Positions 1 through 64,000 of a DNA stretch of 64,000 nucleotides are shown here, piece by piece. The DNA lies in the NCBI GenBank assembly GCA_018267965.1, contig JAFDXK010000001.1, positions 310,001 to 374,000 of the forward strand. Reading direction: 5' to 3'. Positions within the stretch are counted from its first letter, which is position 1. The number at the start of each line of letters is the position of its first letter. The translations under genes and the position numbers were made by a program. A model generated the notes under the pieces. The model saw only the letters and a list, made by a program, of their open reading frames with translations, was not told the DNA's origin and searched no databases. This stretch comes from Bacteroidota bacterium. GTDB taxonomy: Bacteria; Bacteroidota; Bacteroidia; Chitinophagales; Chitinophagaceae.

Positions 1-461
1 TACCTGCTGTGATAGCAGCCATTGTCGCAGGATATGCAGCCATATCTGCTGCTACGAAAGAAAGCAGCGCACAAGCCTATGCAGATGGGGTGGTAGACTT
101 TAAAGGTAAAGGCGGCCCGCGTGATGATGCCAATTGGGTAAGAATATCGAGCGGGGAGAGTGTGATAACGGCTGAGGGTACGAAGAAAAACCGCACATTG
201 CTTGAGGCTATCAATAAGGGTGCGGCATTGCAATTCATTAATCCTGCATTGGCGTATACTATGCCCACTTTTGCCCAACCGCAGTTATCAGTGCAGGGAT
301 ATGCTTCTCAATATGATTTGCGTGCCGTGGAAAATAAACTGGATAATGTGGTGAATGCCATTGAAGATAACCGCATGAAACAGAATATCTACTTCAATGA
401 ACATGGTGTCGGGCTGATGACAGAACGCGCCATCAACAGAGAAAGAAAAAGATGGAAATAA
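1..461 (+). CDS. Phage tail tape-measure protein, C-terminal part (partial)
   Basis: The reading frame is open from the left edge (codons CCT GCT precede the first possible start, a GTG at 9), so this is the end of a longer gene. The visible 150 residues start with a small-residue helix rich in Ala, then a Gly/Lys/Arg-rich stretch followed by WVRISSGESVI and an Asn/Arg-rich linker. That layout is typical of the C-terminal tail of tape-measure proteins, where a glycine-rich segment is followed by a 'GE(S/F)V(I/V)' motif. A short charged helix (residues about 103-125) precedes the basic end. The neighbours are tail proteins. In the family the protein sets tail length and is threaded through the tail tube. 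The rest is outside the window, so a different large tail protein cannot be excluded. Confidence 0.6.
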   Translation, partial: PAVIAAIVAGYAAISAATKESSAQAYADGVVDFKGKGGPRDDANWVRISSGESVITAEGTKKNRTLLEAINKGAALQFINPALAYTMPTFAQPQLSVQGYASQYDLRAVENKLDNVVNAIEDNRMKQNIYFNEHGVGLMTERAINRERKRWK

Positions 462-507
462 AAATGAAATACTAATACCGAATTTCTAAATCTTAATTAT
501 CCTTACT

Positions 508-2781
508 GTGAACCTGAGACTATTGATACAACAGACGGCTACTTATGACGTCAATATGAATCCTATTTATTATGGGGTTGTGCCACCGAAGAAGAATAAC
601 CCGCAAAACCTGTCGGCTATACACAGTACACTGCCGGCAAGCAGGCAATGGGTTAATTACGGCAACTATATTGACATCACCGATGATGCAAGCAACCTGT
701 ATAAATTAAAACTGACCTGGACTGCAGAGCGAGATAATGAAGGTTTTATTACTCCGGGGGCATCGCAAACGAAGAAGGGTAGTAGCGGTACGATAACGAT
801 AGAAGGTAATGCGTATAAAATGCTGAAGCAATGGCTGGTGGATGATATCAGTGCACCGCTGAATAGTGTAGATGTAAAGATTGCACACAAAGATTGCAAT
901 GGAGAGTATCTCAACTATACCATTAAGAGTACAGACCTGAGATGGTGCGAAAACAGTGTATGCAAGTTTGACGTAACCATCAAACAAAAGGATGAAGCAT
1001 TAAGCTGTATCATGCGTACTATGATAGCGGATAACAGGAACAATATGTTTGACGAAAGTATATTGAACAATCCGAAAGGAAGGAAACATCCGCGTTTTAG
1101 TTACTGCAACGAGCAACGCCCCAATGGTATGATGACCATGCTGTGGTGGATAGTGAATACTACTGCAGGATTCATTTTTATAGCTGTGTTGCCAATACTG
1201 CTAATGGTTAACCTAATAATACGTAGTATACTCCTTATTATTAATTCCATAAACTTTATCATCGGTTTTTTACGAAAACTGGGACTGAAGATTGGCCTTA
1301 TACCTACTGATAAGTTTAAGGTCATTGATATGAATGACTTGTTTGACCCACTGGCGCAATATTTTTTAGAAAGTGCTGGCTGTGGCAGGGAGCATCCTGC
1401 ACCGCTGATAAGAGACTATATACAAAACGTATGCACGATATGTAATGTGCATGTAGATGAAGTGAGTGTGCCGATGTTTTTTGCACGAGATATTACGATA
1501 CAAACATCAGATCCGAATCGTGGTAATAATGGTGTTATTACATCTTCCAATCCGCATTATAATGCCTGCTATTTTAATGCCCCTGTAAAGCGTGGTATCA
1601 GAAGGTATAATAGCTTGGTGCCTGTGATACCCTTGATAACAAGCAATACTAAGAATGATACTGATTTTTATATCAGGGATAACAGCCCTATGCATACGTT
1701 GGATACATTTTTGGATGAACTGAAAGAATTATATAACGCGGAGTGGCGAGTGAAAAATAATACACTGTACTTCTGGAGGAAGGATTGGTTTTTGCAAACA
1801 GACAGAGGTCCGTTATATGACTTTAGTACTAACAGTGCAGACAGGTTGAAGATACTGGAAGGCATTTGCTTTGAGTGGAATGAACGAAAAACACCTGCAT
1901 ATACCGAAGGCCTGTACCAGGGAGATGCGGCTGATACCTGTGGCAATGAAGCGAAGGCGCATATGAATGCTTTTACTTCCTTCGGTAGCGTAGAAGATAA
2001 TCCCACGTTTGCCGGAAAGATGGATAAGATAACGGCGTATGGTGCTACAAAGTTCAGGCTGGATGGCGCGAGTGAAGATTATATCTGCGATGCATTGCAG
2101 GTAGTGGCTAATTCTGCAACGATAACACCCAACCCGTTCTTTACATTTCAACTGAAAGAACTCGCACCCTATTTTGAAGAGTATGCAGACTATGCATTAC
2201 TGCTGAAAGATGAGACTTGCACGCTACCCAAAATATTGATATGGGATGGACAGCGCTATGAGAACGCGCGGTGCATCAGGAATTATTATGCAAGTAATAT
2301 AGGACCTATGCCCATAAGCAATCCGAATTTTAATGGTCCGGTGAAGTTTTGGGATTGGGTGCACCCGCCTCAAACTTTTGTAAAAGGCAGCGGAGCGAAC
2401 TTTGGCAGTTTCCCTTACGGATATTATACAGTGCGAACGGCATTAGGTATAGCTAAAATATTACAACAACCTGCAATGCTCATCAACTATCCTATGTTTT
2501 TTGAACCGGGGTTTTATGATACGATGTGGGATTGGTTTCACTGGATAGACGACCCGCGATTGAAACCTGTACTCAATCAAACATGGACAGCGAAGATAGA
2601 TCTGTGTTGTGAAGACCTGAACAATTTGAATGTGTTTGGCAATGCAACGAATATAGAGCTGGGTGAGAAAGTGATACTGCCACATCAATATTATAATGAA
2701 GGCACACTGACAGAGATAGAAGTGAGCTATGACCCAACAGATGATAAAGGACAGTATATACAATTGAAAGGAACCGTTTAA
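508..2781 (+). CDS. Phage tail hub / distal tail-like protein with internal membrane hairpin
   Basis: This 757-residue protein directly follows the tape-measure end, the usual place of distal-tail or baseplate-hub proteins. I chose the GTG at 508; the next start is ATG 556 (residue 17). The N-terminus (residues 1-165) reads as beta-rich, with short ordered strands such as GTITIEGNAYKML. Residues about 209-255 are strikingly hydrophobic (FIFIAVLPILLMVNLII then IINSINFIIGFL) and could form two membrane helices, unusual for a virion protein. The C-terminal 400 residues are aromatic-rich and contain scattered cysteines (CTICNVHVDEV, ending near a CCEDLNNLN motif). No enzymatic motif was recognised. 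The role as hub is inferred from position and size; a receptor-binding or membrane-penetrating tail-tip protein is the main alternative. Confidence 0.5.
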   Translation: MNLRLLIQQTATYDVNMNPIYYGVVPPKKNNPQNLSAIHSTLPASRQWVNYGNYIDITDDASNLYKLKLTWTAERDNEGFITPGASQTKKGSSGTITIEGNAYKMLKQWLVDDISAPLNSVDVKIAHKDCNGEYLNYTIKSTDLRWCENSVCKFDVTIKQKDEALSCIMRTMIADNRNNMFDESILNNPKGRKHPRFSYCNEQRPNGMMTMLWWIVNTTAGFIFIAVLPILLMVNLIIRSILLIINSINFIIGFLRKLGLKIGLIPTDKFKVIDMNDLFDPLAQYFLESAGCGREHPAPLIRDYIQNVCTICNVHVDEVSVPMFFARDITIQTSDPNRGNNGVITSSNPHYNACYFNAPVKRGIRRYNSLVPVIPLITSNTKNDTDFYIRDNSPMHTLDTFLDELKELYNAEWRVKNNTLYFWRKDWFLQTDRGPLYDFSTNSADRLKILEGICFEWNERKTPAYTEGLYQGDAADTCGNEAKAHMNAFTSFGSVEDNPTFAGKMDKITAYGATKFRLDGASEDYICDALQVVANSATITPNPFFTFQLKELAPYFEEYADYALLLKDETCTLPKILIWDGQRYENARCIRNYYASNIGPMPISNPNFNGPVKFWDWVHPPQTFVKGSGANFGSFPYGYYTVRTALGIAKILQQPAMLINYPMFFEPGFYDTMWDWFHWIDDPRLKPVLNQTWTAKIDLCCEDLNNLNVFGNATNIELGEKVILPHQYYNEGTLTEIEVSYDPTDDKGQYIQLKGTV

Positions 2782-2785
2782 GATA

Positions 2786-2866
2786 GTTGACTTGTTGATT
2801 GGTTGACCAGTTAATAAGTAGCGACAGACATAAAATATAACTAATCAACCAATAAACTAATCAACC
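2786..2866. repeat. Inverted arrays of an 8-nt repeat (GTTGAYTN) between two tail genes
   Basis: Just after the stop at 2781, four 8-nt units run in tandem: GTTGACTT (2786), GTTGATTG (2794), GTTGACCA (2802), GTTAATAA (2810). At the other end, ending one base before the ATG at 2867, three units run in the opposite orientation: TAATCAAC (2842), CAATAAAC (2850), TAATCAAC (2858). The two sides can pair (for example ATTGGTTGA with TCAACCAAT) into a hairpin spanning the spacer and reaching the start codon. The same arrangement recurs at 4831-4930. Confidence 0.7.
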
Positions 2867-4573
2867 ATGATGTGGTTTAGCGATATAAAACAATTACAAT
2901 ACTATAACCCTACACCGGGAGTAGCTTGCTACTGCGAAGAATTGATGTATCCCGGAGATATGATATTGCAGGGCAGTATACCCGCAGGCACGGGCACAGG
3001 GAATTACAGCATCAGTATAGAAGTATGGAGTACAGACGGGCTTACGATATACGAAGTAGCCACTTCTTACTTCGATTATTATTTCTTTACCAATCCATCA
3101 AACGGGTTGCATTATTTCACGGCAAGGTTGAAGAGCTTTAGTCCCGCCATGTGTTCGCACCAATGTTTTTTGATGCGAGTAGGCGTTACTAATACAGGTA
3201 GCCCCAACAATTATTTATTTGCCAACTGGACAGAGCGTTACTGTGTGAGTGATTGCTGTGATACTGCAAAAGGCATAACGGTAGTGCAGAGTGGTTTGGT
3301 GTATAATCCCGGAGGGCCTACAGATGTAGCAGTAGTGACACCCGCAGGCAAAGCAAAGACAGACCCTTGCGGAGAGCCGTTGATACGATTGATATCGCAG
3401 TTTGATTGCGAGGATAAATTTTCGGGAGAGTATTATGGCAAACCAACGAATGTATTGAGTGGTAGTTTCATTCCTTTTGTGAAGATAACGACGATGAAGG
3501 GGCGTATTGTAAGAAAGCCACGAGAGATAAAGCGAGAGATAAGCTATAACTGCAGGCTGCAACAGGCAGAAAGTACAGCGCAATATTTACTGGAAGGCTT
3601 TGAGCTATTTCCTGCGTGGAAGATGGCAGAGATAGAAAACCAACTGCATGCTAACCATATATGGGTGGATGATTTCAGTACCTATAAAGAATACCAGTAC
3701 GCAGGCGGAACAGCTTTTAAGCAAGTAAGCAAATGTGCAGAGTTATTCAAGCTGGAAACCTATTTGCAGGATTGTACACAAAGGCAAATATTTGGTTGTG
3801 GAGATTGTGCAAATGCAGTGAGCTATAACGGCAGTCAACTGATGTTTGTTATACCCGGTGCTTACAACGGTGGTGCTTTCTATAACGAAGCCAAAGCAAT
3901 GGTAGCTGAAGATTATGATGGGTTGTTATTATATCTGCGTTCGCTGAACGGTGTAACGGAAGTTAGTGATGCAGACATCAGTAGCCTGGATTGTGAAATA
4001 TATAAAGTAGCAGGCATTAGCGGTACAGCATCGTTGCCATCGTTTATCTATTATGATATACCCACACCGCGTAATAAAATATATGGTAAAGTGGTGCAGG
4101 ATGTACAGGAGCTTTGCGATGGTGTGAATACTTGTTTGAAACCTGTAGCAGGCACGATAAGCATTACAGATGTAGTATGTGCTGATGTAGAAACAGGCAC
4201 TATAACTGTAACAGAAATAGCACCGGACGAGATATTGGTACGATCTGCTGCTGATTGGCTGGTAGATGCGGAAATAAGCAGGGCTTACCTGTATGGCGGA
4301 CAAGTGAAACTAACTGTCAAATCATTTAACAGTGCATTTACGGCAGCTCCTGATGAAGCTGTATTGTTAGACCATGAAGTGATAGGCATAGTAGATGCAG
4401 CTGCAAGGCCACGCACATTGGCGGTATTAACCAATGCGAATAATGATACCATACCTATAGATATGTTTGTAAGCATTGATAATATGGGTTTGATACGAAT
4501 AGCAGGAGAACCTACAACGATAGATGAAACAGGTGCAACAGTAGAACTGCATGACCTGGTGTATAATATTTAA
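2867..4573 (+). CDS. Phage tail-associated structural protein, cysteine-rich
   Basis: 568 residues with no family I can name. The N-terminal half (1-200) has aromatic beta-strand patterns and many cysteines in pairs (GVACYCEEL, CSHQCF, CVSDCCDTAKG), suggesting metal binding or cross-linking in an extracellular particle. The middle (about 200-330) is charged and helical (REIKREISYNC...). The C-terminal 170 residues contain a repeated small beta-rich unit around TISITDVVCADVETGTITVTEIAPDE. ATG 2867 is preceded directly by the inverted 8-nt arrays. Position between the hub candidate and FN3-like proteins makes a baseplate or tail-tip structural part the best guess. No signal peptide or membrane segment. 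Confidence 0.45.
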   Translation: MMWFSDIKQLQYYNPTPGVACYCEELMYPGDMILQGSIPAGTGTGNYSISIEVWSTDGLTIYEVATSYFDYYFFTNPSNGLHYFTARLKSFSPAMCSHQCFLMRVGVTNTGSPNNYLFANWTERYCVSDCCDTAKGITVVQSGLVYNPGGPTDVAVVTPAGKAKTDPCGEPLIRLISQFDCEDKFSGEYYGKPTNVLSGSFIPFVKITTMKGRIVRKPREIKREISYNCRLQQAESTAQYLLEGFELFPAWKMAEIENQLHANHIWVDDFSTYKEYQYAGGTAFKQVSKCAELFKLETYLQDCTQRQIFGCGDCANAVSYNGSQLMFVIPGAYNGGAFYNEAKAMVAEDYDGLLLYLRSLNGVTEVSDADISSLDCEIYKVAGISGTASLPSFIYYDIPTPRNKIYGKVVQDVQELCDGVNTCLKPVAGTISITDVVCADVETGTITVTEIAPDEILVRSAADWLVDAEISRAYLYGGQVKLTVKSFNSAFTAAPDEAVLLDHEVIGIVDAAARPRTLAVLTNANNDTIPIDMFVSIDNMGLIRIAGEPTTIDETGATVELHDLVYNI

Positions 4574-4591
4574 TTCAAAAGCAAAATTTAT

Positions 4592-4831
4592 ATGGCAAAG
4601 AAAATAACGATACCCGTAACCAACCATAGCACAGGTGGTGTGTGTACGCTGTATTACAAAGTAGATTATAAACCCAGTACGGAAAGCTCGTACATCACGC
4701 TGCCTCTTATTTATAGCAGTACGATAGAGATACCTAACCTGAGTGCCGATGTGACGTACAATATCCTCATCACCCGTTTTTGCTGTGACGGATTGCAAAG
4801 CGCGCCATTAGCATTAGATGTGAACACGTAG
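4592..4831 (+). CDS. Small FN3-like phage tail protein
   Basis: A 79-residue protein 18 bp behind the previous gene. The whole length reads as one fibronectin type III-like beta sandwich: a YYKVDYKPS...SSYITL strand pattern, the IEIPNLSADVTYNILITR segment matching the 'L-x-x-L-x-x-x-x-x-Y-x-v-x-v' FN3 signature, and a closing CCDG turn. Such single Ig/FN3 domains commonly decorate tail tubes or baseplates. The next gene carries the same fold in several copies, so the two probably share a role. Function beyond a structural add-on cannot be assigned. Confidence 0.5.
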   Translation: MAKKITIPVTNHSTGGVCTLYYKVDYKPSTESSYITLPLIYSSTIEIPNLSADVTYNILITRFCCDGLQSAPLALDVNT

Positions 4832-4936
4832 TTAGTTGATTGGTTGATTCGTTGACCGGTTTACAGACCTGTTGATGTATTCAGCCATTAGCAATTACTT
4901 TAATCCTAATCAACAAGTAAACAAGTCAACTAAAAG
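4831..4936. repeat. Second inverted array of the 8-nt repeat
   Basis: After the stop of the 79-residue gene come GTTGATTG (4835), GTTGATTC (4843), GTTGACCG (4851) and GTTTACAG (4859). Before the ATG at 4937 the inverse units TAATCAAC (4907), AAGTAAAC (4915) and AAGTCAAC (4923) keep the same 8-nt step. The outer parts can pair (TTAGTTGA with TCAACTAA). Layout matches the 2786-2866 spacer although the sequence between the arrays differs. Confidence 0.7.
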
Positions 4937-5758
4937 ATGCCCAATATCACCATCACGATACCACAGCCTGTATTGACGACAGGACAGTATTTTAAAACAC
5001 GATACCGATTGCTGCCATCGGGTAGCTGGAGCAGCTATGTGAACCGAAGTAATGCACCCTTTACCCTTACGGGGTTGAGCGCAGGCGATTATCAACTGGA
5101 AGCAATACTGGTAAAAGCAAATGGCACGCAGTGTGCAGCTATTTATAAAAACTTTACCGTTGTTCCTGATTTTTCTTGCCTGAGTTTTAGCGCAAGCATG
5201 ATACAGTCGGGGAGTTTGTATTATATACAAATCACCTATACACTACCGCCGGGTTATACCAACCCTGCCTGCGGATGGGAGATGGTATACGAGCACGGTA
5301 CAAGTATTGTCAATAATACATATCCCGTGCTACCCTCAAGCCCTATATTGATACCTGTGGCTAATCAATCATACAAACTGACCATTTACGGTAATATATG
5401 TAATGGCAATAAGACAAAATGCGGACAGTTTGATATTAGCCCGATATCGCCACCGCCATGTACTGGTATACATGTGACGAGCCAGACGATGTTTAAATCA
5501 GCAGGGAAATATTATATCACGCTGAACTTTACACAGTCATCTCCGCCAACAACAACGTTAACCATTTTTTATCAACAGACCGGAGCCAGCAGCCCCGATA
5601 TCAAAACTATTACCCCTGCTATACTCAGCACAGCCACGAGTTACACCTTCCAGGTGAATCCGAGCTTTATACAACAGAAAGAAACTTTTGACTATGTGGG
5701 ATGGATAAAGGACGTATGCCCTACTGCTACACCGTTGAGCGTAAGTTGCCTGGTGTAA
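4937..5758 (+). CDS. Phage tail protein with repeated FN3-like domains
   Basis: 273 residues that read as about three beta-sandwich units. Unit 1 (residues 10-80) has FKTRYRLLPSGSWSSY and FTLTGLSAGDYQLEAI, a clear FN3-type pattern. Unit 2 (about 85-165) begins YYIQITYTLPPG. Unit 3 (about 172-270) begins YYITLNFTQSS. Each unit carries one or two cysteines. There is no signal peptide. ATG 4937 is reached through a spacer with inverted 8-nt repeats. It follows the single-domain FN3 gene and probably forms part of the same tail or baseplate decoration. Sugar or cell-surface binding is a common use of such domains in virions, but nothing here shows it. Confidence 0.45.
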   Translation: MPNITITIPQPVLTTGQYFKTRYRLLPSGSWSSYVNRSNAPFTLTGLSAGDYQLEAILVKANGTQCAAIYKNFTVVPDFSCLSFSASMIQSGSLYYIQITYTLPPGYTNPACGWEMVYEHGTSIVNNTYPVLPSSPILIPVANQSYKLTIYGNICNGNKTKCGQFDISPISPPPCTGIHVTSQTMFKSAGKYYITLNFTQSSPPTTTLTIFYQQTGASSPDIKTITPAILSTATSYTFQVNPSFIQQKETFDYVGWIKDVCPTATPLSVSCLV

Positions 5759-5765
5759 AAATAAT

Positions 5766-5798
5766 TTTGTTTACAATAAATATTTTGTTGTAAATTTG
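5766..5798 (+). promoter_or_regulatory. Bacteroidota-type promoter before the tail-tube candidate
   Basis: A -33 element TTTG (5766-5769) and a perfect -7 element TAAATTTG (5791-5798) are 21 nt apart, within the usual Bacteroidota spacing. Transcription would start near 5805, giving a leader of about 120 nt that contains the conserved hairpin region at 5823-5924. Confidence 0.6.
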
Positions 5799-5822
5799 CT
5801 CTAATAAATTTCCTGCCAATAC

Positions 5823-5924
5823 ATAGTCCGTCGGGGCTATTCAAAACAATACGATACAGGCTTTTCATCCTGCCTTTCTAAACGGACAAGTTCATTTTTC
5901 TTAACCTTTTAAACTTTAGAACCA
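5823..5924 (+). promoter_or_regulatory. Structured mRNA leader shared with the capsid gene
   Basis: An 18-nt hairpin ATAGTCCGTCGGGGCTAT (5823-5840) folds into 7 pairs with a GTCG loop. It is followed by TCAAAACAATACG, ACAGGC, a second small stem AGGC/GCCT, and TTAACCTTTTAA shortly before the ATG. The leader of the major capsid gene (18730-18835) has the same parts in the same order, at nearly the same distance from the start codon, with a changed but still paired stem base (U-G here, C-G there). Confidence 0.65.
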
Positions 5925-6578
5925 ATGGCTTTTTGTCCGGCCGATTGTGCCAACATTACCATTACCACCAATCAACCCGGTGGCTGCGACCTGAAAGTGC
6001 GCAAACGCAATATAGACCGTATCGGATTTTTTCCGTGCAGTGTAGACCTGCCCGCGCCTTTTACCTGCAACGGGCTACAGGCACTGGTGGATGCCAACAC
6101 GCTGACCTTCAGCAGCCCGCTTGCAAACATAGAAGTGCAGGACCCGAATTTTGAAGAGTTGCAGATAGCTGATTGCCGCCCGAGCGAACGCATGGCTACG
6201 CACCGCCTCATCACCTTTCAAGACAGGATAGCGATTGAAACAGCAGCTATTGCCGGTTCTCCCGGTGTACCAGCTAATCTGTTTTTCGACTACGATTTCT
6301 GGAAAGACAAGAAAACCAAACGCGCTATGATGCGTTACATGTTTGTGTTTTGCGATGGCAGTGTAGTAGTGCCTAAAGACGAGAACGGCAAGCCAATGGC
6401 TGCCAGCCTCGATGTGTTCCTTAGCTATGAAAGGCAGGGCAGCGGTGGCAACTCTTACATACTGGAGATAAAGAAAGGCCAACTGGAATTCAAAGGAGAC
6501 CCGCTGGATTTCAACAAACCTGAATTTACCACCAACAATGAAGTATTCTACCTCACTGATTGTGCGGGAATACTGTAA
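5925..6578 (+). CDS. Probable phage major tail-tube protein
   Basis: 217 residues, a size normal for tail-tube subunits. The start is rich in cysteine (MAFCPADCANITITT, then GGCDLKVRKR) and the rest alternates beta strands with a central FQDRIAIETAAIAG segment and a 'FFDYDFWKDKK' loop; the C-terminus has SYILEIKKGQLEFKGDPLDF. It stands alone with its own promoter and structured leader and a terminator-like inverted repeat behind it, which fits a protein made in large amounts. It shares leader architecture with the capsid gene in block B. The tail-tube label is inferred from size, expression signals and neighbours; I recognise no diagnostic motif. Confidence 0.5.
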   Translation: MAFCPADCANITITTNQPGGCDLKVRKRNIDRIGFFPCSVDLPAPFTCNGLQALVDANTLTFSSPLANIEVQDPNFEELQIADCRPSERMATHRLITFQDRIAIETAAIAGSPGVPANLFFDYDFWKDKKTKRAMMRYMFVFCDGSVVVPKDENGKPMAASLDVFLSYERQGSGGNSYILEIKKGQLEFKGDPLDFNKPEFTTNNEVFYLTDCAGIL

Positions 6579-6581
6579 TGA

Positions 6582-6677
6582 AGTGATAACGGGGAGTGCT
6601 ACGGCCAACAGCCATGATGCGCGTGCATCCGAAACATATCAACCGCGTTTGCCAATTCCATTCCCCGTTCACTTTTT
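6582..6677 (+). terminator. Large inverted repeat ending in a T-run, between tail-tube and portal genes
   Basis: AGTGATAACGGGGA (6582-6595) pairs with TTCCCCGTTCACT (6661-6673), with a 2-nt bulge, and is followed by TTTT. The 65-nt loop holds a perfect inner hairpin GATGC-GCGT-GCATC (6616-6629). Position right after the tail-tube stop and the T-run suggest a terminator or attenuator controlling read-through into the portal gene; a leader structure for the portal mRNA is the alternative. Confidence 0.55.
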
Positions 6678-6701
6678 AATTCAATCTATAACTCAATCAC
6701 C

Positions 6702-8405
6702 ATGCAATTAAACGAAGTATTAGCCATACTGAATAAAGCCCTGCGCCCCGACAGGCAAATGAATGAAACCCTGCAACGCCTGCGCGATGTGTACTATGGC
6801 ATGAGTCTGCATACTACTGGAGCGTGCCCCGCTTTTAAAGACCTGGCAGGTGGTAGTATTATTTACCCGCAAGCTTATTACGGGACTGAATACCAGCGCT
6901 TGTTCGACAAACATTTATTAAGCCGGCATCCGCGTGAGAGTGATGCTACACGCAACTGGCGTTTCAGCCAATACCGCCCGCTAACGAAAGCACCTTTTAT
7001 GCAGGTGAGCGAGATAGTGACGGGAGCAATATTTCAGGATTCTAATTATACGCTTGATGTGCATGATAATGAAGATGCGCAATACATCTGGGGCAATCAT
7101 TTCAGCGGATATGATTTGATGGGCTATTTCGGTGGTATTGGTTTTAAAAATATGATAGAAGACCCTAACGGGCTTTTCCTGCGCATACCTAACAAACCTG
7201 CTTATGAGCAAACGGCTGATAAGGTGGAAGTGGATGTTTGGTTTGTGAATACGAAAGATATGGTGTGGTGCAGCAATGCAGATTTAATTTTCAAACGAGG
7301 GGAATATGCGTATTGGGTAGATACACAAACGATATGGCGCTTTAGTTACCGTGCAGATAAGAAAGAATATTATTTGGCGAAGCAAGATGTGCAAGGCTAT
7401 TATGCACACCTGTTAGGCAGATTGCCTGTAAGCATTGCAGGCGGAGACTGGAACACACAAGGGCATTATGATAGTTTCTTCAGCAAAGCAAAAGCAGCAG
7501 CGGATGATTTTATCAGTGCATATAGCGCAGCGCAATTGGTAGATAAAGAAGCATCGCACCCGTTTATAGTAGAAGCGAGTACTGACTGTCCTGATTGTAA
7601 AGGATTGGGACAAGTGCAGCGTGATTGTGAAAGTTGCCCTAACGGATTGGAACTGATAAACTGTTACAGTTGTCATGGCACGGGACAGGTGTCAAGAAAT
7701 CCCGGTCAACATATTATTGTACCGCAGGATAAACTGAAAGACGGTTCACCGATACAAATTGTGAACCCTGATGTGAGTGTCAATACCCACCACCGCAATG
7801 TATGTGCACAAGTGATGCGGCTGATAACTGAAGCATTGCACCTGCACAAGGTAGATGAAGCGCAGAGCGGTGTGGCGAAAGCCATAGACCAGGACAGGTT
7901 GTATCAATTCATCAGCAAGATATCGAACCACGTGTTTGATAAACTGATAACTGATACACTAAAAGATATTATCGCTTACCGCCATGCTACGAGCGTGAAC
8001 GGGCAAGTGCACCCTGCACAGTACACGGTTAAAATAGTAAAGCCTATACAGTTTAAGATAAAGACATCGGCTGATTTACTGGCAGAATATGGTGAAAGCA
8101 CCAAAGCTGGTATGCCTGTATTTATTCGTCAGCGTATGGCACTGGATTTTGTAGATAAACAATATAGCGGTGATGCACTGATGCAAAAGAAAGCGCAACT
8201 GATAACGATGCTGGACCCGCTGAGCGTATTGAGCACTGATGAGTTGCTGCAACTGCGTAATGCCAATGCTATAACGGATGCAGAACTGCAATACAGCCGC
8301 AAGCTGCCTGTGCAGTTAGATGCGCTGATAAGAGAGAAGGGAGAGTATTGGTTTTTGAATGTGAGGGTGGAGGAGATAGGCAAAATAACAGAAGATATAA
8401 AATAA
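6702..8405 (+). CDS. Phage portal-like protein with DnaJ-type cysteine cluster
   Basis: 567 residues, a normal portal length. The mixed alpha/beta N-terminal half, the long helix-rich stretch about 255-285 (SKAKAAADDFISAYSAAQLVDKE), the GVAKAIDQDRLYQFISKISN helix and the late acidic/hydrophobic helices match the architecture of portal proteins, which form the dodecameric DNA gate of the capsid. Between them (residues 296-328) sits an insertion with three CxxC pairs: CPDCKGLG, CESCPNG and CYSCHGTG, closely resembling the CxxCxGxG zinc repeats of DnaJ (which has four). Six cysteines could bind one zinc plus a partial second site. Next to a restored scaffold-capsid order if the 9.4-17.1 kb insertion is removed. 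Portal assignment is from architecture and context. Confidence 0.6.
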   Translation: MQLNEVLAILNKALRPDRQMNETLQRLRDVYYGMSLHTTGACPAFKDLAGGSIIYPQAYYGTEYQRLFDKHLLSRHPRESDATRNWRFSQYRPLTKAPFMQVSEIVTGAIFQDSNYTLDVHDNEDAQYIWGNHFSGYDLMGYFGGIGFKNMIEDPNGLFLRIPNKPAYEQTADKVEVDVWFVNTKDMVWCSNADLIFKRGEYAYWVDTQTIWRFSYRADKKEYYLAKQDVQGYYAHLLGRLPVSIAGGDWNTQGHYDSFFSKAKAAADDFISAYSAAQLVDKEASHPFIVEASTDCPDCKGLGQVQRDCESCPNGLELINCYSCHGTGQVSRNPGQHIIVPQDKLKDGSPIQIVNPDVSVNTHHRNVCAQVMRLITEALHLHKVDEAQSGVAKAIDQDRLYQFISKISNHVFDKLITDTLKDIIAYRHATSVNGQVHPAQYTVKIVKPIQFKIKTSADLLAEYGESTKAGMPVFIRQRMALDFVDKQYSGDALMQKKAQLITMLDPLSVLSTDELLQLRNANAITDAELQYSRKLPVQLDALIREKGEYWFLNVRVEEIGKITEDIK

Positions 8406-8409
8406 CCGC

Positions 8410-8429
8410 GTGTTGTGAATGCATGACAC
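8410..8429 (+). promoter_or_regulatory. Hairpin just behind the portal stop codon
   Basis: GTGTTGTGAATGCATGACAC folds into an 8-bp stem (two G-U pairs) with an AATG loop, 5 nt after the portal stop. No T-run follows, so it is more likely an mRNA-stability or leader element for the gene at 8486 than a terminator. Confidence 0.4.
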
Positions 8430-8485
8430 AGGCCTCAATACAGAAAGAATGAAAACAATTATTAATTATTTAAAACAGAAAAAAA

Positions 8486-9322
8486 ATGAGTTGTTTAACT
8501 AAAAGTCAATTAAATACAACTATTGACAATGCATTTTCCGATTTGATAGATAACACAGCATTAGCCTGTGAACAAATCGATACAGCCCATCAAACAGGAT
8601 TGTGGATGATGGGAGGTGTGATAGAGCTGGCCTATAATTCAAGCACGAACACAAATACAGCGAGCTGGCAAACAGCTTATGATACCATCAATACCGGCAC
8701 ATTGACGTTTAACTCTGCCGGAGGTATCAATATTAACTATCCTACAGCTTTTAGCAGCTCTTTACCTGCTGCAATGGTGGCTACATTTAACTCGAGCTAT
8801 AATAATGCAGATGCATTGAATACAGCATCCAGTGGTTACCAGTTAAGTATGGATTATGGTTCGGGTAAGGCTGATTTGCGTTTATCAAAAAGTATTAAGG
8901 CATCGGGTATGGTCATTTATGATTCTACTACCAGCGCTTGGCATATTGATGCCTATACGCCTTTAGGGTCTTCATATTTCAGCGGCAGAACTTTTAATAA
9001 TACAACTGTTGGTTCTGCATATGCTTTGGAAATTGATATCTCAAATACCATTTTCAAAACTATAAACGGATTGCCTGCAGTAACTCCGGTACATAGTGGT
9101 ATTAATGTGGTGATACCGTATGTGGTAAACACAAATGACGCAAGTAAAGTAACTATTTGTTTTTGGGATGTTGCCTCGGGAAGCTTCCTGACCAGCCTGA
9201 CAGGTATTACAGGATTAATATTCGGTATTGATTTTGGTGCGATTGAATATGCGATTGATATGCAGACAATAGATCTGGGTTCATTTAATAAAATATCAGT
9301 ACTGGGCGTATTTAAAAAGTAA
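8486..9322 (+). CDS. Unknown protein closing phage block A
   Basis: 278 residues, no family recognised. A helical N-terminus (residues 1-45, TIDNAFSDLIDNTALACEQ) is followed by a long Ser/Thr/Asn-rich beta region such as GGININYPTAFSSSLPAAMV and YSLEIDIS-like strands. No signal peptide or membrane segment. An A-rich leader (ACAGAAAAAAAATG) precedes ATG 8486 and a hairpin terminator follows at 9380. Its helix-plus-beta layout would suit a head fibre or a decoration or tail-spike protein, but it has few cysteines compared with the other phage proteins here and could also be an accessory (moron) gene. Confidence 0.4.
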   Translation: MSCLTKSQLNTTIDNAFSDLIDNTALACEQIDTAHQTGLWMMGGVIELAYNSSTNTNTASWQTAYDTINTGTLTFNSAGGININYPTAFSSSLPAAMVATFNSSYNNADALNTASSGYQLSMDYGSGKADLRLSKSIKASGMVIYDSTTSAWHIDAYTPLGSSYFSGRTFNNTTVGSAYALEIDISNTIFKTINGLPAVTPVHSGINVVIPYVVNTNDASKVTICFWDVASGSFLTSLTGITGLIFGIDFGAIEYAIDMQTIDLGSFNKISVLGVFKK

Positions 9323-9379
9323 TAAATAGTATACGAGGTCTTTGTTGTCTGTGTTCATTCATAGATGTGGTTTTTAGAG

Positions 9380-9410
9380 GAGCGCATATTCTTATGCGCT
9401 CAATTTATTT
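9380..9410 (+). terminator. Hairpin terminator at the end of phage block A
   Basis: GAGCGCATA (9380-9388) and TATGCGCTC (9393-9401) form a perfect 9-bp stem with a TTCT loop, followed by AATTTATTTTT. It separates the phage block from the converging lipoprotein gene and may serve both strands. Confidence 0.7.
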
Positions 9411-9668
9411 TTCTTCTACTTTTTGACAACCAAAATATGTACCCATAACAGCATTCCCCGGTGCTTTACGCCCCGCTTCTATCTCTTTAATTTCTTCCTC
9501 TGTTTTATTATACAAATTGGCACTGGTATAAGTATAAACGGTTTCGTCTTCTTCTTGTGATACAACCATAACACTGCACACCCACCTGTTTTTATACTCA
9601 TATTTGGTGCAGCCATTCGATAAAGCCGATAATAATACTAATGTAAAAAGAGTTATAAGGTTTTTCAT
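9405..9668 (-). CDS. Small lipoprotein, unknown function
   Basis: 87 residues. A signal peptide with lipobox LSNGC puts the lipidated cysteine at residue 20. The mature part is short and charged (EEDETVYTYTSANLYNKTEEE) and ends with two more features: an Ala/Gly turn and CQKVEEK. It converges on the end of phage block A and diverges from the lipoprotein gene at 9738, with a 7-bp inverted repeat (AAGATAC 9687 / GTATCTT 9708) in the shared spacer that could bind a regulator. No function can be assigned. Confidence 0.55.
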   Translation of the reverse strand: MKNLITLFTLVLLSALSNGCTKYEYKNRWVCSVMVVSQEEDETVYTYTSANLYNKTEEEIKEIEAGRKAPGNAVMGTYFGCQKVEEK

Positions 9669-9737
9669 AGAAACGAATTATTACTAAAGATACCATATTT
9701 TTTCTTCGTATCTTCATAAGCCCAAACCAAGCCTTAT

Positions 9738-10538
9738 ATGAAGCGTTTATTGCCTGTTGTTATTATTCTTGCACTGCTGGCTTCTTGTGTCAAGAAGAGG
9801 AACGAAACAACACCTAACCAGTTTGTCAATTATTTTATCAAGAACCCATACATACAGCCTGTAATAGTAAGGTTGGAAGACTCTGCTACTCACAAGGTTT
9901 TCTATATAACTATACCGGGCTATAGTAAGCAACGAATACCTGACTCTGTGTTGTTTGACAAAGAAAGGGCAAGAAGGCTTTGGTATTATTACGCTGCTGC
10001 TGATTTCAGTTTTTCTAATTGGTGGCCAACTGTTTTTCCTGAATTCAGAAGAGGCATTAAAGCAATTAGCTATGAACGCGGCCGTACTTCTTATGAAGTA
10101 GTTTTAGATAAACCAGACATTCATAATTATATCAAATATTGCCTTAACGGTATAGATGGCAGTACAAAGTGGAAGGCTGTGGATGCTTATGATTCATTAG
10201 GCAAGAGTGTATGGAGTACCTTGTCTTCGGGACAGAAAACACATGAAATAACGCTTAATTACGATTATACCGGTACGCATTACAAGGCATCTCAGACAGG
10301 CGCAGCAACAACGGACTATTTTGGGTATGTATTTAATAGTTCATTGCCCGGTAATGCTGGTTATCTGTACTTATCAAGCCTAAATCTGGCTACTGTAGAT
10401 ACACCTGATTATAAATACGGGTTTGCATTGACTAACAATGAACTTCCCCAGTTTGAGGTTTTTAACACACCCAACGATACCTTGTACCTGCATGTAGGAA
10501 ATGTAGGCTGGTATTACAAAATGGCCAAAATGAAATAA
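9738..10538 (+). CDS. Lipoprotein, unknown function
   Basis: 266 residues. Signal peptide MKRLLPVVIILALLASC with the lipobox cysteine at 17, so an inner- or outer-membrane anchored lipoprotein. The mature part is beta-rich and aromatic (IQPVIVRLEDSATHKVFYITI, later LSSGQKTHEITLNYDYTGTHY), without recognised domain. It is transcribed alone: a strong terminator follows at 10562. It diverges from the small lipoprotein gene at 9668. Confidence 0.6.
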   Translation: MKRLLPVVIILALLASCVKKRNETTPNQFVNYFIKNPYIQPVIVRLEDSATHKVFYITIPGYSKQRIPDSVLFDKERARRLWYYYAAADFSFSNWWPTVFPEFRRGIKAISYERGRTSYEVVLDKPDIHNYIKYCLNGIDGSTKWKAVDAYDSLGKSVWSTLSSGQKTHEITLNYDYTGTHYKASQTGAATTDYFGYVFNSSLPGNAGYLYLSSLNLATVDTPDYKYGFALTNNELPQFEVFNTPNDTLYLHVGNVGWYYKMAKMK

Positions 10539-10561
10539 TACTTATAATATTAATGTATTCC

Positions 10562-10588
10562 CAAAAGCCTTATTCAATAAGGCTTTTG
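10562..10588 (+). terminator. Strong hairpin terminator after the lipoprotein gene
   Basis: CAAAAGCCTTATT (10562-10574) is the exact inverse complement of AATAAGGCTTTTG (10576-10588). The effective stem carries an A-run before and a T-run after it, so it can stop transcription from either side. Confidence 0.85.
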
Positions 10589-10754
10589 TTGGTTTTATGG
10601 CATCCCTAAGATAAGTAGTAATTGTAAACTGCTTGTTATCAGCTTACAAAGCCCGTGTTAAGTTGGCCTCAAAATTTCTTAAAGGGGGGTTGAACGTATG
10701 ATATTTGTGTCATCAAACGAAACAACTAAAACAAAAAACAAAAACACAATGATC

Positions 10755-11039
10755 ATGTCAGCATCTCACAACGCAGTAGCAGTCCTTTTCCCGGGCGCAG
10801 ACAACAAAGATGTTATCAAGGCTTCTGAACAATACCACATACAAGTAGTGAACCAGGAAGAATACAGCACCGTAAAAGATTATGAAAGATATTTCAAGCC
10901 ATCAAGGCGCATATTTCATAAAGATGACGTAAACCTGCTGTTTGTATTTGCAGATGGTAGTGCACAACTGGCAGACGATATGATGAGCATGAAAAATGTA
11001 ATGAATAAAATAAAAAGCTTAATCAGTAAATTGTCATAA
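10755..11039 (+). CDS. Small protein of a tandem paralogous pair, copy 1
   Basis: 95 residues from ATG 10755. An upstream ATG at 10698 is in frame but lies inside the probable -7 element (GATATTTG, 10700-10707), and alignment with copy 2 at 11205 starts exactly at 10755, so that start is rejected. Shared core: HNAVA.. (V/I).FPG, a KDY..(Y/F)FK.S(R/K)R block, then (D/V)(V/M)NLLF(V/I), ADG/PDG, and (L/M)ADD(M/V).S(M/L)K. No signal peptide, membrane segment or known motif; length and composition suggest a soluble cytoplasmic protein. The long A/C-rich leader is shared with copy 2. Function unknown. Confidence 0.6.
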   Translation: MSASHNAVAVLFPGADNKDVIKASEQYHIQVVNQEEYSTVKDYERYFKPSRRIFHKDDVNLLFVFADGSAQLADDMMSMKNVMNKIKSLISKLS

Positions 11040-11085
11040 TAGCATCTGTAGTTTGTAAAGATGCGGTTAATGAAGCCTGAAAATT

Positions 11086-11116
11086 TTGTTAGCCATCCCT
11101 TACGATACTACATTTG
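11086..11116 (+). promoter_or_regulatory. Promoter of the second small paralogue
   Basis: TTG (11086-11088) and a perfect TACATTTG (11109-11116) are 20 nt apart. The region from 'gcct.aaaattt' onward is alignable with the region before copy 1, so the duplication included the promoter. The leader to ATG 11205 is about 80 nt and contains a CCGAAGCAATTCGG hairpin (11160-11173). Confidence 0.7.
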
Positions 11117-11204
11117 ATAAATGCCCTCACCGGCTGAAAACAAAACACAAAACACAATTCCGAAGCAATTCGGAACGAAACAAAAAACATAAAAAACACA
11201 AAAA

Positions 11205-11489
11205 ATGAACACAATACACAACGCGGTAGCGATTACCTTTCCGGGTGTCAATACTACAGATATAGTAAACGCGGCAATAGCCCACGAGGCGCATATCCTT
11301 ATCAAAGAGCCGTATAACCAATCAAAAGATTATACCAAATTTTTCAAACGTTCTAAGCGTGTGATAACATCTGAAGTAATGAACCTGTTGTTCATTTATC
11401 CTGATGGTACTTCTGCCATGGCAGACGACGTATTGTCTCTGAAAAAAGCACTGAGAAAAGCAGCCATAGCAGACGGCGCTTTTGCATAA
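11205..11489 (+). CDS. Small protein of a tandem paralogous pair, copy 2
   Basis: 94 residues, clearly homologous to copy 1 at 10755 over nearly the whole length (HNAVAITFPG, KDYTKFFKRSKRV, VMNLLFIYPDG, MADDVLSLKKAL). Conserved charged and aromatic positions point to a folded domain; divergence is highest after the FPG motif (residues 18-30), perhaps the ligand- or partner-specific part. It has its own promoter (11086-11116) and a terminator (11530-11554), so the two copies are separately expressed. No family recognised. It is followed by the convergent TPR histidine kinase gene. Confidence 0.6.
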   Translation: MNTIHNAVAITFPGVNTTDIVNAAIAHEAHILIKEPYNQSKDYTKFFKRSKRVITSEVMNLLFIYPDGTSAMADDVLSLKKALRKAAIADGAFA

Positions 11490-11529
11490 GAAGTTTTGTT
11501 TGTTTTGTTGTGGTTTCGGCCACAAAGCC

Positions 11530-11554
11530 CCCCTTAGATGATAAGGGGTTTTTG
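11530..11554 (+). terminator. Terminator after the small paralogue pair
   Basis: CCCCTTA (11530-11536) and TAAGGGG (11542-11548) form a stem with a GATGA loop followed by TTTTTG. It lies between convergent genes. Confidence 0.8.
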
Positions 11555-11556
11555 TA

Positions 11557-13737
11557 TTAATCTGAATGACCCGGCAACATGATGATGAAGGTGGTGCCTT
11601 GTCCTTTTTGGCTACTGACCATTATATCTCCACCATTCATTTTGATGTAGTCGTAAGATAGTTTGAGGCCTAAACCCGTACCACGTTCGCCCATAGTTCC
11701 TTCTGTGCTGGCATGGTTATCGCTGTTGAACAGTTTATTGACCTGCGCTGCATCCATGCCTATACCGTTATCGGTGATATAAATATGGGTACTGCCCGGC
11801 AATTGTTTGGCAGTAACGCTGACCATACCGTTTTCGGGTGTGAACTTAATAGCATTAGATATAAGGTTGCGTATCACCATCTGCACCTGGTTTTTATCGG
11901 CATAAGCAGTAATGCCTTCGCGAACATCCATGCTGAGTGTGATGCTTTTTTGATTTGCGGCATCTTTGAGCATGGCAATGGTATTAGATATTTTGTTGTG
12001 AATATCTATAAGCTCTTTTACCAGTGGCTGCTCGCCTTTCATTTGTGTTTTGGCCCATTGCAGCATATTGTCGAGCATGAGGGTAACGGACTGCAGTTTG
12101 TTATTCAGCTCTGTTCTATGTGCAATAAACTCTTCGGGGGTGATGAGCTTTTCATCCAGCATCATCATAGTGCTGCTCAGTGCATTCACCGGGCTGCGCA
12201 GGTCGTGTGCCAATACGCTGAACGTGCGGTCTTTAAAATCATTCATTTCTCGCAGGCGGGTAACAACATATTCAATCTCCTGCTTTTGCAGCTCCAGTAT
12301 TTGCCTGCTCTTTTTAGTGTTCTTTAAGTTTCTGAAGAACAAATATGCTGCCACCAGGGCCAGTATGGCAGCTATGCCAAATGTGAAAAGGAGGAAGGTT
12401 TTGACTTTTTCTTTACTCTTCTCGGAGGCTTCGTTTTTCTGAAGCAGGTTAATATGGTCTTGTTTTTTTTGCAGCTCGTAATTAAACAACAACTGTTGTG
12501 CGTCTTTACTGCTTCGATTGCGTGCAATGCTATCGCGGTAAGCATGCCTGATATTTGAATAATACAAGGCATGTTTATAATCTCCTGCTTTTTCGTACGC
12601 GTCAGTAAGTTTCTCAGCAACATCAAGCACTTGTTCTTTCAGCCCCAATTGTTGCATCAGTATCATAGCGTCTTTGAGGTAAACAATACCTTTCTCGATA
12701 TTGCCCTGATGGACAAGGATATTTCCTATTCCTGCTTTGGCTATGAATACGCCTTCCATGTCCTGTAGCTTTTCGGCTACTTTCATAGATTGCTCATAGA
12801 GAGGGTATGCTTTGTCGTAAGCGCCTGTTTTTACATATACCTCAGCTATATTACCATTGATGATATTAGCCGCAAATTCATCTTTTATTTTAACGGCAAC
12901 TTCTTCGGCCATTTCAAGATAATGCAATGCCGAATCATAGTTTTTTTGTGCATCAAAAACCAATGCATAGGCAGTATAGTTATTGAGTATGCCTGTTTGG
13001 GAGTTTACTTTTTTATTAATGGAAAGCGCTTTGTTGGCATAAGCAAGTGAATTTTTATAGTCGCCCAGCCTGTAATAAACATTAGAAATGTTGGAGTAAT
13101 CACCGGCTATATCTGCCCATACACCAGGTTTAGCAGTGAGTGGTTCCTGTGTTTTAAGGTCTTCGAGATATAACTTTAAAGCATCGGCATAGTTTCCCAT
13201 TTGGTAATGCACGCTGGCTATATTGGCCAACGTTTTGGCTTTCATGTCCTTATTGCCGGTTGCTTCAGCCATTGAAAGTGAGCTGTCATAATAGTTCATC
13301 GCTTCGAAATACCTGCTGGTACGAAAGCTGATATTGCCGAGGTTGGTGAATATGACACATTCCTGCTCTCTGAGATGATGTTGGCGTGCAGCATCCAGTG
13401 CCAACCTGTTATACAAAGCAGAACTGTCATATTTGCTGCGTTCGAAATAAGAAGTGGCTATTGTTTCCAGTGCTGCTACTTTCCCTAAAGGATATTTCTG
13501 CTTTTCTGAAGCATGTAATGCCTGCAGCCCGTATAGGTATTGAGCGTCGGGGTCATTATACCTGTAGCTATTTGCCAGGGCTATTAAGAGGTTGGTCCGT
13601 GCAGTATCATTAGTACCATGTTTTTGCAAAGCACCAATAAGGCTGTCGGCTTTAGTTGCTAAAGCCTGAACGGGTAATGCCAATAATAATATAAGCGCAG
13701 TTGCAACGGCGGCAACATAGTTTGTTTGCTTCATCAA
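11557..13737 (-). CDS. Sensor histidine kinase with periplasmic TPR repeats
   Basis: 726 residues. Signal peptide 1-27; about eight tetratricopeptide repeats from 40 to 420 (for example YFEAMNYYDSSLSMAEATG, MGNYADALKLYLEDL); a coiled segment 415-445; one membrane helix 447-468; dimerisation domain with the phosphorylated His511 in FSVLAHDLRSPV; ATP-binding domain with N-box NLISNAIKFTPENG, G1 DNGIGMD (656-662) and G2 RGTGLGL (685-691). All catalytic parts are present, and there is no receiver domain. The TPR part would sit in the periplasm and sense a protein or peptide partner. No cognate regulator gene is adjacent, so it is an orphan. A TAGATTTG -7-like element lies upstream (13809-13816, minus strand) without a clear -33. 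Confidence 0.9.
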   Translation of the reverse strand: MMKQTNYVAAVATALILLLALPVQALATKADSLIGALQKHGTNDTARTNLLIALANSYRYNDPDAQYLYGLQALHASEKQKYPLGKVAALETIATSYFERSKYDSSALYNRLALDAARQHHLREQECVIFTNLGNISFRTSRYFEAMNYYDSSLSMAEATGNKDMKAKTLANIASVHYQMGNYADALKLYLEDLKTQEPLTAKPGVWADIAGDYSNISNVYYRLGDYKNSLAYANKALSINKKVNSQTGILNNYTAYALVFDAQKNYDSALHYLEMAEEVAVKIKDEFAANIINGNIAEVYVKTGAYDKAYPLYEQSMKVAEKLQDMEGVFIAKAGIGNILVHQGNIEKGIVYLKDAMILMQQLGLKEQVLDVAEKLTDAYEKAGDYKHALYYSNIRHAYRDSIARNRSSKDAQQLLFNYELQKKQDHINLLQKNEASEKSKEKVKTFLLFTFGIAAILALVAAYLFFRNLKNTKKSRQILELQKQEIEYVVTRLREMNDFKDRTFSVLAHDLRSPVNALSSTMMMLDEKLITPEEFIAHRTELNNKLQSVTLMLDNMLQWAKTQMKGEQPLVKELIDIHNKISNTIAMLKDAANQKSITLSMDVREGITAYADKNQVQMVIRNLISNAIKFTPENGMVSVTAKQLPGSTHIYITDNGIGMDAAQVNKLFNSDNHASTEGTMGERGTGLGLKLSYDYIKMNGGDIMVSSQKGQGTTFIIMLPGHSD

Positions 13738-13903
13738 GACAGCGTTCGAACATTTATATTTCGTGGCAGACAGGGGTAGGAGTTCCGTATCTTAAGTAAA
13801 CGATATTACAAATCTATGACAATTAAGTCGTATTATTTGTATATATGTTAAGTATTATAATCAGATTATAATGCGGATTGTCATGAAAAGACCCAGAAGT
13901 GTA

Positions 13904-14371
13904 TCACTTCAGTGTTTTTCTCAGTTCTGACAATACCCTTGTTTCGAAATCTTCTTTGGTTTTCCAGTCTTTCCAAAGATTATAGCCGCTGTTGAGTACG
14001 TACCAGTCGTGCAGGTCTTTGCCGCCATTTATGCTCACCAGGGCAAGTGTGGTTTTGCCTGCGCCGTCGGGGTGGGTCCAGCAATAGGCTACCTGGTTTT
14101 TATCGGGGTAGTAAAAATAAATGTCATAATATTCTGAGCTGTCACCACGGCCTTCGGGCAGGCCAAAGCTGAGCGGAGCTACATAATCGGGGTGTTGTGT
14201 TTTGAATTGTTTGATGGCATCGAGCACCTGCTGTTCGGGCCTATTGAAGGTGTATCGTTGCGCATAAGGATAAGAACCGCCCGCCATGCGAAACTGTACC
14301 TTGCGATAAACAAGCGGGGCAAGTATGACAGCAAGGAGTATGCAGGCAAAGAGGGTACTTTTTTTGCGCAT
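13904..14371 (-). CDS. Membrane-anchored protein, unknown function
   Basis: About 155 residues from MRKKSTLF at 14371; an earlier in-frame start at 14407 would add 12 residues that overlap the upstream terminator region, so the internal start is preferred. A single N-terminal membrane helix (about residues 5-24) is followed by a soluble domain with a helical part (FNRPEQQVLDAIKQFKTQHPDY) and a beta part (YYDIYFYYPDKNQVAYCW, TTLALVSINGG) ending WYVLNSGYNLWKDWKTKEDFE. It resembles small membrane-tethered proteins of Bacteroidota of unknown role. It sits between a histidine kinase and an ELWxxDGT protein on the same strand. Confidence 0.5.
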   Translation of the reverse strand: MRKKSTLFACILLAVILAPLVYRKVQFRMAGGSYPYAQRYTFNRPEQQVLDAIKQFKTQHPDYVAPLSFGLPEGRGDSSEYYDIYFYYPDKNQVAYCWTHPDGAGKTTLALVSINGGKDLHDWYVLNSGYNLWKDWKTKEDFETRVLSELRKTLK

Positions 14372-14415
14372 AATGTTTGATTGTATGTACAAGATACGGA
14401 ATTGCAAAACAAAAA

Positions 14416-14432
14416 CCCCTCGGTGTGAGGGG
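14416..14432 (-). terminator. Terminator of the ELWxxDGT gene
   Basis: CCCCTC (14416-14421) and GAGGGG (14427-14432) form a stem; on the minus strand it is followed by TTTTTGTTTT, so it ends the transcript of the gene at 14460-16016. Confidence 0.75.
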
Positions 14433-14459
14433 CTTTGAAAAAAATAATATGAGATTGTT

Positions 14460-16016
14460 TTAATGCACCATCTTGCCTCTTGCCATTACATAGCCTTTGT
14501 CATCCATAATGCGGAAGAAGTAATTGCCAGCCGGTAAATCTGCAACCGGAATGCTAATGGTGTTGATACCCGCATTGTATGGTTTATTGCCACTTGTATA
14601 TACTTGCCTGCCACTTGCATCTATTAATGCCACCTGCAGTGTTTGTGCTTTTTGCATATTCAGTTCAAGGTTGAAAACATTATTAGCAGGATTAGGATAT
14701 GCTTTGAGTGTAATATCGTTTTCCGGAACTATGATATGTGATGGTGGTATGGTAGTATCTATTAAACGGTAAAGTTTAGAAGGAGGGGAGGGAGGAAGGG
14801 AACCCATGCCTGTAGGAGACGCTAAAAATAGAACGATATTGTTGGCAAGTACAAAATTGTCTGGCCAGATATCATCGGGCTTGTAGGAGGTCATGTTTAA
14901 CAACCTTACTGTATCTGTGGTACTGTAAACACATACTTCGGTTCCCAAGCCGGGCATATAGCCTGTAGTTATTAATTTGCCATTGTATTCCACACCGTTG
15001 TTGTCTTCATAATATACAGAATTGTTCAAAGTTGTTACAGTGCCTGTTAATTGATTGTATTTGCAGCCACCAATAGCACCACCTATGCCGGCAGTATCAC
15101 ATCTGAAGTAAACTTCGTTATTATAACCTTTAAGCGGGGAAACATATGCTTGCGAAAGGCCAGTTAAAACGTTCAAAACATTAGTGTTCGGGCTTCCCGC
15201 ACAGGTAAGTTGTTTCAGATTTGTGCCGTCGTATTCTAACAGCGCCCTGATAGCCTGAACGTATGTTTTAGAACCGACCATATACAATTTATTATTATAG
15301 ACATAATGAAGCCTTACACCATAGTATCCCTGCATCTTGGTATGAATTCCGGTAGCTGGGTCGAAAATATAGCTCATGCTTGAATCGAAATAGTTGGTGT
15401 ATGCCAGTTTGCCATTGTATACGCAACTGCTGGTTGCCATTATCTGCATACTTCCGTTTGTAATAGCTGTGGCAGTATTAGTGCCGGGGTCATAAACATG
15501 TAAACGGGCATAGTATGTTGTTACTGATGTAGTAGAGTCCGCATAAGCGTCAAAGTATATCTTACCATTAATAACCCGCATCATTGCAGGTGAAGAACCC
15601 GGTTTGCCGGGAAGAATATCTAAAACCATAGATGGCGGATTGGTGCCATCATATTTCCACAGCTCTATGCCATGTATGCCATCGTTGGCGGCAAAATATA
15701 ATAGCCCGTTCAGATAACACATGCGGTCATAAGAGTAACCCCCCATAGGGCTTAATACCGCATCGCCATGGCCGGGGTTGATGTCTGCCACCATCACAGG
15801 CGGATTAATACCATCTGCTTTCCACAGTTCTGCTCCGTGAGCAGTATCGCTGGCATACAGATAGAAAGTGTTGTTGAAAGCATGAAGGTCTGATGTGAAA
15901 TTGTTTTTAACATACGCAGGCCCTGTGGTGTCATTAAATCCATACCTGCCGTATGTATACTGTGCGTTTGCGTGAACGCAGATAAAGAGCAGCAATGCTG
16001 CTAATAGGTGTTTCAT
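14460..16016 (-). CDS. Secreted ELWxxDGT-repeat protein with T9SS sorting domain
   Basis: 518 residues. Signal peptide 1-18 (ending ANAQ). Two tandem ELWKxDGxNPP units (residues about 60-140: AELWKADGINPPVMVADINPG, then ELWKYDGTNPPSMVLDI) of the ELWxxDGT repeat family, followed by further blade-like units with 'YNGKL' turns that likely form a beta propeller. The last 75 residues carry a type A T9SS sorting domain (KAYPNPANNVFNLEL, GRQVYTSG, LPAGNYFFRI, GYVMARGKMVH). It should be exported by Sec, then secreted or surface-attached through T9SS. Substrate or partner unknown. Followed by a minus-strand terminator. Confidence 0.85.
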   Translation of the reverse strand: MKHLLAALLLFICVHANAQYTYGRYGFNDTTGPAYVKNNFTSDLHAFNNTFYLYASDTAHGAELWKADGINPPVMVADINPGHGDAVLSPMGGYSYDRMCYLNGLLYFAANDGIHGIELWKYDGTNPPSMVLDILPGKPGSSPAMMRVINGKIYFDAYADSTTSVTTYYARLHVYDPGTNTATAITNGSMQIMATSSCVYNGKLAYTNYFDSSMSYIFDPATGIHTKMQGYYGVRLHYVYNNKLYMVGSKTYVQAIRALLEYDGTNLKQLTCAGSPNTNVLNVLTGLSQAYVSPLKGYNNEVYFRCDTAGIGGAIGGCKYNQLTGTVTTLNNSVYYEDNNGVEYNGKLITTGYMPGLGTEVCVYSTTDTVRLLNMTSYKPDDIWPDNFVLANNIVLFLASPTGMGSLPPSPPSKLYRLIDTTIPPSHIIVPENDITLKAYPNPANNVFNLELNMQKAQTLQVALIDASGRQVYTSGNKPYNAGINTISIPVADLPAGNYFFRIMDDKGYVMARGKMVH

Positions 16017-16113
16017 AAGTTATACATGTATTTGTGTAATGCAAAGTTAGGGCAGAATGTATATATAATATGTATGATAGTTGTCAACCTCGTGTGGATA
16101 AGGCTAACCACCA

Positions 16114-16166
16114 CTCCTAAAAACAGGAGGGGAATCTCCTTTAGTTGGTAACTTAGATAACTAAAG
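16114..16166 (+). promoter_or_regulatory. Alternative hairpins in the leader of the acetyltransferase gene
   Basis: AGGAG (16125-16129) can pair with CTCCT on its left (16114-16118) or with CTCCT on its right (16136-16140), but not both. A third stem, CTTTAGTT (16139-16146) / AACTAAAG (16159-16166), overlaps the right-hand option. Such mutually exclusive stems suit an attenuator or riboswitch-like switch, but the stems are short. Confidence 0.3.
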
Positions 16167-16180
16167 AACTATAATTATCA

Positions 16181-16654
16181 ATGGAAATAAGACGGATAAC
16201 AACCGAAGAAGACATAGATACCTGCGCAGAGTTAATGAACATATCTGACCCGTGGATTACGTTACAATTCGATAAGCAACGTTGCCTGATGAGCCTGAAA
16301 GGTGATTATAAAGAATTGTACGGCGCTTATATAGATGGCAATGTTGCAGGGTTTGTCATTATACAATTGTACGGAACATTGCGGGGGTATATACAAACTG
16401 TTTGCGTAAAGGAACAATATAGAGGTAAGGGTATAGGTACGGCATTGCTGAAGTATATCGAAGAACGTATTTATGAGGTATCGCCCAACGCGTTTATCTG
16501 TGTCTCTTCTTTTAACCCCGAAGCGCATAAACTATATACCCGCATGGGTTTTGAATATGTGGGCACGCTCAAAGACCATTTTATACGCGGATATGATGAG
16601 ATAATATTGCGCAAAAGCAAAGGGCCGTTTGCTGAATTTGTGGCGGTGAAGTAG
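16181..16654 (+). CDS. GNAT-family N-acetyltransferase
   Basis: 157 residues, full length for the family. Motif A with the acetyl-CoA pyrophosphate loop is clear at residues 79-87 (QYRGKGIGT, matching Q/R-x-x-G-x-G/A), preceded by the beta4 strand GYIQTVCV. Motif B appears as ICVSSFNPEAHKLYTRMGFEYVGTL, with the usual N-x-x-A-x-x-x-Y and GF. These proteins move an acetyl group from acetyl-CoA to an amine, which may be an antibiotic, a small metabolite or a protein N-terminus; the substrate cannot be told. It lies alone between opposite-strand genes in the stretch that separates the phage blocks. Confidence 0.88.
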   Translation: MEIRRITTEEDIDTCAELMNISDPWITLQFDKQRCLMSLKGDYKELYGAYIDGNVAGFVIIQLYGTLRGYIQTVCVKEQYRGKGIGTALLKYIEERIYEVSPNAFICVSSFNPEAHKLYTRMGFEYVGTLKDHFIRGYDEIILRKSKGPFAEFVAVK

Positions 16655-16712
16655 GGTTAATCTACGAGGTAGGGGGAGTATGGTATGCTGACAAGTGTTA
16701 GACCGCCAGTAC

Positions 16713-17114
16713 TTAGTGTAATATTGAGTAGATTAGAAATATAACAAAAACTATAGCGATCAATATATTAATCAGGATGTCAATCCTCATTTTAGGTATC
16801 GAATGTTCAGGATAGTCAATATCCCACTGACCTTTGTTTGCAAAATCTAATAATACTTTAGGAGTAACGGGAATTTGTGTTACTCGTTCGTTAGGCGGTT
16901 TGAAAAAAAAGCTACCTGTGTTATTCCCTTCTTCGCAAGTATGAAAATACCATAAGTATCTATCCATATCTACACTGAATTTTTTTGAATAAGTGCCAAT
17001 CATTTCATGAAAGTCATCACCTGTTACACCACTCTTGAATAAGTCAGTGTCTTCATTCAGTTGCAAGCCTGTTAACTCTTCTAAGTGCTCAATTATATCT
17101 GAGATAGAATACAT
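16713..17114 (-). CDS. DUF1493-like membrane-anchored protein
   Basis: 133 residues. The first 60 residues resemble acyl-carrier-like DUF1493 proteins: a helix, the DTDLFKSGVTGDDFHEMIGTY segment in which an acidic pair takes the place of the carrier serine, then FSVDMDRYLWYFHTCEEG. The C-terminus has a strong membrane helix (about 108-130, IDILINILIAIVFVIFLIY), not standard for every family member. With the usual phosphopantetheine serine absent, it is probably not an active carrier. In enterobacteria the family is mostly uncharacterised. It is the last gene before the promoter of phage block B. Confidence 0.55.
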   Translation of the reverse strand: MYSISDIIEHLEELTGLQLNEDTDLFKSGVTGDDFHEMIGTYSKKFSVDMDRYLWYFHTCEEGNNTGSFFFKPPNERVTQIPVTPKVLLDFANKGQWDIDYPEHSIPKMRIDILINILIAIVFVIFLIYSILH

Positions 17115-17208
17115 TGTAACTCCAATTTACTAAACCTTTTTTATCAATACAATTCCTCTCCGAATTCACCAAATCATTAACAACAAAAAAAGTTTTTTAA
17201 AATAATTT

Positions 17209-17237
17209 TTGTTATTTAAAAATAGGTTGTACATTTG
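17209..17237 (+). promoter_or_regulatory. Promoter of phage block B
   Basis: TTG (17209-17211) and a perfect TACATTTG (17230-17237) are 18 nt apart, preceded by an A/T-rich stretch. The start of transcription would be near 17244, about 20 nt before ATG 17265. Confidence 0.75.
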
Positions 17238-17264
17238 TGCAAGTAAACCGAATCACACACCACC

Positions 17265-17624
17265 ATGAAACTGAAAAACTACTCGGTAAAGGACTCCCGT
17301 ATTATACAGGATAACGAGGGGAAATCTCCTGACGACTTACTGGAACTGGGCTTATCGCAACGCGGCTACCGCCGTATGCTGGAAGATAGTATTGATATCA
17401 CACAGGCTAAGATAGAAGATACTCCTGCTTATGAAACAGGTGCCGTATTGCAACCATTGAAAGTAGAAGCCATCAACCTGCAATCTGTTACGGCACAATA
17501 TACCGACCAGCGCAAAAGCGTAACGCTGCACAACAAACGCAGTGGTCGCACATTGCAAATGGCATACAAAGCAGCTAACCTGCTGGCAGAAAAATATCCA
17601 CGCGAATTTGAAATACTGGCATAA
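17265..17624 (+). CDS. Small phage protein, first gene of block B
   Basis: 119 residues, acidic and basic patches, no membrane segment. Middle part TPAYETGAVLQPLKVEAINLQ looks beta-strand rich, the end (RTLQMAYKAANLLAEKYPREFEIL) is a helix. No family recognised. Its stop overlaps the next start (TAATG at 17622-17626), so the two are translationally coupled. Position before the scaffold and capsid would fit a head-assembly helper; this is inference. Confidence 0.5.
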   Translation: MKLKNYSVKDSRIIQDNEGKSPDDLLELGLSQRGYRRMLEDSIDITQAKIEDTPAYETGAVLQPLKVEAINLQSVTAQYTDQRKSVTLHNKRSGRTLQMAYKAANLLAEKYPREFEILA

Positions 17625-17962
17625 TGGCAAAGAAGAAGAAAATGGAAACAGAACAGGAAGAGGTCATTGTTCCTGTAACAATAGAGCAAACGATTGTTGC
17701 ACCTGCACTACAAATATTAGATGTGCCGCAGGGATATGTATTGCTGGTGTCATTACAAACAGATGGCAGTGATAAGCAGGGCAGCGAATTTTTCTACCCC
17801 GAAAGAAGTTATCGCAAGTATTACGGTGATGAAACCAAATTCAGGGTAAAAGCAATCAACGAATTAACCGACATAAACACTATACACTATGAAAATCTCA
17901 GTAGAACAAGCCAACATATTATTCAGCGCACTACCGGCAGATGTAGCAGTTGTGGCAGATGA
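17624..17962 (+). CDS. Small phage protein overlapping the scaffold gene
   Basis: 112 residues. A lysine/glutamate-rich start (MAKKKKMETEQEE) leads into a compact beta segment (VPVTIEQTIVAPALQILDVPQGYVLLVSL) and a FFYPERSYRKYYGDETKFRVKAIN stretch. The last 25 residues are encoded in the 74 bp that overlap the start of the scaffold gene (17889-17962) in another frame; this part is low-complexity and basic and may be non-essential read-through. No family recognised. It could be a head-completion or decoration protein. Confidence 0.45.
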   Translation: MAKKKKMETEQEEVIVPVTIEQTIVAPALQILDVPQGYVLLVSLQTDGSDKQGSEFFYPERSYRKYYGDETKFRVKAINELTDINTIHYENLSRTSQHIIQRTTGRCSSCGR

Positions 17963-18719
17963 GCATGAAGCAGATGAAACAACAGATGTAGAATCGCTTG
18001 CGTTATCATTAACCAATAGTATCGCTACCAACCTTCGCCCGCAGTTGGAACAGGAAATGCGCCCGAGCATAGAAGGGAGTTTTATGGCCAGGTATTTGGG
18101 CACGCTCCGCTCGATAGTGTCGCGTGAGTTTAACATCAATCGCCGCAGGCTGGATAAGCTAACGATGGAAGAAATAGTAGCGCAATGCAAAACAGTACAG
18201 GTTCCGCCACATGAGGAGCTACCTGAAAAAACAGAAGCTGCAGATGAAGAACTGAAAGCAGCGTACGAATTGAAATATGCAGAGATGAAGGCTAGCTATG
18301 AGCAAATGATGCAGGAAGAACGTAATAAGTATGCGCAGAAAGACATAGCTACGCGTTGCCTGAGCATGATAGAGAAGTTGCCACGCAAAGGTGGTGATTT
18401 ACAGGAGCAGGCAGATATGCTACGTTACAAAATGCAGTCGGCTTACGAAGTGCGTTATAATGAAGCAACAAAGAAATTAGAATTTTATAAAGAAGGGCAG
18501 CAGGTGGTGAGTGAAAACAACCAACCGCTGAACGATGAAGATTTTGCCCGCAACTGGGCAGAGAAAGCCGGAATACTGGTAAATGATACCCGCCATATTT
18601 TGCCTGCTGATGTAAAGGCAGGACAACAGGGGCATTATGGTACAGGTGTCATCAACCTGAACGGCGACACGCAAAACCCTACAGCAATGGATGCCATTGC
18701 AGCATGGGTAGAGCAGTAA
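17889..18719 (+). CDS. Probable phage capsid scaffolding protein
   Basis: 276 residues directly before the capsid gene, the usual place of scaffolds. Residues 15-60 are acidic (DEHEADETTDVES). Residues about 85-165 are strongly helical and probably coiled coil (EELKAAYELKYAEMKASYEQMMQEERNKYAQKD). The C-terminus is Ala/Gly-rich with a short terminal helix (AMDAIAAWVEQ) like the capsid-binding tail of scaffolds. No protease signature (no GxSxG) is seen, so it is a scaffold without a fused maturation protease. Function is inferred from position and helical character. Confidence 0.6.
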   Translation: MKISVEQANILFSALPADVAVVADEHEADETTDVESLALSLTNSIATNLRPQLEQEMRPSIEGSFMARYLGTLRSIVSREFNINRRRLDKLTMEEIVAQCKTVQVPPHEELPEKTEAADEELKAAYELKYAEMKASYEQMMQEERNKYAQKDIATRCLSMIEKLPRKGGDLQEQADMLRYKMQSAYEVRYNEATKKLEFYKEGQQVVSENNQPLNDEDFARNWAEKAGILVNDTRHILPADVKAGQQGHYGTGVINLNGDTQNPTAMDAIAAWVEQ

Positions 18720-18729
18720 TTATTTTTTC

Positions 18730-18835
18730 ATAGCCGGACGCAGCTATTCAAACAATACGTTTACAGGCATATCTCCGTTGCGCCTTAAGCAACATTAGCA
18801 ATCCAATTTGTTTAACCTATTAATCAAAAAAAGCC
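18730..18835 (+). promoter_or_regulatory. Structured leader of the capsid mRNA
   Basis: ATAGCCGGACGCAGCTAT (18730-18747) folds with the outer five pairs perfect. It is followed by TCAAACAATACG, ACAGGC, an AGGC/GCCT stem and TTAACCTATTAA before ATG 18836. The order, spacing and several sequence blocks match the tail-tube leader at 5823-5924, although the two genes are 13 kb apart. Confidence 0.65.
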
Positions 18836-20167
18836 ATGAGCTTTAAAAATGCCATGCAGGCTACGCAAAAAAGCATATTGCAATATGCCAAACAGGGACG
18901 CCCCTACGAGGTACTTGCCGCACTGCTAGCTGCACGCCAGTTTAATACAACGATCACAGAAACCGATTTGCAATCGGAAGCGGGCAAAAAACGCCAGCTT
19001 AAAATCAACTACTATGCACCCGTATGCACAGATAATGGTGTAGGCAATGAAAACATCTGCAACGCAGGTACGGTGATAGAGCCTAAACAAGTGTTCTTTG
19101 ACATCTCTCGCACTACCGCATCGGCAGTGTATCAACTAAACCGCGATGATGTGCGCTATGTAGATGGTGCTTATACTTTCAGCGACCATGCGAAAGCAGC
19201 CATCAATGCAGCATTGCCCGCAGTGCGCCGCAAGCTGGCTACAGAAGTGGCAAGTTTGTTAGTGTCTAACACAGGTTTGTTGCCGGATGGTAACAGCACA
19301 CGTATGTTGCCATTTATGGATAAAGAAACCGGAACGATGAACCCTATGGGTTTGTGGGAAGTAGAACGCACGTATCGTGATGCGGGTTTCTCTGATCCAT
19401 TCATTGTTGGCGGTACAGACGTGTTTCATTGGCGCAAAGCTGTAGAAGTAGGCGGCATCAACGACAAGGGACAAAACATGAGTGCCCTTGGACGTAGTAA
19501 TGCCTATTATGATACACTTATCAATGATGCGTTTGGTGATGCTGATACAGAACACATTGTAACCTTCGACCCGCAGATGCTGAAGTTTGTAAGCTTCAAT
19601 CGCAATGCAGGCATATTTGCTACCGACCTGAATAATATAGATGCTATTGATGCTATCTATCAGCGTGGGGGTACTGATTATGTAGAAGGTGTATTGGCCG
19701 ACCCGCTTACCGGTTTGCTTTGGGACCTGAACGTGAATTACGATAAATGTAATTACCGCTGGACGTTCCAATGGAAACTGGAATGGGATATTTTCTTCAT
19801 GCCGCCAATGGTATGCAACCTGCCTGGTGTGAATGGTGTTTGCCATTTTACTACTTGTGCACCGGTCCAATTCACTTGTCCTGAAGGTGGTACACCAATA
19901 ACAGGAGCAACAAGCCATACGTATCAATGGGATACTAACGGCATTGTCAGCTATCCGTTATATGTGTATGAATTAGACCTTGGCGGTCAAACATCGCATC
20001 CTGATGCAACTGTAGCCAACATTACAGAGTTGAAAGACCTGATGAATGCAAATGTTACAGGATACACGTTTGGCATAAGCGGCACGAAACTGAACTACAC
20101 AGGCTATAGTGGCCTGGGCGGACACGTAAATGATACTACTAACATATCCTTCACCGTAGCCCCTTAA
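18836..20167 (+). CDS. Probable phage major capsid protein
   Basis: 443 residues, a usual size for HK97-fold capsid proteins. N-terminus helical (MQATQKSILQYAKQGRPYEVLAALLAAR), then a basic-acidic arm and a long alpha/beta body (EVASLLVSNTGLLPD, VERTYRDAGFSDPFIVGG, DAFGDADTEHIVTFDPQMLK). The C-terminal third is cysteine-rich (CNLPGVNGVCHF, CAPVQFTCPEGG) and Gly/Thr-rich, which may be an added surface domain cross-linked by cysteines or metal. It follows the scaffold, has its own structured leader and a strong terminator behind it (20186-20213), all typical of the most abundant virion protein. No motif proves the HK97 fold; the call rests on context, size and expression signals. Confidence 0.7.
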   Translation: MSFKNAMQATQKSILQYAKQGRPYEVLAALLAARQFNTTITETDLQSEAGKKRQLKINYYAPVCTDNGVGNENICNAGTVIEPKQVFFDISRTTASAVYQLNRDDVRYVDGAYTFSDHAKAAINAALPAVRRKLATEVASLLVSNTGLLPDGNSTRMLPFMDKETGTMNPMGLWEVERTYRDAGFSDPFIVGGTDVFHWRKAVEVGGINDKGQNMSALGRSNAYYDTLINDAFGDADTEHIVTFDPQMLKFVSFNRNAGIFATDLNNIDAIDAIYQRGGTDYVEGVLADPLTGLLWDLNVNYDKCNYRWTFQWKLEWDIFFMPPMVCNLPGVNGVCHFTTCAPVQFTCPEGGTPITGATSHTYQWDTNGIVSYPLYVYELDLGGQTSHPDATVANITELKDLMNANVTGYTFGISGTKLNYTGYSGLGGHVNDTTNISFTVAP

Positions 20168-20185
20168 TTGTCCTATCTCTGATTG

Positions 20186-20217
20186 AGTTCCCCGTAGTTA
20201 GTAGCGGGGAACTTTTA
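20186..20217 (+). terminator. Terminator after the capsid gene
   Basis: AGTTCCCCG (20186-20194) and CGGGGAACT (20205-20213) form a 9-bp stem followed by TTTTA. It should limit read-through so that the capsid is made in excess over the downstream proteins. Confidence 0.85.
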
Positions 20218-20239
20218 TAAGCCTGATAAAATATACACC

Positions 20240-21220
20240 ATGAGTTTATTAAATAATATCATCTCGGTAAGAGATGTGACAACAGAAGAGAATGTGCCAT
20301 CAATCAGCGGATTTGATTTGATGGATGCACCTGAAATATCGGTGCTGAACCTTGCGCACATTGCCAATGAAGAATACATAACAGGTTTGCACCTTGCAAG
20401 AAAAAAAGTATCACAAGCGACATTGCTGGTGAGAAATGATTTGATGAGTGCAATGGCTGCCAATCATATTCTGCCTGATGTAACAGCGAAGAAATACAAA
20501 ACAGGAGAGTTTAAAACAGAAGTGAGTTTTCCGGCAGAAGCAAAAGAGCGCGGGTTGACATTGTATAAGAACAATCGTATCAGGGGCAACTTAAGGAAGC
20601 TGAAGATTGAAAATGTATTGATATACCCATTGGCGGATGCTTCTAATGTAACGCTTAAAGTGTATGATGATTATGCAGGTGGCACAGTAAGCACTTATAA
20701 CATAGACCTGGCAGGTAATAAAGTAAACACCTTCAAAATCAATTATGAAGTAAAAGGGACGTTTGCAAGAGTATTACTTGATGGTACGAATGTGCCAGTT
20801 GCCGGTTCTTATCTTACTTGCTTTACTGGTTGTAACGGTACACTACCTAATGACTGCGGCTATACCAAAGGCTGGTATGACGATAAAGAAATCAGTGGCA
20901 AAGAAAGCTTCGGTTTGAACCTTGAATTTTTCTGCGAATGTGATTATGACCAGTTGTTGTTTGATTTAAGCAAGCTATATATAGGCGAATTGGTTTGGCT
21001 AAAGACAAGAGTATTGCTGATGGAAGAACACTTGCGTACCAACAGGCTCAATAACTGGGTGGTATATGGCAGGGAAGAAACACAGCAATACCTTACAGAT
21101 GTTGAGAATCAGTATCGCGAAAAATGGAAAACATTTATCAATGTATTGCCGGCAATTCTGCAACAAATGAAAGATGATTGCCTGTATTGCAATGGCATAA
21201 AATGGGTTACAAACATTTAA
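20240..21220 (+). CDS. Phage structural protein after the capsid, unknown
   Basis: 326 residues. A helical/acidic N-terminus (MSLLNNIISVRDVTTEEN) leads to a beta body (VTLKVYDDYAGGTVSTYNIDL) with a cysteine-rich loop (TCFTGCNGTLPNDCGYT, EFFCECDYD) and a helical C-terminus (LRTNRLNNWVVYGREETQQYLTDVENQYREKW). The cysteine pattern echoes the capsid and tail proteins. Head-tail connector, neck or minor capsid protein are all possible from position. No family recognised. Confidence 0.45.
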   Translation: MSLLNNIISVRDVTTEENVPSISGFDLMDAPEISVLNLAHIANEEYITGLHLARKKVSQATLLVRNDLMSAMAANHILPDVTAKKYKTGEFKTEVSFPAEAKERGLTLYKNNRIRGNLRKLKIENVLIYPLADASNVTLKVYDDYAGGTVSTYNIDLAGNKVNTFKINYEVKGTFARVLLDGTNVPVAGSYLTCFTGCNGTLPNDCGYTKGWYDDKEISGKESFGLNLEFFCECDYDQLLFDLSKLYIGELVWLKTRVLLMEEHLRTNRLNNWVVYGREETQQYLTDVENQYREKWKTFINVLPAILQQMKDDCLYCNGIKWVTNI

Positions 21221-21224
21221 GCAA

Positions 21225-21620
21225 ATGACTATGTTGATATTTCTCTTGTATACGATTATTGGCTGGATAGCTAACGCATGTCTGGTAAAGCTGTTGTTCG
21301 TCAGTATTCAGCCCGGGCAATGGATAGATAAACTACTCAACTGGCAAAAACGATTGCAGGAATGGGATAAACAAGGCAAAATAGGCATCGTAAAGATTGG
21401 CGGTTATTGTGAAATATGCTTCAGCCATTTTCTCACGTTCATTGCGTTTTGGTGCTATATGCTGTTCATGAAGATAGCTGTTGGGCAATGGATAACAGAT
21501 GACGTGCATAGTACGCCACAAATAATACTGATTAATGCGATATGGTATTTGGTATATGTATCAATCGGTACTAATCTGTCGCTCTATTTTATCAGTAAAC
21601 TATTTAGCCCGAAACAATGA
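21225..21620 (+). CDS. Small membrane protein in phage block B
   Basis: 131 residues with three likely membrane helices (about 3-25, 68-88, 98-123). A CEICFSH motif sits at the start of the second helix, recalling the CxxC-containing membrane proteins of the DUF1360 type. The start follows the previous stop by 4 bp and the stop overlaps the next start (ATGA), so it belongs to the block. Embedded between structural genes, it could act in lysis or superinfection exclusion, or be a host-interaction protein; the sequence does not decide. Confidence 0.5.
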   Translation: MTMLIFLLYTIIGWIANACLVKLLFVSIQPGQWIDKLLNWQKRLQEWDKQGKIGIVKIGGYCEICFSHFLTFIAFWCYMLFMKIAVGQWITDDVHSTPQIILINAIWYLVYVSIGTNLSLYFISKLFSPKQ

Positions 21621-21775
21621 CCCTGGAAGAATATTATAGCTACCTGCAAGGATTATTGAGTTCGAAACAAGAAACAGTAATCAGGGCTTATAAAGAGCCT
21701 TCGTACAAAACCGTTAAACTGAAACCTAAACTATTCACCGTGAAAAATAAACCCAATGCAAAAAGAAGATTTTGA
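21617..21775 (+). CDS. Small 52-residue phage protein
   Basis: ATG 21617 overlaps the stop of the membrane-protein gene by 4 bp (ATGA), and the TGA at 21773 lies 20 bp inside the next gene. The peptide (MTLEEYYSYLQGLLSS, then a basic KLKPKLF...KRRF tail) has one N-terminal helix and a lysine-rich end. The perfect overlap coupling on both sides is the main argument that it is real. No family recognised; a small connector or regulator is possible. Confidence 0.5.
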   Translation: MTLEEYYSYLQGLLSSKQETVIRAYKEPSYKTVKLKPKLFTVKNKPNAKRRF

Positions 21776-22301
21776 GAAACTGAAATATTTCATACTGGAT
21801 AAAAATAGTTGCTTCGATACAGGCTTTGCAAATGTTTACAAAGATGAAACAAACCGTATTGTGTATAAACCCAATGAGAATGACTTAAGCGTCGTTTTTC
21901 CGGCTGATAATATCGGTAATTACTTCTATCTGCGAAATGAGTCTTCTATTAAACATGAAGCTAAGCCAGATGAGCGATTGACTGATGGAGGTACACAAAA
22001 ATTATCATTCCTGGATACAACTACTGTTTATCTGGTAGCTATTGTTAATCATGCAGACCCATATATCCTGCTTCAAAACCTTATCAATACCATGATGCAA
22101 TACAGAGAGTTGAATGTACAACCACAAACGAGTAACTGGAACAGGGAATTGGTTGTGATTGAAGAAATGCAAAAGATAAAAGTAGAAGACCAGCAATCAG
22201 TATTGAAAAGACTGAAAGATGAAACGATTGTGAAATTGACGCTAACTGTGTCCAAGTTGTTTGTTCCATCAGATTGTATTGTTAACCCTATAAATTCTTA
22301 A
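21756..22301 (+). CDS. Phage neck/tail-completion candidate
   Basis: 181 residues, soluble, with a VAIVNHADPYILLQNLINTMMQY stretch and a long helix near the end. Size and position two genes after the post-capsid protein suit tail-terminator or neck proteins, which are 130-180 residues. It overlaps the 52-residue gene by 20 bp. There is no decisive motif. Confidence 0.4.
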   Translation: MQKEDFEKLKYFILDKNSCFDTGFANVYKDETNRIVYKPNENDLSVVFPADNIGNYFYLRNESSIKHEAKPDERLTDGGTQKLSFLDTTTVYLVAIVNHADPYILLQNLINTMMQYRELNVQPQTSNWNRELVVIEEMQKIKVEDQQSVLKRLKDETIVKLTLTVSKLFVPSDCIVNPINS

Positions 22302-22304
22302 TCT

Positions 22305-22838
22305 ATGAGTACTAATGATTGCCAAAACATTGGAGTGATTCCTGTGTCAGAAGTTGCTATTGCACTGCCGTTAACTGCAGATGTAACTGGTACATGGGCA
22401 TTTATGACAACTTTTAACGGAGCCTATCAATACGTGCAATTTACTGCAGAGGCAGGGCATCATATTGTTGTTCCAGCATTATTGAATGAAGACTGGATGT
22501 ACAATTTTAAACTGTTCAAGCCAGATACTTCACTGTTTAATGATACCAGTTATTGTATGACGACAATTCCGTTGGTGACAGGCATTGTTTATAATGCGGG
22601 TAATGATACCCCGCAAATAGCAGTTGGTAAGCTACAGTATGTAGCTACGGCAAATCAATCAAGCATAGCTGAAGACATATTTGTGGATGCAAGACAAGTT
22701 GCGGTTTTTGTTGAAGGCATCATTATGCAGGAAGGCAATCAGCCTGACGGATATTTATTGAATACAGCAACGGGGGCCATAACATTTAATTCTCCGCTTA
22801 TAGAAGGACAAAAAATTATTGTTTTATATATCAAATAA
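22305..22838 (+). CDS. Phage structural protein, unknown
   Basis: 177 residues, beta-rich throughout (VAIALPLTADVTGTWAFMTTF, IVVPALLNEDWMYNFKLFKP) with a closing strand set ITFNSPLIEGQKIIVLYIK. The C-terminal ~60 residues (FVDARQVAVFVEGIIMQEGNQPDGYLLN) resemble the small beta domains at tips and neck of tailed phages, where a 'dG..v.L...P..G..i.v.Y' pattern is common. It lies 3 bp after the previous gene and 5 bp before the fibre gene, so it may be the fibre's adaptor. Role inferred from position only. Confidence 0.4.
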   Translation: MSTNDCQNIGVIPVSEVAIALPLTADVTGTWAFMTTFNGAYQYVQFTAEAGHHIVVPALLNEDWMYNFKLFKPDTSLFNDTSYCMTTIPLVTGIVYNAGNDTPQIAVGKLQYVATANQSSIAEDIFVDARQVAVFVEGIIMQEGNQPDGYLLNTATGAITFNSPLIEGQKIIVLYIK

Positions 22839-22843
22839 CAACC

Positions 22844-24760
22844 ATGAAAAAAATACTAACACTATTATTAATTCTATTGTCGGTAAATGCATTTGCCCAA
22901 ACGGGTATGTTTATGAACCGTTTTTATATAACTGGTTCACTGGCATTAGGCAAAGAGGAAAGGACGTTTGCAGATACCTCTGCCTGGCTGCAGCTTGGAA
23001 AAGACACTACCAATAAAGGACTGATATTTCCACGCGTAATCCTGGATAGCTTCAGAACAATAAAAAGAGCTGTATATATATATGACCTGAAAGATTCTGT
23101 GCTGTATCATTTTGACGGTACAATGAAAGTGAGATATATGACATATAAGGACACTAATATGATAAAACAGATCATTACGCGTGTTGTACCTCCGATTGAT
23201 ACTACAGTTCTATCGACTAAGTATTATGTAAATAATAACGGATTTATAAAGAATGGAGGTAATACCACAGGTGCTACAATGTCAATTGGTGCAAATGATA
23301 ATTATGCTTTAAACCTTAAAACCAATAATACAACGAGGGTAATAGTAACAGATAGTGGCAAGGTGGGAGTTGGTGTCTCACCAACTGCGGGACAATTACA
23401 TGTCAATGGGGTTATAGCATCAGATGGCAACAAGTATGTGAGCAATAGTTCTTTGTCGGGTTCATCTGGCACATATAAAGATGCTACATGGGGATTGACG
23501 GATGTAGGCGCAAATGGAAGTTCTGCAGATTATCAATTGATTAATAATCCTACTAGTGGAACAACTGTATTTATGGTGCCTCATGGTACCAATAAGGCTC
23601 ATTACTACGGACAAGTTGAAGTAAAGAGTACTGCTAATGAAGTTCAGATAGATATGGCGAGTTCCCCTTCAGGACATTTATATGCAGGAGTTAGCACAGG
23701 CACTTTTGATGTAAGTAATAGAGGGTTTTTATCTTTTGGAGATACATATGGTTCCTCTAATAGCAATCTGGTATTTGGAACTGGTAAAATAGCTGTTGGG
23801 AATGCGAATTTACTGGTAGGTACATATACTGATAACGGAATTGATAAAGGTCAGTTTAATGGCACAGTGTCCTCGCAAGGATTAAAGGTTAATAATCTGA
23901 GTATTGCCGGTGTTACCCCTTATAATATTATTCAACGTTACAATGACGGTAGCAGAGATGGCATGGAGATTTTGTGCGGCGGAGCGACGGGAGGATATGC
24001 TGGTGGATTTAAAGTTAGAACTCTTGGCATCAATGCTACAACCTCACCTAAAGAGAGTTTTGTAATTAATAACAATGTGATATCTATGGGTCATCACGGA
24101 ACTGATGTTAATGGCAATAATTACTTCAATGCAAGTGAGTCGCAAGTTAATATAGCTCGAGATAACACTGACGGTCAACTACTAAATCTTTGGAATCGAA
24201 GAGTCGGGCACCCTGTGATAATAACTTTTGGGAATGATGTTTGGGGGGCAGGGGGACCAATGGCTACATCTTCGATAATTAGTGAAGTAGCACCTGATGG
24301 TTATAGAGGTTATTTATCGTTATTTACAAATAATGGAGTTGGCGGATCATTTGATAACGATATTAGAGCATTATTGGTTGACGGTTACCAAAATGTTGGT
24401 ATTGGTGTATCAAGAAATGTTACTCCAACATATTTGGGGGCTGGCCTGACTCTTCCTTCTGCCCGATTGCATGTGTTAGGTAGTGCCGCATCTACACCGG
24501 TAAGTATTTTTCAATCTGCTCCTTCACAGACTGCGGATATCTCACAATGGCAAAATAGTAGTGGCACAACACTCGCCAAAATTGATAAAGATGGCAATGC
24601 TACAATTCAAAAACTACAAACAGCTCAACCATCTTCAAACGGAGCAGGGGTAATAAAAATAGGTAAAATAATCACTGGTGCCAGTGTGACGCTTCAAACA
24701 GATAAATTTCTTGAAGTAGATGTAGACGGTACAATTTATAAACTCGCTATAGTTCAATAA
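22844..24760 (+). CDS. Tail-fibre-like protein with an N-terminal secretion signal
   Basis: 638 residues. Residues 1-19 form a typical Sec signal peptide (MKKILTLLLILLSVNAFAQ), odd for a virion protein. A LQLGKDTTNKGLIFPRV motif (about 48-65) is widespread in surface proteins of Bacteroidota, and then a segmented beta region follows with repeats such as SGKVGVGVSPTAGQLHVNG and YQNVGIGVSRNVTPTY, typical of fibre shafts and of 'GIGT..P...L.V.G' fibre-domain proteins. The C-terminus (VTLQTDKFLEVDVDGTIYKLAIV) is a beta cap; no S74-type chaperone end is seen. Receptor binding is the likely role if it is a virion part. Alternatively it is a cell-surface protein captured by the locus. Confidence 0.6.
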   Translation: MKKILTLLLILLSVNAFAQTGMFMNRFYITGSLALGKEERTFADTSAWLQLGKDTTNKGLIFPRVILDSFRTIKRAVYIYDLKDSVLYHFDGTMKVRYMTYKDTNMIKQIITRVVPPIDTTVLSTKYYVNNNGFIKNGGNTTGATMSIGANDNYALNLKTNNTTRVIVTDSGKVGVGVSPTAGQLHVNGVIASDGNKYVSNSSLSGSSGTYKDATWGLTDVGANGSSADYQLINNPTSGTTVFMVPHGTNKAHYYGQVEVKSTANEVQIDMASSPSGHLYAGVSTGTFDVSNRGFLSFGDTYGSSNSNLVFGTGKIAVGNANLLVGTYTDNGIDKGQFNGTVSSQGLKVNNLSIAGVTPYNIIQRYNDGSRDGMEILCGGATGGYAGGFKVRTLGINATTSPKESFVINNNVISMGHHGTDVNGNNYFNASESQVNIARDNTDGQLLNLWNRRVGHPVIITFGNDVWGAGGPMATSSIISEVAPDGYRGYLSLFTNNGVGGSFDNDIRALLVDGYQNVGIGVSRNVTPTYLGAGLTLPSARLHVLGSAASTPVSIFQSAPSQTADISQWQNSSGTTLAKIDKDGNATIQKLQTAQPSSNGAGVIKIGKIITGASVTLQTDKFLEVDVDGTIYKLAIVQ

Positions 24761-24766
24761 CTCATT

Positions 24767-25009
24767 ATGGAAACAAATTTGAAATTCGGATTATCACAAG
24801 TGAATAATCCAACCCCTCAGTGGGCAAAATATACCTTTCGAATCATATTCCTTGTTTTATCAGTAGCTGTATTTATGGTGTCTGATTATCCGGGATTACA
24901 AGAAGCAACGAAGCTACTAATGCTCAAATGGTTCTCCGGTATTAATATGCTTGTATGGGGATTGTCAAAATTATTTGGAATAGAAGAAAAACAACCTGAT
25001 GCATCATGA
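24767..25009 (+). CDS. Holin candidate
   Basis: 80 residues with two hydrophobic segments (about 22-39 and 52-68) joined by a short acidic loop, a charged N-terminus and a Glu/Lys tail, a common class II holin layout. Its stop overlaps the next start (ATGA). It opens a three-gene cassette of small membrane proteins after the fibre gene, where phages often place lysis genes. No sequence family was recognised. Confidence 0.5.
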   Translation: METNLKFGLSQVNNPTPQWAKYTFRIIFLVLSVAVFMVSDYPGLQEATKLLMLKWFSGINMLVWGLSKLFGIEEKQPDAS

Positions 25010-25221
25010 CACAGCAAGACTTATCTATTCTCGACAGCCACCTAAAAGGTATCAACCTTCGCCTGATATGGGCACTTGTCATTTGTACTGCGGTTAGCGT
25101 TTCTACTGTTTTAAGTGTCTACTATGGTTTTAAAACAGATATCGCTATTCAAAAAACTGAAATAAAACTCTTAGAGGCAAGAATTGACCGATTAGAAAAT
25201 ACACTAAACAACTATCCATGA
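25006..25221 (+). CDS. Small membrane protein with coiled-coil tail, lysis cassette
   Basis: 71 residues. One membrane helix (about 15-38, LRLIWALVICTAVSVSTVLSVYY) followed by a charged helix with heptad-like spacing (IQKTEIKLLEARIDRLENTL). Overlaps both neighbours by 4 bp. Such short helix-plus-coiled-coil proteins occur as XhlA-type or accessory holins next to spanins. Holin, antiholin or pinholin cannot be separated from sequence alone. Confidence 0.45.
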   Translation: MTQQDLSILDSHLKGINLRLIWALVICTAVSVSTVLSVYYGFKTDIAIQKTEIKLLEARIDRLENTLNNYP

Positions 25222-25703
25222 AAACTATTATACCTAATGCCCTTATTGCCGTATCGTTTTGTGCTATGATTGCAGGCTGTTATACCGAAAATATCGCCGA
25301 AAGAAAGATTGAAAAAGCACATTCGCATTACCCTGCAATAGTAGCCAAATATTGTGCAGAAACATATCCTGTGATTGATGCCAGAACAGACAGCATTGCC
25401 TACTTGCCCGGTGAGTCCGAGATTGTATCAGATACTTTCTATGCTCATGATACTTTCAATCAATTATCTGTAAAGTACATTAACCGCTATGAGCGGAAAG
25501 TAGATACGCTATATAAGTTGCGCACTACGCAAATGGTTAACAGGGCTAATGAGAAATATTTAGCAGATATCAATCAGAAAAATGTTATTGCGCTAGCAAA
25601 AGCTCAAAAGGTAAATAATATTCTTATTTGGGTAGCTGTAATACTGGGTATATATACTATCTGCAGATGGATTTTAAGGGTTTGGGGCATCAGGCTGCCT
25701 TAA
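25218..25703 (+). CDS. Probable unimolecular spanin
   Basis: 161 residues. N-terminal lipoprotein signal with lipobox MIAGC (Cys21) would anchor it in the outer membrane; a C-terminal membrane helix (about 135-153, ILIWVAVILGIYTICRWIL) would anchor it in the inner membrane; between them lies a mostly helical, Lys/Glu-rich periplasmic linker. This double anchoring is the defining plan of unimolecular spanins such as T1 gp11 (131 residues), which fuse the two membranes at the last step of lysis. It overlaps the previous gene by 4 bp and closes the lysis cassette. No endolysin gene was seen next to it. Confidence 0.6.
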   Translation: MKTIIPNALIAVSFCAMIAGCYTENIAERKIEKAHSHYPAIVAKYCAETYPVIDARTDSIAYLPGESEIVSDTFYAHDTFNQLSVKYINRYERKVDTLYKLRTTQMVNRANEKYLADINQKNVIALAKAQKVNNILIWVAVILGIYTICRWILRVWGIRLP

Positions 25704-25791
25704 TCCATTTCGCTGCCATTTTCTTCCGTTTGCCTGATTGTGGTTTTTATTTATAAGCGTATTGTCGTCATTTTGCCTAAAATTTGATGCA

Positions 25792-27090
25792 ATGCGCTTT
25801 TTTATTGCACTTTTATCAATATCTCTTTTGTCGTTACAGGGTTATTCACAGGTAAGAATGAATAACCTGGGGGAGTTACTGCAATATGCAGATACTCATG
25901 CACCTTCAGCTCTTCAGACTAAAATACAGCCCAAAACTTCTAGGCAGGATATGAATGCTGTAGCATCTGCATTATATCCTAAGATCAATGCATTTGCTAC
26001 AGGTGATTATTATCCTATTATAGCTACACAGGTTATACCTGCCGAAGTATTGGGCGGACCTAAGGGCACTTATCTTAAAGCACAGTTTGGCTTACCTTAT
26101 GTATTTACTGCTGGTGGCGAGTTGACAATGCCGGTAATCAATCTTGAAAAATGGACGCAATTATCAAAGGCAAAAGTTGCTTACCACCAATCGCAATATT
26201 CATCTAAAGCGGCCCTAGAAAACATACATATTCAGTTGATACAATCCTACTATCAGACATTGGTCACAAAGCAGGTCTTGCTGTTAAATGATGAGAACGT
26301 AGAGACTACCACCGAGCTTTCCCGCATTATGCAGGAGCGTAATAAAAATGGTGTAGTGAATCCGGCTGATTATAACCGTAGCAGAAACCTGGAGCTAGAC
26401 GCGCAGTCGGCAGGTTATGGATATCAGAAACAATTACAACAATCGATGAACGGGTTAAATGCTACACTGAACCTTAAAGACGATTCACTTCAGCTGACAG
26501 AGGATATTGCAGCATTTACATGGCCATCATTGAATAGTATGGGCGATGCTACCATACGTGCTGCATGGAAAGAGGCTGATTATAAATTGAGGATAGCTGA
26601 GTTATCATTGAGCGAAAGCAGAAATGCAGGATTGCCTCGCATGTCGCTAACTGCACGGTATATGTATAATATGCAGAGTAAGTTTGAAACCTCTAATGGT
26701 AATGTGGACTTCAATAATGCTAACGTGGGTGCACGAATCGATTTTCCTATTTTTCAGGGTAATTTCTACCGCAGCTCATGGCGCAAGAATAGATTGTTGT
26801 TAGATGCTGCCAAATTGGAGCAGGAGCGTACACAAGCCACACTTACGCAACAACAAAAAGACTGGTTTGCATCGTATACTGCTGCGTACAACAAACACAC
26901 TGTATTGGAGCAAAAAGTAAAAAACGCATCAGATAACCTTCGCATTGCTAAACTTAATATCAAAGAAGGCCTGATGGAGTTTGATGAATTCAACAACATA
27001 TTTATGGAATACAACCGCGCAAGAATGGAGCAGATTCAAAACCTTGCAGACGGTATATTATATTATCTGTTAAGCACACAAAATTTTTAA
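25792..27090 (+). CDS. TolC-family outer membrane efflux protein
   Basis: About 432 residues from ATG 25792 (MRFFIALLSI); an upstream in-frame start at 25738 adds residues that precede the obvious signal peptide and is rejected. After the signal peptide (cut near YSQ) the body has the two similar halves of long helices expected for the family, for example NIHIQLIQSYYQTLVTKQVLLLNDENVE and a second half LRIAKLNIKEGLMEFDEFNNIF. It forms the outer-membrane channel of a tripartite efflux pump with the next three genes, 2 bp to overlapping apart. It begins 89 bp after the phage block. Confidence 0.85.
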   Translation: MRFFIALLSISLLSLQGYSQVRMNNLGELLQYADTHAPSALQTKIQPKTSRQDMNAVASALYPKINAFATGDYYPIIATQVIPAEVLGGPKGTYLKAQFGLPYVFTAGGELTMPVINLEKWTQLSKAKVAYHQSQYSSKAALENIHIQLIQSYYQTLVTKQVLLLNDENVETTTELSRIMQERNKNGVVNPADYNRSRNLELDAQSAGYGYQKQLQQSMNGLNATLNLKDDSLQLTEDIAAFTWPSLNSMGDATIRAAWKEADYKLRIAELSLSESRNAGLPRMSLTARYMYNMQSKFETSNGNVDFNNANVGARIDFPIFQGNFYRSSWRKNRLLLDAAKLEQERTQATLTQQQKDWFASYTAAYNKHTVLEQKVKNASDNLRIAKLNIKEGLMEFDEFNNIFMEYNRARMEQIQNLADGILYYLLSTQNF

Positions 27091-27092
27091 TA

Positions 27093-28184
27093 ATGAAACA
27101 ACAGCTTTCATGGTTGTTACTGGCTGCAACAATAGTGGGTTGCGGTAAGAAAGAAAAAGAAGCAAAGCCCGAAATGAAATTGCTGACTTCAGCGGTTTAT
27201 GCTTCCGGTACCTTATTGCCTGAACAAGAGTATAAAGTGGTGAGCCAGGTAGATGGTTATTTGGTTGATGCGCTTGTAAAAGAAGGCGACACTATACACA
27301 AAGGACAATTGCTCTTTACGCTGAGCAGCGAAGTGCGTAATGCACAGGAACAGGGTACTGAAGCTTTGGTTCAAAAGACGTTGCCTACAGTTACAGACAA
27401 TTCGCCTATGCTTAGCGATTTAAAGGGACGTATTGAAGTGGCACGTATCAAACAACAACAGGATAGCCTGAATTACATGCGTTATAAAAACCTGTTCGAT
27501 CAGAATGCGATATCAAAAAGCAATTATGAAAGAGTATATCTGCAATATCAAAGCTCGTTGAAAGAATACAGCAGTTTGAGAGAACAATATCGTCAACAAA
27601 AACTGGCAGGTGATATTCAATTACAACAAGCTAAAAACCAATGGGCAGTTGCGGCTGCACAAACCGATGTAGGTAAACTGAAAAGTTTTGTAAATGGGGT
27701 AGTGTATGAAGTCTATAAAAAGACAGGTGACCTGGTAAATCCTAACCAACCGGTGGCATTGATTGGTGCAGGTAAGATGTACGCTAAGTTGTTAGTAGAC
27801 GAAGATGATTTGGATAAAGTATCTGATGGTCAGCAGGTGCTGATAACTATGGATGCATTCCCGGATAAAGTATTCAAAGCACACATTAGCAAAGTATACC
27901 CGTTGCTGAATAAAGTAGAACAGTCATTTCGCGTAGATGCTGAACTGGATGAACCCATACCTGTTTCAATGTATGGTTTGAACCTGGAGGCTAACGTGGT
28001 AGTGTCTGAAAAGAAAAATGTTTTAGCTATTCCCCGTGCAGCTTTATTGAAAGGTGATAGTGTGATGGTGAAAGAGAACGGCGAGAAAAAGAAAATAAAG
28101 ATTGTAAAAGGTGTAGAAGACGACAACTGGATAGAAGTACGTTCAGGTGTAACAGAATCATCTGTATTAATTATTCAAAAATGA
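27093..28184 (+). CDS. Membrane-fusion (MacA-like) efflux lipoprotein
   Basis: 363 residues. Signal with lipobox IVGC (Cys17). A biotinyl-lipoyl half-domain (VVSQVDGYLVDALVKEGDTIHKGQLLF, about 48-75), a helical hairpin (100-190, IEVARIKQQQDSLNYMRYK...), the second lipoyl half, and a beta-barrel region (ALIGAGKMYAKLLVDEDDLDKV...) follow in the order normal for RND/MacA adaptors. It bridges the ABC permease to TolC. Stop overlaps the permease start. Confidence 0.88.
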   Translation: MKQQLSWLLLAATIVGCGKKEKEAKPEMKLLTSAVYASGTLLPEQEYKVVSQVDGYLVDALVKEGDTIHKGQLLFTLSSEVRNAQEQGTEALVQKTLPTVTDNSPMLSDLKGRIEVARIKQQQDSLNYMRYKNLFDQNAISKSNYERVYLQYQSSLKEYSSLREQYRQQKLAGDIQLQQAKNQWAVAAAQTDVGKLKSFVNGVVYEVYKKTGDLVNPNQPVALIGAGKMYAKLLVDEDDLDKVSDGQQVLITMDAFPDKVFKAHISKVYPLLNKVEQSFRVDAELDEPIPVSMYGLNLEANVVVSEKKNVLAIPRAALLKGDSVMVKENGEKKKIKIVKGVEDDNWIEVRSGVTESSVLIIQK

Positions 28185-29443
28185 ACTGGAAACTAGCATT
28201 TAGTATAGCATCTACGCACCTGCTGACTAAAAAGCGGCAGAGCATCATCGCCATGCTTGGGGTAACCTTTGGTATATCCATGTTCATTATTATGATCAGT
28301 TTCATGACGGGTGTGAACGATTTTCTGGAAGATATGGCTATGGATAATACACCACATATCCGTATCTACAAGCCCATTGAGCTGAAGGATAAAAAGATAA
28401 TAGCTGATGGTAAAACACAGGACGATAAGAACTGGTTTGTGTTAGAGCATCAACGTCCCAAGAAAGAGCTGACCAAAATCAAGAACGGGCTCATAATAGC
28501 ACAGCAGATTGCCGATATGCCCGAAGTAGTAGGCGTAGCACCACAGGTGGGCACGCAAGTGTTTTTCAATAACGGCCCCACACAAATACCGGGTACGTTA
28601 TCGGGTATAGATATAGATATGCAGAAAAAACTCTTTCAGCTGGATGAGAAAATGGATGAAGGTGCGTTAGAAGATTTATTGAAAGGTTCGGATGTCATAG
28701 TCGTAGGCAAGGGCTTGGCCAAAAAGATGAATGTGAAAGTGGGAGACCGTGTGAGTGTAACTACACCTGAAGGTAATAACGTGAATGTGCGTATTGCGGG
28801 TATCTTCTCTTTTGGTATTGCTGCTTGGGATGAGTCTAAAAGCTATGCAACCATTGCCACAGTGCAAAAGATAATGGGTGTTGACCCCTCATACATCACT
28901 GAGCTGCACATGAAGATAAAGGATAAGACACAGGCCAAAGCATTTAAGGATAAGTTGGCGCAACGTTACCCTGATATCTACATGGAAGATTGGGAAACTG
29001 CTAATGCATCTATACTGGCAGGTACAGTGATACGCAATGTGATGACTATTGTAGTATGCGTTACGCTTCTTATTGTTGCAGGCTTCGGTATATATAATAT
29101 CATGAACATGAACATCATCAACAAAATGAAAGATATTGCTATACTCAAGGCTACTGGTTTTCAGGGCAATGATATCACAGGTATTTTCCTGTTGCAGTCA
29201 TTGATGATTGGTATCGGCGGCGGTATTGTAGGGTTGCTGATAGGTTGGTTTGTAAGTTTCTTACTGTCCCGCACACCATTCCCTGCAGGCGAGGTAGTGC
29301 GCATGAGCACCTTCCCCGTGAATTTTAAATTATTTCATTACATGGCAGGTTTATTTTTTGGTTTCCTTACCACGTTGTTTGCGGGTTATTTTCCGTCTAA
29401 GCGTGCAGCTAAAGTAGACCCTGTTCAAATCATAAGAGGCTGA
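28181..29443 (+). CDS. MacB-like ABC transporter permease
   Basis: 420 residues with the MacB/FtsX plan: one N-terminal membrane helix (about 18-42), a large periplasmic domain (about 45-280), then three membrane helices (about 285-310, 330-355, 375-400) and the ending YFPSKRAAKVDPVQIIRG characteristic of the family. It lacks the fused ATPase of MacB; that is encoded by the next gene. MacB-type pumps move substrates from the periplasm or inner membrane outward rather than from the cytoplasm. Overlaps upstream gene by 4 bp and meets the ATPase gene by one base. Confidence 0.88.
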   Translation: MNWKLAFSIASTHLLTKKRQSIIAMLGVTFGISMFIIMISFMTGVNDFLEDMAMDNTPHIRIYKPIELKDKKIIADGKTQDDKNWFVLEHQRPKKELTKIKNGLIIAQQIADMPEVVGVAPQVGTQVFFNNGPTQIPGTLSGIDIDMQKKLFQLDEKMDEGALEDLLKGSDVIVVGKGLAKKMNVKVGDRVSVTTPEGNNVNVRIAGIFSFGIAAWDESKSYATIATVQKIMGVDPSYITELHMKIKDKTQAKAFKDKLAQRYPDIYMEDWETANASILAGTVIRNVMTIVVCVTLLIVAGFGIYNIMNMNIINKMKDIAILKATGFQGNDITGIFLLQSLMIGIGGGIVGLLIGWFVSFLLSRTPFPAGEVVRMSTFPVNFKLFHYMAGLFFGFLTTLFAGYFPSKRAAKVDPVQIIRG

Positions 29444-30132
29444 TGTTAAAAGCGACGAACATAGTAAAGTATTTCATGGAGCCTGAAAAATTTCAGGTGC
29501 TGAAGGGCGTGAGCTTTGATGTGAACCAGGGCGAATTTTTATCCATCATAGGTAAGAGCGGTTGCGGAAAGAGTACCTTATTATACATACTCTCTACTAT
29601 GGATACCGATTATGAGGGTACGATGGAGATAAAAGGACAGAAGGTTACCGGATTAAAACAGAATGAACTGGCGGCATTTCGAAATGAAAATTTGGGATTT
29701 GTATTCCAGTTTCACTACCTGTTGCCTGAGTTTACAGCTATACAAAACGTAATGATGCCGGCCCTGAAGTTGGCTAAATACAGCAAAGAAGAAGTTGAAC
29801 ACCGTGCTATAGAAAAACTGAAGCTGGTAGGTATGGAAGATTATGCCATGAAGCATGCCAATAAACTATCAGGCGGGCAACAACAGCGGGTAGCTATTGC
29901 ACGGGCATTGATAAATGACCCAGCCATCATCATGGGTGATGAACCTACCGGTAATTTGGACAAAGCCAATTCGCAACGTGTGTTCGAGATATTCAAACAA
30001 CTGGCTACAGATAATAAACAAACCATCATCACAGTAACGCACGACCCTGATTTTGCCAATGGCAGCGACCGCATCATTGAAATGGAAGACGGAAAGATAA
30101 TAGGAACACATTACCCCAACGGTAAAGGATAA
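29443..30132 (+). CDS. ABC transporter ATP-binding protein (LolD/MacB type)
   Basis: 229 residues, complete. Walker A GKSGCGKST (37-45), Q-loop near FQFHYLLPEFTA, signature LSGGQQQR (about 143-150), Walker B IIMGDEPTGNLD, and the switch histidine in VTHDPDF. The short, single-domain form matches LolD/FtsE/MacB-type ATPases, which energise FtsX-like permeases such as the one encoded directly before it. Confidence 0.93.
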   Translation: MLKATNIVKYFMEPEKFQVLKGVSFDVNQGEFLSIIGKSGCGKSTLLYILSTMDTDYEGTMEIKGQKVTGLKQNELAAFRNENLGFVFQFHYLLPEFTAIQNVMMPALKLAKYSKEEVEHRAIEKLKLVGMEDYAMKHANKLSGGQQQRVAIARALINDPAIIMGDEPTGNLDKANSQRVFEIFKQLATDNKQTIITVTHDPDFANGSDRIIEMEDGKIIGTHYPNGKG

Positions 30133-30144
30133 GATTTGTATTTT

Positions 30145-31224
30145 GTGACAGAACAAAAGCAACATATTACATTGTCTACCCGCGAACAAAAGCGCATCAA
30201 CTTTGTACAGTACAGGCTTACGCCATACTTCGTAATATTGTTGTTCACGTTCGCCATGTCTATCGTACGTGGTTATTTAATACCTGAGTGGGGTATTGGC
30301 AGGCACATACTTGCCTTTGTAATGCAAACAGTGGGCATGACTTGTGTATGGCAGTTGGTAAAGGCCATCAGTAAAAGACTTGATAAATACATGCCTTTTG
30401 AGCATGGCCCGGTTAAGCGAATTGTTGTGCAATTGCTTATTTGTATTCTCATTCTGGGGCCTGTTGTTATCATCGGTATATACTATGGCAAGCCATATAT
30501 GCCTGTTTATGTAAACAAACAATTTTTAACCATTGCTGCGGTTCTGTTTGTTATACTCATTTCTTTATTCAATTTTAGTTTCTACGCAGGCTATTTCTTT
30601 AAAAACTGGCAAGAGTCGGTAATGGAAAAGGCTAGCCTTGAGGTAGAAGCTGCCGAATTGCAGAAAGAAAAATCTACCATGCAGTATCACCAGTTGCGCA
30701 ACCAGGTGAACCCGCATTACCTGTTCAATACCCTTACATCGCTGGACGGATTGATACATACCAACCCCGACCTGGCCAGTGAGTTTGTACGCCACATGGC
30801 TAAGGTGTATCGTTATGTGTTGCGTCATACCGAGAACGAAGTGGTGAATCTTGATGAAGAACTGGAATTTATACAACACTATATACAGTTGTTGCAGATA
30901 CGCTACGCGAAAGGTATTAACATCGAGATGAAAATATCTCCTGCAGCTAAAGACAAAGGTATAGTGATGGTGACGTTACAGATGCTGATAGATAATGCCA
31001 TTAAGCACAATATTGTGCAGGAAAATGAGCCGCTGCATATTACTATTAAAGACGAGGATGATTATATCGTAATACACAACAATAAACAACTGCGCAAGCA
31101 AATAGAAAGCAGCAACGGGCAGGGGCTGATACAGCTAAAAGAGCTGTATGGCTACCTGACAGATAAACCGATGGTGATTGAAGAAACACCGGATAATTAC
31201 ACGATTAAGTTGCCCTTATTGTAA
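30145..31224 (+). CDS. LytS-type sensor histidine kinase of the efflux operon
   Basis: About 359 residues from GTG 30145; a TTG at 30136 would add three residues. Four hydrophobic segments (about 30-48, 58-75, 97-115, 130-155) are followed by a coiled helix and the His_kinase domain with LRNQVNPHYLFNTL, where the histidine of NPHYLFN is the phosphorylation site. The ATP-binding part is short (IDNAIKHN N-box, GLIQLKELYG) as in this family. It follows the ATPase gene by 12 bp and precedes its LytTR regulator. It probably senses pump substrate or envelope state. Confidence 0.88.
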   Translation: MTEQKQHITLSTREQKRINFVQYRLTPYFVILLFTFAMSIVRGYLIPEWGIGRHILAFVMQTVGMTCVWQLVKAISKRLDKYMPFEHGPVKRIVVQLLICILILGPVVIIGIYYGKPYMPVYVNKQFLTIAAVLFVILISLFNFSFYAGYFFKNWQESVMEKASLEVEAAELQKEKSTMQYHQLRNQVNPHYLFNTLTSLDGLIHTNPDLASEFVRHMAKVYRYVLRHTENEVVNLDEELEFIQHYIQLLQIRYAKGINIEMKISPAAKDKGIVMVTLQMLIDNAIKHNIVQENEPLHITIKDEDDYIVIHNNKQLRKQIESSNGQGLIQLKELYGYLTDKPMVIEETPDNYTIKLPLL

Positions 31225-31233
31225 TTTTAGGAT

Positions 31234-31995
31234 ATGAAGATATTGGTGTTAGAAGACGAACGTTTGGTGGCCGAAAGCCTGATGAAGCTGGTAAAGCAAC
31301 TGGAACCAGATGCCATTATAGAAGGGCCAGTGGCAAGTGTGAAAGAAGCGAAACAGAGCCTCTCGCAATCGGTACCTGATTTAATTATATCTGATATACA
31401 ACTGGCAGATGGTATAGCCTTGGATGTGTTTGCCGAAACCAGGGTAAAATGCCCCATTATTTTTACTACGGCATATAACGAATATGCGATACGTGCATTT
31501 AAGGTAAACAGTATCGATTACCTGCTGAAGCCTATAGATAAAGCAGAATTGAAAGCTGCTTTTGATAAATACCATTCGCTGAAGGCGGATGCAGGCAGTG
31601 AGCTGTATATGCAGCAACTGAATGAATTGCTTGCCAACTACAGCAGCAATAAAAAATATAAAGAACGCTTCACCGCTCACCTGGGGCGCAACATAGTGCT
31701 GATGCACACCGATGATATTGCCTGCTTCAGCAAGGAAGAAGTGATATACCTGCAACACAAAGAAGGCAAGAAGTTCATCACCGATTTCCGTTCGTTGGAT
31801 GAAATAGAAGAATTGCTGGACCCTGGTATTTTCTTCCGTGCTAACAGGCAGTACATCATAGCCATGCCATATATAGATAGTATGCGCAGCGATGAAACGG
31901 GCAAGATAATCGTAAAGATGAAACTCAGCCCTGCTCCCGAAATTATCGTCAGCAAAGAAAAAGCTGCACAGTTTAGGAAATGGGTGGAGGGGTAA
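31234..31995 (+). CDS. LytTR response regulator of the efflux operon
   Basis: 253 residues. Receiver domain 1-120 with acidic pair ED(E) at 7-9, phosphorylated Asp54 in IISDIQLADG, Thr in TTAYNEYA and Lys in YLLKPID. LytTR DNA-binding domain about 145-250 (VLMHTDDIACFSKEEVIYLQH, FFRANRQYIIAMPYIDSM). It binds direct repeats in promoters of its targets. Placement directly behind the kinase and the four pump genes implies autoregulation and control of the pump. Confidence 0.9.
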   Translation: MKILVLEDERLVAESLMKLVKQLEPDAIIEGPVASVKEAKQSLSQSVPDLIISDIQLADGIALDVFAETRVKCPIIFTTAYNEYAIRAFKVNSIDYLLKPIDKAELKAAFDKYHSLKADAGSELYMQQLNELLANYSSNKKYKERFTAHLGRNIVLMHTDDIACFSKEEVIYLQHKEGKKFITDFRSLDEIEELLDPGIFFRANRQYIIAMPYIDSMRSDETGKIIVKMKLSPAPEIIVSKEKAAQFRKWVEG

Positions 31996-32000
31996 TAAAA

Positions 32001-32019
32001 TGCCCCGCAATGCAGGGCT
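32001..32019 (-). terminator. Terminator of the LamG gene at 32041
   Basis: On the minus strand GCCCTGCATTGCGGGGC folds into a 7-bp stem with an ATT loop and is followed by ATTTTATTA. The core is nearly the same as the hairpin at 33143-33163 behind the neighbouring paralogue. Confidence 0.6.
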
Positions 32020-32040
32020 TGAAATGTACTTGATATCTTG

Positions 32041-33051
32041 TTAGTGCTTTACAATCAGCTTAAGTGTTTTAGACTCTCCATTTGTCATCAGATGTACAAA
32101 ATAAAGGCCAGTGTTTAATTCTGTAATATCAATACCATGTTTTAATATTCCATTTGCAGGCATAATATCTTGTCTGTAAACATACTGCCCGATACTGTTT
32201 GTTATGGTTAATTGAACTGTATTGGTTGTGTTCAACTTACCTTCAATAGTTATATGGTTATTAGCAGGATTAGGGTACATGTGCACATCAATAGGTTCAG
32301 GTACAGTGTTGTTTACCGATAAAGAATATGTTACTATTTCAGAATCTGCAAGTACTCTGTTGTATATTCTTAAATCGTCCATTAGCCCTTCGAACCAGTA
32401 TGAGTAGCCTATAGTGAGCTGAAAATTAGCGCCTATATTCAAGCCGTCAGTATTAGAGTCAAGAGGGCCTGTGCCCACATAGGTAGATTTTTTTATACCA
32501 TTTACATAAAAGCACATGGTGTCATCTTCGTAAGTCATAACAGCAGTATACCAATTGTTCAACTGTATTGTTGGCGTATATTGAAATTGTGTTGAGCTAC
32601 CATAATATGTTCCTGCCCAACCACCAAATACATTTTTAGTAGTATCTCTTGCGTAACAGTCATCGCCATCAAAAGCGTTATCAAAAAAATGCAATGCATA
32701 GCTTGGGGTATGAGTTTGTACTCCCCGGCATACGATCATATTAGTTTGACAAAGACTATCGTAAAAATGTGTTGCTTTGATCTTGGCACAAATAGAAAAT
32801 TTAGTCAGGTTTAAATCCGGTTTATAAGCTACTTCAACATAACTGTTGTGTCCATTAAATGAAGCAGCAGAGTTGGGTAAGCCATTCATTCCGGTGTCAT
32901 ATGTAATGTTATAAGGAATGCTGATGTGTGCATTGCCACTGCTATCAGCAGCATTTCCGGTAAAAGGCCACCATGCTACCAGACCCGAACTTAATTGTGC
33001 ATTTGATACAAAAGGAGAAAAAATCAGAATAAGGATGTATAAGTTTTTCAT
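32041..33051 (-). CDS. LamG-domain T9SS-secreted protein
   Basis: 336 residues from MKNLYILILIF at 33051 (an in-frame start 102 bp upstream has no signal character). Signal peptide ends SNAQ. LamG/concanavalin-like fold residues about 20-245, with 'GLVAWWPFTGNAADSSGN', SYVEVAYKPDLN, YSYWFEGLMDDLRIYNRVL motifs that are shared with four other genes here. Type A T9SS sorting domain at the end (VHMYPNPANNHITIEG, GQYVYRQDI, LNTGLYFVHLMTNGESKTLKLIVKH). Such proteins bind polysaccharide or surface glycans; the specificity is unknown. First of a cluster of five. Confidence 0.85.
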   Translation of the reverse strand: MKNLYILILIFSPFVSNAQLSSGLVAWWPFTGNAADSSGNAHISIPYNITYDTGMNGLPNSAASFNGHNSYVEVAYKPDLNLTKFSICAKIKATHFYDSLCQTNMIVCRGVQTHTPSYALHFFDNAFDGDDCYARDTTKNVFGGWAGTYYGSSTQFQYTPTIQLNNWYTAVMTYEDDTMCFYVNGIKKSTYVGTGPLDSNTDGLNIGANFQLTIGYSYWFEGLMDDLRIYNRVLADSEIVTYSLSVNNTVPEPIDVHMYPNPANNHITIEGKLNTTNTVQLTITNSIGQYVYRQDIMPANGILKHGIDITELNTGLYFVHLMTNGESKTLKLIVKH

Positions 33052-33142
33052 AAAAAAATTTAGGGTAAATAAAGTTAAGATATTTTTCTCTGATAAATAT
33101 ATTAATAGCAGAGGTGAAACTGGCAAATTGCTGTCAATAAAA

Positions 33143-33163
33143 AAGCCCTGCATTGCAGGGCTT
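33143..33163 (-). terminator. Terminator of the 811-residue LamG gene
   Basis: AAGCCCTGCA (33143-33152) is an exact inverted repeat of TGCAGGGCTT (33154-33163). On the minus strand the hairpin sits just after the stop codon of the gene ending at 33171 and is followed by TTTTTATTG. Confidence 0.8.
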
Positions 33164-33170
33164 GTAGTTT

Positions 33171-35606
33171 TTATCTTATCAGTGTTACATCACCTTTGGC
33201 TTTCACTTCGTTACCTTCGGGCGATACCATTTTTATATAGTAATAATATACACCTACTTCAGCAGGCTGGCCTTTAAGACGCCCGTCCCATTTTTCATTC
33301 TTGTTGTTGGTTTTAAAAACCTCTTGTCCCCAACGGTTGTACACAGCAAAGGTGTAAGACTGCGGGTCGCATTTTATTTTAGGGTAGAACATATCGTTCA
33401 ATCCGTCGGCATTGGGTGTGAAAGCCGTAGGTACCAACGGCTCGCAATCACATTCAATGAATGATACGTAAACAGAATCTTTATACACACCGCACACATT
33501 CGTTACGGTTACCGAGTACATACCACTTGCATTCACCCTGTGTATTTGCACCGTTGTACCGTCTTCCCACAGGTATTTACTATCCGGGTGCGAGCGTGGT
33601 ATCAGTTCGGCTATCTTTCCTTTACACACTATTTGGTCTTTGCCAAGGTCGAAAGCAGCATCAATGGCTGTGATGTCTATAGTGTCTCTTGCTACGCAAG
33701 GCCCTTTACTTACCATCAGCCAATAGCGCCCCGATACAGCTTCAATACTACTTGTGGTTTGTCCGGTGTTCCATTTATAAGTATCATAGGTGTCTTTGGC
33801 CGAAAGGGTTATCGGTTTATTATCACATATCAGGGTGTCACTGCCAAGGTTTAGTTGCAGTTTAATAAAATTGACATTGATGGTATCTGTCGCAGTACAC
33901 GAACTGGTGCTTACCGTTACATAATACTTGCCCGATTGTGTTGCTGTATAAGTACTTTTCGTGCTGCCGTCCTGCCACAGATATGTGCCCGGTATGCTTG
34001 CTGCCGATAATATAATAGAGTCTGCGTTGCATACAGATGTATCATTGCCGAAATTCATGTTGGTATAAATAACATAAAAACGCAAAGAATCTTTTGTAGT
34101 ACAGCCATTATAAGTAGCCGTGATAACATAAGTGCCCGCCTGTGCTGCAGATACATTGGGGATGGTTACATTTGGTGTTGTACTGCTGAACCCCGATGGC
34201 CCCACCCATGTGCAGGTACTTCCTGCAGGTGTTAGTGTAGTGCTGATTTGCAACTGCTTGCCCTGGCATACTACCGTGTCTCCTGTTAATGTAATGCTTG
34301 GGCGTATGCTCACTACAGCAGTAGCCGTTGCAGAATCTTTACATCCGTTTAATGTTGTGATAACCTTATAGATGCCAGAGCTATTGACAGTTGCCGGAGT
34401 AATGTTTTGATTTTGCCCTGTGGCAGAATAGCTCAATGGTCCGCTCCATGTATATGTTCCTGCAGCAGGAGCGCTCGTCGACATCAACTTTAATGTGTCT
34501 CCTGCACATATCGGGCTATTGGTAGAAGCCGTTACAACAGGTTTTGCCACTATAGTTATATTGACACCATTGTCGTTGGATGTTTTTACGGGGTTGCTAC
34601 CTACAATACGTATGCGGTAGCCTGTTCCTGTTGGGGTAGATACGGGTATGGTGCAGATAATTGAACCGCCTGCATTTGCTGTAATAGTGCCAATGTTTAC
34701 AGGCGATGCAAAGCTGCTCGCAGCGTTAGACAGTTGCACTGTAAATACATTGCCGGGTTGAAAGTTCTTTGTTACATCATAAGTTACCTTCAGCGTATCT
34801 CCTGCACATATAGGCGAGCGAATACCTCCTACAATATACACCATCGTGTCAACAAGGTTGAACATGCCGCAAAGCGAATCTACATCTGATGTAGACAATG
34901 CGCGATTATATAAACGTATATCGTCAATATTCCCGTTTACCCAATATGGATAGTTGGGGAAGCCTGCAGCATACGCCCCGATACTAAGCCCCGATGTGCT
35001 GCTGCCAAATGATGAAGCAGTGGCAGATGTAATGGATTTTAATACACCGTTGATATAAACTTTTGCAACAGAACCATCAAAGCTCGCTATTACACAATAC
35101 CAGTTATTACTTACTGTTTGTGGCGAGTATTGGTTGGTTGTGGCAGATGTTAATACAGGTGCCATTGCAGCAAAAACTTCTTTACTGGTATCTAACGTTC
35201 CGCATGAATTATATGCGTTTTCATATAGTTGCAAACCATAGCCCCCTGATGAACCAACAGCCCCTCTCGCCAGCACATAGTTACCCTCGCATAGCCCGGT
35301 ATAATATCCTAATGGTTTGATGATAGCAGTGACGGTGAAATTACTAACGTTCAGGTCGCTTTGATAAGGAACGGATATATAACTATTGGTCCCGTTGAAA
35401 TTATAAGCTGTGTTAGACAGTCCTAAAGCACCTGTAGCATTTGATGTGTTGAATGAAGTGCCGTTATGGCCATTGCCCGTTACATCATTGGCTGTGGTGT
35501 TAAAATCCCAATGGGCTAGTAGCCCCGAAGATAGCTGTGCATGGGTGCCGAAAGAGAACGTCAATAATATAGAAAGTAAACAGAGTCTTATAAGGTTATT
35601 ACGCAT
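33171..35606 (-). CDS. Large LamG and Ig-like repeat protein with CHU_C end
   Basis: 811 residues. Signal peptide (ending THAQ). LamG domain about 20-250 (GLLAHWDFNTTANDVTGNGHNGT, WVNGNIDDIRLYNRALS). Then Ig-like units starting SPICAGDTLKVTY, SPICAGDTLKLMS and similar; a set of 'LGxD..IC...I.LSA......YLWQDGS...' repeats; and the C-terminal CHU_C gliding-associated domain (VPTAFTPNADGLNDMFYPKI, YNRWGQEVFKTNN, WDGRLKGQPAEVGVYYYYI). It should be T9SS-secreted and surface attached; mobile filament or adhesin roles are typical of the family. Near-identical Ig units occur in the 1133-residue paralogue at 38189. Confidence 0.88.
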   Translation of the reverse strand: MRNNLIRLCLLSILLTFSFGTHAQLSSGLLAHWDFNTTANDVTGNGHNGTSFNTSNATGALGLSNTAYNFNGTNSYISVPYQSDLNVSNFTVTAIIKPLGYYTGLCEGNYVLARGAVGSSGGYGLQLYENAYNSCGTLDTSKEVFAAMAPVLTSATTNQYSPQTVSNNWYCVIASFDGSVAKVYINGVLKSITSATASSFGSSTSGLSIGAYAAGFPNYPYWVNGNIDDIRLYNRALSTSDVDSLCGMFNLVDTMVYIVGGIRSPICAGDTLKVTYDVTKNFQPGNVFTVQLSNAASSFASPVNIGTITANAGGSIICTIPVSTPTGTGYRIRIVGSNPVKTSNDNGVNITIVAKPVVTASTNSPICAGDTLKLMSTSAPAAGTYTWSGPLSYSATGQNQNITPATVNSSGIYKVITTLNGCKDSATATAVVSIRPSITLTGDTVVCQGKQLQISTTLTPAGSTCTWVGPSGFSSTTPNVTIPNVSAAQAGTYVITATYNGCTTKDSLRFYVIYTNMNFGNDTSVCNADSIILSAASIPGTYLWQDGSTKSTYTATQSGKYYVTVSTSSCTATDTINVNFIKLQLNLGSDTLICDNKPITLSAKDTYDTYKWNTGQTTSSIEAVSGRYWLMVSKGPCVARDTIDITAIDAAFDLGKDQIVCKGKIAELIPRSHPDSKYLWEDGTTVQIHRVNASGMYSVTVTNVCGVYKDSVYVSFIECDCEPLVPTAFTPNADGLNDMFYPKIKCDPQSYTFAVYNRWGQEVFKTNNKNEKWDGRLKGQPAEVGVYYYYIKMVSPEGNEVKAKGDVTLIR

Positions 35607-35731
35607 AGGAGGGGGATGTAATCTAACAAGACGTGAAAATAATTAAAAAAGCATGGGAGAGCATATTAAAAACTTATGAAATTGATAGATGCATAGATGG
35701 TTCTGTCTTTTTCTGTAATTTTCGACAGTAT

Positions 35732-37237
35732 ATGAAACAGGTATTGACCACTATCATCCTTGCGATATTAAATATTGTAGCTATTGCCCAAAAATTCCCT
35801 AAAGATTTATCCGTAAGCCATTCTATATCTGCTTCTGCTTTCGGATACAATGTGCCGGTTAAGAAATACAATATCGGTTATTATCGTGTGGTGTCTTATA
35901 ATTCAAATGCCGAACCCAATCTCTTATATCTTGGGTTGCAGGATATTGATAAAAATTATATTGTTTGTATAGATATTGAACGCGATTCGGTAGTATATCA
36001 GCACAAAATAAAAGGTGACATAAAGGATATCATCGGCTATCAAAATTATTTTACCAAAGAGACTTATGTTAACGAGAACCAGGTTAAGACGACAATCTAC
36101 AATGCGCAAAGTGGCGATAAGATTTTGTCCACGACAGGTATTTTCCCTTATGTAAATTCAGCCTTGAATATTGGTATTTCCAAAGATGGCAGTGCCTGCG
36201 ATATGAATACAGGAAAACAACTCTGGCAAACATCGGTAGATGCTCGCTTTGGTTGGGGCGCAATAGAGATACCCGACAGCAACTCAGTAATGATTTGCGC
36301 CAATGGCTTGCGTTATATAGATGTAAGAGATGGTAATGGTTGGTATCATCCGCTTAGTACAGGCAAAGAAAAATACGGTAGCATGATAGCTACTAATGCG
36401 ATAGGAATAACTACTGCAATTTTAACAGGCTTTGGAACGTATAGAACAGGCCCGGATATTCTATATGGGGCACATTCCAATATTACCACTAAAGAAAATG
36501 TCTACTATCTGGCAGGTATGGATGAAATGATAGCAGTGAGGCAATCAGGAAAAATGCTATGGAAAGTAAAACTACCGTATACAACAGGTGCTTCTGTGTT
36601 GTCAATAAGCGGCGATACGATGTTTGTAGTAGGCAGAGGGTATAGTTATTTTAACGGCCGGGTGGTAAATTTTGGAGATGCCTATATAGCTGCTTATAAT
36701 ACCAACGATGGTAAGCTATTATATACTACGCCACCATTAGCTCCCAAAACCACTGTTCTGGATATGGGAATATCTGATTACAGAATGTTGCTGGTGTGCA
36801 ATAATAGCCTTCAATGTTATAACCTAAATAACGGAAAGCCATTTAATGCCGTATCTATAAAAGACGATAACACTACTATTAAAGGCTTTTACCGGGTGTA
36901 TGCAGGCAAAGCGATATATACAGATACAGCAATTGGCAGTACTCAATCTTTTTACAACATATACCCTGATAATTTCTTTCTGAAAAATGATGAGGGCGAT
37001 ATTTTGCGTCTGAGCACTTCATTAAAACCTGAAGCCATTATACGGAGAAAGGATTTTTTCCTGAAGGTTAAATTGAACGATTCGCTTTATGGACGAATGG
37101 GCAAAGATCGTATATATATTGATAAGGATGATAAGCGCATCATGCAAGTAAATGTGTTGCCAAACAAAACTATTGGTAACAAACTCATTTGGTTCGATAA
37201 AGGTTCAATTACCATTATGGATTTATCGGGTTTATAA
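35732..37237 (+). CDS. Secreted PQQ-like propeller protein
   Basis: About 501 residues from ATG 35732 (MKQVLTTIILAILNIV, signal peptide ending IAQ); the earlier in-frame ATG at 35633 gives a charged start and is rejected. Repeated units of strands around W (for example MLWKVKLPYT, GKQLWQTSVD, GKLLYTTPPL, NGKPFNAVSI) are of the PQQ/quinoprotein-like propeller type. No C-terminal sorting domain is seen, so it may stay in the periplasm or outer surface by other means. It is the first of two plus-strand genes lodged between the minus-strand LamG genes. Substrate unknown. Confidence 0.65.
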   Translation: MKQVLTTIILAILNIVAIAQKFPKDLSVSHSISASAFGYNVPVKKYNIGYYRVVSYNSNAEPNLLYLGLQDIDKNYIVCIDIERDSVVYQHKIKGDIKDIIGYQNYFTKETYVNENQVKTTIYNAQSGDKILSTTGIFPYVNSALNIGISKDGSACDMNTGKQLWQTSVDARFGWGAIEIPDSNSVMICANGLRYIDVRDGNGWYHPLSTGKEKYGSMIATNAIGITTAILTGFGTYRTGPDILYGAHSNITTKENVYYLAGMDEMIAVRQSGKMLWKVKLPYTTGASVLSISGDTMFVVGRGYSYFNGRVVNFGDAYIAAYNTNDGKLLYTTPPLAPKTTVLDMGISDYRMLLVCNNSLQCYNLNNGKPFNAVSIKDDNTTIKGFYRVYAGKAIYTDTAIGSTQSFYNIYPDNFFLKNDEGDILRLSTSLKPEAIIRRKDFFLKVKLNDSLYGRMGKDRIYIDKDDKRIMQVNVLPNKTIGNKLIWFDKGSITIMDLSGL

Positions 37238-37282
37238 TCAAAAACAGAAATCTTCGTAAATTACCTCTCATTAATTGATACA

Positions 37283-38185
37283 ATGAGAGCATACATATTC
37301 GCAGCGCTTTTATTTACTGCAGTTACGTCCTTCGCACAAAAAACATCTTTTGATGGCTATAAAACCGTTAATGGTGTAAAGATATATTGCAAAGTAATAG
37401 GCGAGGGAGAACCGATATTGGTGATACACGGTGGCCCGGGCATGCCGCACGATTATTTTCTGCCTTACCTCAATGCATTGGCAAAAACACATAAGGTTAT
37501 TCTGTACGATCAACGCTCTACGGGCAGGTCAGGCATACCAAAAGATACGCTAACAGGTTGTACGCATAAGAACATGATAGAAGATATAGAAGGCCTGCGC
37601 AAAGCATTTGGTATTGGTAAGCTTAATATTATGGCGCACTCATGGGGTGCAAAGCTGGCAGTAATTTATGCGCTTAAATATCCTGCTAATCTCAAATCGA
37701 TAGTATTCTGTGCACCGGCTACTTTCAATCACGACTACGATGCCGTGATGCAGAAATATACTACCGATAATGCTTACACGCCAAAGTATAAAAGTGCAAA
37801 GACTAAAATACAGATGATGCACGTTTCTGCTATCGAAATACGTATGCGTTTGGCGTTTTTAAGTTTGATGTACATACCTGAGAATATTGAAAAGGTGAAA
37901 ATTGTATTCCCTGACGAGTATGCCGATAAACAAACTGCACTGATGCGCGGGTTGAGTTCGGATTATAAAACTTACGATAAAGATTATTATCCTTTGCTGG
38001 GCAAAATCACCTGCCCGGTGTTAGTGATACATGGAGATGCGGATGCCACGCCTGTAGAAGCTGATGAGCGCCTTGCAAAAAGCGTGAAGAATGGCAAAAT
38101 GGTACGTATGGCACAATCAGGGCACTTCCCTTTTATCGAAGAGACAGAAAAGTTTGCACAGGTAGTTAGCGGTTTTGTAAAATAG
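37283..38185 (+). CDS. Secreted alpha/beta hydrolase (proline iminopeptidase-like)
   Basis: 300 residues. Signal peptide (cut near SFAQ). HGGPG oxyanion motif 49-53, DQRSTGRSG, nucleophile elbow HSWGAK with Ser120, acid in GDADATP and catalytic histidine in SGHFPF near 280. This set is typical of the S33 peptidase / prolyl aminopeptidase-like group; an esterase or lactonase activity is equally possible. It sits 45 bp after the propeller gene and ends 3 bp before the convergent LamG gene, with no terminator visible between the stops. Confidence 0.85.
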   Translation: MRAYIFAALLFTAVTSFAQKTSFDGYKTVNGVKIYCKVIGEGEPILVIHGGPGMPHDYFLPYLNALAKTHKVILYDQRSTGRSGIPKDTLTGCTHKNMIEDIEGLRKAFGIGKLNIMAHSWGAKLAVIYALKYPANLKSIVFCAPATFNHDYDAVMQKYTTDNAYTPKYKSAKTKIQMMHVSAIEIRMRLAFLSLMYIPENIEKVKIVFPDEYADKQTALMRGLSSDYKTYDKDYYPLLGKITCPVLVIHGDADATPVEADERLAKSVKNGKMVRMAQSGHFPFIEETEKFAQVVSGFVK

Positions 38186-38188
38186 CTT

Positions 38189-41100
38189 TTACCTAATGAG
38201 CATAACATCACCTTTATATCTAACACTTTCGGTGTTAGGGCCACTTACTTTAATAAAGTAAAAATAAGTACCTACTTCTACAGCTTTGCCCTTATATGTA
38301 CCATCCCATTTGCTGCTTTTATTCTCTGATTTGAAAATACAAGCGCCCCATCTGTCATACACTTCAAAAAGATAATCTGTAGGATTACATTTGATGTGAG
38401 GTCCGAAGAGATCATTCAAACCGTCGTTATTTGGCGTAAATGCTGTAGGAACTATAGGCTGACAATCACAGGTAAAGAAATCCAGTACGATGCTATCCTT
38501 ATAACTGCCGCACATGTTGGTAGCTACAACATAATAAGTACCAGTTTTCGTTGCATTGAATTTTTGTTCATGACTTCCGTCTTGCCATGTATAAGTACTA
38601 CCCGGAATCGAGTTGGCATTTAACACTGCAGTTTCTCCGATACATACTGTTTTATTGGGGCCAAGCTCAAAAGCGGGGTCGGCAGTATAATTGATGATGA
38701 TACTATCGCCCGTACTGCACATGCCTTTTTTTACCTGCAACCAATATGAGCCCTCGGTAGCAGTAATGCTATTTCCTGTTTGTCCGTTGTTCCACAGATA
38801 TGTGTCGAAACTGTCGGCGGCATTCAGTGTTAATGACCCGCCTCTGCAAAGCAATGTATCATTTCCTATATTCAGGCTGATAGTTTTTGCAATTATATTA
38901 ATGGTGTCTGAAGCTTTGCAAGGTGCATCATTAATGGTGAGATAGTATTTGCCTGTTTTGTTTATCACATAGCTGTTGCCGGTACTGCCGTCTTGCCACA
39001 AATAGTTGCCGTCAATATTTTGCGATAGTGTAATAGGTTGATTAGCGCAAATAGTAGTGTCATTTCCAAATTGGAAATGCACATCCTTTACAACAATGTC
39101 AATAGAATCTTTATTGTAGCAACCACTGTAGCCTGCAGTAATGATGTATTTGCCCTTATGTGCATTATTGCTGTTAGGTACAAAGATGTTTGTACCACTG
39201 CCCATTACTGCAGCTGGCGAAGACCATACTATCGATGATGTTGCCGGGTTTACTGTAGCAGTAATGAAAATAGTATCGCCCGCACATACAGGGTTAGTTC
39301 CGTTAACAGATATGGTTGGTTTGGGATTGATGACAGCAGTAACTGTTGCAGAGTCTTTACACCCGTTTAACAGAGTAATGACTTTGTATACACCTGCGCT
39401 GTTAATAGTTGCAGGTACAATGTTTTGATTTTGTCCTGATGCAGCATAACCAATTGGTCCGCTCCATGAATAAGAGCTTGCTGCCGGTGTGCTGGTTGAC
39501 ATCAGTTTTAATGTATCTCCTGCACATATAGGGCTATTAGTAGTAGCTACCGGTGTTGTTTTAGAATTAACAGTTACTGTTATTGAATCCTTACTGGTGC
39601 ATGTACTATTAGTTGCAGCTATGATATACTTACCGCTATTACTAGCTGTGCTATTAGGTATAATAACATTGTTGCTGCTTCCCGAGTAGCCCGAAGGGCC
39701 TGTCCAGCTAATAGTAGAAGTGCCGGGGGTAACAGTCGCATATATTTTTATAGTATCTGGCATACATACGCTTGCAGTGCCACTCAATGAAATGCTTGGG
39801 GTGGGATTGATAACAACAGGTATACTTACAGAATCTTTACAACCATTCAGGTTGCTGATTACTTTATACGAACCCTGGTGCACACTTGATGCAGGCATTA
39901 TTTTCGGGTTCTGGCTGGTAGAGCTGAATGATGCCGGTCCGCTCCATATATAAGAACCTGCTAATGGGGTACTGGTTACACTAAGTTTGAGGGTATCTCC
40001 TTCACACACCGGGCTGTTAGATGACGCTACCGGCGTTGTTTTAGTATTAATGGTTACGGTTACCGAGTCTTTTTTGATGCAACCAAAATTGTTAGCGATT
40101 GCAATGTATTTTCCTGCGTTAGCTGTTGTAACGGTGGGTATTGTTACATTGTTACCTGTGTTTGAATAACCTGAAGGTCCCGACCATGTAGTAGTAGTTG
40201 TAGATGATGGCGATACTGTTGCATTGATTTTAAGAGTATCCAATTCGCATATCGGGTCGTTGCTGACAAGTGATATGGTTGGCATTTGATTTACGGTAAC
40301 TGTAATTACAGCAGAATCTTTGCAAGCAGAAGCTTGATTGGTTACCAGTTTGTATGTGCCACTATGGGTGAGAGCAGCAGATAACCTGATTGGGTTTTGA
40401 AGTGTAGAGCTGAAACTTGCCGGACCTGTCCAGTTATATGTAGCAGCAGCAGGGCTTGTAGTAGCTGTCAGCTTAATAGTATCTCCTGTACAAACGGGGC
40501 TGTTTGATGAAATAGTAGGTACAGCTTTAGATACAATCGTTATGTTGTAACTATTGGGGTTAGATACCCGTACAGGGCTGGTAGATATGATACGTACTCT
40601 GTAACCTGTACCTGTAGGTGTAGAGGATGGTATAGTGCAAATGATTTTTCCTCCAGTAGTAGCTGTTACCGCACTGCTTATAGTAGTAGGACTGGCAAAA
40701 CTGCCCGCGGCATTAGATAATTGAACCGTGAAAGTATTGCCGCTATTAAAGCTTCTGGTTACATCATAATTCACATGCAGCGTATCTCCCGAACACTTGG
40801 TTGTTGTTAATGGCGCTACGATATATGGGAGTGTATCTACCAGGCTGAACAAACCGCAATATTGGTCTACATCGCTGGTACTGAAAACCCGGTTGTAATA
40901 ACGCACTTCGTCAAGGTCTGCATTCAGCCAATACGGAAAAGAACTGCTGGTTGGGTTCGGGCCCGATCCTATCCACAATCCTGCAGTTGACGTTCCGATG
41001 CTACCGGATGTAACAGCTAGCGCATGCATCAGTTTCCCGTTTACATAAGTACGATAATAGCTTCCGTCGCAGGTAAATATCACGCAATACCAATGTTGAG

Positions 41101-41590
41101 TAATGATTGTAGGTACCGAATAAGACGTTCCGCTGTTAAGCATAGTTCCGGCTTGGCTTAAGAAACAGTTTTGAGCAGTGTCATATAGAGAGCAACTCCC
41201 ATCATAAGCATTATCGCCATAATAACACATAACACTACCTGCTGAATATTGTATGCCTCTTTCTAATATTACGTTGCCCTGGCAGTTTGCAGTATAGTAC
41301 CCCGTAGGTTTTATTATTGCGGTTACAGTAAACCCCGAGCTTACATTAAGGTCTGGTTGATAGCCTACGGTAATATAGCTGTTTGTACCATTAAAATGAT
41401 ACGCTGTATTAGAAGCTCCGGTTACACCTGCTGAATTGGTTGTATTAGTGGCAGTGCCGTTATGGCCATTACCGGTTACGTCGGTTGCATTGCCATTAAA
41501 ATCCCATTCAGCTACAAGGCCCGATGTAAGCTGGGCATGAGCAGATACGCAAAACAGCATTAAGCATATCAAGGCATAGGTCTTCTTCAT
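38189..41590 (-). CDS. Largest LamG/Ig-like repeat protein with CHU_C end
   Basis: 1133 residues. Signal peptide (ending AHAQ), LamG domain about 20-245, then about six Ig-like units each starting near '(N)SP(V/I)C.GDT(L/I)KL' and containing a Y.W(S/T)GP strand, a set of 'LG(N/P)(D/K)T..C..I.L' repeats, and the CHU_C domain (VPTAFTPNNDGLNDLFGPHI, YDRWGACIFKSEN, WDGTYKGKAVEVGTYFYFI). The two Ig-like units PICAGDTLKLMSTSTPAAS and its counterpart in the 811-residue protein differ at few positions over more than 60 residues, suggesting recent exchange between the genes. Predicted T9SS-secreted adhesin or glycan-binding protein. Confidence 0.88.
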   Translation of the reverse strand: MKKTYALICLMLFCVSAHAQLTSGLVAEWDFNGNATDVTGNGHNGTATNTTNSAGVTGASNTAYHFNGTNSYITVGYQPDLNVSSGFTVTAIIKPTGYYTANCQGNVILERGIQYSAGSVMCYYGDNAYDGSCSLYDTAQNCFLSQAGTMLNSGTSYSVPTIITQHWYCVIFTCDGSYYRTYVNGKLMHALAVTSGSIGTSTAGLWIGSGPNPTSSSFPYWLNADLDEVRYYNRVFSTSDVDQYCGLFSLVDTLPYIVAPLTTTKCSGDTLHVNYDVTRSFNSGNTFTVQLSNAAGSFASPTTISSAVTATTGGKIICTIPSSTPTGTGYRVRIISTSPVRVSNPNSYNITIVSKAVPTISSNSPVCTGDTIKLTATTSPAAATYNWTGPASFSSTLQNPIRLSAALTHSGTYKLVTNQASACKDSAVITVTVNQMPTISLVSNDPICELDTLKINATVSPSSTTTTTWSGPSGYSNTGNNVTIPTVTTANAGKYIAIANNFGCIKKDSVTVTINTKTTPVASSNSPVCEGDTLKLSVTSTPLAGSYIWSGPASFSSTSQNPKIMPASSVHQGSYKVISNLNGCKDSVSIPVVINPTPSISLSGTASVCMPDTIKIYATVTPGTSTISWTGPSGYSGSSNNVIIPNSTASNSGKYIIAATNSTCTSKDSITVTVNSKTTPVATTNSPICAGDTLKLMSTSTPAASSYSWSGPIGYAASGQNQNIVPATINSAGVYKVITLLNGCKDSATVTAVINPKPTISVNGTNPVCAGDTIFITATVNPATSSIVWSSPAAVMGSGTNIFVPNSNNAHKGKYIITAGYSGCYNKDSIDIVVKDVHFQFGNDTTICANQPITLSQNIDGNYLWQDGSTGNSYVINKTGKYYLTINDAPCKASDTINIIAKTISLNIGNDTLLCRGGSLTLNAADSFDTYLWNNGQTGNSITATEGSYWLQVKKGMCSTGDSIIINYTADPAFELGPNKTVCIGETAVLNANSIPGSTYTWQDGSHEQKFNATKTGTYYVVATNMCGSYKDSIVLDFFTCDCQPIVPTAFTPNNDGLNDLFGPHIKCNPTDYLFEVYDRWGACIFKSENKSSKWDGTYKGKAVEVGTYFYFIKVSGPNTESVRYKGDVMLIR

Positions 41591-41618
41591 AGTATATATA
41601 GGTTAAGCAAGAATGTCG

Positions 41619-42650
41619 TTATTCTACTTGCAACTTCATTGTCTTTATTCCGCTATCAGTCTTTATTCTTACAAAATAAATTCCGTTGCTGTAATTCCTT
41701 GTATCAATATCTTTATTCAGGTACATGCCGTTAGTAGATATCGTTTCTGTATAAACAATTTGTCCTATACTGTTAGTAATATCTAATTGCAGCGGTATTG
41801 CTGTACGTACATAGCCACTTATGGTTACATGATTGCTCGCAGGGTTAGGATAAATATTTACATCAATATTGTTTGCATTCACCGGGCTGATTGCTGTTGG
41901 CGAATCGAGAACATTGTATTGTGCTATTTCAGCATTTGTCAATACTCTGTTGTATATTCTAAGGTCATCCAGGTTTGCATTTAGCCAATAAGGATAGCCG
42001 CCGGTTACCCCGTTGTAATTACCACCTATGAATGCGCTATCTGTACTGGTGCCAATTGCTGTAACAGAACTGGGCGTTGCGCTATCTACTAGGTTGCCAT
42101 TAATATAAATTTTCACCTTGTTACCGTCAAAGGTAGAAATCATAGAGTACCATCGGCCACTGTGCAGGAAAAATGGATAATGCCATTGATTGCCGGCTAT
42201 GGGTAGTGCACCAACTATATTATACACGGTATATATATTTGTATCTGCGCCACTGCAGCTTGGTAAAGTGTCTGAATAACTAAATCCATAAGTACCCGTG
42301 TTACCATCCACACCTCTTTGAAAGATGACATTACCCTGGCAAGGCCCTGTGTAAAATCCATTAATTTTTATGATAGTACAAAGTGAGAAATTAGTCAGGT
42401 TATAATCAGGTAAATAGGGAGTAGTTACATAGCTGCTTGTGCCATTAAATACAGCTGCTCCATTTGCAGCACCATACCTGCCTGTAGTGTAGGTAATATT
42501 ATTTGCGGTACCATTGTGCCCATTCCCGGTGCTATCCCGAACATTGCCGTTAAATTTCCAGTTGGCTACAAGGCCTGATGATAATTGCGCATTACTCTGT
42601 ATGGCAATACCAATAAAAAATAAAATCAAGTAACATTTTTTCATAAGCAT
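41619..42650 (-). CDS. LamG-domain T9SS-secreted protein
   Basis: 343 residues (start MLMKK; MKK at 42644 is an alternative). Signal peptide ends SNAQ. LamG fold about 20-250 (GLVANWKFNGNVRDSTGN, YWLNANLDDLRIYNRVL) and type A sorting domain (VNIYPNPASNHVTISG, GQIVYTETI, YSNGIYFVRIKTDSGIKTMKLQVE). The C-terminal 30 residues are close to those of the neighbouring 537-residue paralogue (FVRIKTDS.(I/T)KTMK). Middle member of the minus-strand trio 38189-44284. Confidence 0.85.
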   Translation of the reverse strand: MLMKKCYLILFFIGIAIQSNAQLSSGLVANWKFNGNVRDSTGNGHNGTANNITYTTGRYGAANGAAVFNGTSSYVTTPYLPDYNLTNFSLCTIIKINGFYTGPCQGNVIFQRGVDGNTGTYGFSYSDTLPSCSGADTNIYTVYNIVGALPIAGNQWHYPFFLHSGRWYSMISTFDGNKVKIYINGNLVDSATPSSVTAIGTSTDSAFIGGNYNGVTGGYPYWLNANLDDLRIYNRVLTNAEIAQYNVLDSPTAISPVNANNIDVNIYPNPASNHVTISGYVRTAIPLQLDITNSIGQIVYTETISTNGMYLNKDIDTRNYSNGIYFVRIKTDSGIKTMKLQVE

Positions 42651-42670
42651 AATATATTAAGGGTAATTGT

Positions 42671-44284
42671 TTACTGGACAATCATCTTCATCGTCTTAGT
42701 CTCGCTGTCTGTCTTTATTCTTACAAAGTATATCCCCGGAGCTATGTTTCCTAAAGAAACCTGTTCATCTATACGATTACTATTAACTGTAAGGTAATGT
42801 GTATTGGTTGTTTGTCCAATAGCATTAACAATCTCAATACGAGCATCGGTGCTGTTAATGCGGCCTTTAAGTGCAAAGCTGCCATTGTTAGGATTCGGAT
42901 AAACAGATACGTTGATGTCATCGTCAATATTTTCTACGCCCAATGTAACGATAGTCATTTTTAACTGGTTGCTCACTGCAGTATCGGGTATGGCACAAGC
43001 TGTGCCGCTTTTTATTACCAGGCTTATTGAGTCTCCGCTTACAAAATCTGTACCTGCAACAAGGCTCAGTGTAAAATTGGTTGCCCCCGGTATGTATACA
43101 TTGTTTTTTCTCCACTGGTAGGTAGGGCTGGTACCTGCGTTGGCAGGTATTGATGTATAGAAAGCAGTAAGCCCGTTGTTGATGGTAGTATATGGTGCTA
43201 CAGTGATATTTACTGACGGACCCGTTGAAGGGCTGCCGATTGATATCGAAGAAATAACATCTGATGTCATTGCAGGAAAGTTGCTGACGAGGCGCAGTTT
43301 ATATCCTGTACCTATGGGCTGCGAAACGGGTATCGTACACAGTATGGTGCCGCTGGTAGCACTGCTGCTGAGCGTACCTATAGTTTGTGGTGAGCTAAAG
43401 CTGCCTGTAGCGTCAGAGAGCTGAACGGCGAATGTATTCCCCGTTATCATAGGGTTTTCAACGGTATAGTTTACATTATAGCTTGTGCCCTGGCACATAT
43501 CTGTTTTGAATGGTTGTTTGATGGTAATGAAATTGCCGAAGCCTGCTATCTCTGTATCGTTCATCACGCGGTTATACAAACGCATCTCATCTATCAGGCC
43601 GTTAAACTGATTGGGGTAGCTGCTGCCACCGAAGCTATTGGCACCTATAGATATACCATCTGTGCTGGTGCCTACAACACCACTTGGCGTGAGTGTAGTA
43701 AATGTGCCCTGCAAAGTACCGTCTATATACAGTTTATATTGATTGCCATTAAAAGTATATACCACATTATACCATTTACCTGTATGTGCGTTAGGTGTAG
43801 TAGAAGTAGGGAGCTGGTATTTGATACGGTTATTGATTGCCGTTTGAAAATTGAAATGAGTAGTGTCATTAGTAACAGTACAGCTACTGTCAATGCCGTT
43901 GTCATGAAAATTCATGATATACCACCCGTTAGTATTGTCACTACCGCGTTGCAGTAAAGTATTGCCCTGGCAATTGGCTAAGTAAAAACCGTTAGGCTTA
44001 ATACATGCCGCTATAGAATAAGTAACGAGGTTCAGGTCGGCCTGGTAAGGAACTGTTATGATACTGCTGCTACCGTTAAATTGGGCTGCTGTGGCATTCA
44101 CACCTTTGCGCCCGGCTACATAAGCTACAGCTGTAGAACTGCCATGATGCCCGTAGGTAGAGCTATCACCCGCGTTGCCGTTAAACGGCCACCAGCATAT
44201 CAAACCTGCAGTGGGTTGGGCAAAAGAAAATAAAGAAATACATACCAATACCAGCGTAACCGACAAATGCCTTAAGGGTCTCAT
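42671..44284 (-). CDS. LamG-domain T9SS-secreted protein with one Ig-like module
   Basis: 537 residues. Signal peptide ending SFAQ; LamG fold about 20-250 (GLICWWPFNGNAGDSSTYGHHG, FNGLIDEMRLYNRVM); a beta domain about 258-345 (NVNYTVENPMITGNTFAVQLSDATG) that is also present in both CHU_C paralogues after the LamG domain; an Ig-like unit PTYQWRKNNVYIPGATNFT; and a type A sorting domain (VSVYPNPNNGSFALKG). It links the short and long members of the family, combining the beta domain of the long ones with the sorting tail of the short ones. Confidence 0.85.
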   Translation of the reverse strand: MRPLRHLSVTLVLVCISLFSFAQPTAGLICWWPFNGNAGDSSTYGHHGSSTAVAYVAGRKGVNATAAQFNGSSSIITVPYQADLNLVTYSIAACIKPNGFYLANCQGNTLLQRGSDNTNGWYIMNFHDNGIDSSCTVTNDTTHFNFQTAINNRIKYQLPTSTTPNAHTGKWYNVVYTFNGNQYKLYIDGTLQGTFTTLTPSGVVGTSTDGISIGANSFGGSSYPNQFNGLIDEMRLYNRVMNDTEIAGFGNFITIKQPFKTDMCQGTSYNVNYTVENPMITGNTFAVQLSDATGSFSSPQTIGTLSSSATSGTILCTIPVSQPIGTGYKLRLVSNFPAMTSDVISSISIGSPSTGPSVNITVAPYTTINNGLTAFYTSIPANAGTSPTYQWRKNNVYIPGATNFTLSLVAGTDFVSGDSISLVIKSGTACAIPDTAVSNQLKMTIVTLGVENIDDDINVSVYPNPNNGSFALKGRINSTDARIEIVNAIGQTTNTHYLTVNSNRIDEQVSLGNIAPGIYFVRIKTDSETKTMKMIVQ

Positions 44285-44353
44285 TATAAAAGTGGATTTT
44301 GACCTATAAATATAGGTAAAATACGACAGAGGGGGGCTGTATATAACTTGTGG

Positions 44354-44845
44354 TTAATATTGCCTGCCCTTGGCTACCAGCAATGAAATGACCGTAGTAG
44401 AATGTAACAATGCTGCCACACTGATGTATACCAGCATCCAAACGAAGCCTGCAGGGTAGTTATATAATACAGTAATGCTGAAGGGAAGGTACAGCAGCGC
44501 GGCAGTTATCAAACCCGGGCAATATTTTTTGGTGTGTATAGTGCCTGCTATATGCAATATGCCATTGATGAGCATTACAAAACAGGTGATGTAGGCAATA
44601 TGTTCATTGAACATAGCTGCAATGCACAGCAGGATGTAAGCAGCATTGATAAAAAGCGACCACTGCCTGTTGATGTAAGGAGACATTTCGGGCATAAATC
44701 CTTTCAGCCAGTTGAGAAAACCACCCGGCCACAGATGTTCTTCGGTAACGTGTAATATAGATACGGGCAGCAAAAAGAACGCAAAGCCCGACATATCGGT
44801 TGGCATAATGTATACAAAAACAAAAAGTATACCATTTATGGCCAT
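44354..44845 (-). CDS. HXXEE-domain membrane protein
   Basis: 163 residues with about five membrane helices. Contains the hallmark HVTEEHLWPGGF (H-x-x-E-E plus PGG) near residue 33 and a later NGILHIAGTIHTKKYCPG block, matching the three conserved motifs of the HXXEE family, which are thought to build a membrane-embedded active site, possibly metal-dependent. The real activity of the family is not established. It follows the LamG genes but points away from any obvious operon partner except the DUF4294 gene 16 bp upstream. Confidence 0.75.
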   Translation of the reverse strand: MAINGILFVFVYIMPTDMSGFAFFLLPVSILHVTEEHLWPGGFLNWLKGFMPEMSPYINRQWSLFINAAYILLCIAAMFNEHIAYITCFVMLINGILHIAGTIHTKKYCPGLITAALLYLPFSITVLYNYPAGFVWMLVYISVAALLHSTTVISLLVAKGRQY

Positions 44846-44861
44846 GATTGTCAGGTTAATA

Positions 44862-45470
44862 TCAATAAATCGTTAACTGTGCAGGTTCTCGCTCGCCATA
44901 GCATGGCGGCAATGGGTAGCCCAATCCCTGCATGATGTGTTCCAGCATGGGCTCATCATCGGGGTCGTATCGGCGGTTCAGGTTAAAGCCATGAAACCTG
45001 GCCCATGTTTGCCATTTGATGGCATAAAATGTGGTTTTGTATTCTTCCAGTTTGCTATAGATGTTGGCTCCAGTTTGGCGGGCTACCAGTTTTATCAGTA
45101 ATACACCCTGCGTTTCATTCAGCTTGCTTACCTCTTCGTCAAAACGTTTATGTATTTCCTCTTCTTTCACATTCACAAAAGCCTTCAGTTCTTTTCTGCT
45201 GATGCCCGGTTGCTGTTCTTTAGCGTTCAGTTCATTCATCATCGCAGTGGCGGCATTCAGGTAGGGTAGTATGGTAGTCACATAATACTTCATCTGGTTA
45301 TATCGGTAACGAATGGTGTCATTGCTCCAGTTGCGCCCTGTGTTCACATCTACCGGCCTTAGTTGCACCACTATTGTACTATCACCCCTCGTCGCAAAGT
45401 TGTTCTCCTGTGCCAACAGGGTATTAATAGTAATCAGTAATGCGCCAACCAGTAATGGTAATCTTTTCAT
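44862..45470 (-). CDS. DUF4294-like secreted protein
   Basis: 202 residues. Signal peptide (MKRLPLLVGALLITINT, ending LLAQ). The mature part has RPVDVNTGRNWSNDTIRYRYNQMKYYV, a basic helical centre with 'EEEIHKRFDEEVSKL', and the conserved end GVLLIKLVARQTGANIYSKLEEYKTTF plus W..AR.......YDP(D)DE typical of DUF4294, a Bacteroidota-specific family of unknown role. It starts a two-gene transcript with the HXXEE gene. Confidence 0.75.
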   Translation of the reverse strand: MKRLPLLVGALLITINTLLAQENNFATRGDSTIVVQLRPVDVNTGRNWSNDTIRYRYNQMKYYVTTILPYLNAATAMMNELNAKEQQPGISRKELKAFVNVKEEEIHKRFDEEVSKLNETQGVLLIKLVARQTGANIYSKLEEYKTTFYAIKWQTWARFHGFNLNRRYDPDDEPMLEHIMQGLGYPLPPCYGEREPAQLTIY

Positions 45471-45575
45471 CCCTTAGCATATATCAACTGCTGTGCCAAA
45501 GGTATTAGAATGGGTGTTAAAGAAATGGGAACACCAACGCAATAAATAGTTATGTAATTTAGTTAGAATATAACC

Positions 45576-47135
45576 TTGCATATTCTTAAGCACATACTAC
45601 TCATAGCTGTTGTGGTGTTAATAACCCCGATGTTTTGTGCTGCACAAAACTTTAATGTTATTTACGATTTTGATTCAAGTAGTGATTGGGGGACAAGCAT
45701 TTTTTATAGGAATGATGGTAATTATTTAGTTCCGGGACTAGGGTATAAGCAATTTAAAGGTAGCCATTATGCCTACGTTGTATCTCCTGATGGTAAGAGT
45801 ATAATTTCAAAAGAAACTTTTTCGATTAAAGGTGAAAATTATTTTAATGGTTATAGAGGTAGAGTTAAACGCTTAACGAATGGTAATTATATTACACCTT
45901 ATTCGATAATATGGGATAAGCCAACATATCCTAATGGGTATACTATAAGCCCGGGTTATGGCATTATGGATAGTAATGGCAAAATGCTTTTCCATAAAAC
46001 ATTTGACAGTGATACTGCATGTTGTGACCAACAAATCACAGACTGCATCGTAATGCCCGATAAAGGATATTTATTAGGTGGAGATTTTTATGACCGCACA
46101 GCAAAAACTCAGAAAGGCAGCCTGATAAAACTGGACAGCAATGGTAATATGCAATGGAGGAAACTCTATGCTTATTACTTTCCGTGGACTTATTATTTTA
46201 CCCGTATTAATAGTATGCAGTTGATTAGTAATAATAGGATGGTTGTAGGAGCTCATTACGAAGATTTAGTATGGGCTAACCCATACATCAACTTTAATCG
46301 ACCATGGTTTTTGTTAATGGATACTGCCGGAAATATTCTTCGAGATTCAGCTTACAGGTATGGTTTTGCAGGTATGGGAACAATGGGTGGTGGAAACATC
46401 TTTAAAGATGTGAATGGAGGATATTTCCATTATGGGCAATACGACAGAGTTTATAATTCACAGCACTTAGATTTTATTTGCAATTACCCCGATTATTTAG
46501 CGCACTTGGACGATAGCTTTAAGATGACTTGGCTAACGTTATTCCCTGACAGCCCGGGGCATAAATATATTTGGACGGTAAGGCAATTACATGATAGCTG
46601 CTATTTAGTAATGGCTGGGAAAAGAAAAAATGAAAACAGTCAGGGACTAGGTTGGGCAGCAAAAGTTGATAAGAAAGGAAAGGTAGTATGGGATAATACT
46701 TATTACTTTGATACAACCTTTGAGAATGCAATAAGTGATGCGGTAGAGCTACCCGATCATAGTATAGTATTCACAGGACATTCGCGAGATAGCAATTCAC
46801 CACTTTGGAGGAATCATGATATGTGGCTCCTGAAAATAGATAGTAATGGCTGCGAGATACCCGGCTGTGTACCTACCAAAATAAAATCCATATCTAATGA
46901 AAGCCCTGATGTTGTAGTGTATCCCAATCCTGTTTATGAACAGTTATATATAGAAGGGCTAAGTCTTAATACACGAATACAGTTATTCGATTTATATGGC
47001 AGGGTGGTGTATAGTTCTGCATCAATCAATACAAAAGAATCCATCAATACTTCCAATCTCTCCCCCGGCAATTATATCCTGCAGTTAGTCAACACAAATG
47101 GCGAGCGGGTGATAAAGAAGATAGTGAAGGAATAA
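45576..47135 (+). CDS. T9SS-secreted protein, unknown function
   Basis: 519 residues. The start is a TTG at 45576, chosen because only it gives the whole signal peptide (HILKHILLIAVVVLI...CAAQ). The body is a series of beta-rich units with repeated 'D.GY(L/F)..G.YDR' and 'D.(N/S)GN' turns (for example MDSNGKML, LDSNGNMQWRKL, VDKKGKVVWDN, IDSNGCEIPGC), looking like a propeller of delta-60-type repeats. A type A sorting domain ends it (VVYPNPVYEQLYIEGL, GRVVYSSA, LSPGNYILQLVNTNGERVIKKIVKE). Substrate unknown. Confidence 0.75.
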   Translation: MHILKHILLIAVVVLITPMFCAAQNFNVIYDFDSSSDWGTSIFYRNDGNYLVPGLGYKQFKGSHYAYVVSPDGKSIISKETFSIKGENYFNGYRGRVKRLTNGNYITPYSIIWDKPTYPNGYTISPGYGIMDSNGKMLFHKTFDSDTACCDQQITDCIVMPDKGYLLGGDFYDRTAKTQKGSLIKLDSNGNMQWRKLYAYYFPWTYYFTRINSMQLISNNRMVVGAHYEDLVWANPYINFNRPWFLLMDTAGNILRDSAYRYGFAGMGTMGGGNIFKDVNGGYFHYGQYDRVYNSQHLDFICNYPDYLAHLDDSFKMTWLTLFPDSPGHKYIWTVRQLHDSCYLVMAGKRKNENSQGLGWAAKVDKKGKVVWDNTYYFDTTFENAISDAVELPDHSIVFTGHSRDSNSPLWRNHDMWLLKIDSNGCEIPGCVPTKIKSISNESPDVVVYPNPVYEQLYIEGLSLNTRIQLFDLYGRVVYSSASINTKESINTSNLSPGNYILQLVNTNGERVIKKIVKE

Positions 47136-47146
47136 AACACACCACC

Positions 47147-47310
47147 CCGTCATTGCTCTCTTCCCCGTCATTGCGAACCGAGCATTTGTCTTACAAATGC
47201 GAATGAAGCAATCTAATCCAAACTCATTCGCGTATTCTGTTATTAAACCCACGTTCCGATTAGATTGCTTTGTTCATATCTGCCTTTGCAGATATTCCCT
47301 CGCAATGACC
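47147..47310. repeat. Palindromic interspersed repeat (GTCATTGCGA type)
   Basis: The outer arms CGTCATTGCGAA (47166) and TCGCAATGACC (47300) are inverse, as are GAATGAAGCAATCTAATC (47201) and GATTAGATTGCTTTGTTC (47258). Two inner hairpins are perfect: GCATTTG/CAAATGC (47182-47200) and ATATCTGC/GCAGATAT (47276-47295). A further partial copy CCCGTCATTGC lies at 47145-47155. Repeats with this GTCATTGCGA...GAAGCAATC core occur in many unrelated bacterial genomes as short palindromic elements. No ORF, so non-autonomous. Its arms sit between the T9SS gene and the YceI gene. Confidence 0.8.
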
Positions 47311-47395
47311 AAGCGTGTGTGCGGGGCAGGCGAGAGTTAGGTTCTCAACTACGCTATTGAGTATTTAAGGCTTTTCATTAACTTTAAGTACTTAC

Positions 47396-47941
47396 ATGGG
47401 TAGAATTTTTACTATTTTATTATTACTGTCGCTTACTATCCACGCTTCGGCGCAGGATGTGTATATAGTGAGCAAAGGGCAGGTCAGCTTCTCCTCCAAA
47501 GCCAAACAGGAGCTGATACGTGCCACTTCGCGCGAGCTGAAAGGGCTGATAGATATAAAAAAGAAAACATTCGCCTTTAAAATTCCCATCATGTCGTTCA
47601 TAGGGTTTAACAGCCCGGTGCAACGCCTGCACTTTAATGAGAATTATATGGAGAGCGACCGCTTTCCCGAATCTACCTTCACCGGAAAAATCATCGAAGA
47701 CTTTGTACTGAATAAGGACGGCGTATATAAAGTACGCGCCAAAGGCAAGCTGGACATTCACGGCATATCGCAGGAGCGTATCATTGATGTGGAAGTAACC
47801 AGCAAAAACAACAAGATAACTTTCAAAGCCGATTTTGTAGTACCCCTCAACGACCACAACATCAAAGTGCCGAGAGTGGTGTACGATAAACTGGCTACTG
47901 ATATTAAAATACAGGTAACGGCAGAAGCACTGCCTAAATAA
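47396..47941 (+). CDS. YceI-like periplasmic protein
   Basis: 181 residues. Signal peptide (MGRIFTILLLLSLTIHASAQ). YceI fold of antiparallel strands: YIVSKGQVSFSSKAKQELI at the start, TFAFKIPIMSF, then NENYMESDRFPESTFTGKI, GKLDIHGISQERIIDVEV and the closing AEAL. The fold binds lipid-like or isoprenoid molecules in the periplasm. A paralogue lies at 53582 (both have HFNENYMESD). Followed by a histidine kinase gene after only 8 bp, so it may be its sensory partner or target. Confidence 0.85.
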   Translation: MGRIFTILLLLSLTIHASAQDVYIVSKGQVSFSSKAKQELIRATSRELKGLIDIKKKTFAFKIPIMSFIGFNSPVQRLHFNENYMESDRFPESTFTGKIIEDFVLNKDGVYKVRAKGKLDIHGISQERIIDVEVTSKNNKITFKADFVVPLNDHNIKVPRVVYDKLATDIKIQVTAEALPK

Positions 47942-47949
47942 TAAACACC

Positions 47950-50811
47950 TTGCGGTTGAAATCGGTATTAAATATCATCTTATGTTGCCTGGCCTTTTCG
48001 GCTATGGCACGTCAGCCTTTCAACCGCGACTGGATGCTGAACGATGCCGGTACACCTGTAAAAGTGAATGCTATTTTACAAGATGCCAATGGCTACCTGT
48101 GGTTGGGCACCGAAGAGGGTGTGTTTCGTTTTAACGGCAGAACTTACAAACAAATACCCGATAGTATTCATGCCGCCGTTACTGCATTGGCAATAGATTC
48201 GGGCACGGTATGGATAGGCTATGCCAATGGTAAATTGGCTAAAGTAGTGAGCGGTGCTGTAAAATCGGTTAGCATATCAGGAGCCAAACCGGTCACTGCT
48301 GTTACGGATATTCAAATGATAGCGCAGGGCATGTTGTTGTCAACTGTCAGCCAGGGATTGATATTGGTGAAGGATGGTAAAGGAATAGCCTACAGTTCTT
48401 CCAACGGTTTGTCTGATGATTATGTATACAATATTGCGGTGCTCAGTGGCAATCATGTATTAATAGGTACAGACCAGGGTATCAATGATATTATTTTTGA
48501 CGGCGGCAAGATAGTGGTACAAAAATTAACCACTGTCAATGGTTTGCCCGATAACATTGTTTGTGCAGTAAAGGCTTTCCGTGGCAGCAACAGATGTTGG
48601 GTAGGTATGCACGATGGAGGAGTTGCTTTGTACGATATACAGAAGCGCCGCATACTCGATGTGCATACGGATAGCTCATGGCACCTGGGTGCGGTCAATG
48701 ACATTTATCCTGTTGATGAAAACAAAGCATGGATAGCTACAGATGATGGCTATTTGCTGGAAGCCGTTATTACCGGCAATGTCATACACATCACACCTTA
48801 TGAGTTTGCAGGCAAAAAAATAAAGAAGCTACTCATTGGCAGGTCGGGCGTATTGTGTTGTGCTACAACAGAAGGGCTCACATCCGTTACCGAAGAATAC
48901 ATGACACGTTTGGCGGTAACTCAGCACTATAATCTTGCCGATGTGCGTGCCATGGTTTGCGATGCAAAGGATAATTTATGGTATTCGCAAAACAAAGAAT
49001 TGTATCGTATCAATCTGAAGAATGATAAACAGGCACCGCAGTTGGTAACCAAACTGACCGCTGCTATTGCCAGCCTGTATGCAGATAAAGAAGGCAGGCT
49101 GTGGATAGGCACATTGGAAAAGGGATTGTATTATTTAGATGCTAAAGGAAGGACAATAGCAGTAACGGGCATTCCGCAGTTGCTGAACGAATCTGTGCTG
49201 GATGTCGCAGGTGATGACAGGGCTTTATGGGTGTCGGGTTTGAATGGTGTGGAAGAAATGAGTTATCCTGCGGAAGGCAAACAACAACCTGGACTGATTC
49301 ATGCACATACCCGTCGCAGTGGCGTGGGCAGCGATTATGTGTACCAGGTGTATCCTGATAGCAAAGGCAATGTGTGGATGGCAACAGATGGTGGTGGTAT
49401 CTGCCAGTATAAAAATGGCAAGTATACCATCTGGGGCCCGCAAAACGGCCTTAACAGTAAGGTAATTTATACTATTACTGAAGATGCCGCAGGCAATATC
49501 TGGGTGGCAACATTCAACGAAGGGTTGTTCTTCTTTAATGGTAAAAAATGGACACAGGTATCATCAAATGACGGCTTGCAGGATACAAAAGTATTTACGC
49601 TCGCGGCAAATAATAGCGGGCAGGTGATAGCTGTTAGTAAAACAGGTTTTGAAGTTTGGTATCCCGCTAGCAAACAATTCCGCAGTTATAATACCCGCAT
49701 GAATATGGGTATAGACAGCACTTCGCCGTTTCTGAAACTTGCTGCACGAGATGTTGAGGGCAATGTATATATACCTTTCCAGCAGGGATTTGTTGTATTT
49801 AAAAATGTAAAGGAGCATTACAATATTCTCCCGCAGATTGCTATCCTTTCAGTCAACGTGTTTTTCAATGCTGTAGAAGGAAATAATCACAAGTTCAATT
49901 ACGACGAGAACCAACTGAGCTTCAGGTATGAGGGTATTAGTTTCGCTAACCCCGACAGGATGCGTTATCGTTACAGGTTGGATGGTTACAGTAATGATTG
50001 GGTAGAGACGAGTGATGAGTTGGTCACATTCCCGCAGTTGCCACCGGGCTATTACACATTCCGTGTGCAGGTATCGTTGAGCAATACGTTTGCAAGTGCT
50101 ACAGAAGCCACTTATAGTTTTTCAATAGCCAAGCCATTTTGGAAACGCATTTGGTTTATGGTGCTGGTGGCATTGGCAATAGGTGGTATCATCTATCTGT
50201 ATGTTTATAATCGCGAGAAGAACCTGCGCCAGTTATCAGCTTTGCAAAGCGAGCGTATGTTGTTTGAATACGAACACCTGAAGAGCCAGGTGAACCCTCA
50301 CTTCCTGTTCAATAGCCTCAATACATTGGCCAGCCTGATAGAAGAAGATACAGATACGGCACTCAGCTATACTACGCATCTGTCAGACCTGTATCGTAAT
50401 ATGCTCGCATACCGCAACAAAGATTTGATACAGTTATCAGAAGAGTGGGAGATACTGCAGAACTATATTTTTATACAGCAATGTCGTTTTGGCGATGCCA
50501 TTCGGGTGGTAACAGAGGTGCCCGATGATGTGATGAAGAATGCCAAGATAGTGCCGCTGGCTTTGCAACTGATGGTAGAAAATGCCATCAAGCACAATAT
50601 CGTTTCCAAATCAAAACCACTCACCATTACCATTGCTGCCACGGCAGATAAGATAACCATCAGGAACAATATGAACCCAAAACTGAGTAAAGAAAAAAGT
50701 TCAGGCCTCGGCCTCGTTAATATCAAAAAAAGGTATGAACTGCTTACCGATAAAAAAATACATATCGGTGTGAGTGATACTGAGTTTACTGTAATTTTAC
50801 CGCTCTTATGA
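47950..50811 (+). CDS. Two-component propeller sensor histidine kinase
   Basis: 953 residues, TTG start chosen because it gives the signal peptide (residues 1-21); an internal ATG at 48004 loses it. Periplasmic region 22-625 has repeated propeller motifs (for example ANGYLWLGTEEGVFRFNG, DSKGNVWMATDGGGICQY, DAAGNIWVATFNEGLFFFNG) of the two-component-regulator propeller; a Y_Y_Y domain 655-726 (YRYRLDGYSNDWVETSDE, LPPGYYTFRVQV); membrane helix 731-751; LytS-type kinase core with phosphorylated His784 in VNPHFLFNSL; ATP-binding part with ENAIKHN and LGLVNIKKRYELL. It lies 8 bp after the YceI gene and overlaps its regulator by 4 bp. Confidence 0.92.
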   Translation: MRLKSVLNIILCCLAFSAMARQPFNRDWMLNDAGTPVKVNAILQDANGYLWLGTEEGVFRFNGRTYKQIPDSIHAAVTALAIDSGTVWIGYANGKLAKVVSGAVKSVSISGAKPVTAVTDIQMIAQGMLLSTVSQGLILVKDGKGIAYSSSNGLSDDYVYNIAVLSGNHVLIGTDQGINDIIFDGGKIVVQKLTTVNGLPDNIVCAVKAFRGSNRCWVGMHDGGVALYDIQKRRILDVHTDSSWHLGAVNDIYPVDENKAWIATDDGYLLEAVITGNVIHITPYEFAGKKIKKLLIGRSGVLCCATTEGLTSVTEEYMTRLAVTQHYNLADVRAMVCDAKDNLWYSQNKELYRINLKNDKQAPQLVTKLTAAIASLYADKEGRLWIGTLEKGLYYLDAKGRTIAVTGIPQLLNESVLDVAGDDRALWVSGLNGVEEMSYPAEGKQQPGLIHAHTRRSGVGSDYVYQVYPDSKGNVWMATDGGGICQYKNGKYTIWGPQNGLNSKVIYTITEDAAGNIWVATFNEGLFFFNGKKWTQVSSNDGLQDTKVFTLAANNSGQVIAVSKTGFEVWYPASKQFRSYNTRMNMGIDSTSPFLKLAARDVEGNVYIPFQQGFVVFKNVKEHYNILPQIAILSVNVFFNAVEGNNHKFNYDENQLSFRYEGISFANPDRMRYRYRLDGYSNDWVETSDELVTFPQLPPGYYTFRVQVSLSNTFASATEATYSFSIAKPFWKRIWFMVLVALAIGGIIYLYVYNREKNLRQLSALQSERMLFEYEHLKSQVNPHFLFNSLNTLASLIEEDTDTALSYTTHLSDLYRNMLAYRNKDLIQLSEEWEILQNYIFIQQCRFGDAIRVVTEVPDDVMKNAKIVPLALQLMVENAIKHNIVSKSKPLTITIAATADKITIRNNMNPKLSKEKSSGLGLVNIKKRYELLTDKKIHIGVSDTEFTVILPLL

Positions 50812-51557
50812 AAGTAGTAGTCATAGAAGATGAAATGCCTGCGTTCAAACGCCTGTCTAAACTGATAGAAGAAACTATGCCCGGTGCAGAGATAGCCGCG
50901 CATATAGACAGCGTGGAAGAAGCACAAAAATGGTTTGCTGCCAACGAAGCACCTGCCATAGTGTTTATGGATATTCACCTGGCAGATGGCTCTGCCTTCG
51001 ACTTGCTGAAACTCACCAAAATAGATGCACCCATTATCTTCACTACTGCCTACGACCAATACGCTATCGATGCGTTCAAAGCATCGAGTATTGATTACCT
51101 GATGAAGCCCGTAAAAAAAGAAGAACTTAAAAATGCATTACTAAAACTCGATGACCTGAAACGTATTTTCAGTGATAAGAATAATGCATTGATACAAACA
51201 CCTGCACAGCAGGAATACAAAAAGCGTTTCATCATTCGCTTTGGCGAACATATCAAAACACTCACTACAGACGAGATAGCGTATTGTTATAGTGAAAACA
51301 AAGCCACACTGGCGCGCACATTCGAAGGGCGTACCTTTCCTATGGACCACAACCTCGATGCACTGCAAAACATGCTGGACCCTGTACAATTCTTCCGCAT
51401 CAACAGGCAATACCTCATCAACCTACATTCGATAGTAGATATGAAAGCGCACACCAAAGCAAGGGTTATCGTTACGCTTAAACCACCGGTTAAAGAATTG
51501 CCTGTAGTCAGCTCAGAACGCGCAGCCGATTTTAAGCAATGGCTGGGGGGGAAGTAA
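50808..51557 (+). CDS. LytTR response regulator
   Basis: 249 residues. Receiver domain with Glu-Asp at 7-8, phospho-acceptor Asp55 in IVFMDIHLADG, TTAYDQYA and YLMKPVK. LytTR DNA-binding domain about 140-245 (IKTLTTDEIAYCYSENKATL, FFRINRQYLINLHSI). Nearly the same arrangement as the regulator at 31234, so the window has two LytS/LytTR pairs. Target genes are unknown; the adjacent thioredoxin gene begins 10 bp later and could be co-transcribed. Confidence 0.9.
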   Translation: MKVVVIEDEMPAFKRLSKLIEETMPGAEIAAHIDSVEEAQKWFAANEAPAIVFMDIHLADGSAFDLLKLTKIDAPIIFTTAYDQYAIDAFKASSIDYLMKPVKKEELKNALLKLDDLKRIFSDKNNALIQTPAQQEYKKRFIIRFGEHIKTLTTDEIAYCYSENKATLARTFEGRTFPMDHNLDALQNMLDPVQFFRINRQYLINLHSIVDMKAHTKARVIVTLKPPVKELPVVSSERAADFKQWLGGK

Positions 51558-51567
51558 ACAGCCTTTA

Positions 51568-52554
51568 ATGAGGAGAAGAACAATCGCAATATCATACAGC
51601 CTGTTTGTATTGGCAGGTTTAATTATTGCCCTGGCTAATCAACCGCTTGTTTCGGTTGTCATACCTATACTATACATCATTCTGGTCGATGTATTGCTGT
51701 CAAGAGAAATAAACATAAGGTTGTTGTGGATGCTTTTTGGTGCAAGTATTGTGTGTTTGCTTATCAACATATTTGCCGGAGCATTTCTATTGAATTATAC
51801 ACGTTTTTTTATTTCAGCGGTATCTTATTATTCAGTCTCGGTATATTTTTTAGAGAAAAAGAAAGTGCCATTTCACCTCTCGTTTTTAACGGTAATAGCC
51901 CCTGCTATACTAATGTTCACTTTAACAGTTTTTCAAAAAAACATCCTCATAAGCTGGCCAATACTTTTTGCCCCATTAATTGCATTTTTCTTTGTAGTTG
52001 TTACCGTTAGAAGCAAAAAGCTAATCTTGCTTAGCAGTTGTAGTTTGATTGCATTTGTAGCGTTGGCGTATGTAGGATATCCGAATTATATACAAGCTGT
52101 GTTTGGCAAAGAACAAAATAATAGAGACGAAAGAGTAACCCTCAAGCTGATTAATCAGGATAACGATACACTCAATATCAACTCTATCAATGCCAAAGTA
52201 ATTGTGTTGGATTATTGGTTTACTGGATGCGGTGTTTGCTATAAGAAATTTCCACATCTTCAGGAGTTATACCTAAAATACAAGGACAATAAAGATGTAT
52301 TTATTGCGAGTGTGAATATCCCATTCAACAGCAGTCGCTATGATGAGTACGGCAATTCGCAGTTGAAGAAATACAGTTTTCAGAAACTAAAAACTTTGCC
52401 TGCGGAACAACAACGATGGAATATCGAAAGCTTTCCAACCATACTGATTTTTGATAAGCATAAAAATCTAAGATACAGTGGGCAATTATCGCCCAACGAG
52501 TATATTATGGTAAACAATACTTATAAACTGGTTGAACAACTCCTGAATGAATAA
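51568..52554 (+). CDS. TlpA-like membrane thioredoxin
   Basis: 328 residues. Residues 1-175 hold about five to six membrane helices; the C-terminal 150 residues are a thioredoxin fold with DYWFTGCGVCYKKFPHL (CGVC at 221-224) and the cis-proline region SFPTILIFDKH. TlpA/ResA-like proteins reduce disulfides in periplasmic substrates, often for cytochrome c maturation. It follows the LytTR gene by 10 bp; a cytochrome-like lipoprotein is encoded 600 bp downstream. The N-terminal membrane part is unusually long for a TlpA protein and may have a transport role of its own. Confidence 0.8.
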   Translation: MRRRTIAISYSLFVLAGLIIALANQPLVSVVIPILYIILVDVLLSREINIRLLWMLFGASIVCLLINIFAGAFLLNYTRFFISAVSYYSVSVYFLEKKKVPFHLSFLTVIAPAILMFTLTVFQKNILISWPILFAPLIAFFFVVVTVRSKKLILLSSCSLIAFVALAYVGYPNYIQAVFGKEQNNRDERVTLKLINQDNDTLNINSINAKVIVLDYWFTGCGVCYKKFPHLQELYLKYKDNKDVFIASVNIPFNSSRYDEYGNSQLKKYSFQKLKTLPAEQQRWNIESFPTILIFDKHKNLRYSGQLSPNEYIMVNNTYKLVEQLLNE

Positions 52555-52675
52555 TGATAGAATTTAGAGCACTCAAAAGCCCCCCAACCACCCTCAAAAT
52601 CCCCGTTTTCGCCACATCGTCCCTGTCTTTTCCCGTTTCGTCCTCTAACAAATGGAATACACTCTTTTATTCCTA

Positions 52676-52683
52676 TATTTTTG
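52676..52683 (+). promoter_or_regulatory. -7 element before the OB-fold gene
   Basis: TATTTTTG fits TAnnTTTG; no clear -33 TTG is found at the right distance. It implies initiation near 52690 and the start codon at ATG 52708, and excludes the in-frame start at 52681 as a translated part. Confidence 0.4.
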
Positions 52684-52707
52684 TGTCATAAGCGTTTACC
52701 ATTACTT

Positions 52708-53112
52708 ATGTTGAAAAAGATTATATACGCAATTGTCATACTGGGGTTAATTGGTGGGGCAATCGGGTATTACGAGTGGCACAAACCGCACGAAAAAGTA
52801 GAAGATGCCAGTGCGGTGGTGGTATCGGCTGTTGACCTGTGCAGTGCTTATGCCAAAGACGAAAAAGCGGCAGACAGCATATATCGCAACAAGGCTTTGG
52901 AAATAAGCGGCGAGGTAAGCGAAGTGAAAATGAACCAGGACGGCAACTCGGCCGTTACACTGAAAAGTAATGACGAGTTGGTATCTGTGCAGTGCACTAT
53001 GAGGGATAAAGGAGTAAAAGTTGAGGCAGGCAAGACAGTAGTGATAAAAGGTTTTTTTGCAGACAGGGATATGTTCGGGCCTATTTTAACGGATTGTGTT
53101 TTAAAACAGTAA
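52708..53112 (+). CDS. Membrane-anchored OB-fold (tRNA_anti-like) protein
   Basis: About 134 residues from ATG 52708. One N-terminal membrane helix (about residues 4-21), then an OB-fold of the tRNA_anti-like type (ALEISGEVSEVKMNQDGNSAVTLKS, LVSVQCTMRDKGVKVEAGKTVVIKGFFADRD, ILTDCVLKQ). In Bacteroidota this small family often precedes YceI or cytochrome genes, as here; its ligand is unknown. It is followed by the cytochrome-like lipoprotein gene after 30 bp. Confidence 0.75.
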   Translation: MLKKIIYAIVILGLIGGAIGYYEWHKPHEKVEDASAVVVSAVDLCSAYAKDEKAADSIYRNKALEISGEVSEVKMNQDGNSAVTLKSNDELVSVQCTMRDKGVKVEAGKTVVIKGFFADRDMFGPILTDCVLKQ

Positions 53113-53142
53113 ATAATAGTATTTTTATAAAAGGTTATCAAT

Positions 53143-53520
53143 ATGAAAAAAGTATTAGGATTATTAGCTGCTATCGCCCTGCTTGCAGGTTGTTATAACG
53201 ACAAAGCTGATAAACTGTATCCCGTAGGCACTACCATCAATTGCGATACAAGCGGTACGATGAGCTTTAGCGCAGATATCCTGCCCACTATGCAATCTCA
53301 GTGTGCTACATCAGGCTGTCATGATGCCAGCTCTGCTCAAAGCGGATACGACCTTACTGGTTACACAGGTATCAAAGCCATGGTTGATAACGACAGGATG
53401 CTGGGCGTTATTCGTCAGGATGCCGGTTTCAGTGCTATGCCAAAAGGTGGCACAAAATTGGATGATTGCTATATAAACAAAGTTACCCGCTGGATACATC
53501 AGGGCGCATACCAAAACTAA
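53143..53520 (+). CDS. Cytochrome c-like lipoprotein
   Basis: 125 residues. Lipobox LAGC (Cys17). The heme-binding motif is CATSGCH at 54-60, i.e. C-x4-CH, one residue longer than the classic CxxCH, a spacing known in some c-type heme proteins. A distal methionine is offered by AMPKGGTKLDD, followed by a closing helix WIHQGAYQN. It should be a lipid-anchored electron carrier in the periplasm. Neighbours YceI and DUF5777 form a cluster with it; the TlpA-like gene upstream may help heme attachment. Confidence 0.75.
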   Translation: MKKVLGLLAAIALLAGCYNDKADKLYPVGTTINCDTSGTMSFSADILPTMQSQCATSGCHDASSAQSGYDLTGYTGIKAMVDNDRMLGVIRQDAGFSAMPKGGTKLDDCYINKVTRWIHQGAYQN

Positions 53521-53581
53521 GCCCTGATTTACAGATAGGCAGGCATTGTTTAGTAGTTAAAAACAGGATAATTTTAAGAAC

Positions 53582-54127
53582 ATGAGAAAGGTTATTATTA
53601 CAGCATTGCTGATGTGTGGCGCAGGCAGCATGTATGCACAGAAATACATGACACGCACAGGTAAAGTAAGTTTTTATTCTCCTACCCCCCTCGAAAAAAT
53701 AGAAGCCTTTAATAATGAAACCGCAGCTATAATGGATAGCAAAAGCGGCGATGTGGTTTTCCAGGTACCTGTCAAAAGTTTTAAGTTCGACAGGGCATTG
53801 ATGGAAGAGCACTTCAACGAAAACTACATGGAGAGTGATAAGTACCCTAAGGCTGAATACAAAGGCAAGGTTACAGACATTGCTAAAGTAGATTTTTCAA
53901 AAGATGGTACTTATAATGTGAATACAACGGGTAAGCTCACTATTCACAATGTAACGAATGATGTAACCGTACCCGGTACTATTACCATTAAAGGAGGTAA
54001 GGCTACTATCAATACCAAGTTTAATGTAAAACCTAAGGACTATAACATTACCATACCTAGTGTGGTAGAGAAAAAAATAGCCAAGGAAATAGAAGTAACC
54101 GTAAATTGTATTTTAGATAAAAAGTAA
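53582..54127 (+). CDS. YceI-like periplasmic protein
   Basis: 181 residues. Signal peptide ending YAQ. YceI core strands (YMTRTGKVSFYSPTPLE, VVFQVPVKSFKF, HFNENYMESDKYPKAEYKG, TGKLTIHNVTNDVTVPGTI). Paralogue of the protein at 47396, with the same HFNENYMESD signature. It follows the cytochrome-like gene by 61 bp and precedes DUF5777 by 22 bp; the three form a co-directional cluster of envelope proteins. A lipid or quinone-binding role is typical of YceI, the electron-transfer link here is inference. Confidence 0.88.
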   Translation: MRKVIITALLMCGAGSMYAQKYMTRTGKVSFYSPTPLEKIEAFNNETAAIMDSKSGDVVFQVPVKSFKFDRALMEEHFNENYMESDKYPKAEYKGKVTDIAKVDFSKDGTYNVNTTGKLTIHNVTNDVTVPGTITIKGGKATINTKFNVKPKDYNITIPSVVEKKIAKEIEVTVNCILDKK

Positions 54128-54149
54128 TTTTTAAACCTGCGTTTATACT

Positions 54150-55097
54150 ATGCGTATTCTTTCTGCTGTATTGCTCTCATGTTCCCTGATTTCAGCTGTG
54201 CATGTGCACGCACAAAAATCCGGCGATGGTGATGATTTGATGAAAATGCTGAATGATGATGACGCAAGTAAAAAAGCTAAAAATTATACTACAGCCACAT
54301 TCAAGTCTACACGTGTAGTAAACGGACACAGCGTAGAAAATGTAGCAAGAGGCGTGCTTGATTTTAGAATAGCGCACCGCTTTGGCGAATTGAAAAGTGG
54401 TTTTGATGGTTTCTTCGGTCTTGACGGAGCCAATACAGCTCTCGGTTTCGATTATGGAATCACCGATTGGGCAATGATAGGTATCGTGCGCAGCACTTAT
54501 CAAAAAGAGTATGAGGGCTATACTAAATTGAAATTATTGCGCCAGCAGGATGGTGGCGGTATGCCTGTAACGCTGAGTTATATGGGCGCAGTAAGTGTTA
54601 ATAGTACTGCCGCGCCTGTATTGAAAGCAAGACAGGAATATTATTTCAGCAATCGTATGTACTATGTCAATCAATTGCTGATAGCACGCAAGATAAGCCC
54701 GGCATTATCAGTGCAAATCATGCCAAGTATGGTGCACTATAACCTGGTACCTACTACAGCAGAGCCTAACAATGTGTATGCAATGGGTGTAGGCGGCAGG
54801 CTTAAATTGACAAAACGCATATCACTGAATGCAGAATACTATTATCGCCTCACTAAGCTGGGTAATGCTACTGATGTATTCCATAATGCATTGTCACTCG
54901 GGTTTGATATAGAAACAGGCGGACACGTATTTCAGTTAATGTTCACCAATGCCACAGGTGTTACAGAACGTACCTTCATCGGTCAAACTGTTAGTGATTG
55001 GGCAGATGGCGGTATCCGCTTCGGCTTCAATATCTCAAGGGTATTTACTATCGTAAAACCAAGAGGTTTTGAGGGTAGCCGCAACGAAACATGGTAA
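54150..55097 (+). CDS. DUF5777-type outer membrane beta-barrel protein
   Basis: 315 residues. Signal peptide (ending HAQ), an acidic linker (GDGDDLMKMLNDDD), then alternating strands typical of an outer-membrane barrel: FKSTRVVNGHSVENVARGVLDFRI, TALGFDYGITDWAMIGI, and a terminal aromatic pattern (IRFGFNISRVFTI). The conserved ARGVLDFRIAHRFG and 'DGANT..G..YG..D....G' parts match DUF5777. Ends before a strong terminator (55124). Confidence 0.82.
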   Translation: MRILSAVLLSCSLISAVHVHAQKSGDGDDLMKMLNDDDASKKAKNYTTATFKSTRVVNGHSVENVARGVLDFRIAHRFGELKSGFDGFFGLDGANTALGFDYGITDWAMIGIVRSTYQKEYEGYTKLKLLRQQDGGGMPVTLSYMGAVSVNSTAAPVLKARQEYYFSNRMYYVNQLLIARKISPALSVQIMPSMVHYNLVPTTAEPNNVYAMGVGGRLKLTKRISLNAEYYYRLTKLGNATDVFHNALSLGFDIETGGHVFQLMFTNATGVTERTFIGQTVSDWADGGIRFGFNISRVFTIVKPRGFEGSRNETW

Positions 55098-55123
55098 TGA
55101 CCTTTCGATAAATATTTTCATAT

Positions 55124-55152
55124 AGCCATCTGAATATACAGATGGCTTTTTT
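55124..55152 (+). terminator. Terminator of the cytochrome/YceI/DUF5777 cluster
   Basis: AGCCATCTG (55124-55132) and CAGATGGCT (55139-55147) form a perfect 9-bp stem followed by TTTTTT. Confidence 0.88.
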
Positions 55153-55224
55153 AATGTCACTATCAATATATAAGACTGTTTTGGTACGATTTATGTATTA
55201 ACTTGCGTTAAATACTTACAGTAT

Positions 55225-56688
55225 ATGAAAACATTGCTCCCCGCTTTTTTAATTTTATTAAGCTTCTCATCGTTTGCACAATCTGGCAATAAGACCACAG
55301 CTCTTGCTTCAAGGGTAATAGCCTCTTCAAACTATAAATACAATGGTTCTACTTTTTTTCTGAGTGATACATCGAACCTCACCTATACAGGCGATCATGG
55401 TGGGGCATATCCTTATACCACAGGGTATGCAATTTATCCATTTGTATTTTCAATAAATTATCCTAAATGCGATTTGATGTTGGGTCAGACTTATGATGCA
55501 TCAATAAGTGCATTTCGTAATTCGTCAAGAATTACACAAACATTGGACGCTGCACATAACCCTATAATGTTTGCAAATGAGCAGTGGGATGTGGCCACTT
55601 CCGCCTGGAAAGGGCTGGCAAAAGTATTATATACTTATATACAGGGGCCATCAGGAGAATTGATAAGTGAGGAAGTGCAGCAAAGTTGGGATGCTCCTAC
55701 AACCAGTTGGAAAAACTCATCAAAGTATATCATTTTCTACAATGGTGATGCGCTGGCAGATACCATAATAACACAAAACTGGGATGCTGCTACAAGCACA
55801 TGGAAAAATAGCACACAACTATTATACACTTACGATGGCAATGGTAATAACACATTGATTTATTCAAACAAATGGGATGTTCCTACATCAAGCTGGAAGT
55901 CAAGTACCCGTTTGTATAATGTGTTTAATAATAACGTTAAAACTTCTATGATGGCGCAGACTTATAATTCTGCCACCAGTGCATGGGATAACAAAGACAG
56001 GGAGTTATATACTTACGATGGCATTAATAACTTGCTTACAGATACTTATGAAAAATGGAATTCCGCTACCTCCATGTGGGATGGCTACAACAAGAACATT
56101 TATACTTATGATGGAAGCAACAGAATGCTGACTGATATTTATCAAACCTGGGATGGCGTAACCTCAAGTTATAAAAACAGCACTTTTCATACTTATACTT
56201 ACGATGGTAATGGCAACAGGTTAACGGATATTGAACAAGATTGGATATCAAATGCATGGAAAAATTACTATCGCCATCAGTATACATCTAATAGCTATAA
56301 TCAACGCACTTCAGACATATCTGACAGGTGGAACAGTGGTGGCTTTTGGGAGTTTGTTGCCAATAGTGGTGATGGTAAAACCTATTACTACTACCAGGAA
56401 TATACGCTTGGTGTAAACGATCCGATTACTGTTGATGGTGGCAATCTTGTTGTTTATCCCAACCCTGCATCCAATGTTTTGCAAATCAACCTGCAATGGA
56501 AAGAAGCGCAACCATTTACAGTTTCAATAACAGATATAACAGGACGAGTAGTGAAACAATACAGCGAGCCTGCAGCAAAACAATACAGCCGTACTATAGT
56601 TACATCAGATTTGCAAAATGGTACTTATTTCATCAAAGCTGCTGGTGTTAATGCAGTAGCATCACAGCAATTTATTATTCAGCGTTAA
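55225..56688 (+). CDS. T9SS-secreted W-repeat protein, copy 1
   Basis: 487 residues. Signal peptide (ending SFAQ). About nine repeats of roughly 35-40 residues, each with a 'W(D/N).(A/P)TS.WK(N/S)' strand and a 'Y(T/I)YDG.(G)N' turn (for example QNWDAATSTWKNS, EKWNSATSMWDGY). The repeats look like beta-hairpins similar to YD-type repeats. A type A sorting domain ends it (VVYPNPASNVLQINL, GRVVKQYS, LQNGTYFIKAAG). The next gene is a tandem copy. Surface or secreted glycan-related role is guessed, not shown. Confidence 0.75.
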   Translation: MKTLLPAFLILLSFSSFAQSGNKTTALASRVIASSNYKYNGSTFFLSDTSNLTYTGDHGGAYPYTTGYAIYPFVFSINYPKCDLMLGQTYDASISAFRNSSRITQTLDAAHNPIMFANEQWDVATSAWKGLAKVLYTYIQGPSGELISEEVQQSWDAPTTSWKNSSKYIIFYNGDALADTIITQNWDAATSTWKNSTQLLYTYDGNGNNTLIYSNKWDVPTSSWKSSTRLYNVFNNNVKTSMMAQTYNSATSAWDNKDRELYTYDGINNLLTDTYEKWNSATSMWDGYNKNIYTYDGSNRMLTDIYQTWDGVTSSYKNSTFHTYTYDGNGNRLTDIEQDWISNAWKNYYRHQYTSNSYNQRTSDISDRWNSGGFWEFVANSGDGKTYYYYQEYTLGVNDPITVDGGNLVVYPNPASNVLQINLQWKEAQPFTVSITDITGRVVKQYSEPAAKQYSRTIVTSDLQNGTYFIKAAGVNAVASQQFIIQR

Positions 56689-56700
56689 AAAAAATATGTA

Positions 56701-58098
56701 ATGAAAAGTAGAATTATTCTTCTCCTCTTATTATTGCCTGCTTTGGCGCAGGCACAGAATAAGTCCTCTCGGCTTATTGCATGGTCGTGGTATAACTACT
56801 CAGCTACATTTAACATTACAGACTCAACAACCTATTATTACACAGGTGACAGAGGAGTAAAGAACTTAAATAATACCAGCAACTACTGCGATTCTTTTTA
56901 TAGGATATCATACAATAGCAGCACTTCTGTATGGACCAACAACAGGAAAGATTATAGTACTTTCGATTCGCATGATAATCAACTGAGCCATGTGTATTAT
57001 TCATGGGATGTACCTTCGACTGCCTGGAAAGGCGGCACAACCGATTACTACACCTATTATAATGGCCCGACTGCCGACCATCAAAGCTCTTATACACACC
57101 AGGTATGGAATGTGGCACAAGCCAAATGGCTAAACTCCAGCAGAGTATTATATTTCTATAATGGCGACGACCTGGTTGATACAACTGTAAGCCAAACCTG
57201 GACCAACCCTAATTGGGTAAATTCTATAATGAAAGTGTATACTTACGATGCACTTGGCAATACCATATTAGAGTATATGTATTCATGGGATGCTGCTACT
57301 TCATCATGGGCTTATTCCAGACGTGATATATATACTTACAATGGCAAATTATTAGCTACATGGATTGAGGATGATTATGTAAAGGCAACCAGTTCCTGGT
57401 CTAGTTGGATGAAGCAAACATATACCTATGATGCATCAAATAATAGGTTGACATCTCTGCAATATTCATGGGATGCGGGCACGTCTTCGTGGAAGAACTT
57501 TGTAAAATGGGTGCGTACCTACAACAGCACTAATGATATGCTAAGTGAAATATATCAAAAATGGGATGTGCCAGGCAGTAGCTGGACAAATGATTCGCGC
57601 AAAGAATATACCTACGATAACAATCACAACAATCTGGTATACACAGAAAGCACTTGGGTGTCTGCAAGCAGCACATGGAAATATACAAACCGCGAAACAA
57701 AAACATACAATAATTACAATCAGATAGTATCGTATATAACAGACAAATGGAACGCGGGCGGATTTTGGGAGTATAACAATGCCTGCTTCAAATATTTGTA
57801 CTACTACGAAGAGTATTTATTGGGCGTAAATGCACTGCAAACATTAGAAGGGTACATGAAATTATATCCTAACCCTGCTGCAAACGACCTGCAGGTGAAT
57901 ATGCACTTCGAAAACCCTCAGCCATTTGTATTGCAAATTACAGACGCTTTTGGCCGTGTCGTAAAACGTTATAGCGAGCAGGCTGTAAAAGATTACAGCC
58001 GCACTATAGTTACATCTGATTTGCAAAATGGTACTTATTATGTTCAGGTGGCTGGTGCGAATGGTAAATTATCGCAACAATTTATTGTCACAAGATAG
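56701..58098 (+). CDS. T9SS-secreted W-repeat protein, copy 2
   Basis: 465 residues, clear paralogue of the previous gene: the same signal peptide/repeat/sorting layout and about ten repeats (for example YSWDVPSTAWKGG, YSWDAATSSWAYS, QKWDVPGSSWTND). The sorting ends are close at DNA level (around 56589-56632 and 57999-58042 only a few bases differ), which suggests a recent duplication or gene conversion of that part. Followed by the terminator at 58117. Confidence 0.75.
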   Translation: MKSRIILLLLLLPALAQAQNKSSRLIAWSWYNYSATFNITDSTTYYYTGDRGVKNLNNTSNYCDSFYRISYNSSTSVWTNNRKDYSTFDSHDNQLSHVYYSWDVPSTAWKGGTTDYYTYYNGPTADHQSSYTHQVWNVAQAKWLNSSRVLYFYNGDDLVDTTVSQTWTNPNWVNSIMKVYTYDALGNTILEYMYSWDAATSSWAYSRRDIYTYNGKLLATWIEDDYVKATSSWSSWMKQTYTYDASNNRLTSLQYSWDAGTSSWKNFVKWVRTYNSTNDMLSEIYQKWDVPGSSWTNDSRKEYTYDNNHNNLVYTESTWVSASSTWKYTNRETKTYNNYNQIVSYITDKWNAGGFWEYNNACFKYLYYYEEYLLGVNALQTLEGYMKLYPNPAANDLQVNMHFENPQPFVLQITDAFGRVVKRYSEQAVKDYSRTIVTSDLQNGTYYVQVAGANGKLSQQFIVTR

Positions 58099-58116
58099 TG
58101 TAACTCATTTGGCAGT

Positions 58117-58147
58117 AAAAAGGCAACACGAGAGTGTTGCCTTTTTT
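58117..58147 (+). terminator. Strong bidirectional terminator
   Basis: AGGCAACAC (58121-58129), loop GAGA, GTGTTGCCT (58134-58142), flanked by an A-run and a T-run. It separates the converging W-repeat and cold-shock genes. Confidence 0.92.
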
Positions 58148-58172
58148 ATTGTTCAGTATATTAATAAAAATA

Positions 58173-58625
58173 TTACCCTACTTTTTTCACATTTGTAGCA
58201 CTCAATCCTCTTGGTCCTTTTTCTGTCTCAAAGGTTACTTTATCACCTTCCTTTATAGGTTCTGATAGTTTGTTGATATGTACGAAAATGCTTTCGTGCG
58301 TCATGATGTCATTAATAAATCCATATCCTTTCGATAGGTCAAAAAACTTAACTATACCATTTCTTGTAGTGTCTACGGGTTCAATATCTTCCTGTTTAGG
58401 TACACCAATTTGTATAGACTCAATACTGATTTCTCTCTTCTTTTTCCTGGGGTCAGGTGGGGTAGATGTCAGGTTGCCATCTTCATCCAGGTACATCATC
58501 ATTTCGTCAAGGCTTTTGCCTTTGTCGTTGTTCGATTTCCTGTTTAACTTTTTCTCTTCTTTATCTTCGCGTTTCTTCTGTTTCTTTTTCTCGCGGTCTT
58601 TTTTACCCATTGTTTCATTCCCCAT
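58173..58625 (-). CDS. Cold-shock-domain RNA-binding protein with charged N-terminal tail
   Basis: 150 residues. The first 80 residues are highly charged (KKDREKKKQKKRE, later DPRKKKREISIESI), then a cold-shock domain of about 65 residues with RNP1-like KGYGFIND and RNP2-like SIFVHINKL, plus the closing GPRGLSATNVKKVG. It binds single-stranded RNA or DNA and acts as an RNA chaperone. The long charged tail is characteristic of a Bacteroidota subgroup. It lies just behind the RRM gene on the same strand, so two RNA-binding genes are adjacent. Confidence 0.88.
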   Translation of the reverse strand: MGNETMGKKDREKKKQKKREDKEEKKLNRKSNNDKGKSLDEMMMYLDEDGNLTSTPPDPRKKKREISIESIQIGVPKQEDIEPVDTTRNGIVKFFDLSKGYGFINDIMTHESIFVHINKLSEPIKEGDKVTFETEKGPRGLSATNVKKVG

Positions 58626-58679
58626 ATATCAGCTGTATTTGTTGTTTTTAGTATGCGTTAAATTATTTTTTTGAAACAA

Positions 58680-58705
58680 ATAGCCACACCTGTATGCGTG
58701 GCTAT
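58680..58705 (-). terminator. Hairpin behind the RRM gene
   Basis: ATAGCCAC (58680-58687) and GTGGCTAT (58698-58705) form a perfect 8-bp stem; on the minus strand it is followed by TTGTTTC. It lies between the RRM stop and the cold-shock start. Confidence 0.65.
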
Positions 58706-58762
58706 TATAAGATGCAAGTAGTTATCTTTTAATAGCAAAATACTTACATGTTTTTTGGGCTA

Positions 58763-59065
58763 TTAATAGCGTTTATTGTAACCCCTGTCTGAGTTTCTGC
58801 CGGAAAAATTATCCCTGCGCTCCGTGCGTGGCCTTGCTTCGTTTACCACAATAGTTTTTTTGTCGAAAGAAGAACCGTTTAGCTTTTCAATAGCTTGTTC
58901 TGCATGTTGTTGATCTCTCATTTCTACAAAACCAAAACCGCGAGAACGATTAGTGTAGCTATCAGTTGGTATCTTAACTGAATTTACTTGTCCGAATCCT
59001 TCGAAAAGTTCTTGTAACTGAGATTCAGTTGTCTGGAAATTTAAGTTTCCTACAAAAATGTTCAT
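58763..59065 (-). CDS. RRM-family RNA-binding protein
   Basis: 100 residues: a single RRM domain (residues 1-78) with RNP2 IFVGNL and RNP1 RGFGFVEM, followed by a short basic, Arg/Asn/Gly-rich tail (RRDNFSGRNSDRGYNKRY). Such small RRM proteins are widespread in Bacteroidota and cyanobacteria and bind single-stranded RNA, often in cold adaptation. A long leader of about 95 nt separates its promoter from the ATG. Confidence 0.93.
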   Translation of the reverse strand: MNIFVGNLNFQTTESQLQELFEGFGQVNSVKIPTDSYTNRSRGFGFVEMRDQQHAEQAIEKLNGSSFDKKTIVVNEARPRTERRDNFSGRNSDRGYNKRY

Positions 59066-59166
59066 TAGAAAAAATTAAATAAAATAAAAAATATGGCGAT
59101 TGAAAGCGAGGACTGAAGAGAAAGTATATTACTGATCAGAAGAGGCGAAAACTGCCATTTGCAATG

Positions 59167-59195
59167 CAAAGATACGATTTAATCTTGCATTACAA
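59167..59195 (-). promoter_or_regulatory. Promoter of the RRM gene
   Basis: On the minus strand TTG (59195-59193) and TATCTTTG (59174-59167) are 18 nt apart, a full match to the Bacteroidota promoter pattern. Initiation would be near 59160, leaving a leader of about 95 nt, long enough for cold- or autoregulation. Confidence 0.75.
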
Positions 59196-59229
59196 GAAAT
59201 TTTATATTCTATCGATGTTTAGCCAATAC

Positions 59230-61068
59230 CTACTTACAATTCGCATTCAGTAATCCCTGAGCTTCGGGGCTTCCCAGCATCAGTGCTTTTTGAAAATCGG
59301 TGCAAGCCTGCTCCTTTCTATTGGTTCTGATGTACAAAAGTCCCCTGTTCTTATAGGCATCAGTATAGTTTGGGTTTAGCTTCAGAGATTCATTGAGGTC
59401 ACGCTCGCAGGCAACATAATCGCCTGTAGTAAATTCTACTGCTGCACGTGTATTAAATACCTCAGGTATCGTTTTGTTCAGTTTGATACAGGTATTAGCG
59501 GCTTCCAACGCACCGTTATAATCTTTCATCATAAACTTGATGTATGCCATATCAGAGTATATAAGTGCTATATCAGGTTGATATTTTTTGGCAGAATCAA
59601 GGTCGTTTAGTGCTTCATTCAAACGGCCTGCCTGCCTGTAGCAGTTGCCTCTGTTATAATATGTCTGCGCATCGGTTGGGGCTACTTTTAGTGCACTGGT
59701 AAAATCTTCAATAGCTTGTGGTATCATACCATTGCGCAAGTAATAATTGCCCCTGTTGCCGTAGGCACGTACTAAGTAAGGCACACCTTCATTCTTCTCT
59801 ATGATGTCGGTCATAAACACCTCGTCATTTGCCCAGGCTTTATTTCGGTCTACAACTATCCACGCAAATGCAAGGCAGAAGATGCCTATAATACTCACCA
59901 TTCTTGTGCTGTATCCTCTCAATTTTTCATTGCCCGATTCACGCCAGTTGTTGTATACATAACCGATGATGAGGAACAAACCAATGTATGGGAAATAGCC
60001 ATAACGGTCTGTTACTATAAACAGGCGCGAAGGAATGATTTGAATATTGAGCAGTATCGTAATGAAGAACAGCGCTAAACTAAATATCACTGTCCTGTTT
60101 TTGCGGAAACGATAAGCCAGGTAGACAAGTGCCATCATAAATACAGGCGATACATAATATTCCCACGGCAGCATACCACCATGCTTGGGCGGGTATATAT
60201 ATACTGCACATAGTTTAACAGGTAGTATCAGCTTGAAGAAATAGAACGCGAACGAATAGCATACCATAAAGAACATATCTACCGCATTGTATGATATCAT
60301 CATACCGTTGGTGATATTATTCTTGGTTTCAGGATTCATGATTGTAATGATGCCAAACAATATACTCAATGCAAAGAATGGTATTTTCTCAAGCACCATT
60401 TTTGCATTTATCTTTCTTGCATAATAATAGTCTATAGCAAATAGCACTACCGGCAATGTTACAGCCTGCGCTTTGGTAAGTAAGGATAGTATGAAAAACA
60501 AGGCAGTAAACAACAGGTGTTTCATGTTATTGCCTTTTACATATTGTACGTATTGCATTAGCGCCAGCAGGTAGAAGAGCGTATACATGCTACTGCTTCG
60601 TGCCGACATCCACGATACTGCCTCCACATTCATGGGGTGTATGGCAAAGAGCAGCGCTACGATAATGGCAATGTTCTCTTTAGTGGTTAGTTGTTTGATG
60701 AACTGAAATACCAGCACAATATTGCACAGGTGCATCAATATATTAGGCAAGTGGTAGGGCCACCACGAGTTGAACTCCGAAAAATGATAGTTGATGGCAA
60801 AGGTCAGCACCGGCAATGGCTGATACATGATAAGGTAATAGCTGCTGAATATCTTCTTTACTGTAGCCCATGACAAATCTCTTACTTCCGGCGTCAGGTT
60901 GAAATAGTCATAGTCATCAAAATTCAGCAATTCATTATTCAGGCAATTGGTATATAGCAGGAACGTAAGAATTACAATACCCCCCAACAGGTAGTAATAA
61001 TTGAATTTCTTTTCGGGTGCAACTGTGGCAGCGGGTTTAGCTGCCTGTTTACCTGTCGTTTTTTTCAT
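59230..61068 (-). CDS. TMTC-like multispanning membrane protein with TPR repeats
   Basis: 612 residues. A charged start is followed by about ten membrane helices (25-420) and a cytoplasmic or periplasmic TPR part (430-605) with about five repeats (YNRGNCYRQAGRLNEALNDLDSAKK, FNTRAAVEFTTGDYVACERDL). The early loop has an Asp pair (NFDDYDYF, 49-56) and later HPMNVEAVSWMSARSS, both typical of GT-C glycosyltransferases of the TMTC/PMT type, which transfer sugars from lipid-linked donors. Whether it glycosylates proteins here is unknown. No operon partner other than the small membrane gene upstream. Confidence 0.82.
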   Translation of the reverse strand: MKKTTGKQAAKPAATVAPEKKFNYYYLLGGIVILTFLLYTNCLNNELLNFDDYDYFNLTPEVRDLSWATVKKIFSSYYLIMYQPLPVLTFAINYHFSEFNSWWPYHLPNILMHLCNIVLVFQFIKQLTTKENIAIIVALLFAIHPMNVEAVSWMSARSSSMYTLFYLLALMQYVQYVKGNNMKHLLFTALFFILSLLTKAQAVTLPVVLFAIDYYYARKINAKMVLEKIPFFALSILFGIITIMNPETKNNITNGMMISYNAVDMFFMVCYSFAFYFFKLILPVKLCAVYIYPPKHGGMLPWEYYVSPVFMMALVYLAYRFRKNRTVIFSLALFFITILLNIQIIPSRLFIVTDRYGYFPYIGLFLIIGYVYNNWRESGNEKLRGYSTRMVSIIGIFCLAFAWIVVDRNKAWANDEVFMTDIIEKNEGVPYLVRAYGNRGNYYLRNGMIPQAIEDFTSALKVAPTDAQTYYNRGNCYRQAGRLNEALNDLDSAKKYQPDIALIYSDMAYIKFMMKDYNGALEAANTCIKLNKTIPEVFNTRAAVEFTTGDYVACERDLNESLKLNPNYTDAYKNRGLLYIRTNRKEQACTDFQKALMLGSPEAQGLLNANCK

Positions 61069-61137
61069 ACAAAAGCCATGCTGATAACAGCTTGTAAATT
61101 ATTGCATTTATGCTTTAAGTACAAAATATAAGCAGCC

Positions 61138-61704
61138 CTAATGCTTCTCGCTGCTTTCGTAGCCCGGGTTGGGCACTTCGTTCACCTTTATTCGGCCAAC
61201 ACCTTCTTCCCAGTCCTGTGGCAGTTCAAGAAAATGACGTTGTTCTATAGCATCAATAGATGCTTTACGTGTCAGGTGTTGAGACACTAAAGTCTTAATA
61301 TGTTTGGCGGCAAAAGCCAGTATGTCGTTTTTCAAACGGATAGACCTCAACGATCTCGCTACAGCATAAAACAAAAGTGATATGATGCCGCAAAGCCCGT
61401 ATATGCTGAATGTCAGCATACGTACGTTCATCCAGCCCAGTTTTGCGTATTCTGTTTTGTTCAGTATCTCGCTAAGTATATAAAAAGGGTAGATTTTAAA
61501 CATCAACACTGCAAATGCTATAGCGCCCAATGCCAGGCAGTAGCAAAGAATTTCTCCTGCTATCAGTATGCCTTTATTTACCAGTCTTTGTGCTGCGGGT
61601 TTGGCAAGACGGGTGCCCATAGGGTCAAATACCTCAAGCTGGCTATATATCATAGCCTTTTGTTCTTTAAAGTCGCGCAACAGGTCATCTTGCAGCTTTG
61701 CCAT
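61138..61704 (-). CDS. Membrane protein with two helices, unknown
   Basis: 188 residues. Starts with a helical cytoplasmic part (MAKLQDDLLRDFKEQKAMIYSQLE), then two membrane helices (about 48-72 and 95-115), then a second helical part and a charged end with 'PQDWEEGVGRIKVNEVPNPGYE'. No family recognised. It lies between prfC and the TMTC-like gene; the head of the protein is 160 bp from the divergent prfC start. Confidence 0.5.
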   Translation of the reverse strand: MAKLQDDLLRDFKEQKAMIYSQLEVFDPMGTRLAKPAAQRLVNKGILIAGEILCYCLALGAIAFAVLMFKIYPFYILSEILNKTEYAKLGWMNVRMLTFSIYGLCGIISLLFYAVARSLRSIRLKNDILAFAAKHIKTLVSQHLTRKASIDAIEQRHFLELPQDWEEGVGRIKVNEVPNPGYESSEKH

Positions 61705-61868
61705 TAAACTCTCGGTTGTTGGTTAGTAAAACAAAACTAAGATATTGCCGCATTGCGTCAATATGAGCTGGCTATAATGTGGAAAACTGGCTAAGAATTG
61801 CCAAAAAACACGCAACTTTGCGCTTCAAATTCAAGATATGAATGGTATTTGGAATTTGATTTAATTAT

Positions 61869-63461
61869 ATGAGTTACGAAAAAGAAATTGACTGCCGCCG
61901 CACTTTCGCCATCATCTCTCACCCCGATGCCGGTAAAACAACCCTTACCGAAAAACTATTGTTGTTCGGTGGTGCCATACAAGTGGCAGGTGCCGTTAAA
62001 AGCAATAAGATAAAAAAACATGCCACGAGCGACTTTATGGAGATAGAGCGTCAGCGTGGTATATCTGTAGCTACATCAGTAATGAGTTTCCAATATAAGG
62101 ATGTGCTCATCAATCTGCTGGATACTCCGGGCCACAAAGATTTTGCCGAAGATACTTACCGTACCCTCACTGCTGTAGATAGTGTAATATTAGTTATCGA
62201 TAGTGTGAACGGGGTAGAGGCACAAACCCGCCGCTTGATGGAAGTATGTCGTATGCGCGATACGCCTGTTATTGTGTTCATCAACAAAATGGACCGTGAT
62301 GGTAAAATGCCTTTCGACTTGCTCGACGAAATAGAAAAAGAACTCAACATATCATTGCACCCGCTTTCATGGCCTATTAATATGGGTAAGGAATTTAAAG
62401 GGGTGTATAACCTGCACGATAAAAGCCTGAACCTGTTTACCGCCAGCCAGAAAGCAACAGAAGATAATACCGTATCTATACCTGACATCAACGATAAGCT
62501 CTTAGATGAAAAAGTAGGAGAGCGCGATGCCAAACAACTGCGCGAAGATGTAGAGTTACTGGATGGCGTATATGGCGAGCTGGATACAGATGCCTACCTG
62601 AAAGGGAAAATAGCCCCGGTATTTTTTGGTTCTGCAGTGAATAATTTCGGTGTAAAGGAATTGCTAGATACGTTCATTCGCATTGCACCGCACCCATTGG
62701 GGCGTGCTACCGATAAACGTTTTGTAGAGCCTAACGAAAATAAATTCACGGGCTTTATATTTAAGATACATGCCAACCTCGACCCACGCCACCGCGACCG
62801 TATCGCATTCTTGCGTGTATGCAGTGGTAAGTTCGAACGTAATACTTATTATAAACATACCCGTCTTGAAAAAGATGTGCGTTTCAGCAACCCGTATTCT
62901 TTCCTGGCACGAGAGAAGGATGTAATTGAAGAAGCATATCCCGGTGATGTGGTTGGTCTGTTTGATACAGGCAACTTTAAAATAGGCGATACGCTCACGC
63001 AAGGTGAGCAAATGCAATTCACGGGTATACCTGTTTTTTCGCCTGAAATATTTAAAGAGCTGGTGAACAAAGACCCGATGAAAACCAAACAGCTTGAAAA
63101 AGGTATCAACCAGCTGACGGATGAAGGTGTGGCACAGTTGTTTACCCAACATGGTGGCAACCGCAAAGTAATTGGTTGTGTGGGCGAACTGCAGTTTGAA
63201 GTAATACAGTATCGTCTCTTACAAGAGTATGGTGCATCTTGTGCTTTCGTGCCGCTTGCATTCTACAAAGCATGTTGGATAACAGGTGATAAAAAGAAGA
63301 TAGAAGATTTTGTACGCTTCAAACAAGCCAATGTGATGACCGATAAAGATGGCAACCTGGTATATCTTGCCCAGAGCGAATGGTTCCTCAACACAGAGCG
63401 TCAAAACAACCCCGATATCGAATTCCACTTTACCAGCGAGTTCAAGACACAGATGGTATAG
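61869..63461 (+). CDS. prfC: Peptide chain release factor 3 (RF3)
   Basis: 530 residues, full length. GTPase domain with G1 [11 protein letters not shown]2 [12 protein letters not shown]3 DTPGHKDF and G4 NKMDRDG; then domain II and III with 'FTGFIFKI(H)[16 protein letters not shown]' and [10 protein letters not shown]... and a C-terminal [15 protein letters not shown]3 releases RF1/RF2 from the ribosome after peptide release. It is transcribed alone and ends in a strong terminator at 63475. Confidence 0.96.
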
Positions 63462-63474
63462 GTTTCATATAACC

Positions 63475-63506
63475 AAATAAAGGCAGTAATTACTGCCTTT
63501 ATTTTT
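63475..63506. terminator. Palindromic bidirectional terminator
   Basis: A perfect 30-nt palindrome centred between 63489 and 63490, with AAATAAAGGCAGTAA on the left and its inverse on the right, ends in a T-run on either strand. It separates prfC from the converging T9SS gene. Confidence 0.9.
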
Positions 63507-63522
63507 ATGTTCTTGTTATAAC

Positions 63523-64000
63523 TCACTCCTTCATCACCTTACCCAATACAACACTTTCATCCTTTAATCTTACTCTGTACAGATACATCCCCTTTGAAAG
63601 AGAAGAAGCATCTACTGTAAGTCTGTTTTTATCGGTAATGGTGTGTGCTACCAGCGTTCCTTTTATGTCATAAACAGAAACTTCCATCATCATCTTATCG
63701 CCCGCATCTACAGTAAAAGTTGAAGAAACAGGGTTGGGGTATACAGATACTACAGATGGTTTAGGAAAAGCATTGATGATATGAGTTGGTACTATGATAG
63801 TGTCACATGCCGAATCTGCACTGTATAAAAACGGCACTATGATAGCCCTTGCACGATAGCTGTTATCATTTGAGTCAATGATATGTGATTCGATAGTGGC
63901 CGAGTCAATTGTTCCCCAGTAGTTATCAGTCGCATCTATAATAGGCGAACTATCAGTGATAAAATCGTTCGTGTAATTAAATGCTATACAATTGTTATTC
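63523..64000 (-). CDS. T9SS-secreted protein, C-terminal part (partial)
   Basis: The reading frame stays open on the minus strand to the right edge, so only the last 159 residues are seen; a GTG at 63837 is inside the gene and is not its start. The visible part holds NDFITDSSPIIDATDNYWG, SYRARAIIVPFLYSADSACD, which is typical of right-handed beta-helix or repeat proteins, and a type A sorting domain (VSVYPNPVSSTFTVDAG, KGTLVAHTI, LSKGMYLYRVRLKDE). Secreted or surface-attached; function unknown. Confidence 0.8.
   Translation of the reverse strand, partial: NNNCIAFNYTNDFITDSSPIIDATDNYWGTIDSATIESHIIDSNDNSYRARAIIVPFLYSADSACDTIIVPTHIINAFPKPSVVSVYPNPVSSTFTVDAGDKMMMEVSVYDIKGTLVAHTITDKNRLTVDASSLSKGMYLYRVRLKDESVVLGKVMKE

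Follow-up and report, generated by a model that had tools for sequence, protein, structure and literature searches.

A pseudoknot leader common to two virion-type genes of a chromosomal phage-like cluster in Chitinophagaceae

In 5′ stabilizing hairpins such as the ompA leader, a stem stands close to the 5′ end of the mRNA, before a gene that is highly expressed. Compact H-type pseudoknots, with a short stem, a loop pairing downstream and an A-rich linker, form some riboswitches (preQ1-I, SAM-II). In the operator of bacteriophage T4 gene 32, a 5′ pseudoknot gives way to a stretch of weaker structure whose UUAAA/UAAA repeats cover the start (accessible text of PMC535899), and RNase E processes the gene 32 mRNA, the most stable of T4, 71 nt ahead of the start codon (accessible text of PMC3014915). 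Bacteroidota are a phylum without Shine–Dalgarno sequences, with TAHHTTTG as refined promoter consensus (PMC6847099, in the portion available). In the literature searched, which covered few subscription journals, we found no prior report of such a capsid-gene pseudoknot leader, of a Chitinophagaceae gene transfer agent (GTA) or of a Bacteroidetes GTA in connection with a domesticated prophage; the accessible part of PMC12946183, which deals with a GTA-like element of Faecalibacterium and with lateral transduction in Bacteroides, names no Bacteroidota GTA. In this study, we analysed a stretch of 64,000 nt (the window), in which an earlier note had pointed out twin structured leaders, at 5823–5924 before a putative tail-tube gene (TT) and at 18730–18835 before a putative major capsid gene (MCP).

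Both genes belong to a chromosomal, syntenic, phage-like cluster within a Chitinophagaceae genus. The gene order is common to three of the four relatives examined, with partial loss in the fourth, and no integrase appeared among the family matches of the subset of nearby proteins scanned. TT orthologues are 91–95% identical in seven other genomes of the genus, and MCP has six full-length relatives at 71–83% identity. The identification as capsid and tail-tube genes follows from the gene order beside portal, terminase and tape-measure genes and not from a direct match; both names are putative. Neither protein had a significant match in the family searches, where the best weak match (E 0.0037) was that of a distant TT relative to a family of unknown function; PDB profile searches gave no relative below E 0.1 (none for MCP, one chance-level row at E 0.79 for TT), and the AlphaFold models of both proteins were of unusably low confidence (mean pLDDT 32.2 and 34.3). 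Scans of viral contigs with genus-level alignments and with a distant TT alignment returned no match, and the scan with a distant MCP alignment returned one relative, the IMG/VR prophage contig L097. The related phages in which the earlier note proposed to search are therefore not the best frame, the cluster being chromosomal and syntenic and the viral contigs having given one relative.

The start codons, at 5925 and 18836, lie 102 and 106 nt downstream of the first nucleotides of the 18-nt hairpins (5823–5840 and 18730–18747). Both leaders share TCAAA(A)CAATACG, ACAGGC, AGGC/GCCT and TTAACCT.TTAA, the last of which occurs on the two strands of the window at 5901 and 18812 only. On re-reading, these coordinates, distances and motifs were as first described, and the noted change of a stem base pair from U-G to C-G is present. 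The best local alignment of one leader with the other scores 67, far above chance (2000 dinucleotide shuffles, 24.1 ± 4.6, maximum 48; 0/2000 reach 67), and the three listed above 40 among 4397 other 116-nt window pieces all overlap the second leader. Whole-leader folding does not stand out from controls (z −0.31 and −0.52); for the hairpin region taken by itself, z is −2.51 in copy 1 and −0.68 in copy 2, and blastn of copy 1 against the genome gave 14 matches up to E 10, with copy 2 not among them. With regard to transcription attenuation, pattern scanning (loop limit 8) found no terminator-like site in either window leader, and a scan limited to ATG found no start codon in them. Five genus TT leaders have an ATG inside the hairpin in common, but the frames that it opens vary in length and in where they stop, which speaks against a conserved leader peptide.

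Table 1. Coordinates of the genes, leader elements and flanking signals in the window
Feature	Position	Strand	Remarks
CCTG, could pair with CAGG 5857–5860	5812..5815	+	Possible alternative helix, TT leaders only; by eye, not counted
Bacteroidota-type promoter of TT (TTTG ... TAAATTTG)	5766..5798	+	Consensus from PMC6847099
Pseudoknot I, TT copy	5823..5855	+	Stem 5823–5829/5834–5840; loop GTCG 5830–5833 with CGAT 5852–5855; covariation
Pseudoknot II, TT copy	5858..5886	+	AGGC 5858–5861/GCCT 5872–5875; weak in this copy
UUAA-rich start region, TT leader, TTAACCTTTTAA	5901..5912	+	One of two window occurrences
TT gene, putative tail-tube protein, 217 aa	5925..6578	+	Name inferred from gene order, cf. 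prophage L097
Long imperfect hairpin and T-run between TT and portal genes	6580..6675	+	Minimum-energy fold alone, without control
Portal gene (context)	6702..8405	+	phrog_7376, E 2.4e-17
Promoter-like site before operon ending with MCP (TTTG ... TACATTTG)	17208..17237	+	
Pseudoknot I, MCP copy	18730..18761	+	Stem 18730–18736/18741–18747; loop GACG 18737–18740 with CGTT 18758–18761; covariation
Pseudoknot II, MCP copy	18765..18793	+	AGGC 18765–18768/GCCT 18782–18785; GTTGC 18777–18781/GCAAC 18789–18793
UUAA-rich start region, MCP leader, TTAACCTATTAA	18812..18823	+	Other window occurrence
MCP gene, putative major capsid protein, 443 aa	18836..20167	+	Name inferred from gene order
Terminator-like hairpin and T-run behind MCP	20185..20216	+	Fold

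The first reading missed that the hairpin loop takes part in a pseudoknot, and that AGGC/GCCT is one stem of a second (Table 1). Loop complementarity in single sequences is mostly within chance; the comparison of leaders supports assignment of the hairpin to an H-type pseudoknot in which the loop would pair with a downstream segment. Hairpin covariation is 0.260 against 0.124 in shuffles that ignore relatedness (0/500). In the loop helix, counted without the TT rows of G010 and G011 (misaligned by MAFFT), 96.9% of cells are paired and the score is 0.536 against 0.164 shuffled (0/500; best slid control 0.321), and three of its four pairs have changed on both sides, a number reached by 7/500 shuffles, which again ignore relatedness. 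The MCP copy in the window has one C·A mismatch in the stem, and the A-rich linker of the TT copy is 5841–5851. Across the leaders the linker mostly starts UUCAAA, UUAAAA, UUUAAA or CUAAA, with G013 and three MCP leaders of genus g73 as exceptions to the A-rich form; within the genus the loop is of GACG type in MCP leaders and CGGUAU in five of eight TT leaders. Pseudoknot II is 100% paired in five MCP leaders, with three double changes (2/500 shuffles), its second stem reading CCCGC/GCGGG and TCCGC/GCGGA in the g73 MCP leaders. It is weak in TT leaders (77/500 shuffles), where the window row is shifted in the alignment (A15) and counts against the stem; the second stem of the window TT copy has only 3 bp (TCC 5868–5870/GGA 5884–5886), and the AGGC/GCCT stem is absent from six of eight genus MCP leaders. 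As read from these alignments, the leaders constitute one putative cis-acting RNA family, with about 70–150 nt from hairpin to start codon, a predicted H-type pseudoknot (stem of 4–7 bp, A-rich linker, and a loop that pairs with CGUU or with a partner that covaries), a UUAA-rich start region and, in part of the family, a predicted second pseudoknot.

Within the genus, every one of the 16 orthologues found is preceded by the hairpin. A model (R1) trained on these 16 leaders themselves recovered them and had no further match below E 0.1 across 25 genomes, with at most 150 first-look candidates scored per genome; its matches at E 0.11 to 5 were taken as chance, the best three (G040, G043 and G041) lying at genes that look unrelated from their open reading frames. 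In the genomes searched the element thus appears restricted to these two genes. The same pair of genes is preceded by paired leaders in a second genus (G172) and in a third (G147), where the proteins are only 37–41% identical and the genome has two leader copies at up to three mismatches. Identity of the G147 pair over 25 nt would suit a recent duplication, in which a copy of one leader came to stand before the other gene without a function of its own. Most genus MCP and TT leaders, however, form separate lines, each keeping its pairing, so that the leader pair looks old and under selection; the covariation of hairpin and loop helix also speaks against duplication, the least probable of the readings considered. 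The expectation that relatives with both genes keep the element was borne out in the genus and less clearly outside it: the TT leaders of G087 and G282, outside the genus, have changed too far to be recognised clearly. Prophage L097, which was not counted, has an MCP leader with a similar-looking hairpin and UAAAAA and a TT leader without a recognisable twin. By eye, the distant MCP relatives G106, G489 and G550 have no recognisable leader. A look-alike in G571 (CAATCAATACGT) was not counted, with no second copy by exact 10-mers in 47.9 kb and no TT match. Reading the window leader as tRNA-like was also abandoned. Among 12 loci scanned, the two that overlap the G147 MCP leader were the only ones with a tRNA gene.

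The two genes differ in their promoters. TAnnTTTG starts 29–32 nt before the hairpin in 8/8 genus TT leaders (TTTG at −33 spacing in six), and lies within 500 nt of the start in 0/12 MCP leaders (eight genus, four g73). In the MCP operon it lies 33–35 nt before gene 17265 or its orthologue in all five genomes examined; the site in G013, TAGTTTTG, deviates from the refined consensus. None of the three g73 TT genes has a TAnnTTTG within 500 nt, and nearness to a primary 5′ end is therefore not general. In 20 kb of G147, four promoters have a common operator-like site, the palindrome GGTCAA.TTGAC, and only two of them, those of TT and MCP, are followed by the leader. Such independence of promoters, in the genus and in G147, suggests that the leader acts on RNA. 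A DNA element, in which inverted repeat and flank would be a transcription-factor or packaging site and RNA pairing incidental, could draw on the hairpin being an inverted repeat, on two copies that could be sites of one regulator and on the nearby G147 palindrome. Yet that palindrome is a sequence separate from the leader and is also present at two promoters without it, the genus leader lies downstream of the promoter at TT and far from it at MCP, the spacer inside the 5-bp stem varies (6 or 8 nt), and the compensating changes include a loop-to-linker helix and G-U exchanges, which fit RNA rather than DNA; we regard a DNA element as very unlikely. Presence on every genus copy found, the compensatory changes, the G-U pairs and the promoter independence together lend strong support to the earlier proposal that two unrelated virion-type mRNAs share an RNA element; the role suggested for it, raising expression or binding a regulator, is hypothetical. 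A metabolite riboswitch, with a small molecule bound to the pseudoknot near the A-rich linker, has in its favour that some riboswitches use compact H-type pseudoknots with A-rich third loops. It is slightly less probable even than the DNA reading: Rfam gave no match at or above the curated gathering score in the whole window, no terminator-like site lies inside either window leader, and the element occurs only before two phage-like genes in 25 genomes.

We consider the chances about even that the leader is a post-transcriptional module giving discrete, strongly expressed TT and MCP mRNAs, perhaps via a shared binding protein. In the genus, the TT pseudoknot would lie close behind the presumed transcription start, and an upstream endonuclease cut within the operon would leave the MCP pseudoknot near a new 5′ end. 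In G147 a tRNA-Met gene directly precedes the MCP leader, and tRNA 3′ processing would leave that leader near a 5′ end. Hairpins that the pattern scan (loop limit 8) did not list lie behind both genes; behind MCP a GC-rich hairpin is present in 8/8 genomes examined (six genus, two g73), with a weak T-run in G087. RNase J was not found above the cut-off in any of 15 genus genomes, which makes a plain 5′-to-3′ exonuclease shield unlikely, and the loop and linker letters are conserved beyond pairing needs, pointing to a bound ligand rather than a mere stabilizer. Coordinate control may be added by a shared protein, from the cluster or the host, through recognition of loop and linker, much as gp32 acts on the T4 gene 32 pseudoknot. 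The same conserved letters, two targets per genome and a layout like that of the T4 gene 32 operator (as available in PMC535899) would also suit a translational operator, at which a single RNA-binding protein belonging to the particle system would bind both pseudoknots, extend over the UUAA-rich start and keep the two genes repressed until they are required for assembly, by gp32-like autogenous or cross-gene repression. UUAA in the last 35 nt averages 1.56 in 27 leaders and 0.72 in 32 other window genes, about twofold, but this richness is modest, two or more being found in six of the 32 background genes and none in three of the 27 leaders; we judge such an operator possible, though rather unlikely. 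More speculative and less probable again is a domesticated phage-like particle system, possibly a GTA of Bacteroidota, maintained by a Chitinophagaceae lineage. In it, a dedicated trans-acting RNA-binding factor would read the double-pseudoknot leader on exactly two unlinked mRNAs and so set the capsid/tail-tube ratio.

The leader is a new, comparatively supported pseudoknot element, common in trans to two virion-type genes. It makes testable how Bacteroidota phage-like systems produce a few structural proteins in large excess, and offers a means of recognising a family of phage-like clusters on chromosomes. As in GTAs and domesticated prophages, head, tail and packaging genes are chromosomal and syntenic within a genus, with host-type genes between them; unlike GTAs, the cluster is known here from its genes alone and has relatives also in one IMG/VR prophage contig. 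With ompA-type hairpins the leader has in common a stem, presumably near the mRNA 5′ end, ahead of a probably highly expressed gene. It differs in being a pseudoknot whose loop and linker letters are conserved, and in having been found only ahead of two genes in phage-like clusters. It resembles preQ1-I and SAM-II riboswitches in its short stem, downstream-pairing loop and A-rich linker, and differs in its letters, its genes and the lack of an Rfam match. Its likeness to the T4/RB69 gene 32 operator, as far as the accessible descriptions go, extends to a phage-type mRNA with a 5′ H-type pseudoknot, here on comparative evidence, and perhaps to a less structured UUAA-rich start after it. Unlike gene 32, whose operator is bound by the product of its own gene, a single-strand binding protein, it belongs to a phylum without Shine–Dalgarno sequences (PMC6847099, in the portion available), and the binding protein is hypothetical; because TT and MCP encode different putative virion proteins, a single gene's product could be strictly self-binding at only one of the two leaders. 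Where the gene 32 operator serves its own gene, here two unlinked, likely virion genes share one leader, which in part of the family carries a second pseudoknot.

The earlier note had proposed twin structured leaders ahead of the putative tail-tube (TT) and major capsid (MCP) genes, and the window sequence bears out its placing of the two hairpins at 5823–5840 and 18730–18747, 102 and 106 nt, respectively, upstream of the start codons. The motif TTAACCT.TTAA is restricted within the window to these two leaders in a pattern search. The leaders align with a local score of 67, against 24.1 ± 4.6 in shuffles, and none of 2000 dinucleotide shuffles scores as high; of 4397 other window pieces compared, three are listed above 40, each overlapping the second leader. 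The likeness is not due to chance, although blastn with the first copy as query does not match the second, which counts against it. Also counting against it are the folding energies of the complete leaders, which are ordinary.

Each gene is found in eight of 59 genomes (including its own), all within the genus of the window genome, where one MCP copy (G008) is split into two pieces, and the hairpin stands ahead of all 16 gene copies. In 25 genomes a covariance model of the 38-nt hairpin core, trained on these 16 leaders, recovers its training places with E up to 4.8e-4; among the at most 150 first-look candidates scored per genome, it gives no other match with E < 0.1. Its matches lie in nine of the 15 genus genomes, always ahead of the MCP or TT gene, with both leaders in seven, the MCP leader alone in G013 and the TT leader alone in G011. 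Matches between E 0.11 and E 5 were treated as chance hits, and the three best were inspected in context.

Comparative support is found for the hairpin and for a helix between its loop and a segment 3′ of the linker (first pseudoknot). In the hairpin (16 rows, 12 distinct), two-sided changes occur at four of seven pairs, and the covariation score of 0.260 (0.124 in shuffles) is reached by none of 500. The loop helix is 96.9% paired in ten leaders picked for a common register (eight distinct rows: the eight genus MCP leaders, the window TT leader and the TT leader of G172, from a second genus), scoring 0.536 versus 0.164 (0/500), with a maximum of 0.321 in slid controls. Two-sided changes at three of its four pairs are attained in 7/500 shuffles and its further pair types in 60/500; jointly with the hairpin it is 96.6% paired (0.448 versus 0.179; 0/500). 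These shuffles ignore the relatedness of the rows, and the count excludes 17 of the 27 leaders used for single-sequence complementarity: two TT leaders misplaced by MAFFT, four MCP and two diverged TT leaders of the second genus, five TT leaders whose loop is shorter and whose register is shifted (GUAU with AUAC or GUAC), and four leaders of G147 and G168, carriers in other lineages. Single-sequence loop complementarity is mostly within chance (p < 0.05 in 2/27); summed over the 27 leaders it is 276 versus 226 ± 12, a figure that overstates the independence of related sequences. A linker that is not A-rich is seen in G013 and three MCP leaders of the second genus.

In a sample of 394 genomes of the family, 12 carry the MCP gene and 11 the TT gene, the carriers being the genus, the second genus (MCP in G087, G172, G235 and G282; TT in three), G147 and G168. 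On 269 kb of sequence from other lineages, the first-genus model ranks the two G172 leaders, TT and MCP, highest (E 0.011 each), the next match being at E 0.76, above which the leaders of G087, G147 and G168 are not ranked. The G172 genes lie about 46 kb apart (L092, L115; G172:C4:1802654–1849616), their leaders still matching. In G147, whose MCP and TT proteins are 41 and 37% identical to those of the window, both leaders contain GCGCC-UGUGCGAA-GGCGC-CUAAA, 25 identical nt present twice in the genome, and the loop UGCGA pairs with UCGCA downstream. Possible forms ahead of both G168 genes (GAAAC/GUUUC, p 0.13; GGUUGU/ACAGCC, p 0.05) are only suggestive. The TT leaders of G087 and G282 are diverged and of uncertain assignment, and an order sample of 396 genomes adds four weak MCP relatives with no clear leader.

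A second pseudoknot is formed where AGGC/GCCT encloses a loop whose 3′ part pairs immediately downstream. In MCP leaders the second stem reads GTTGC/GCAAC in the window, CCCGC/GCGGG in G172 and TCCGC/GCGGA in G087, G235 and G282; it is 100% paired with three double changes (2/500 shuffles) in five rows, three of them (G087, G235, G282) near-identical and one cell a gap. In TT leaders the same topology (six rows, 90.7% paired) is weak, because it has one double change and 77/500 shuffles do as well; the window copy has just 3 bp in this stem. AGGC/GCCT is missing from six of the eight genus MCP leaders. By eye, these six have two hairpins with seemingly complementary loops (ACCCUG/CAGGGU; UACCC/GGGUA in G010).

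The promoter-like TAnnTTTG begins 29–32 nt upstream of the hairpin in all eight genus TT leaders, six of which also have a spaced TTTG. The refined consensus of PMC6847099 is TAHHTTTG, from which the G010 site, TATGTTTG, departs. None of 12 MCP leaders (eight genus, four second genus), three TT leaders of the second genus or two G168 leaders has a TAnnTTTG at 500 nt or less from the start. In the MCP operon a promoter-like site precedes gene 17265 in 5/5 genomes, so the MCP leader is intercistronic. The operator GGTCAA.TTGAC, probably the site of a cluster-wide transcription regulator, recurs at four promoters over 20 kb of G147, where the leader occurs at MCP and TT only. Since a tRNA-Met gene intervenes between promoter and MCP leader there, tRNA processing may create the 5′ end of the MCP mRNA. 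Upstream of the MCP leader of an IMG/VR prophage contig (L097:9845–9900), a T-arm and partial acceptor stem look by eye like a tRNA remnant; ARAGORN calls no tRNA there. This promoter layout across the genus, the second genus and G147 argues that the leader is a layer separate from transcription. Folds made without a control place a GC-rich hairpin 3′ of the MCP gene in 8/8 genomes examined and a long hairpin 3′ of the TT gene in 6/8 genus genomes, in part with a T-run; a pattern scan with a loop limit of 8 lists neither window hairpin.

Features of the cluster and of the G147 loci
Feature	Location	Evidence	Remark
Putative TT leader and gene	window 5823-5924; 5925-6578 (+)		
Putative MCP leader and gene	window 18730-18835; 18836-20167 (+)		
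Phage-like cluster (terminase, tape measure, hub, portal, neighbours)	G000:C5:291635 to window 25703	synteny, several species of genus	candidate domesticated particle system
Terminase large subunit	L027:1638-3035	Terminase_3 E 8.3e-51	
Tape-measure protein, end of gene	window 9-461	phrog_25241 E 5.5e-11	
Portal protein	window 6702-8405	E 2.4e-17	
GGTCAA.TTGAC sites, palindromic, operator-like	L112 (G147:C13) 7523, 9099, 12549, 15048 (-)		directly upstream of -7 element
tRNA-Met gene, G147	L088:2668-2740 (-)		between promoter and MCP leader

The names TT and MCP are assigned only by position, the family search giving no significant match for either gene; in L097 the genes correspond in size and order, and the MCP is 37% identical to a relative. 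Ten loci with the MCP gene come from named records: eight MAGs, one of them labelled Taibaiella, and the Chitinophagaceae bacteria LGM1 and IBVUCB1. The order terminase, DnaJ-like, tape measure, hub, TT, portal, MCP and following genes, with others interspersed, is common to the 3.74 Mb window genome (window at G000:C5:310001–374000), G002, G004 and G007, with partial loss in G013. The DnaJ-domain protein (L027:12630–13289), at the same place in G002, G004, G007 and G013, is possibly an assembly chaperone. Two adjacent small genes conserved in the cluster (window 10698–11039 and 11205–11489) look paralogous. Interspersed with the phage-type genes are those for a TPR-repeat histidine kinase, a protein bearing a Por secretion tail and a DUF6607 protein. 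One old chromosomal site is hinted at, because the genes near C5:273260, upstream of the cluster, flank it on this side in G007 as well, in the same orientation, and in G013 in the opposite one; the 80 kb taken from G004 and G002 gave no match to them. Among 50,697 phage records nothing matches any of four queries, namely window 1–25000 (DNA) and the portal, G168 MCP and G147 MCP proteins. The cluster is possibly a domesticated prophage or gene transfer agent.

Taken together, the comparisons show that the two predicted mRNAs carry a conserved RNA that contains one or more pseudoknots. It would act after transcription, so that the genes of two virion proteins yield discrete and well-expressed mRNAs, and a shared binding protein may or may not take part. 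A pure exonuclease shield is unlikely, because no RNase J lies above the cut-off in any of the 15 genus genomes. The nearest known design is the T4 gene 32 operator, described in PMC535899 and PMC3014915 as a pseudoknot with a UUAA-rich start region, upstream processing and a very stable mRNA. The leaders may work like this operator; membership is not claimed, because two different genes would be controlled and any binding protein is putative.
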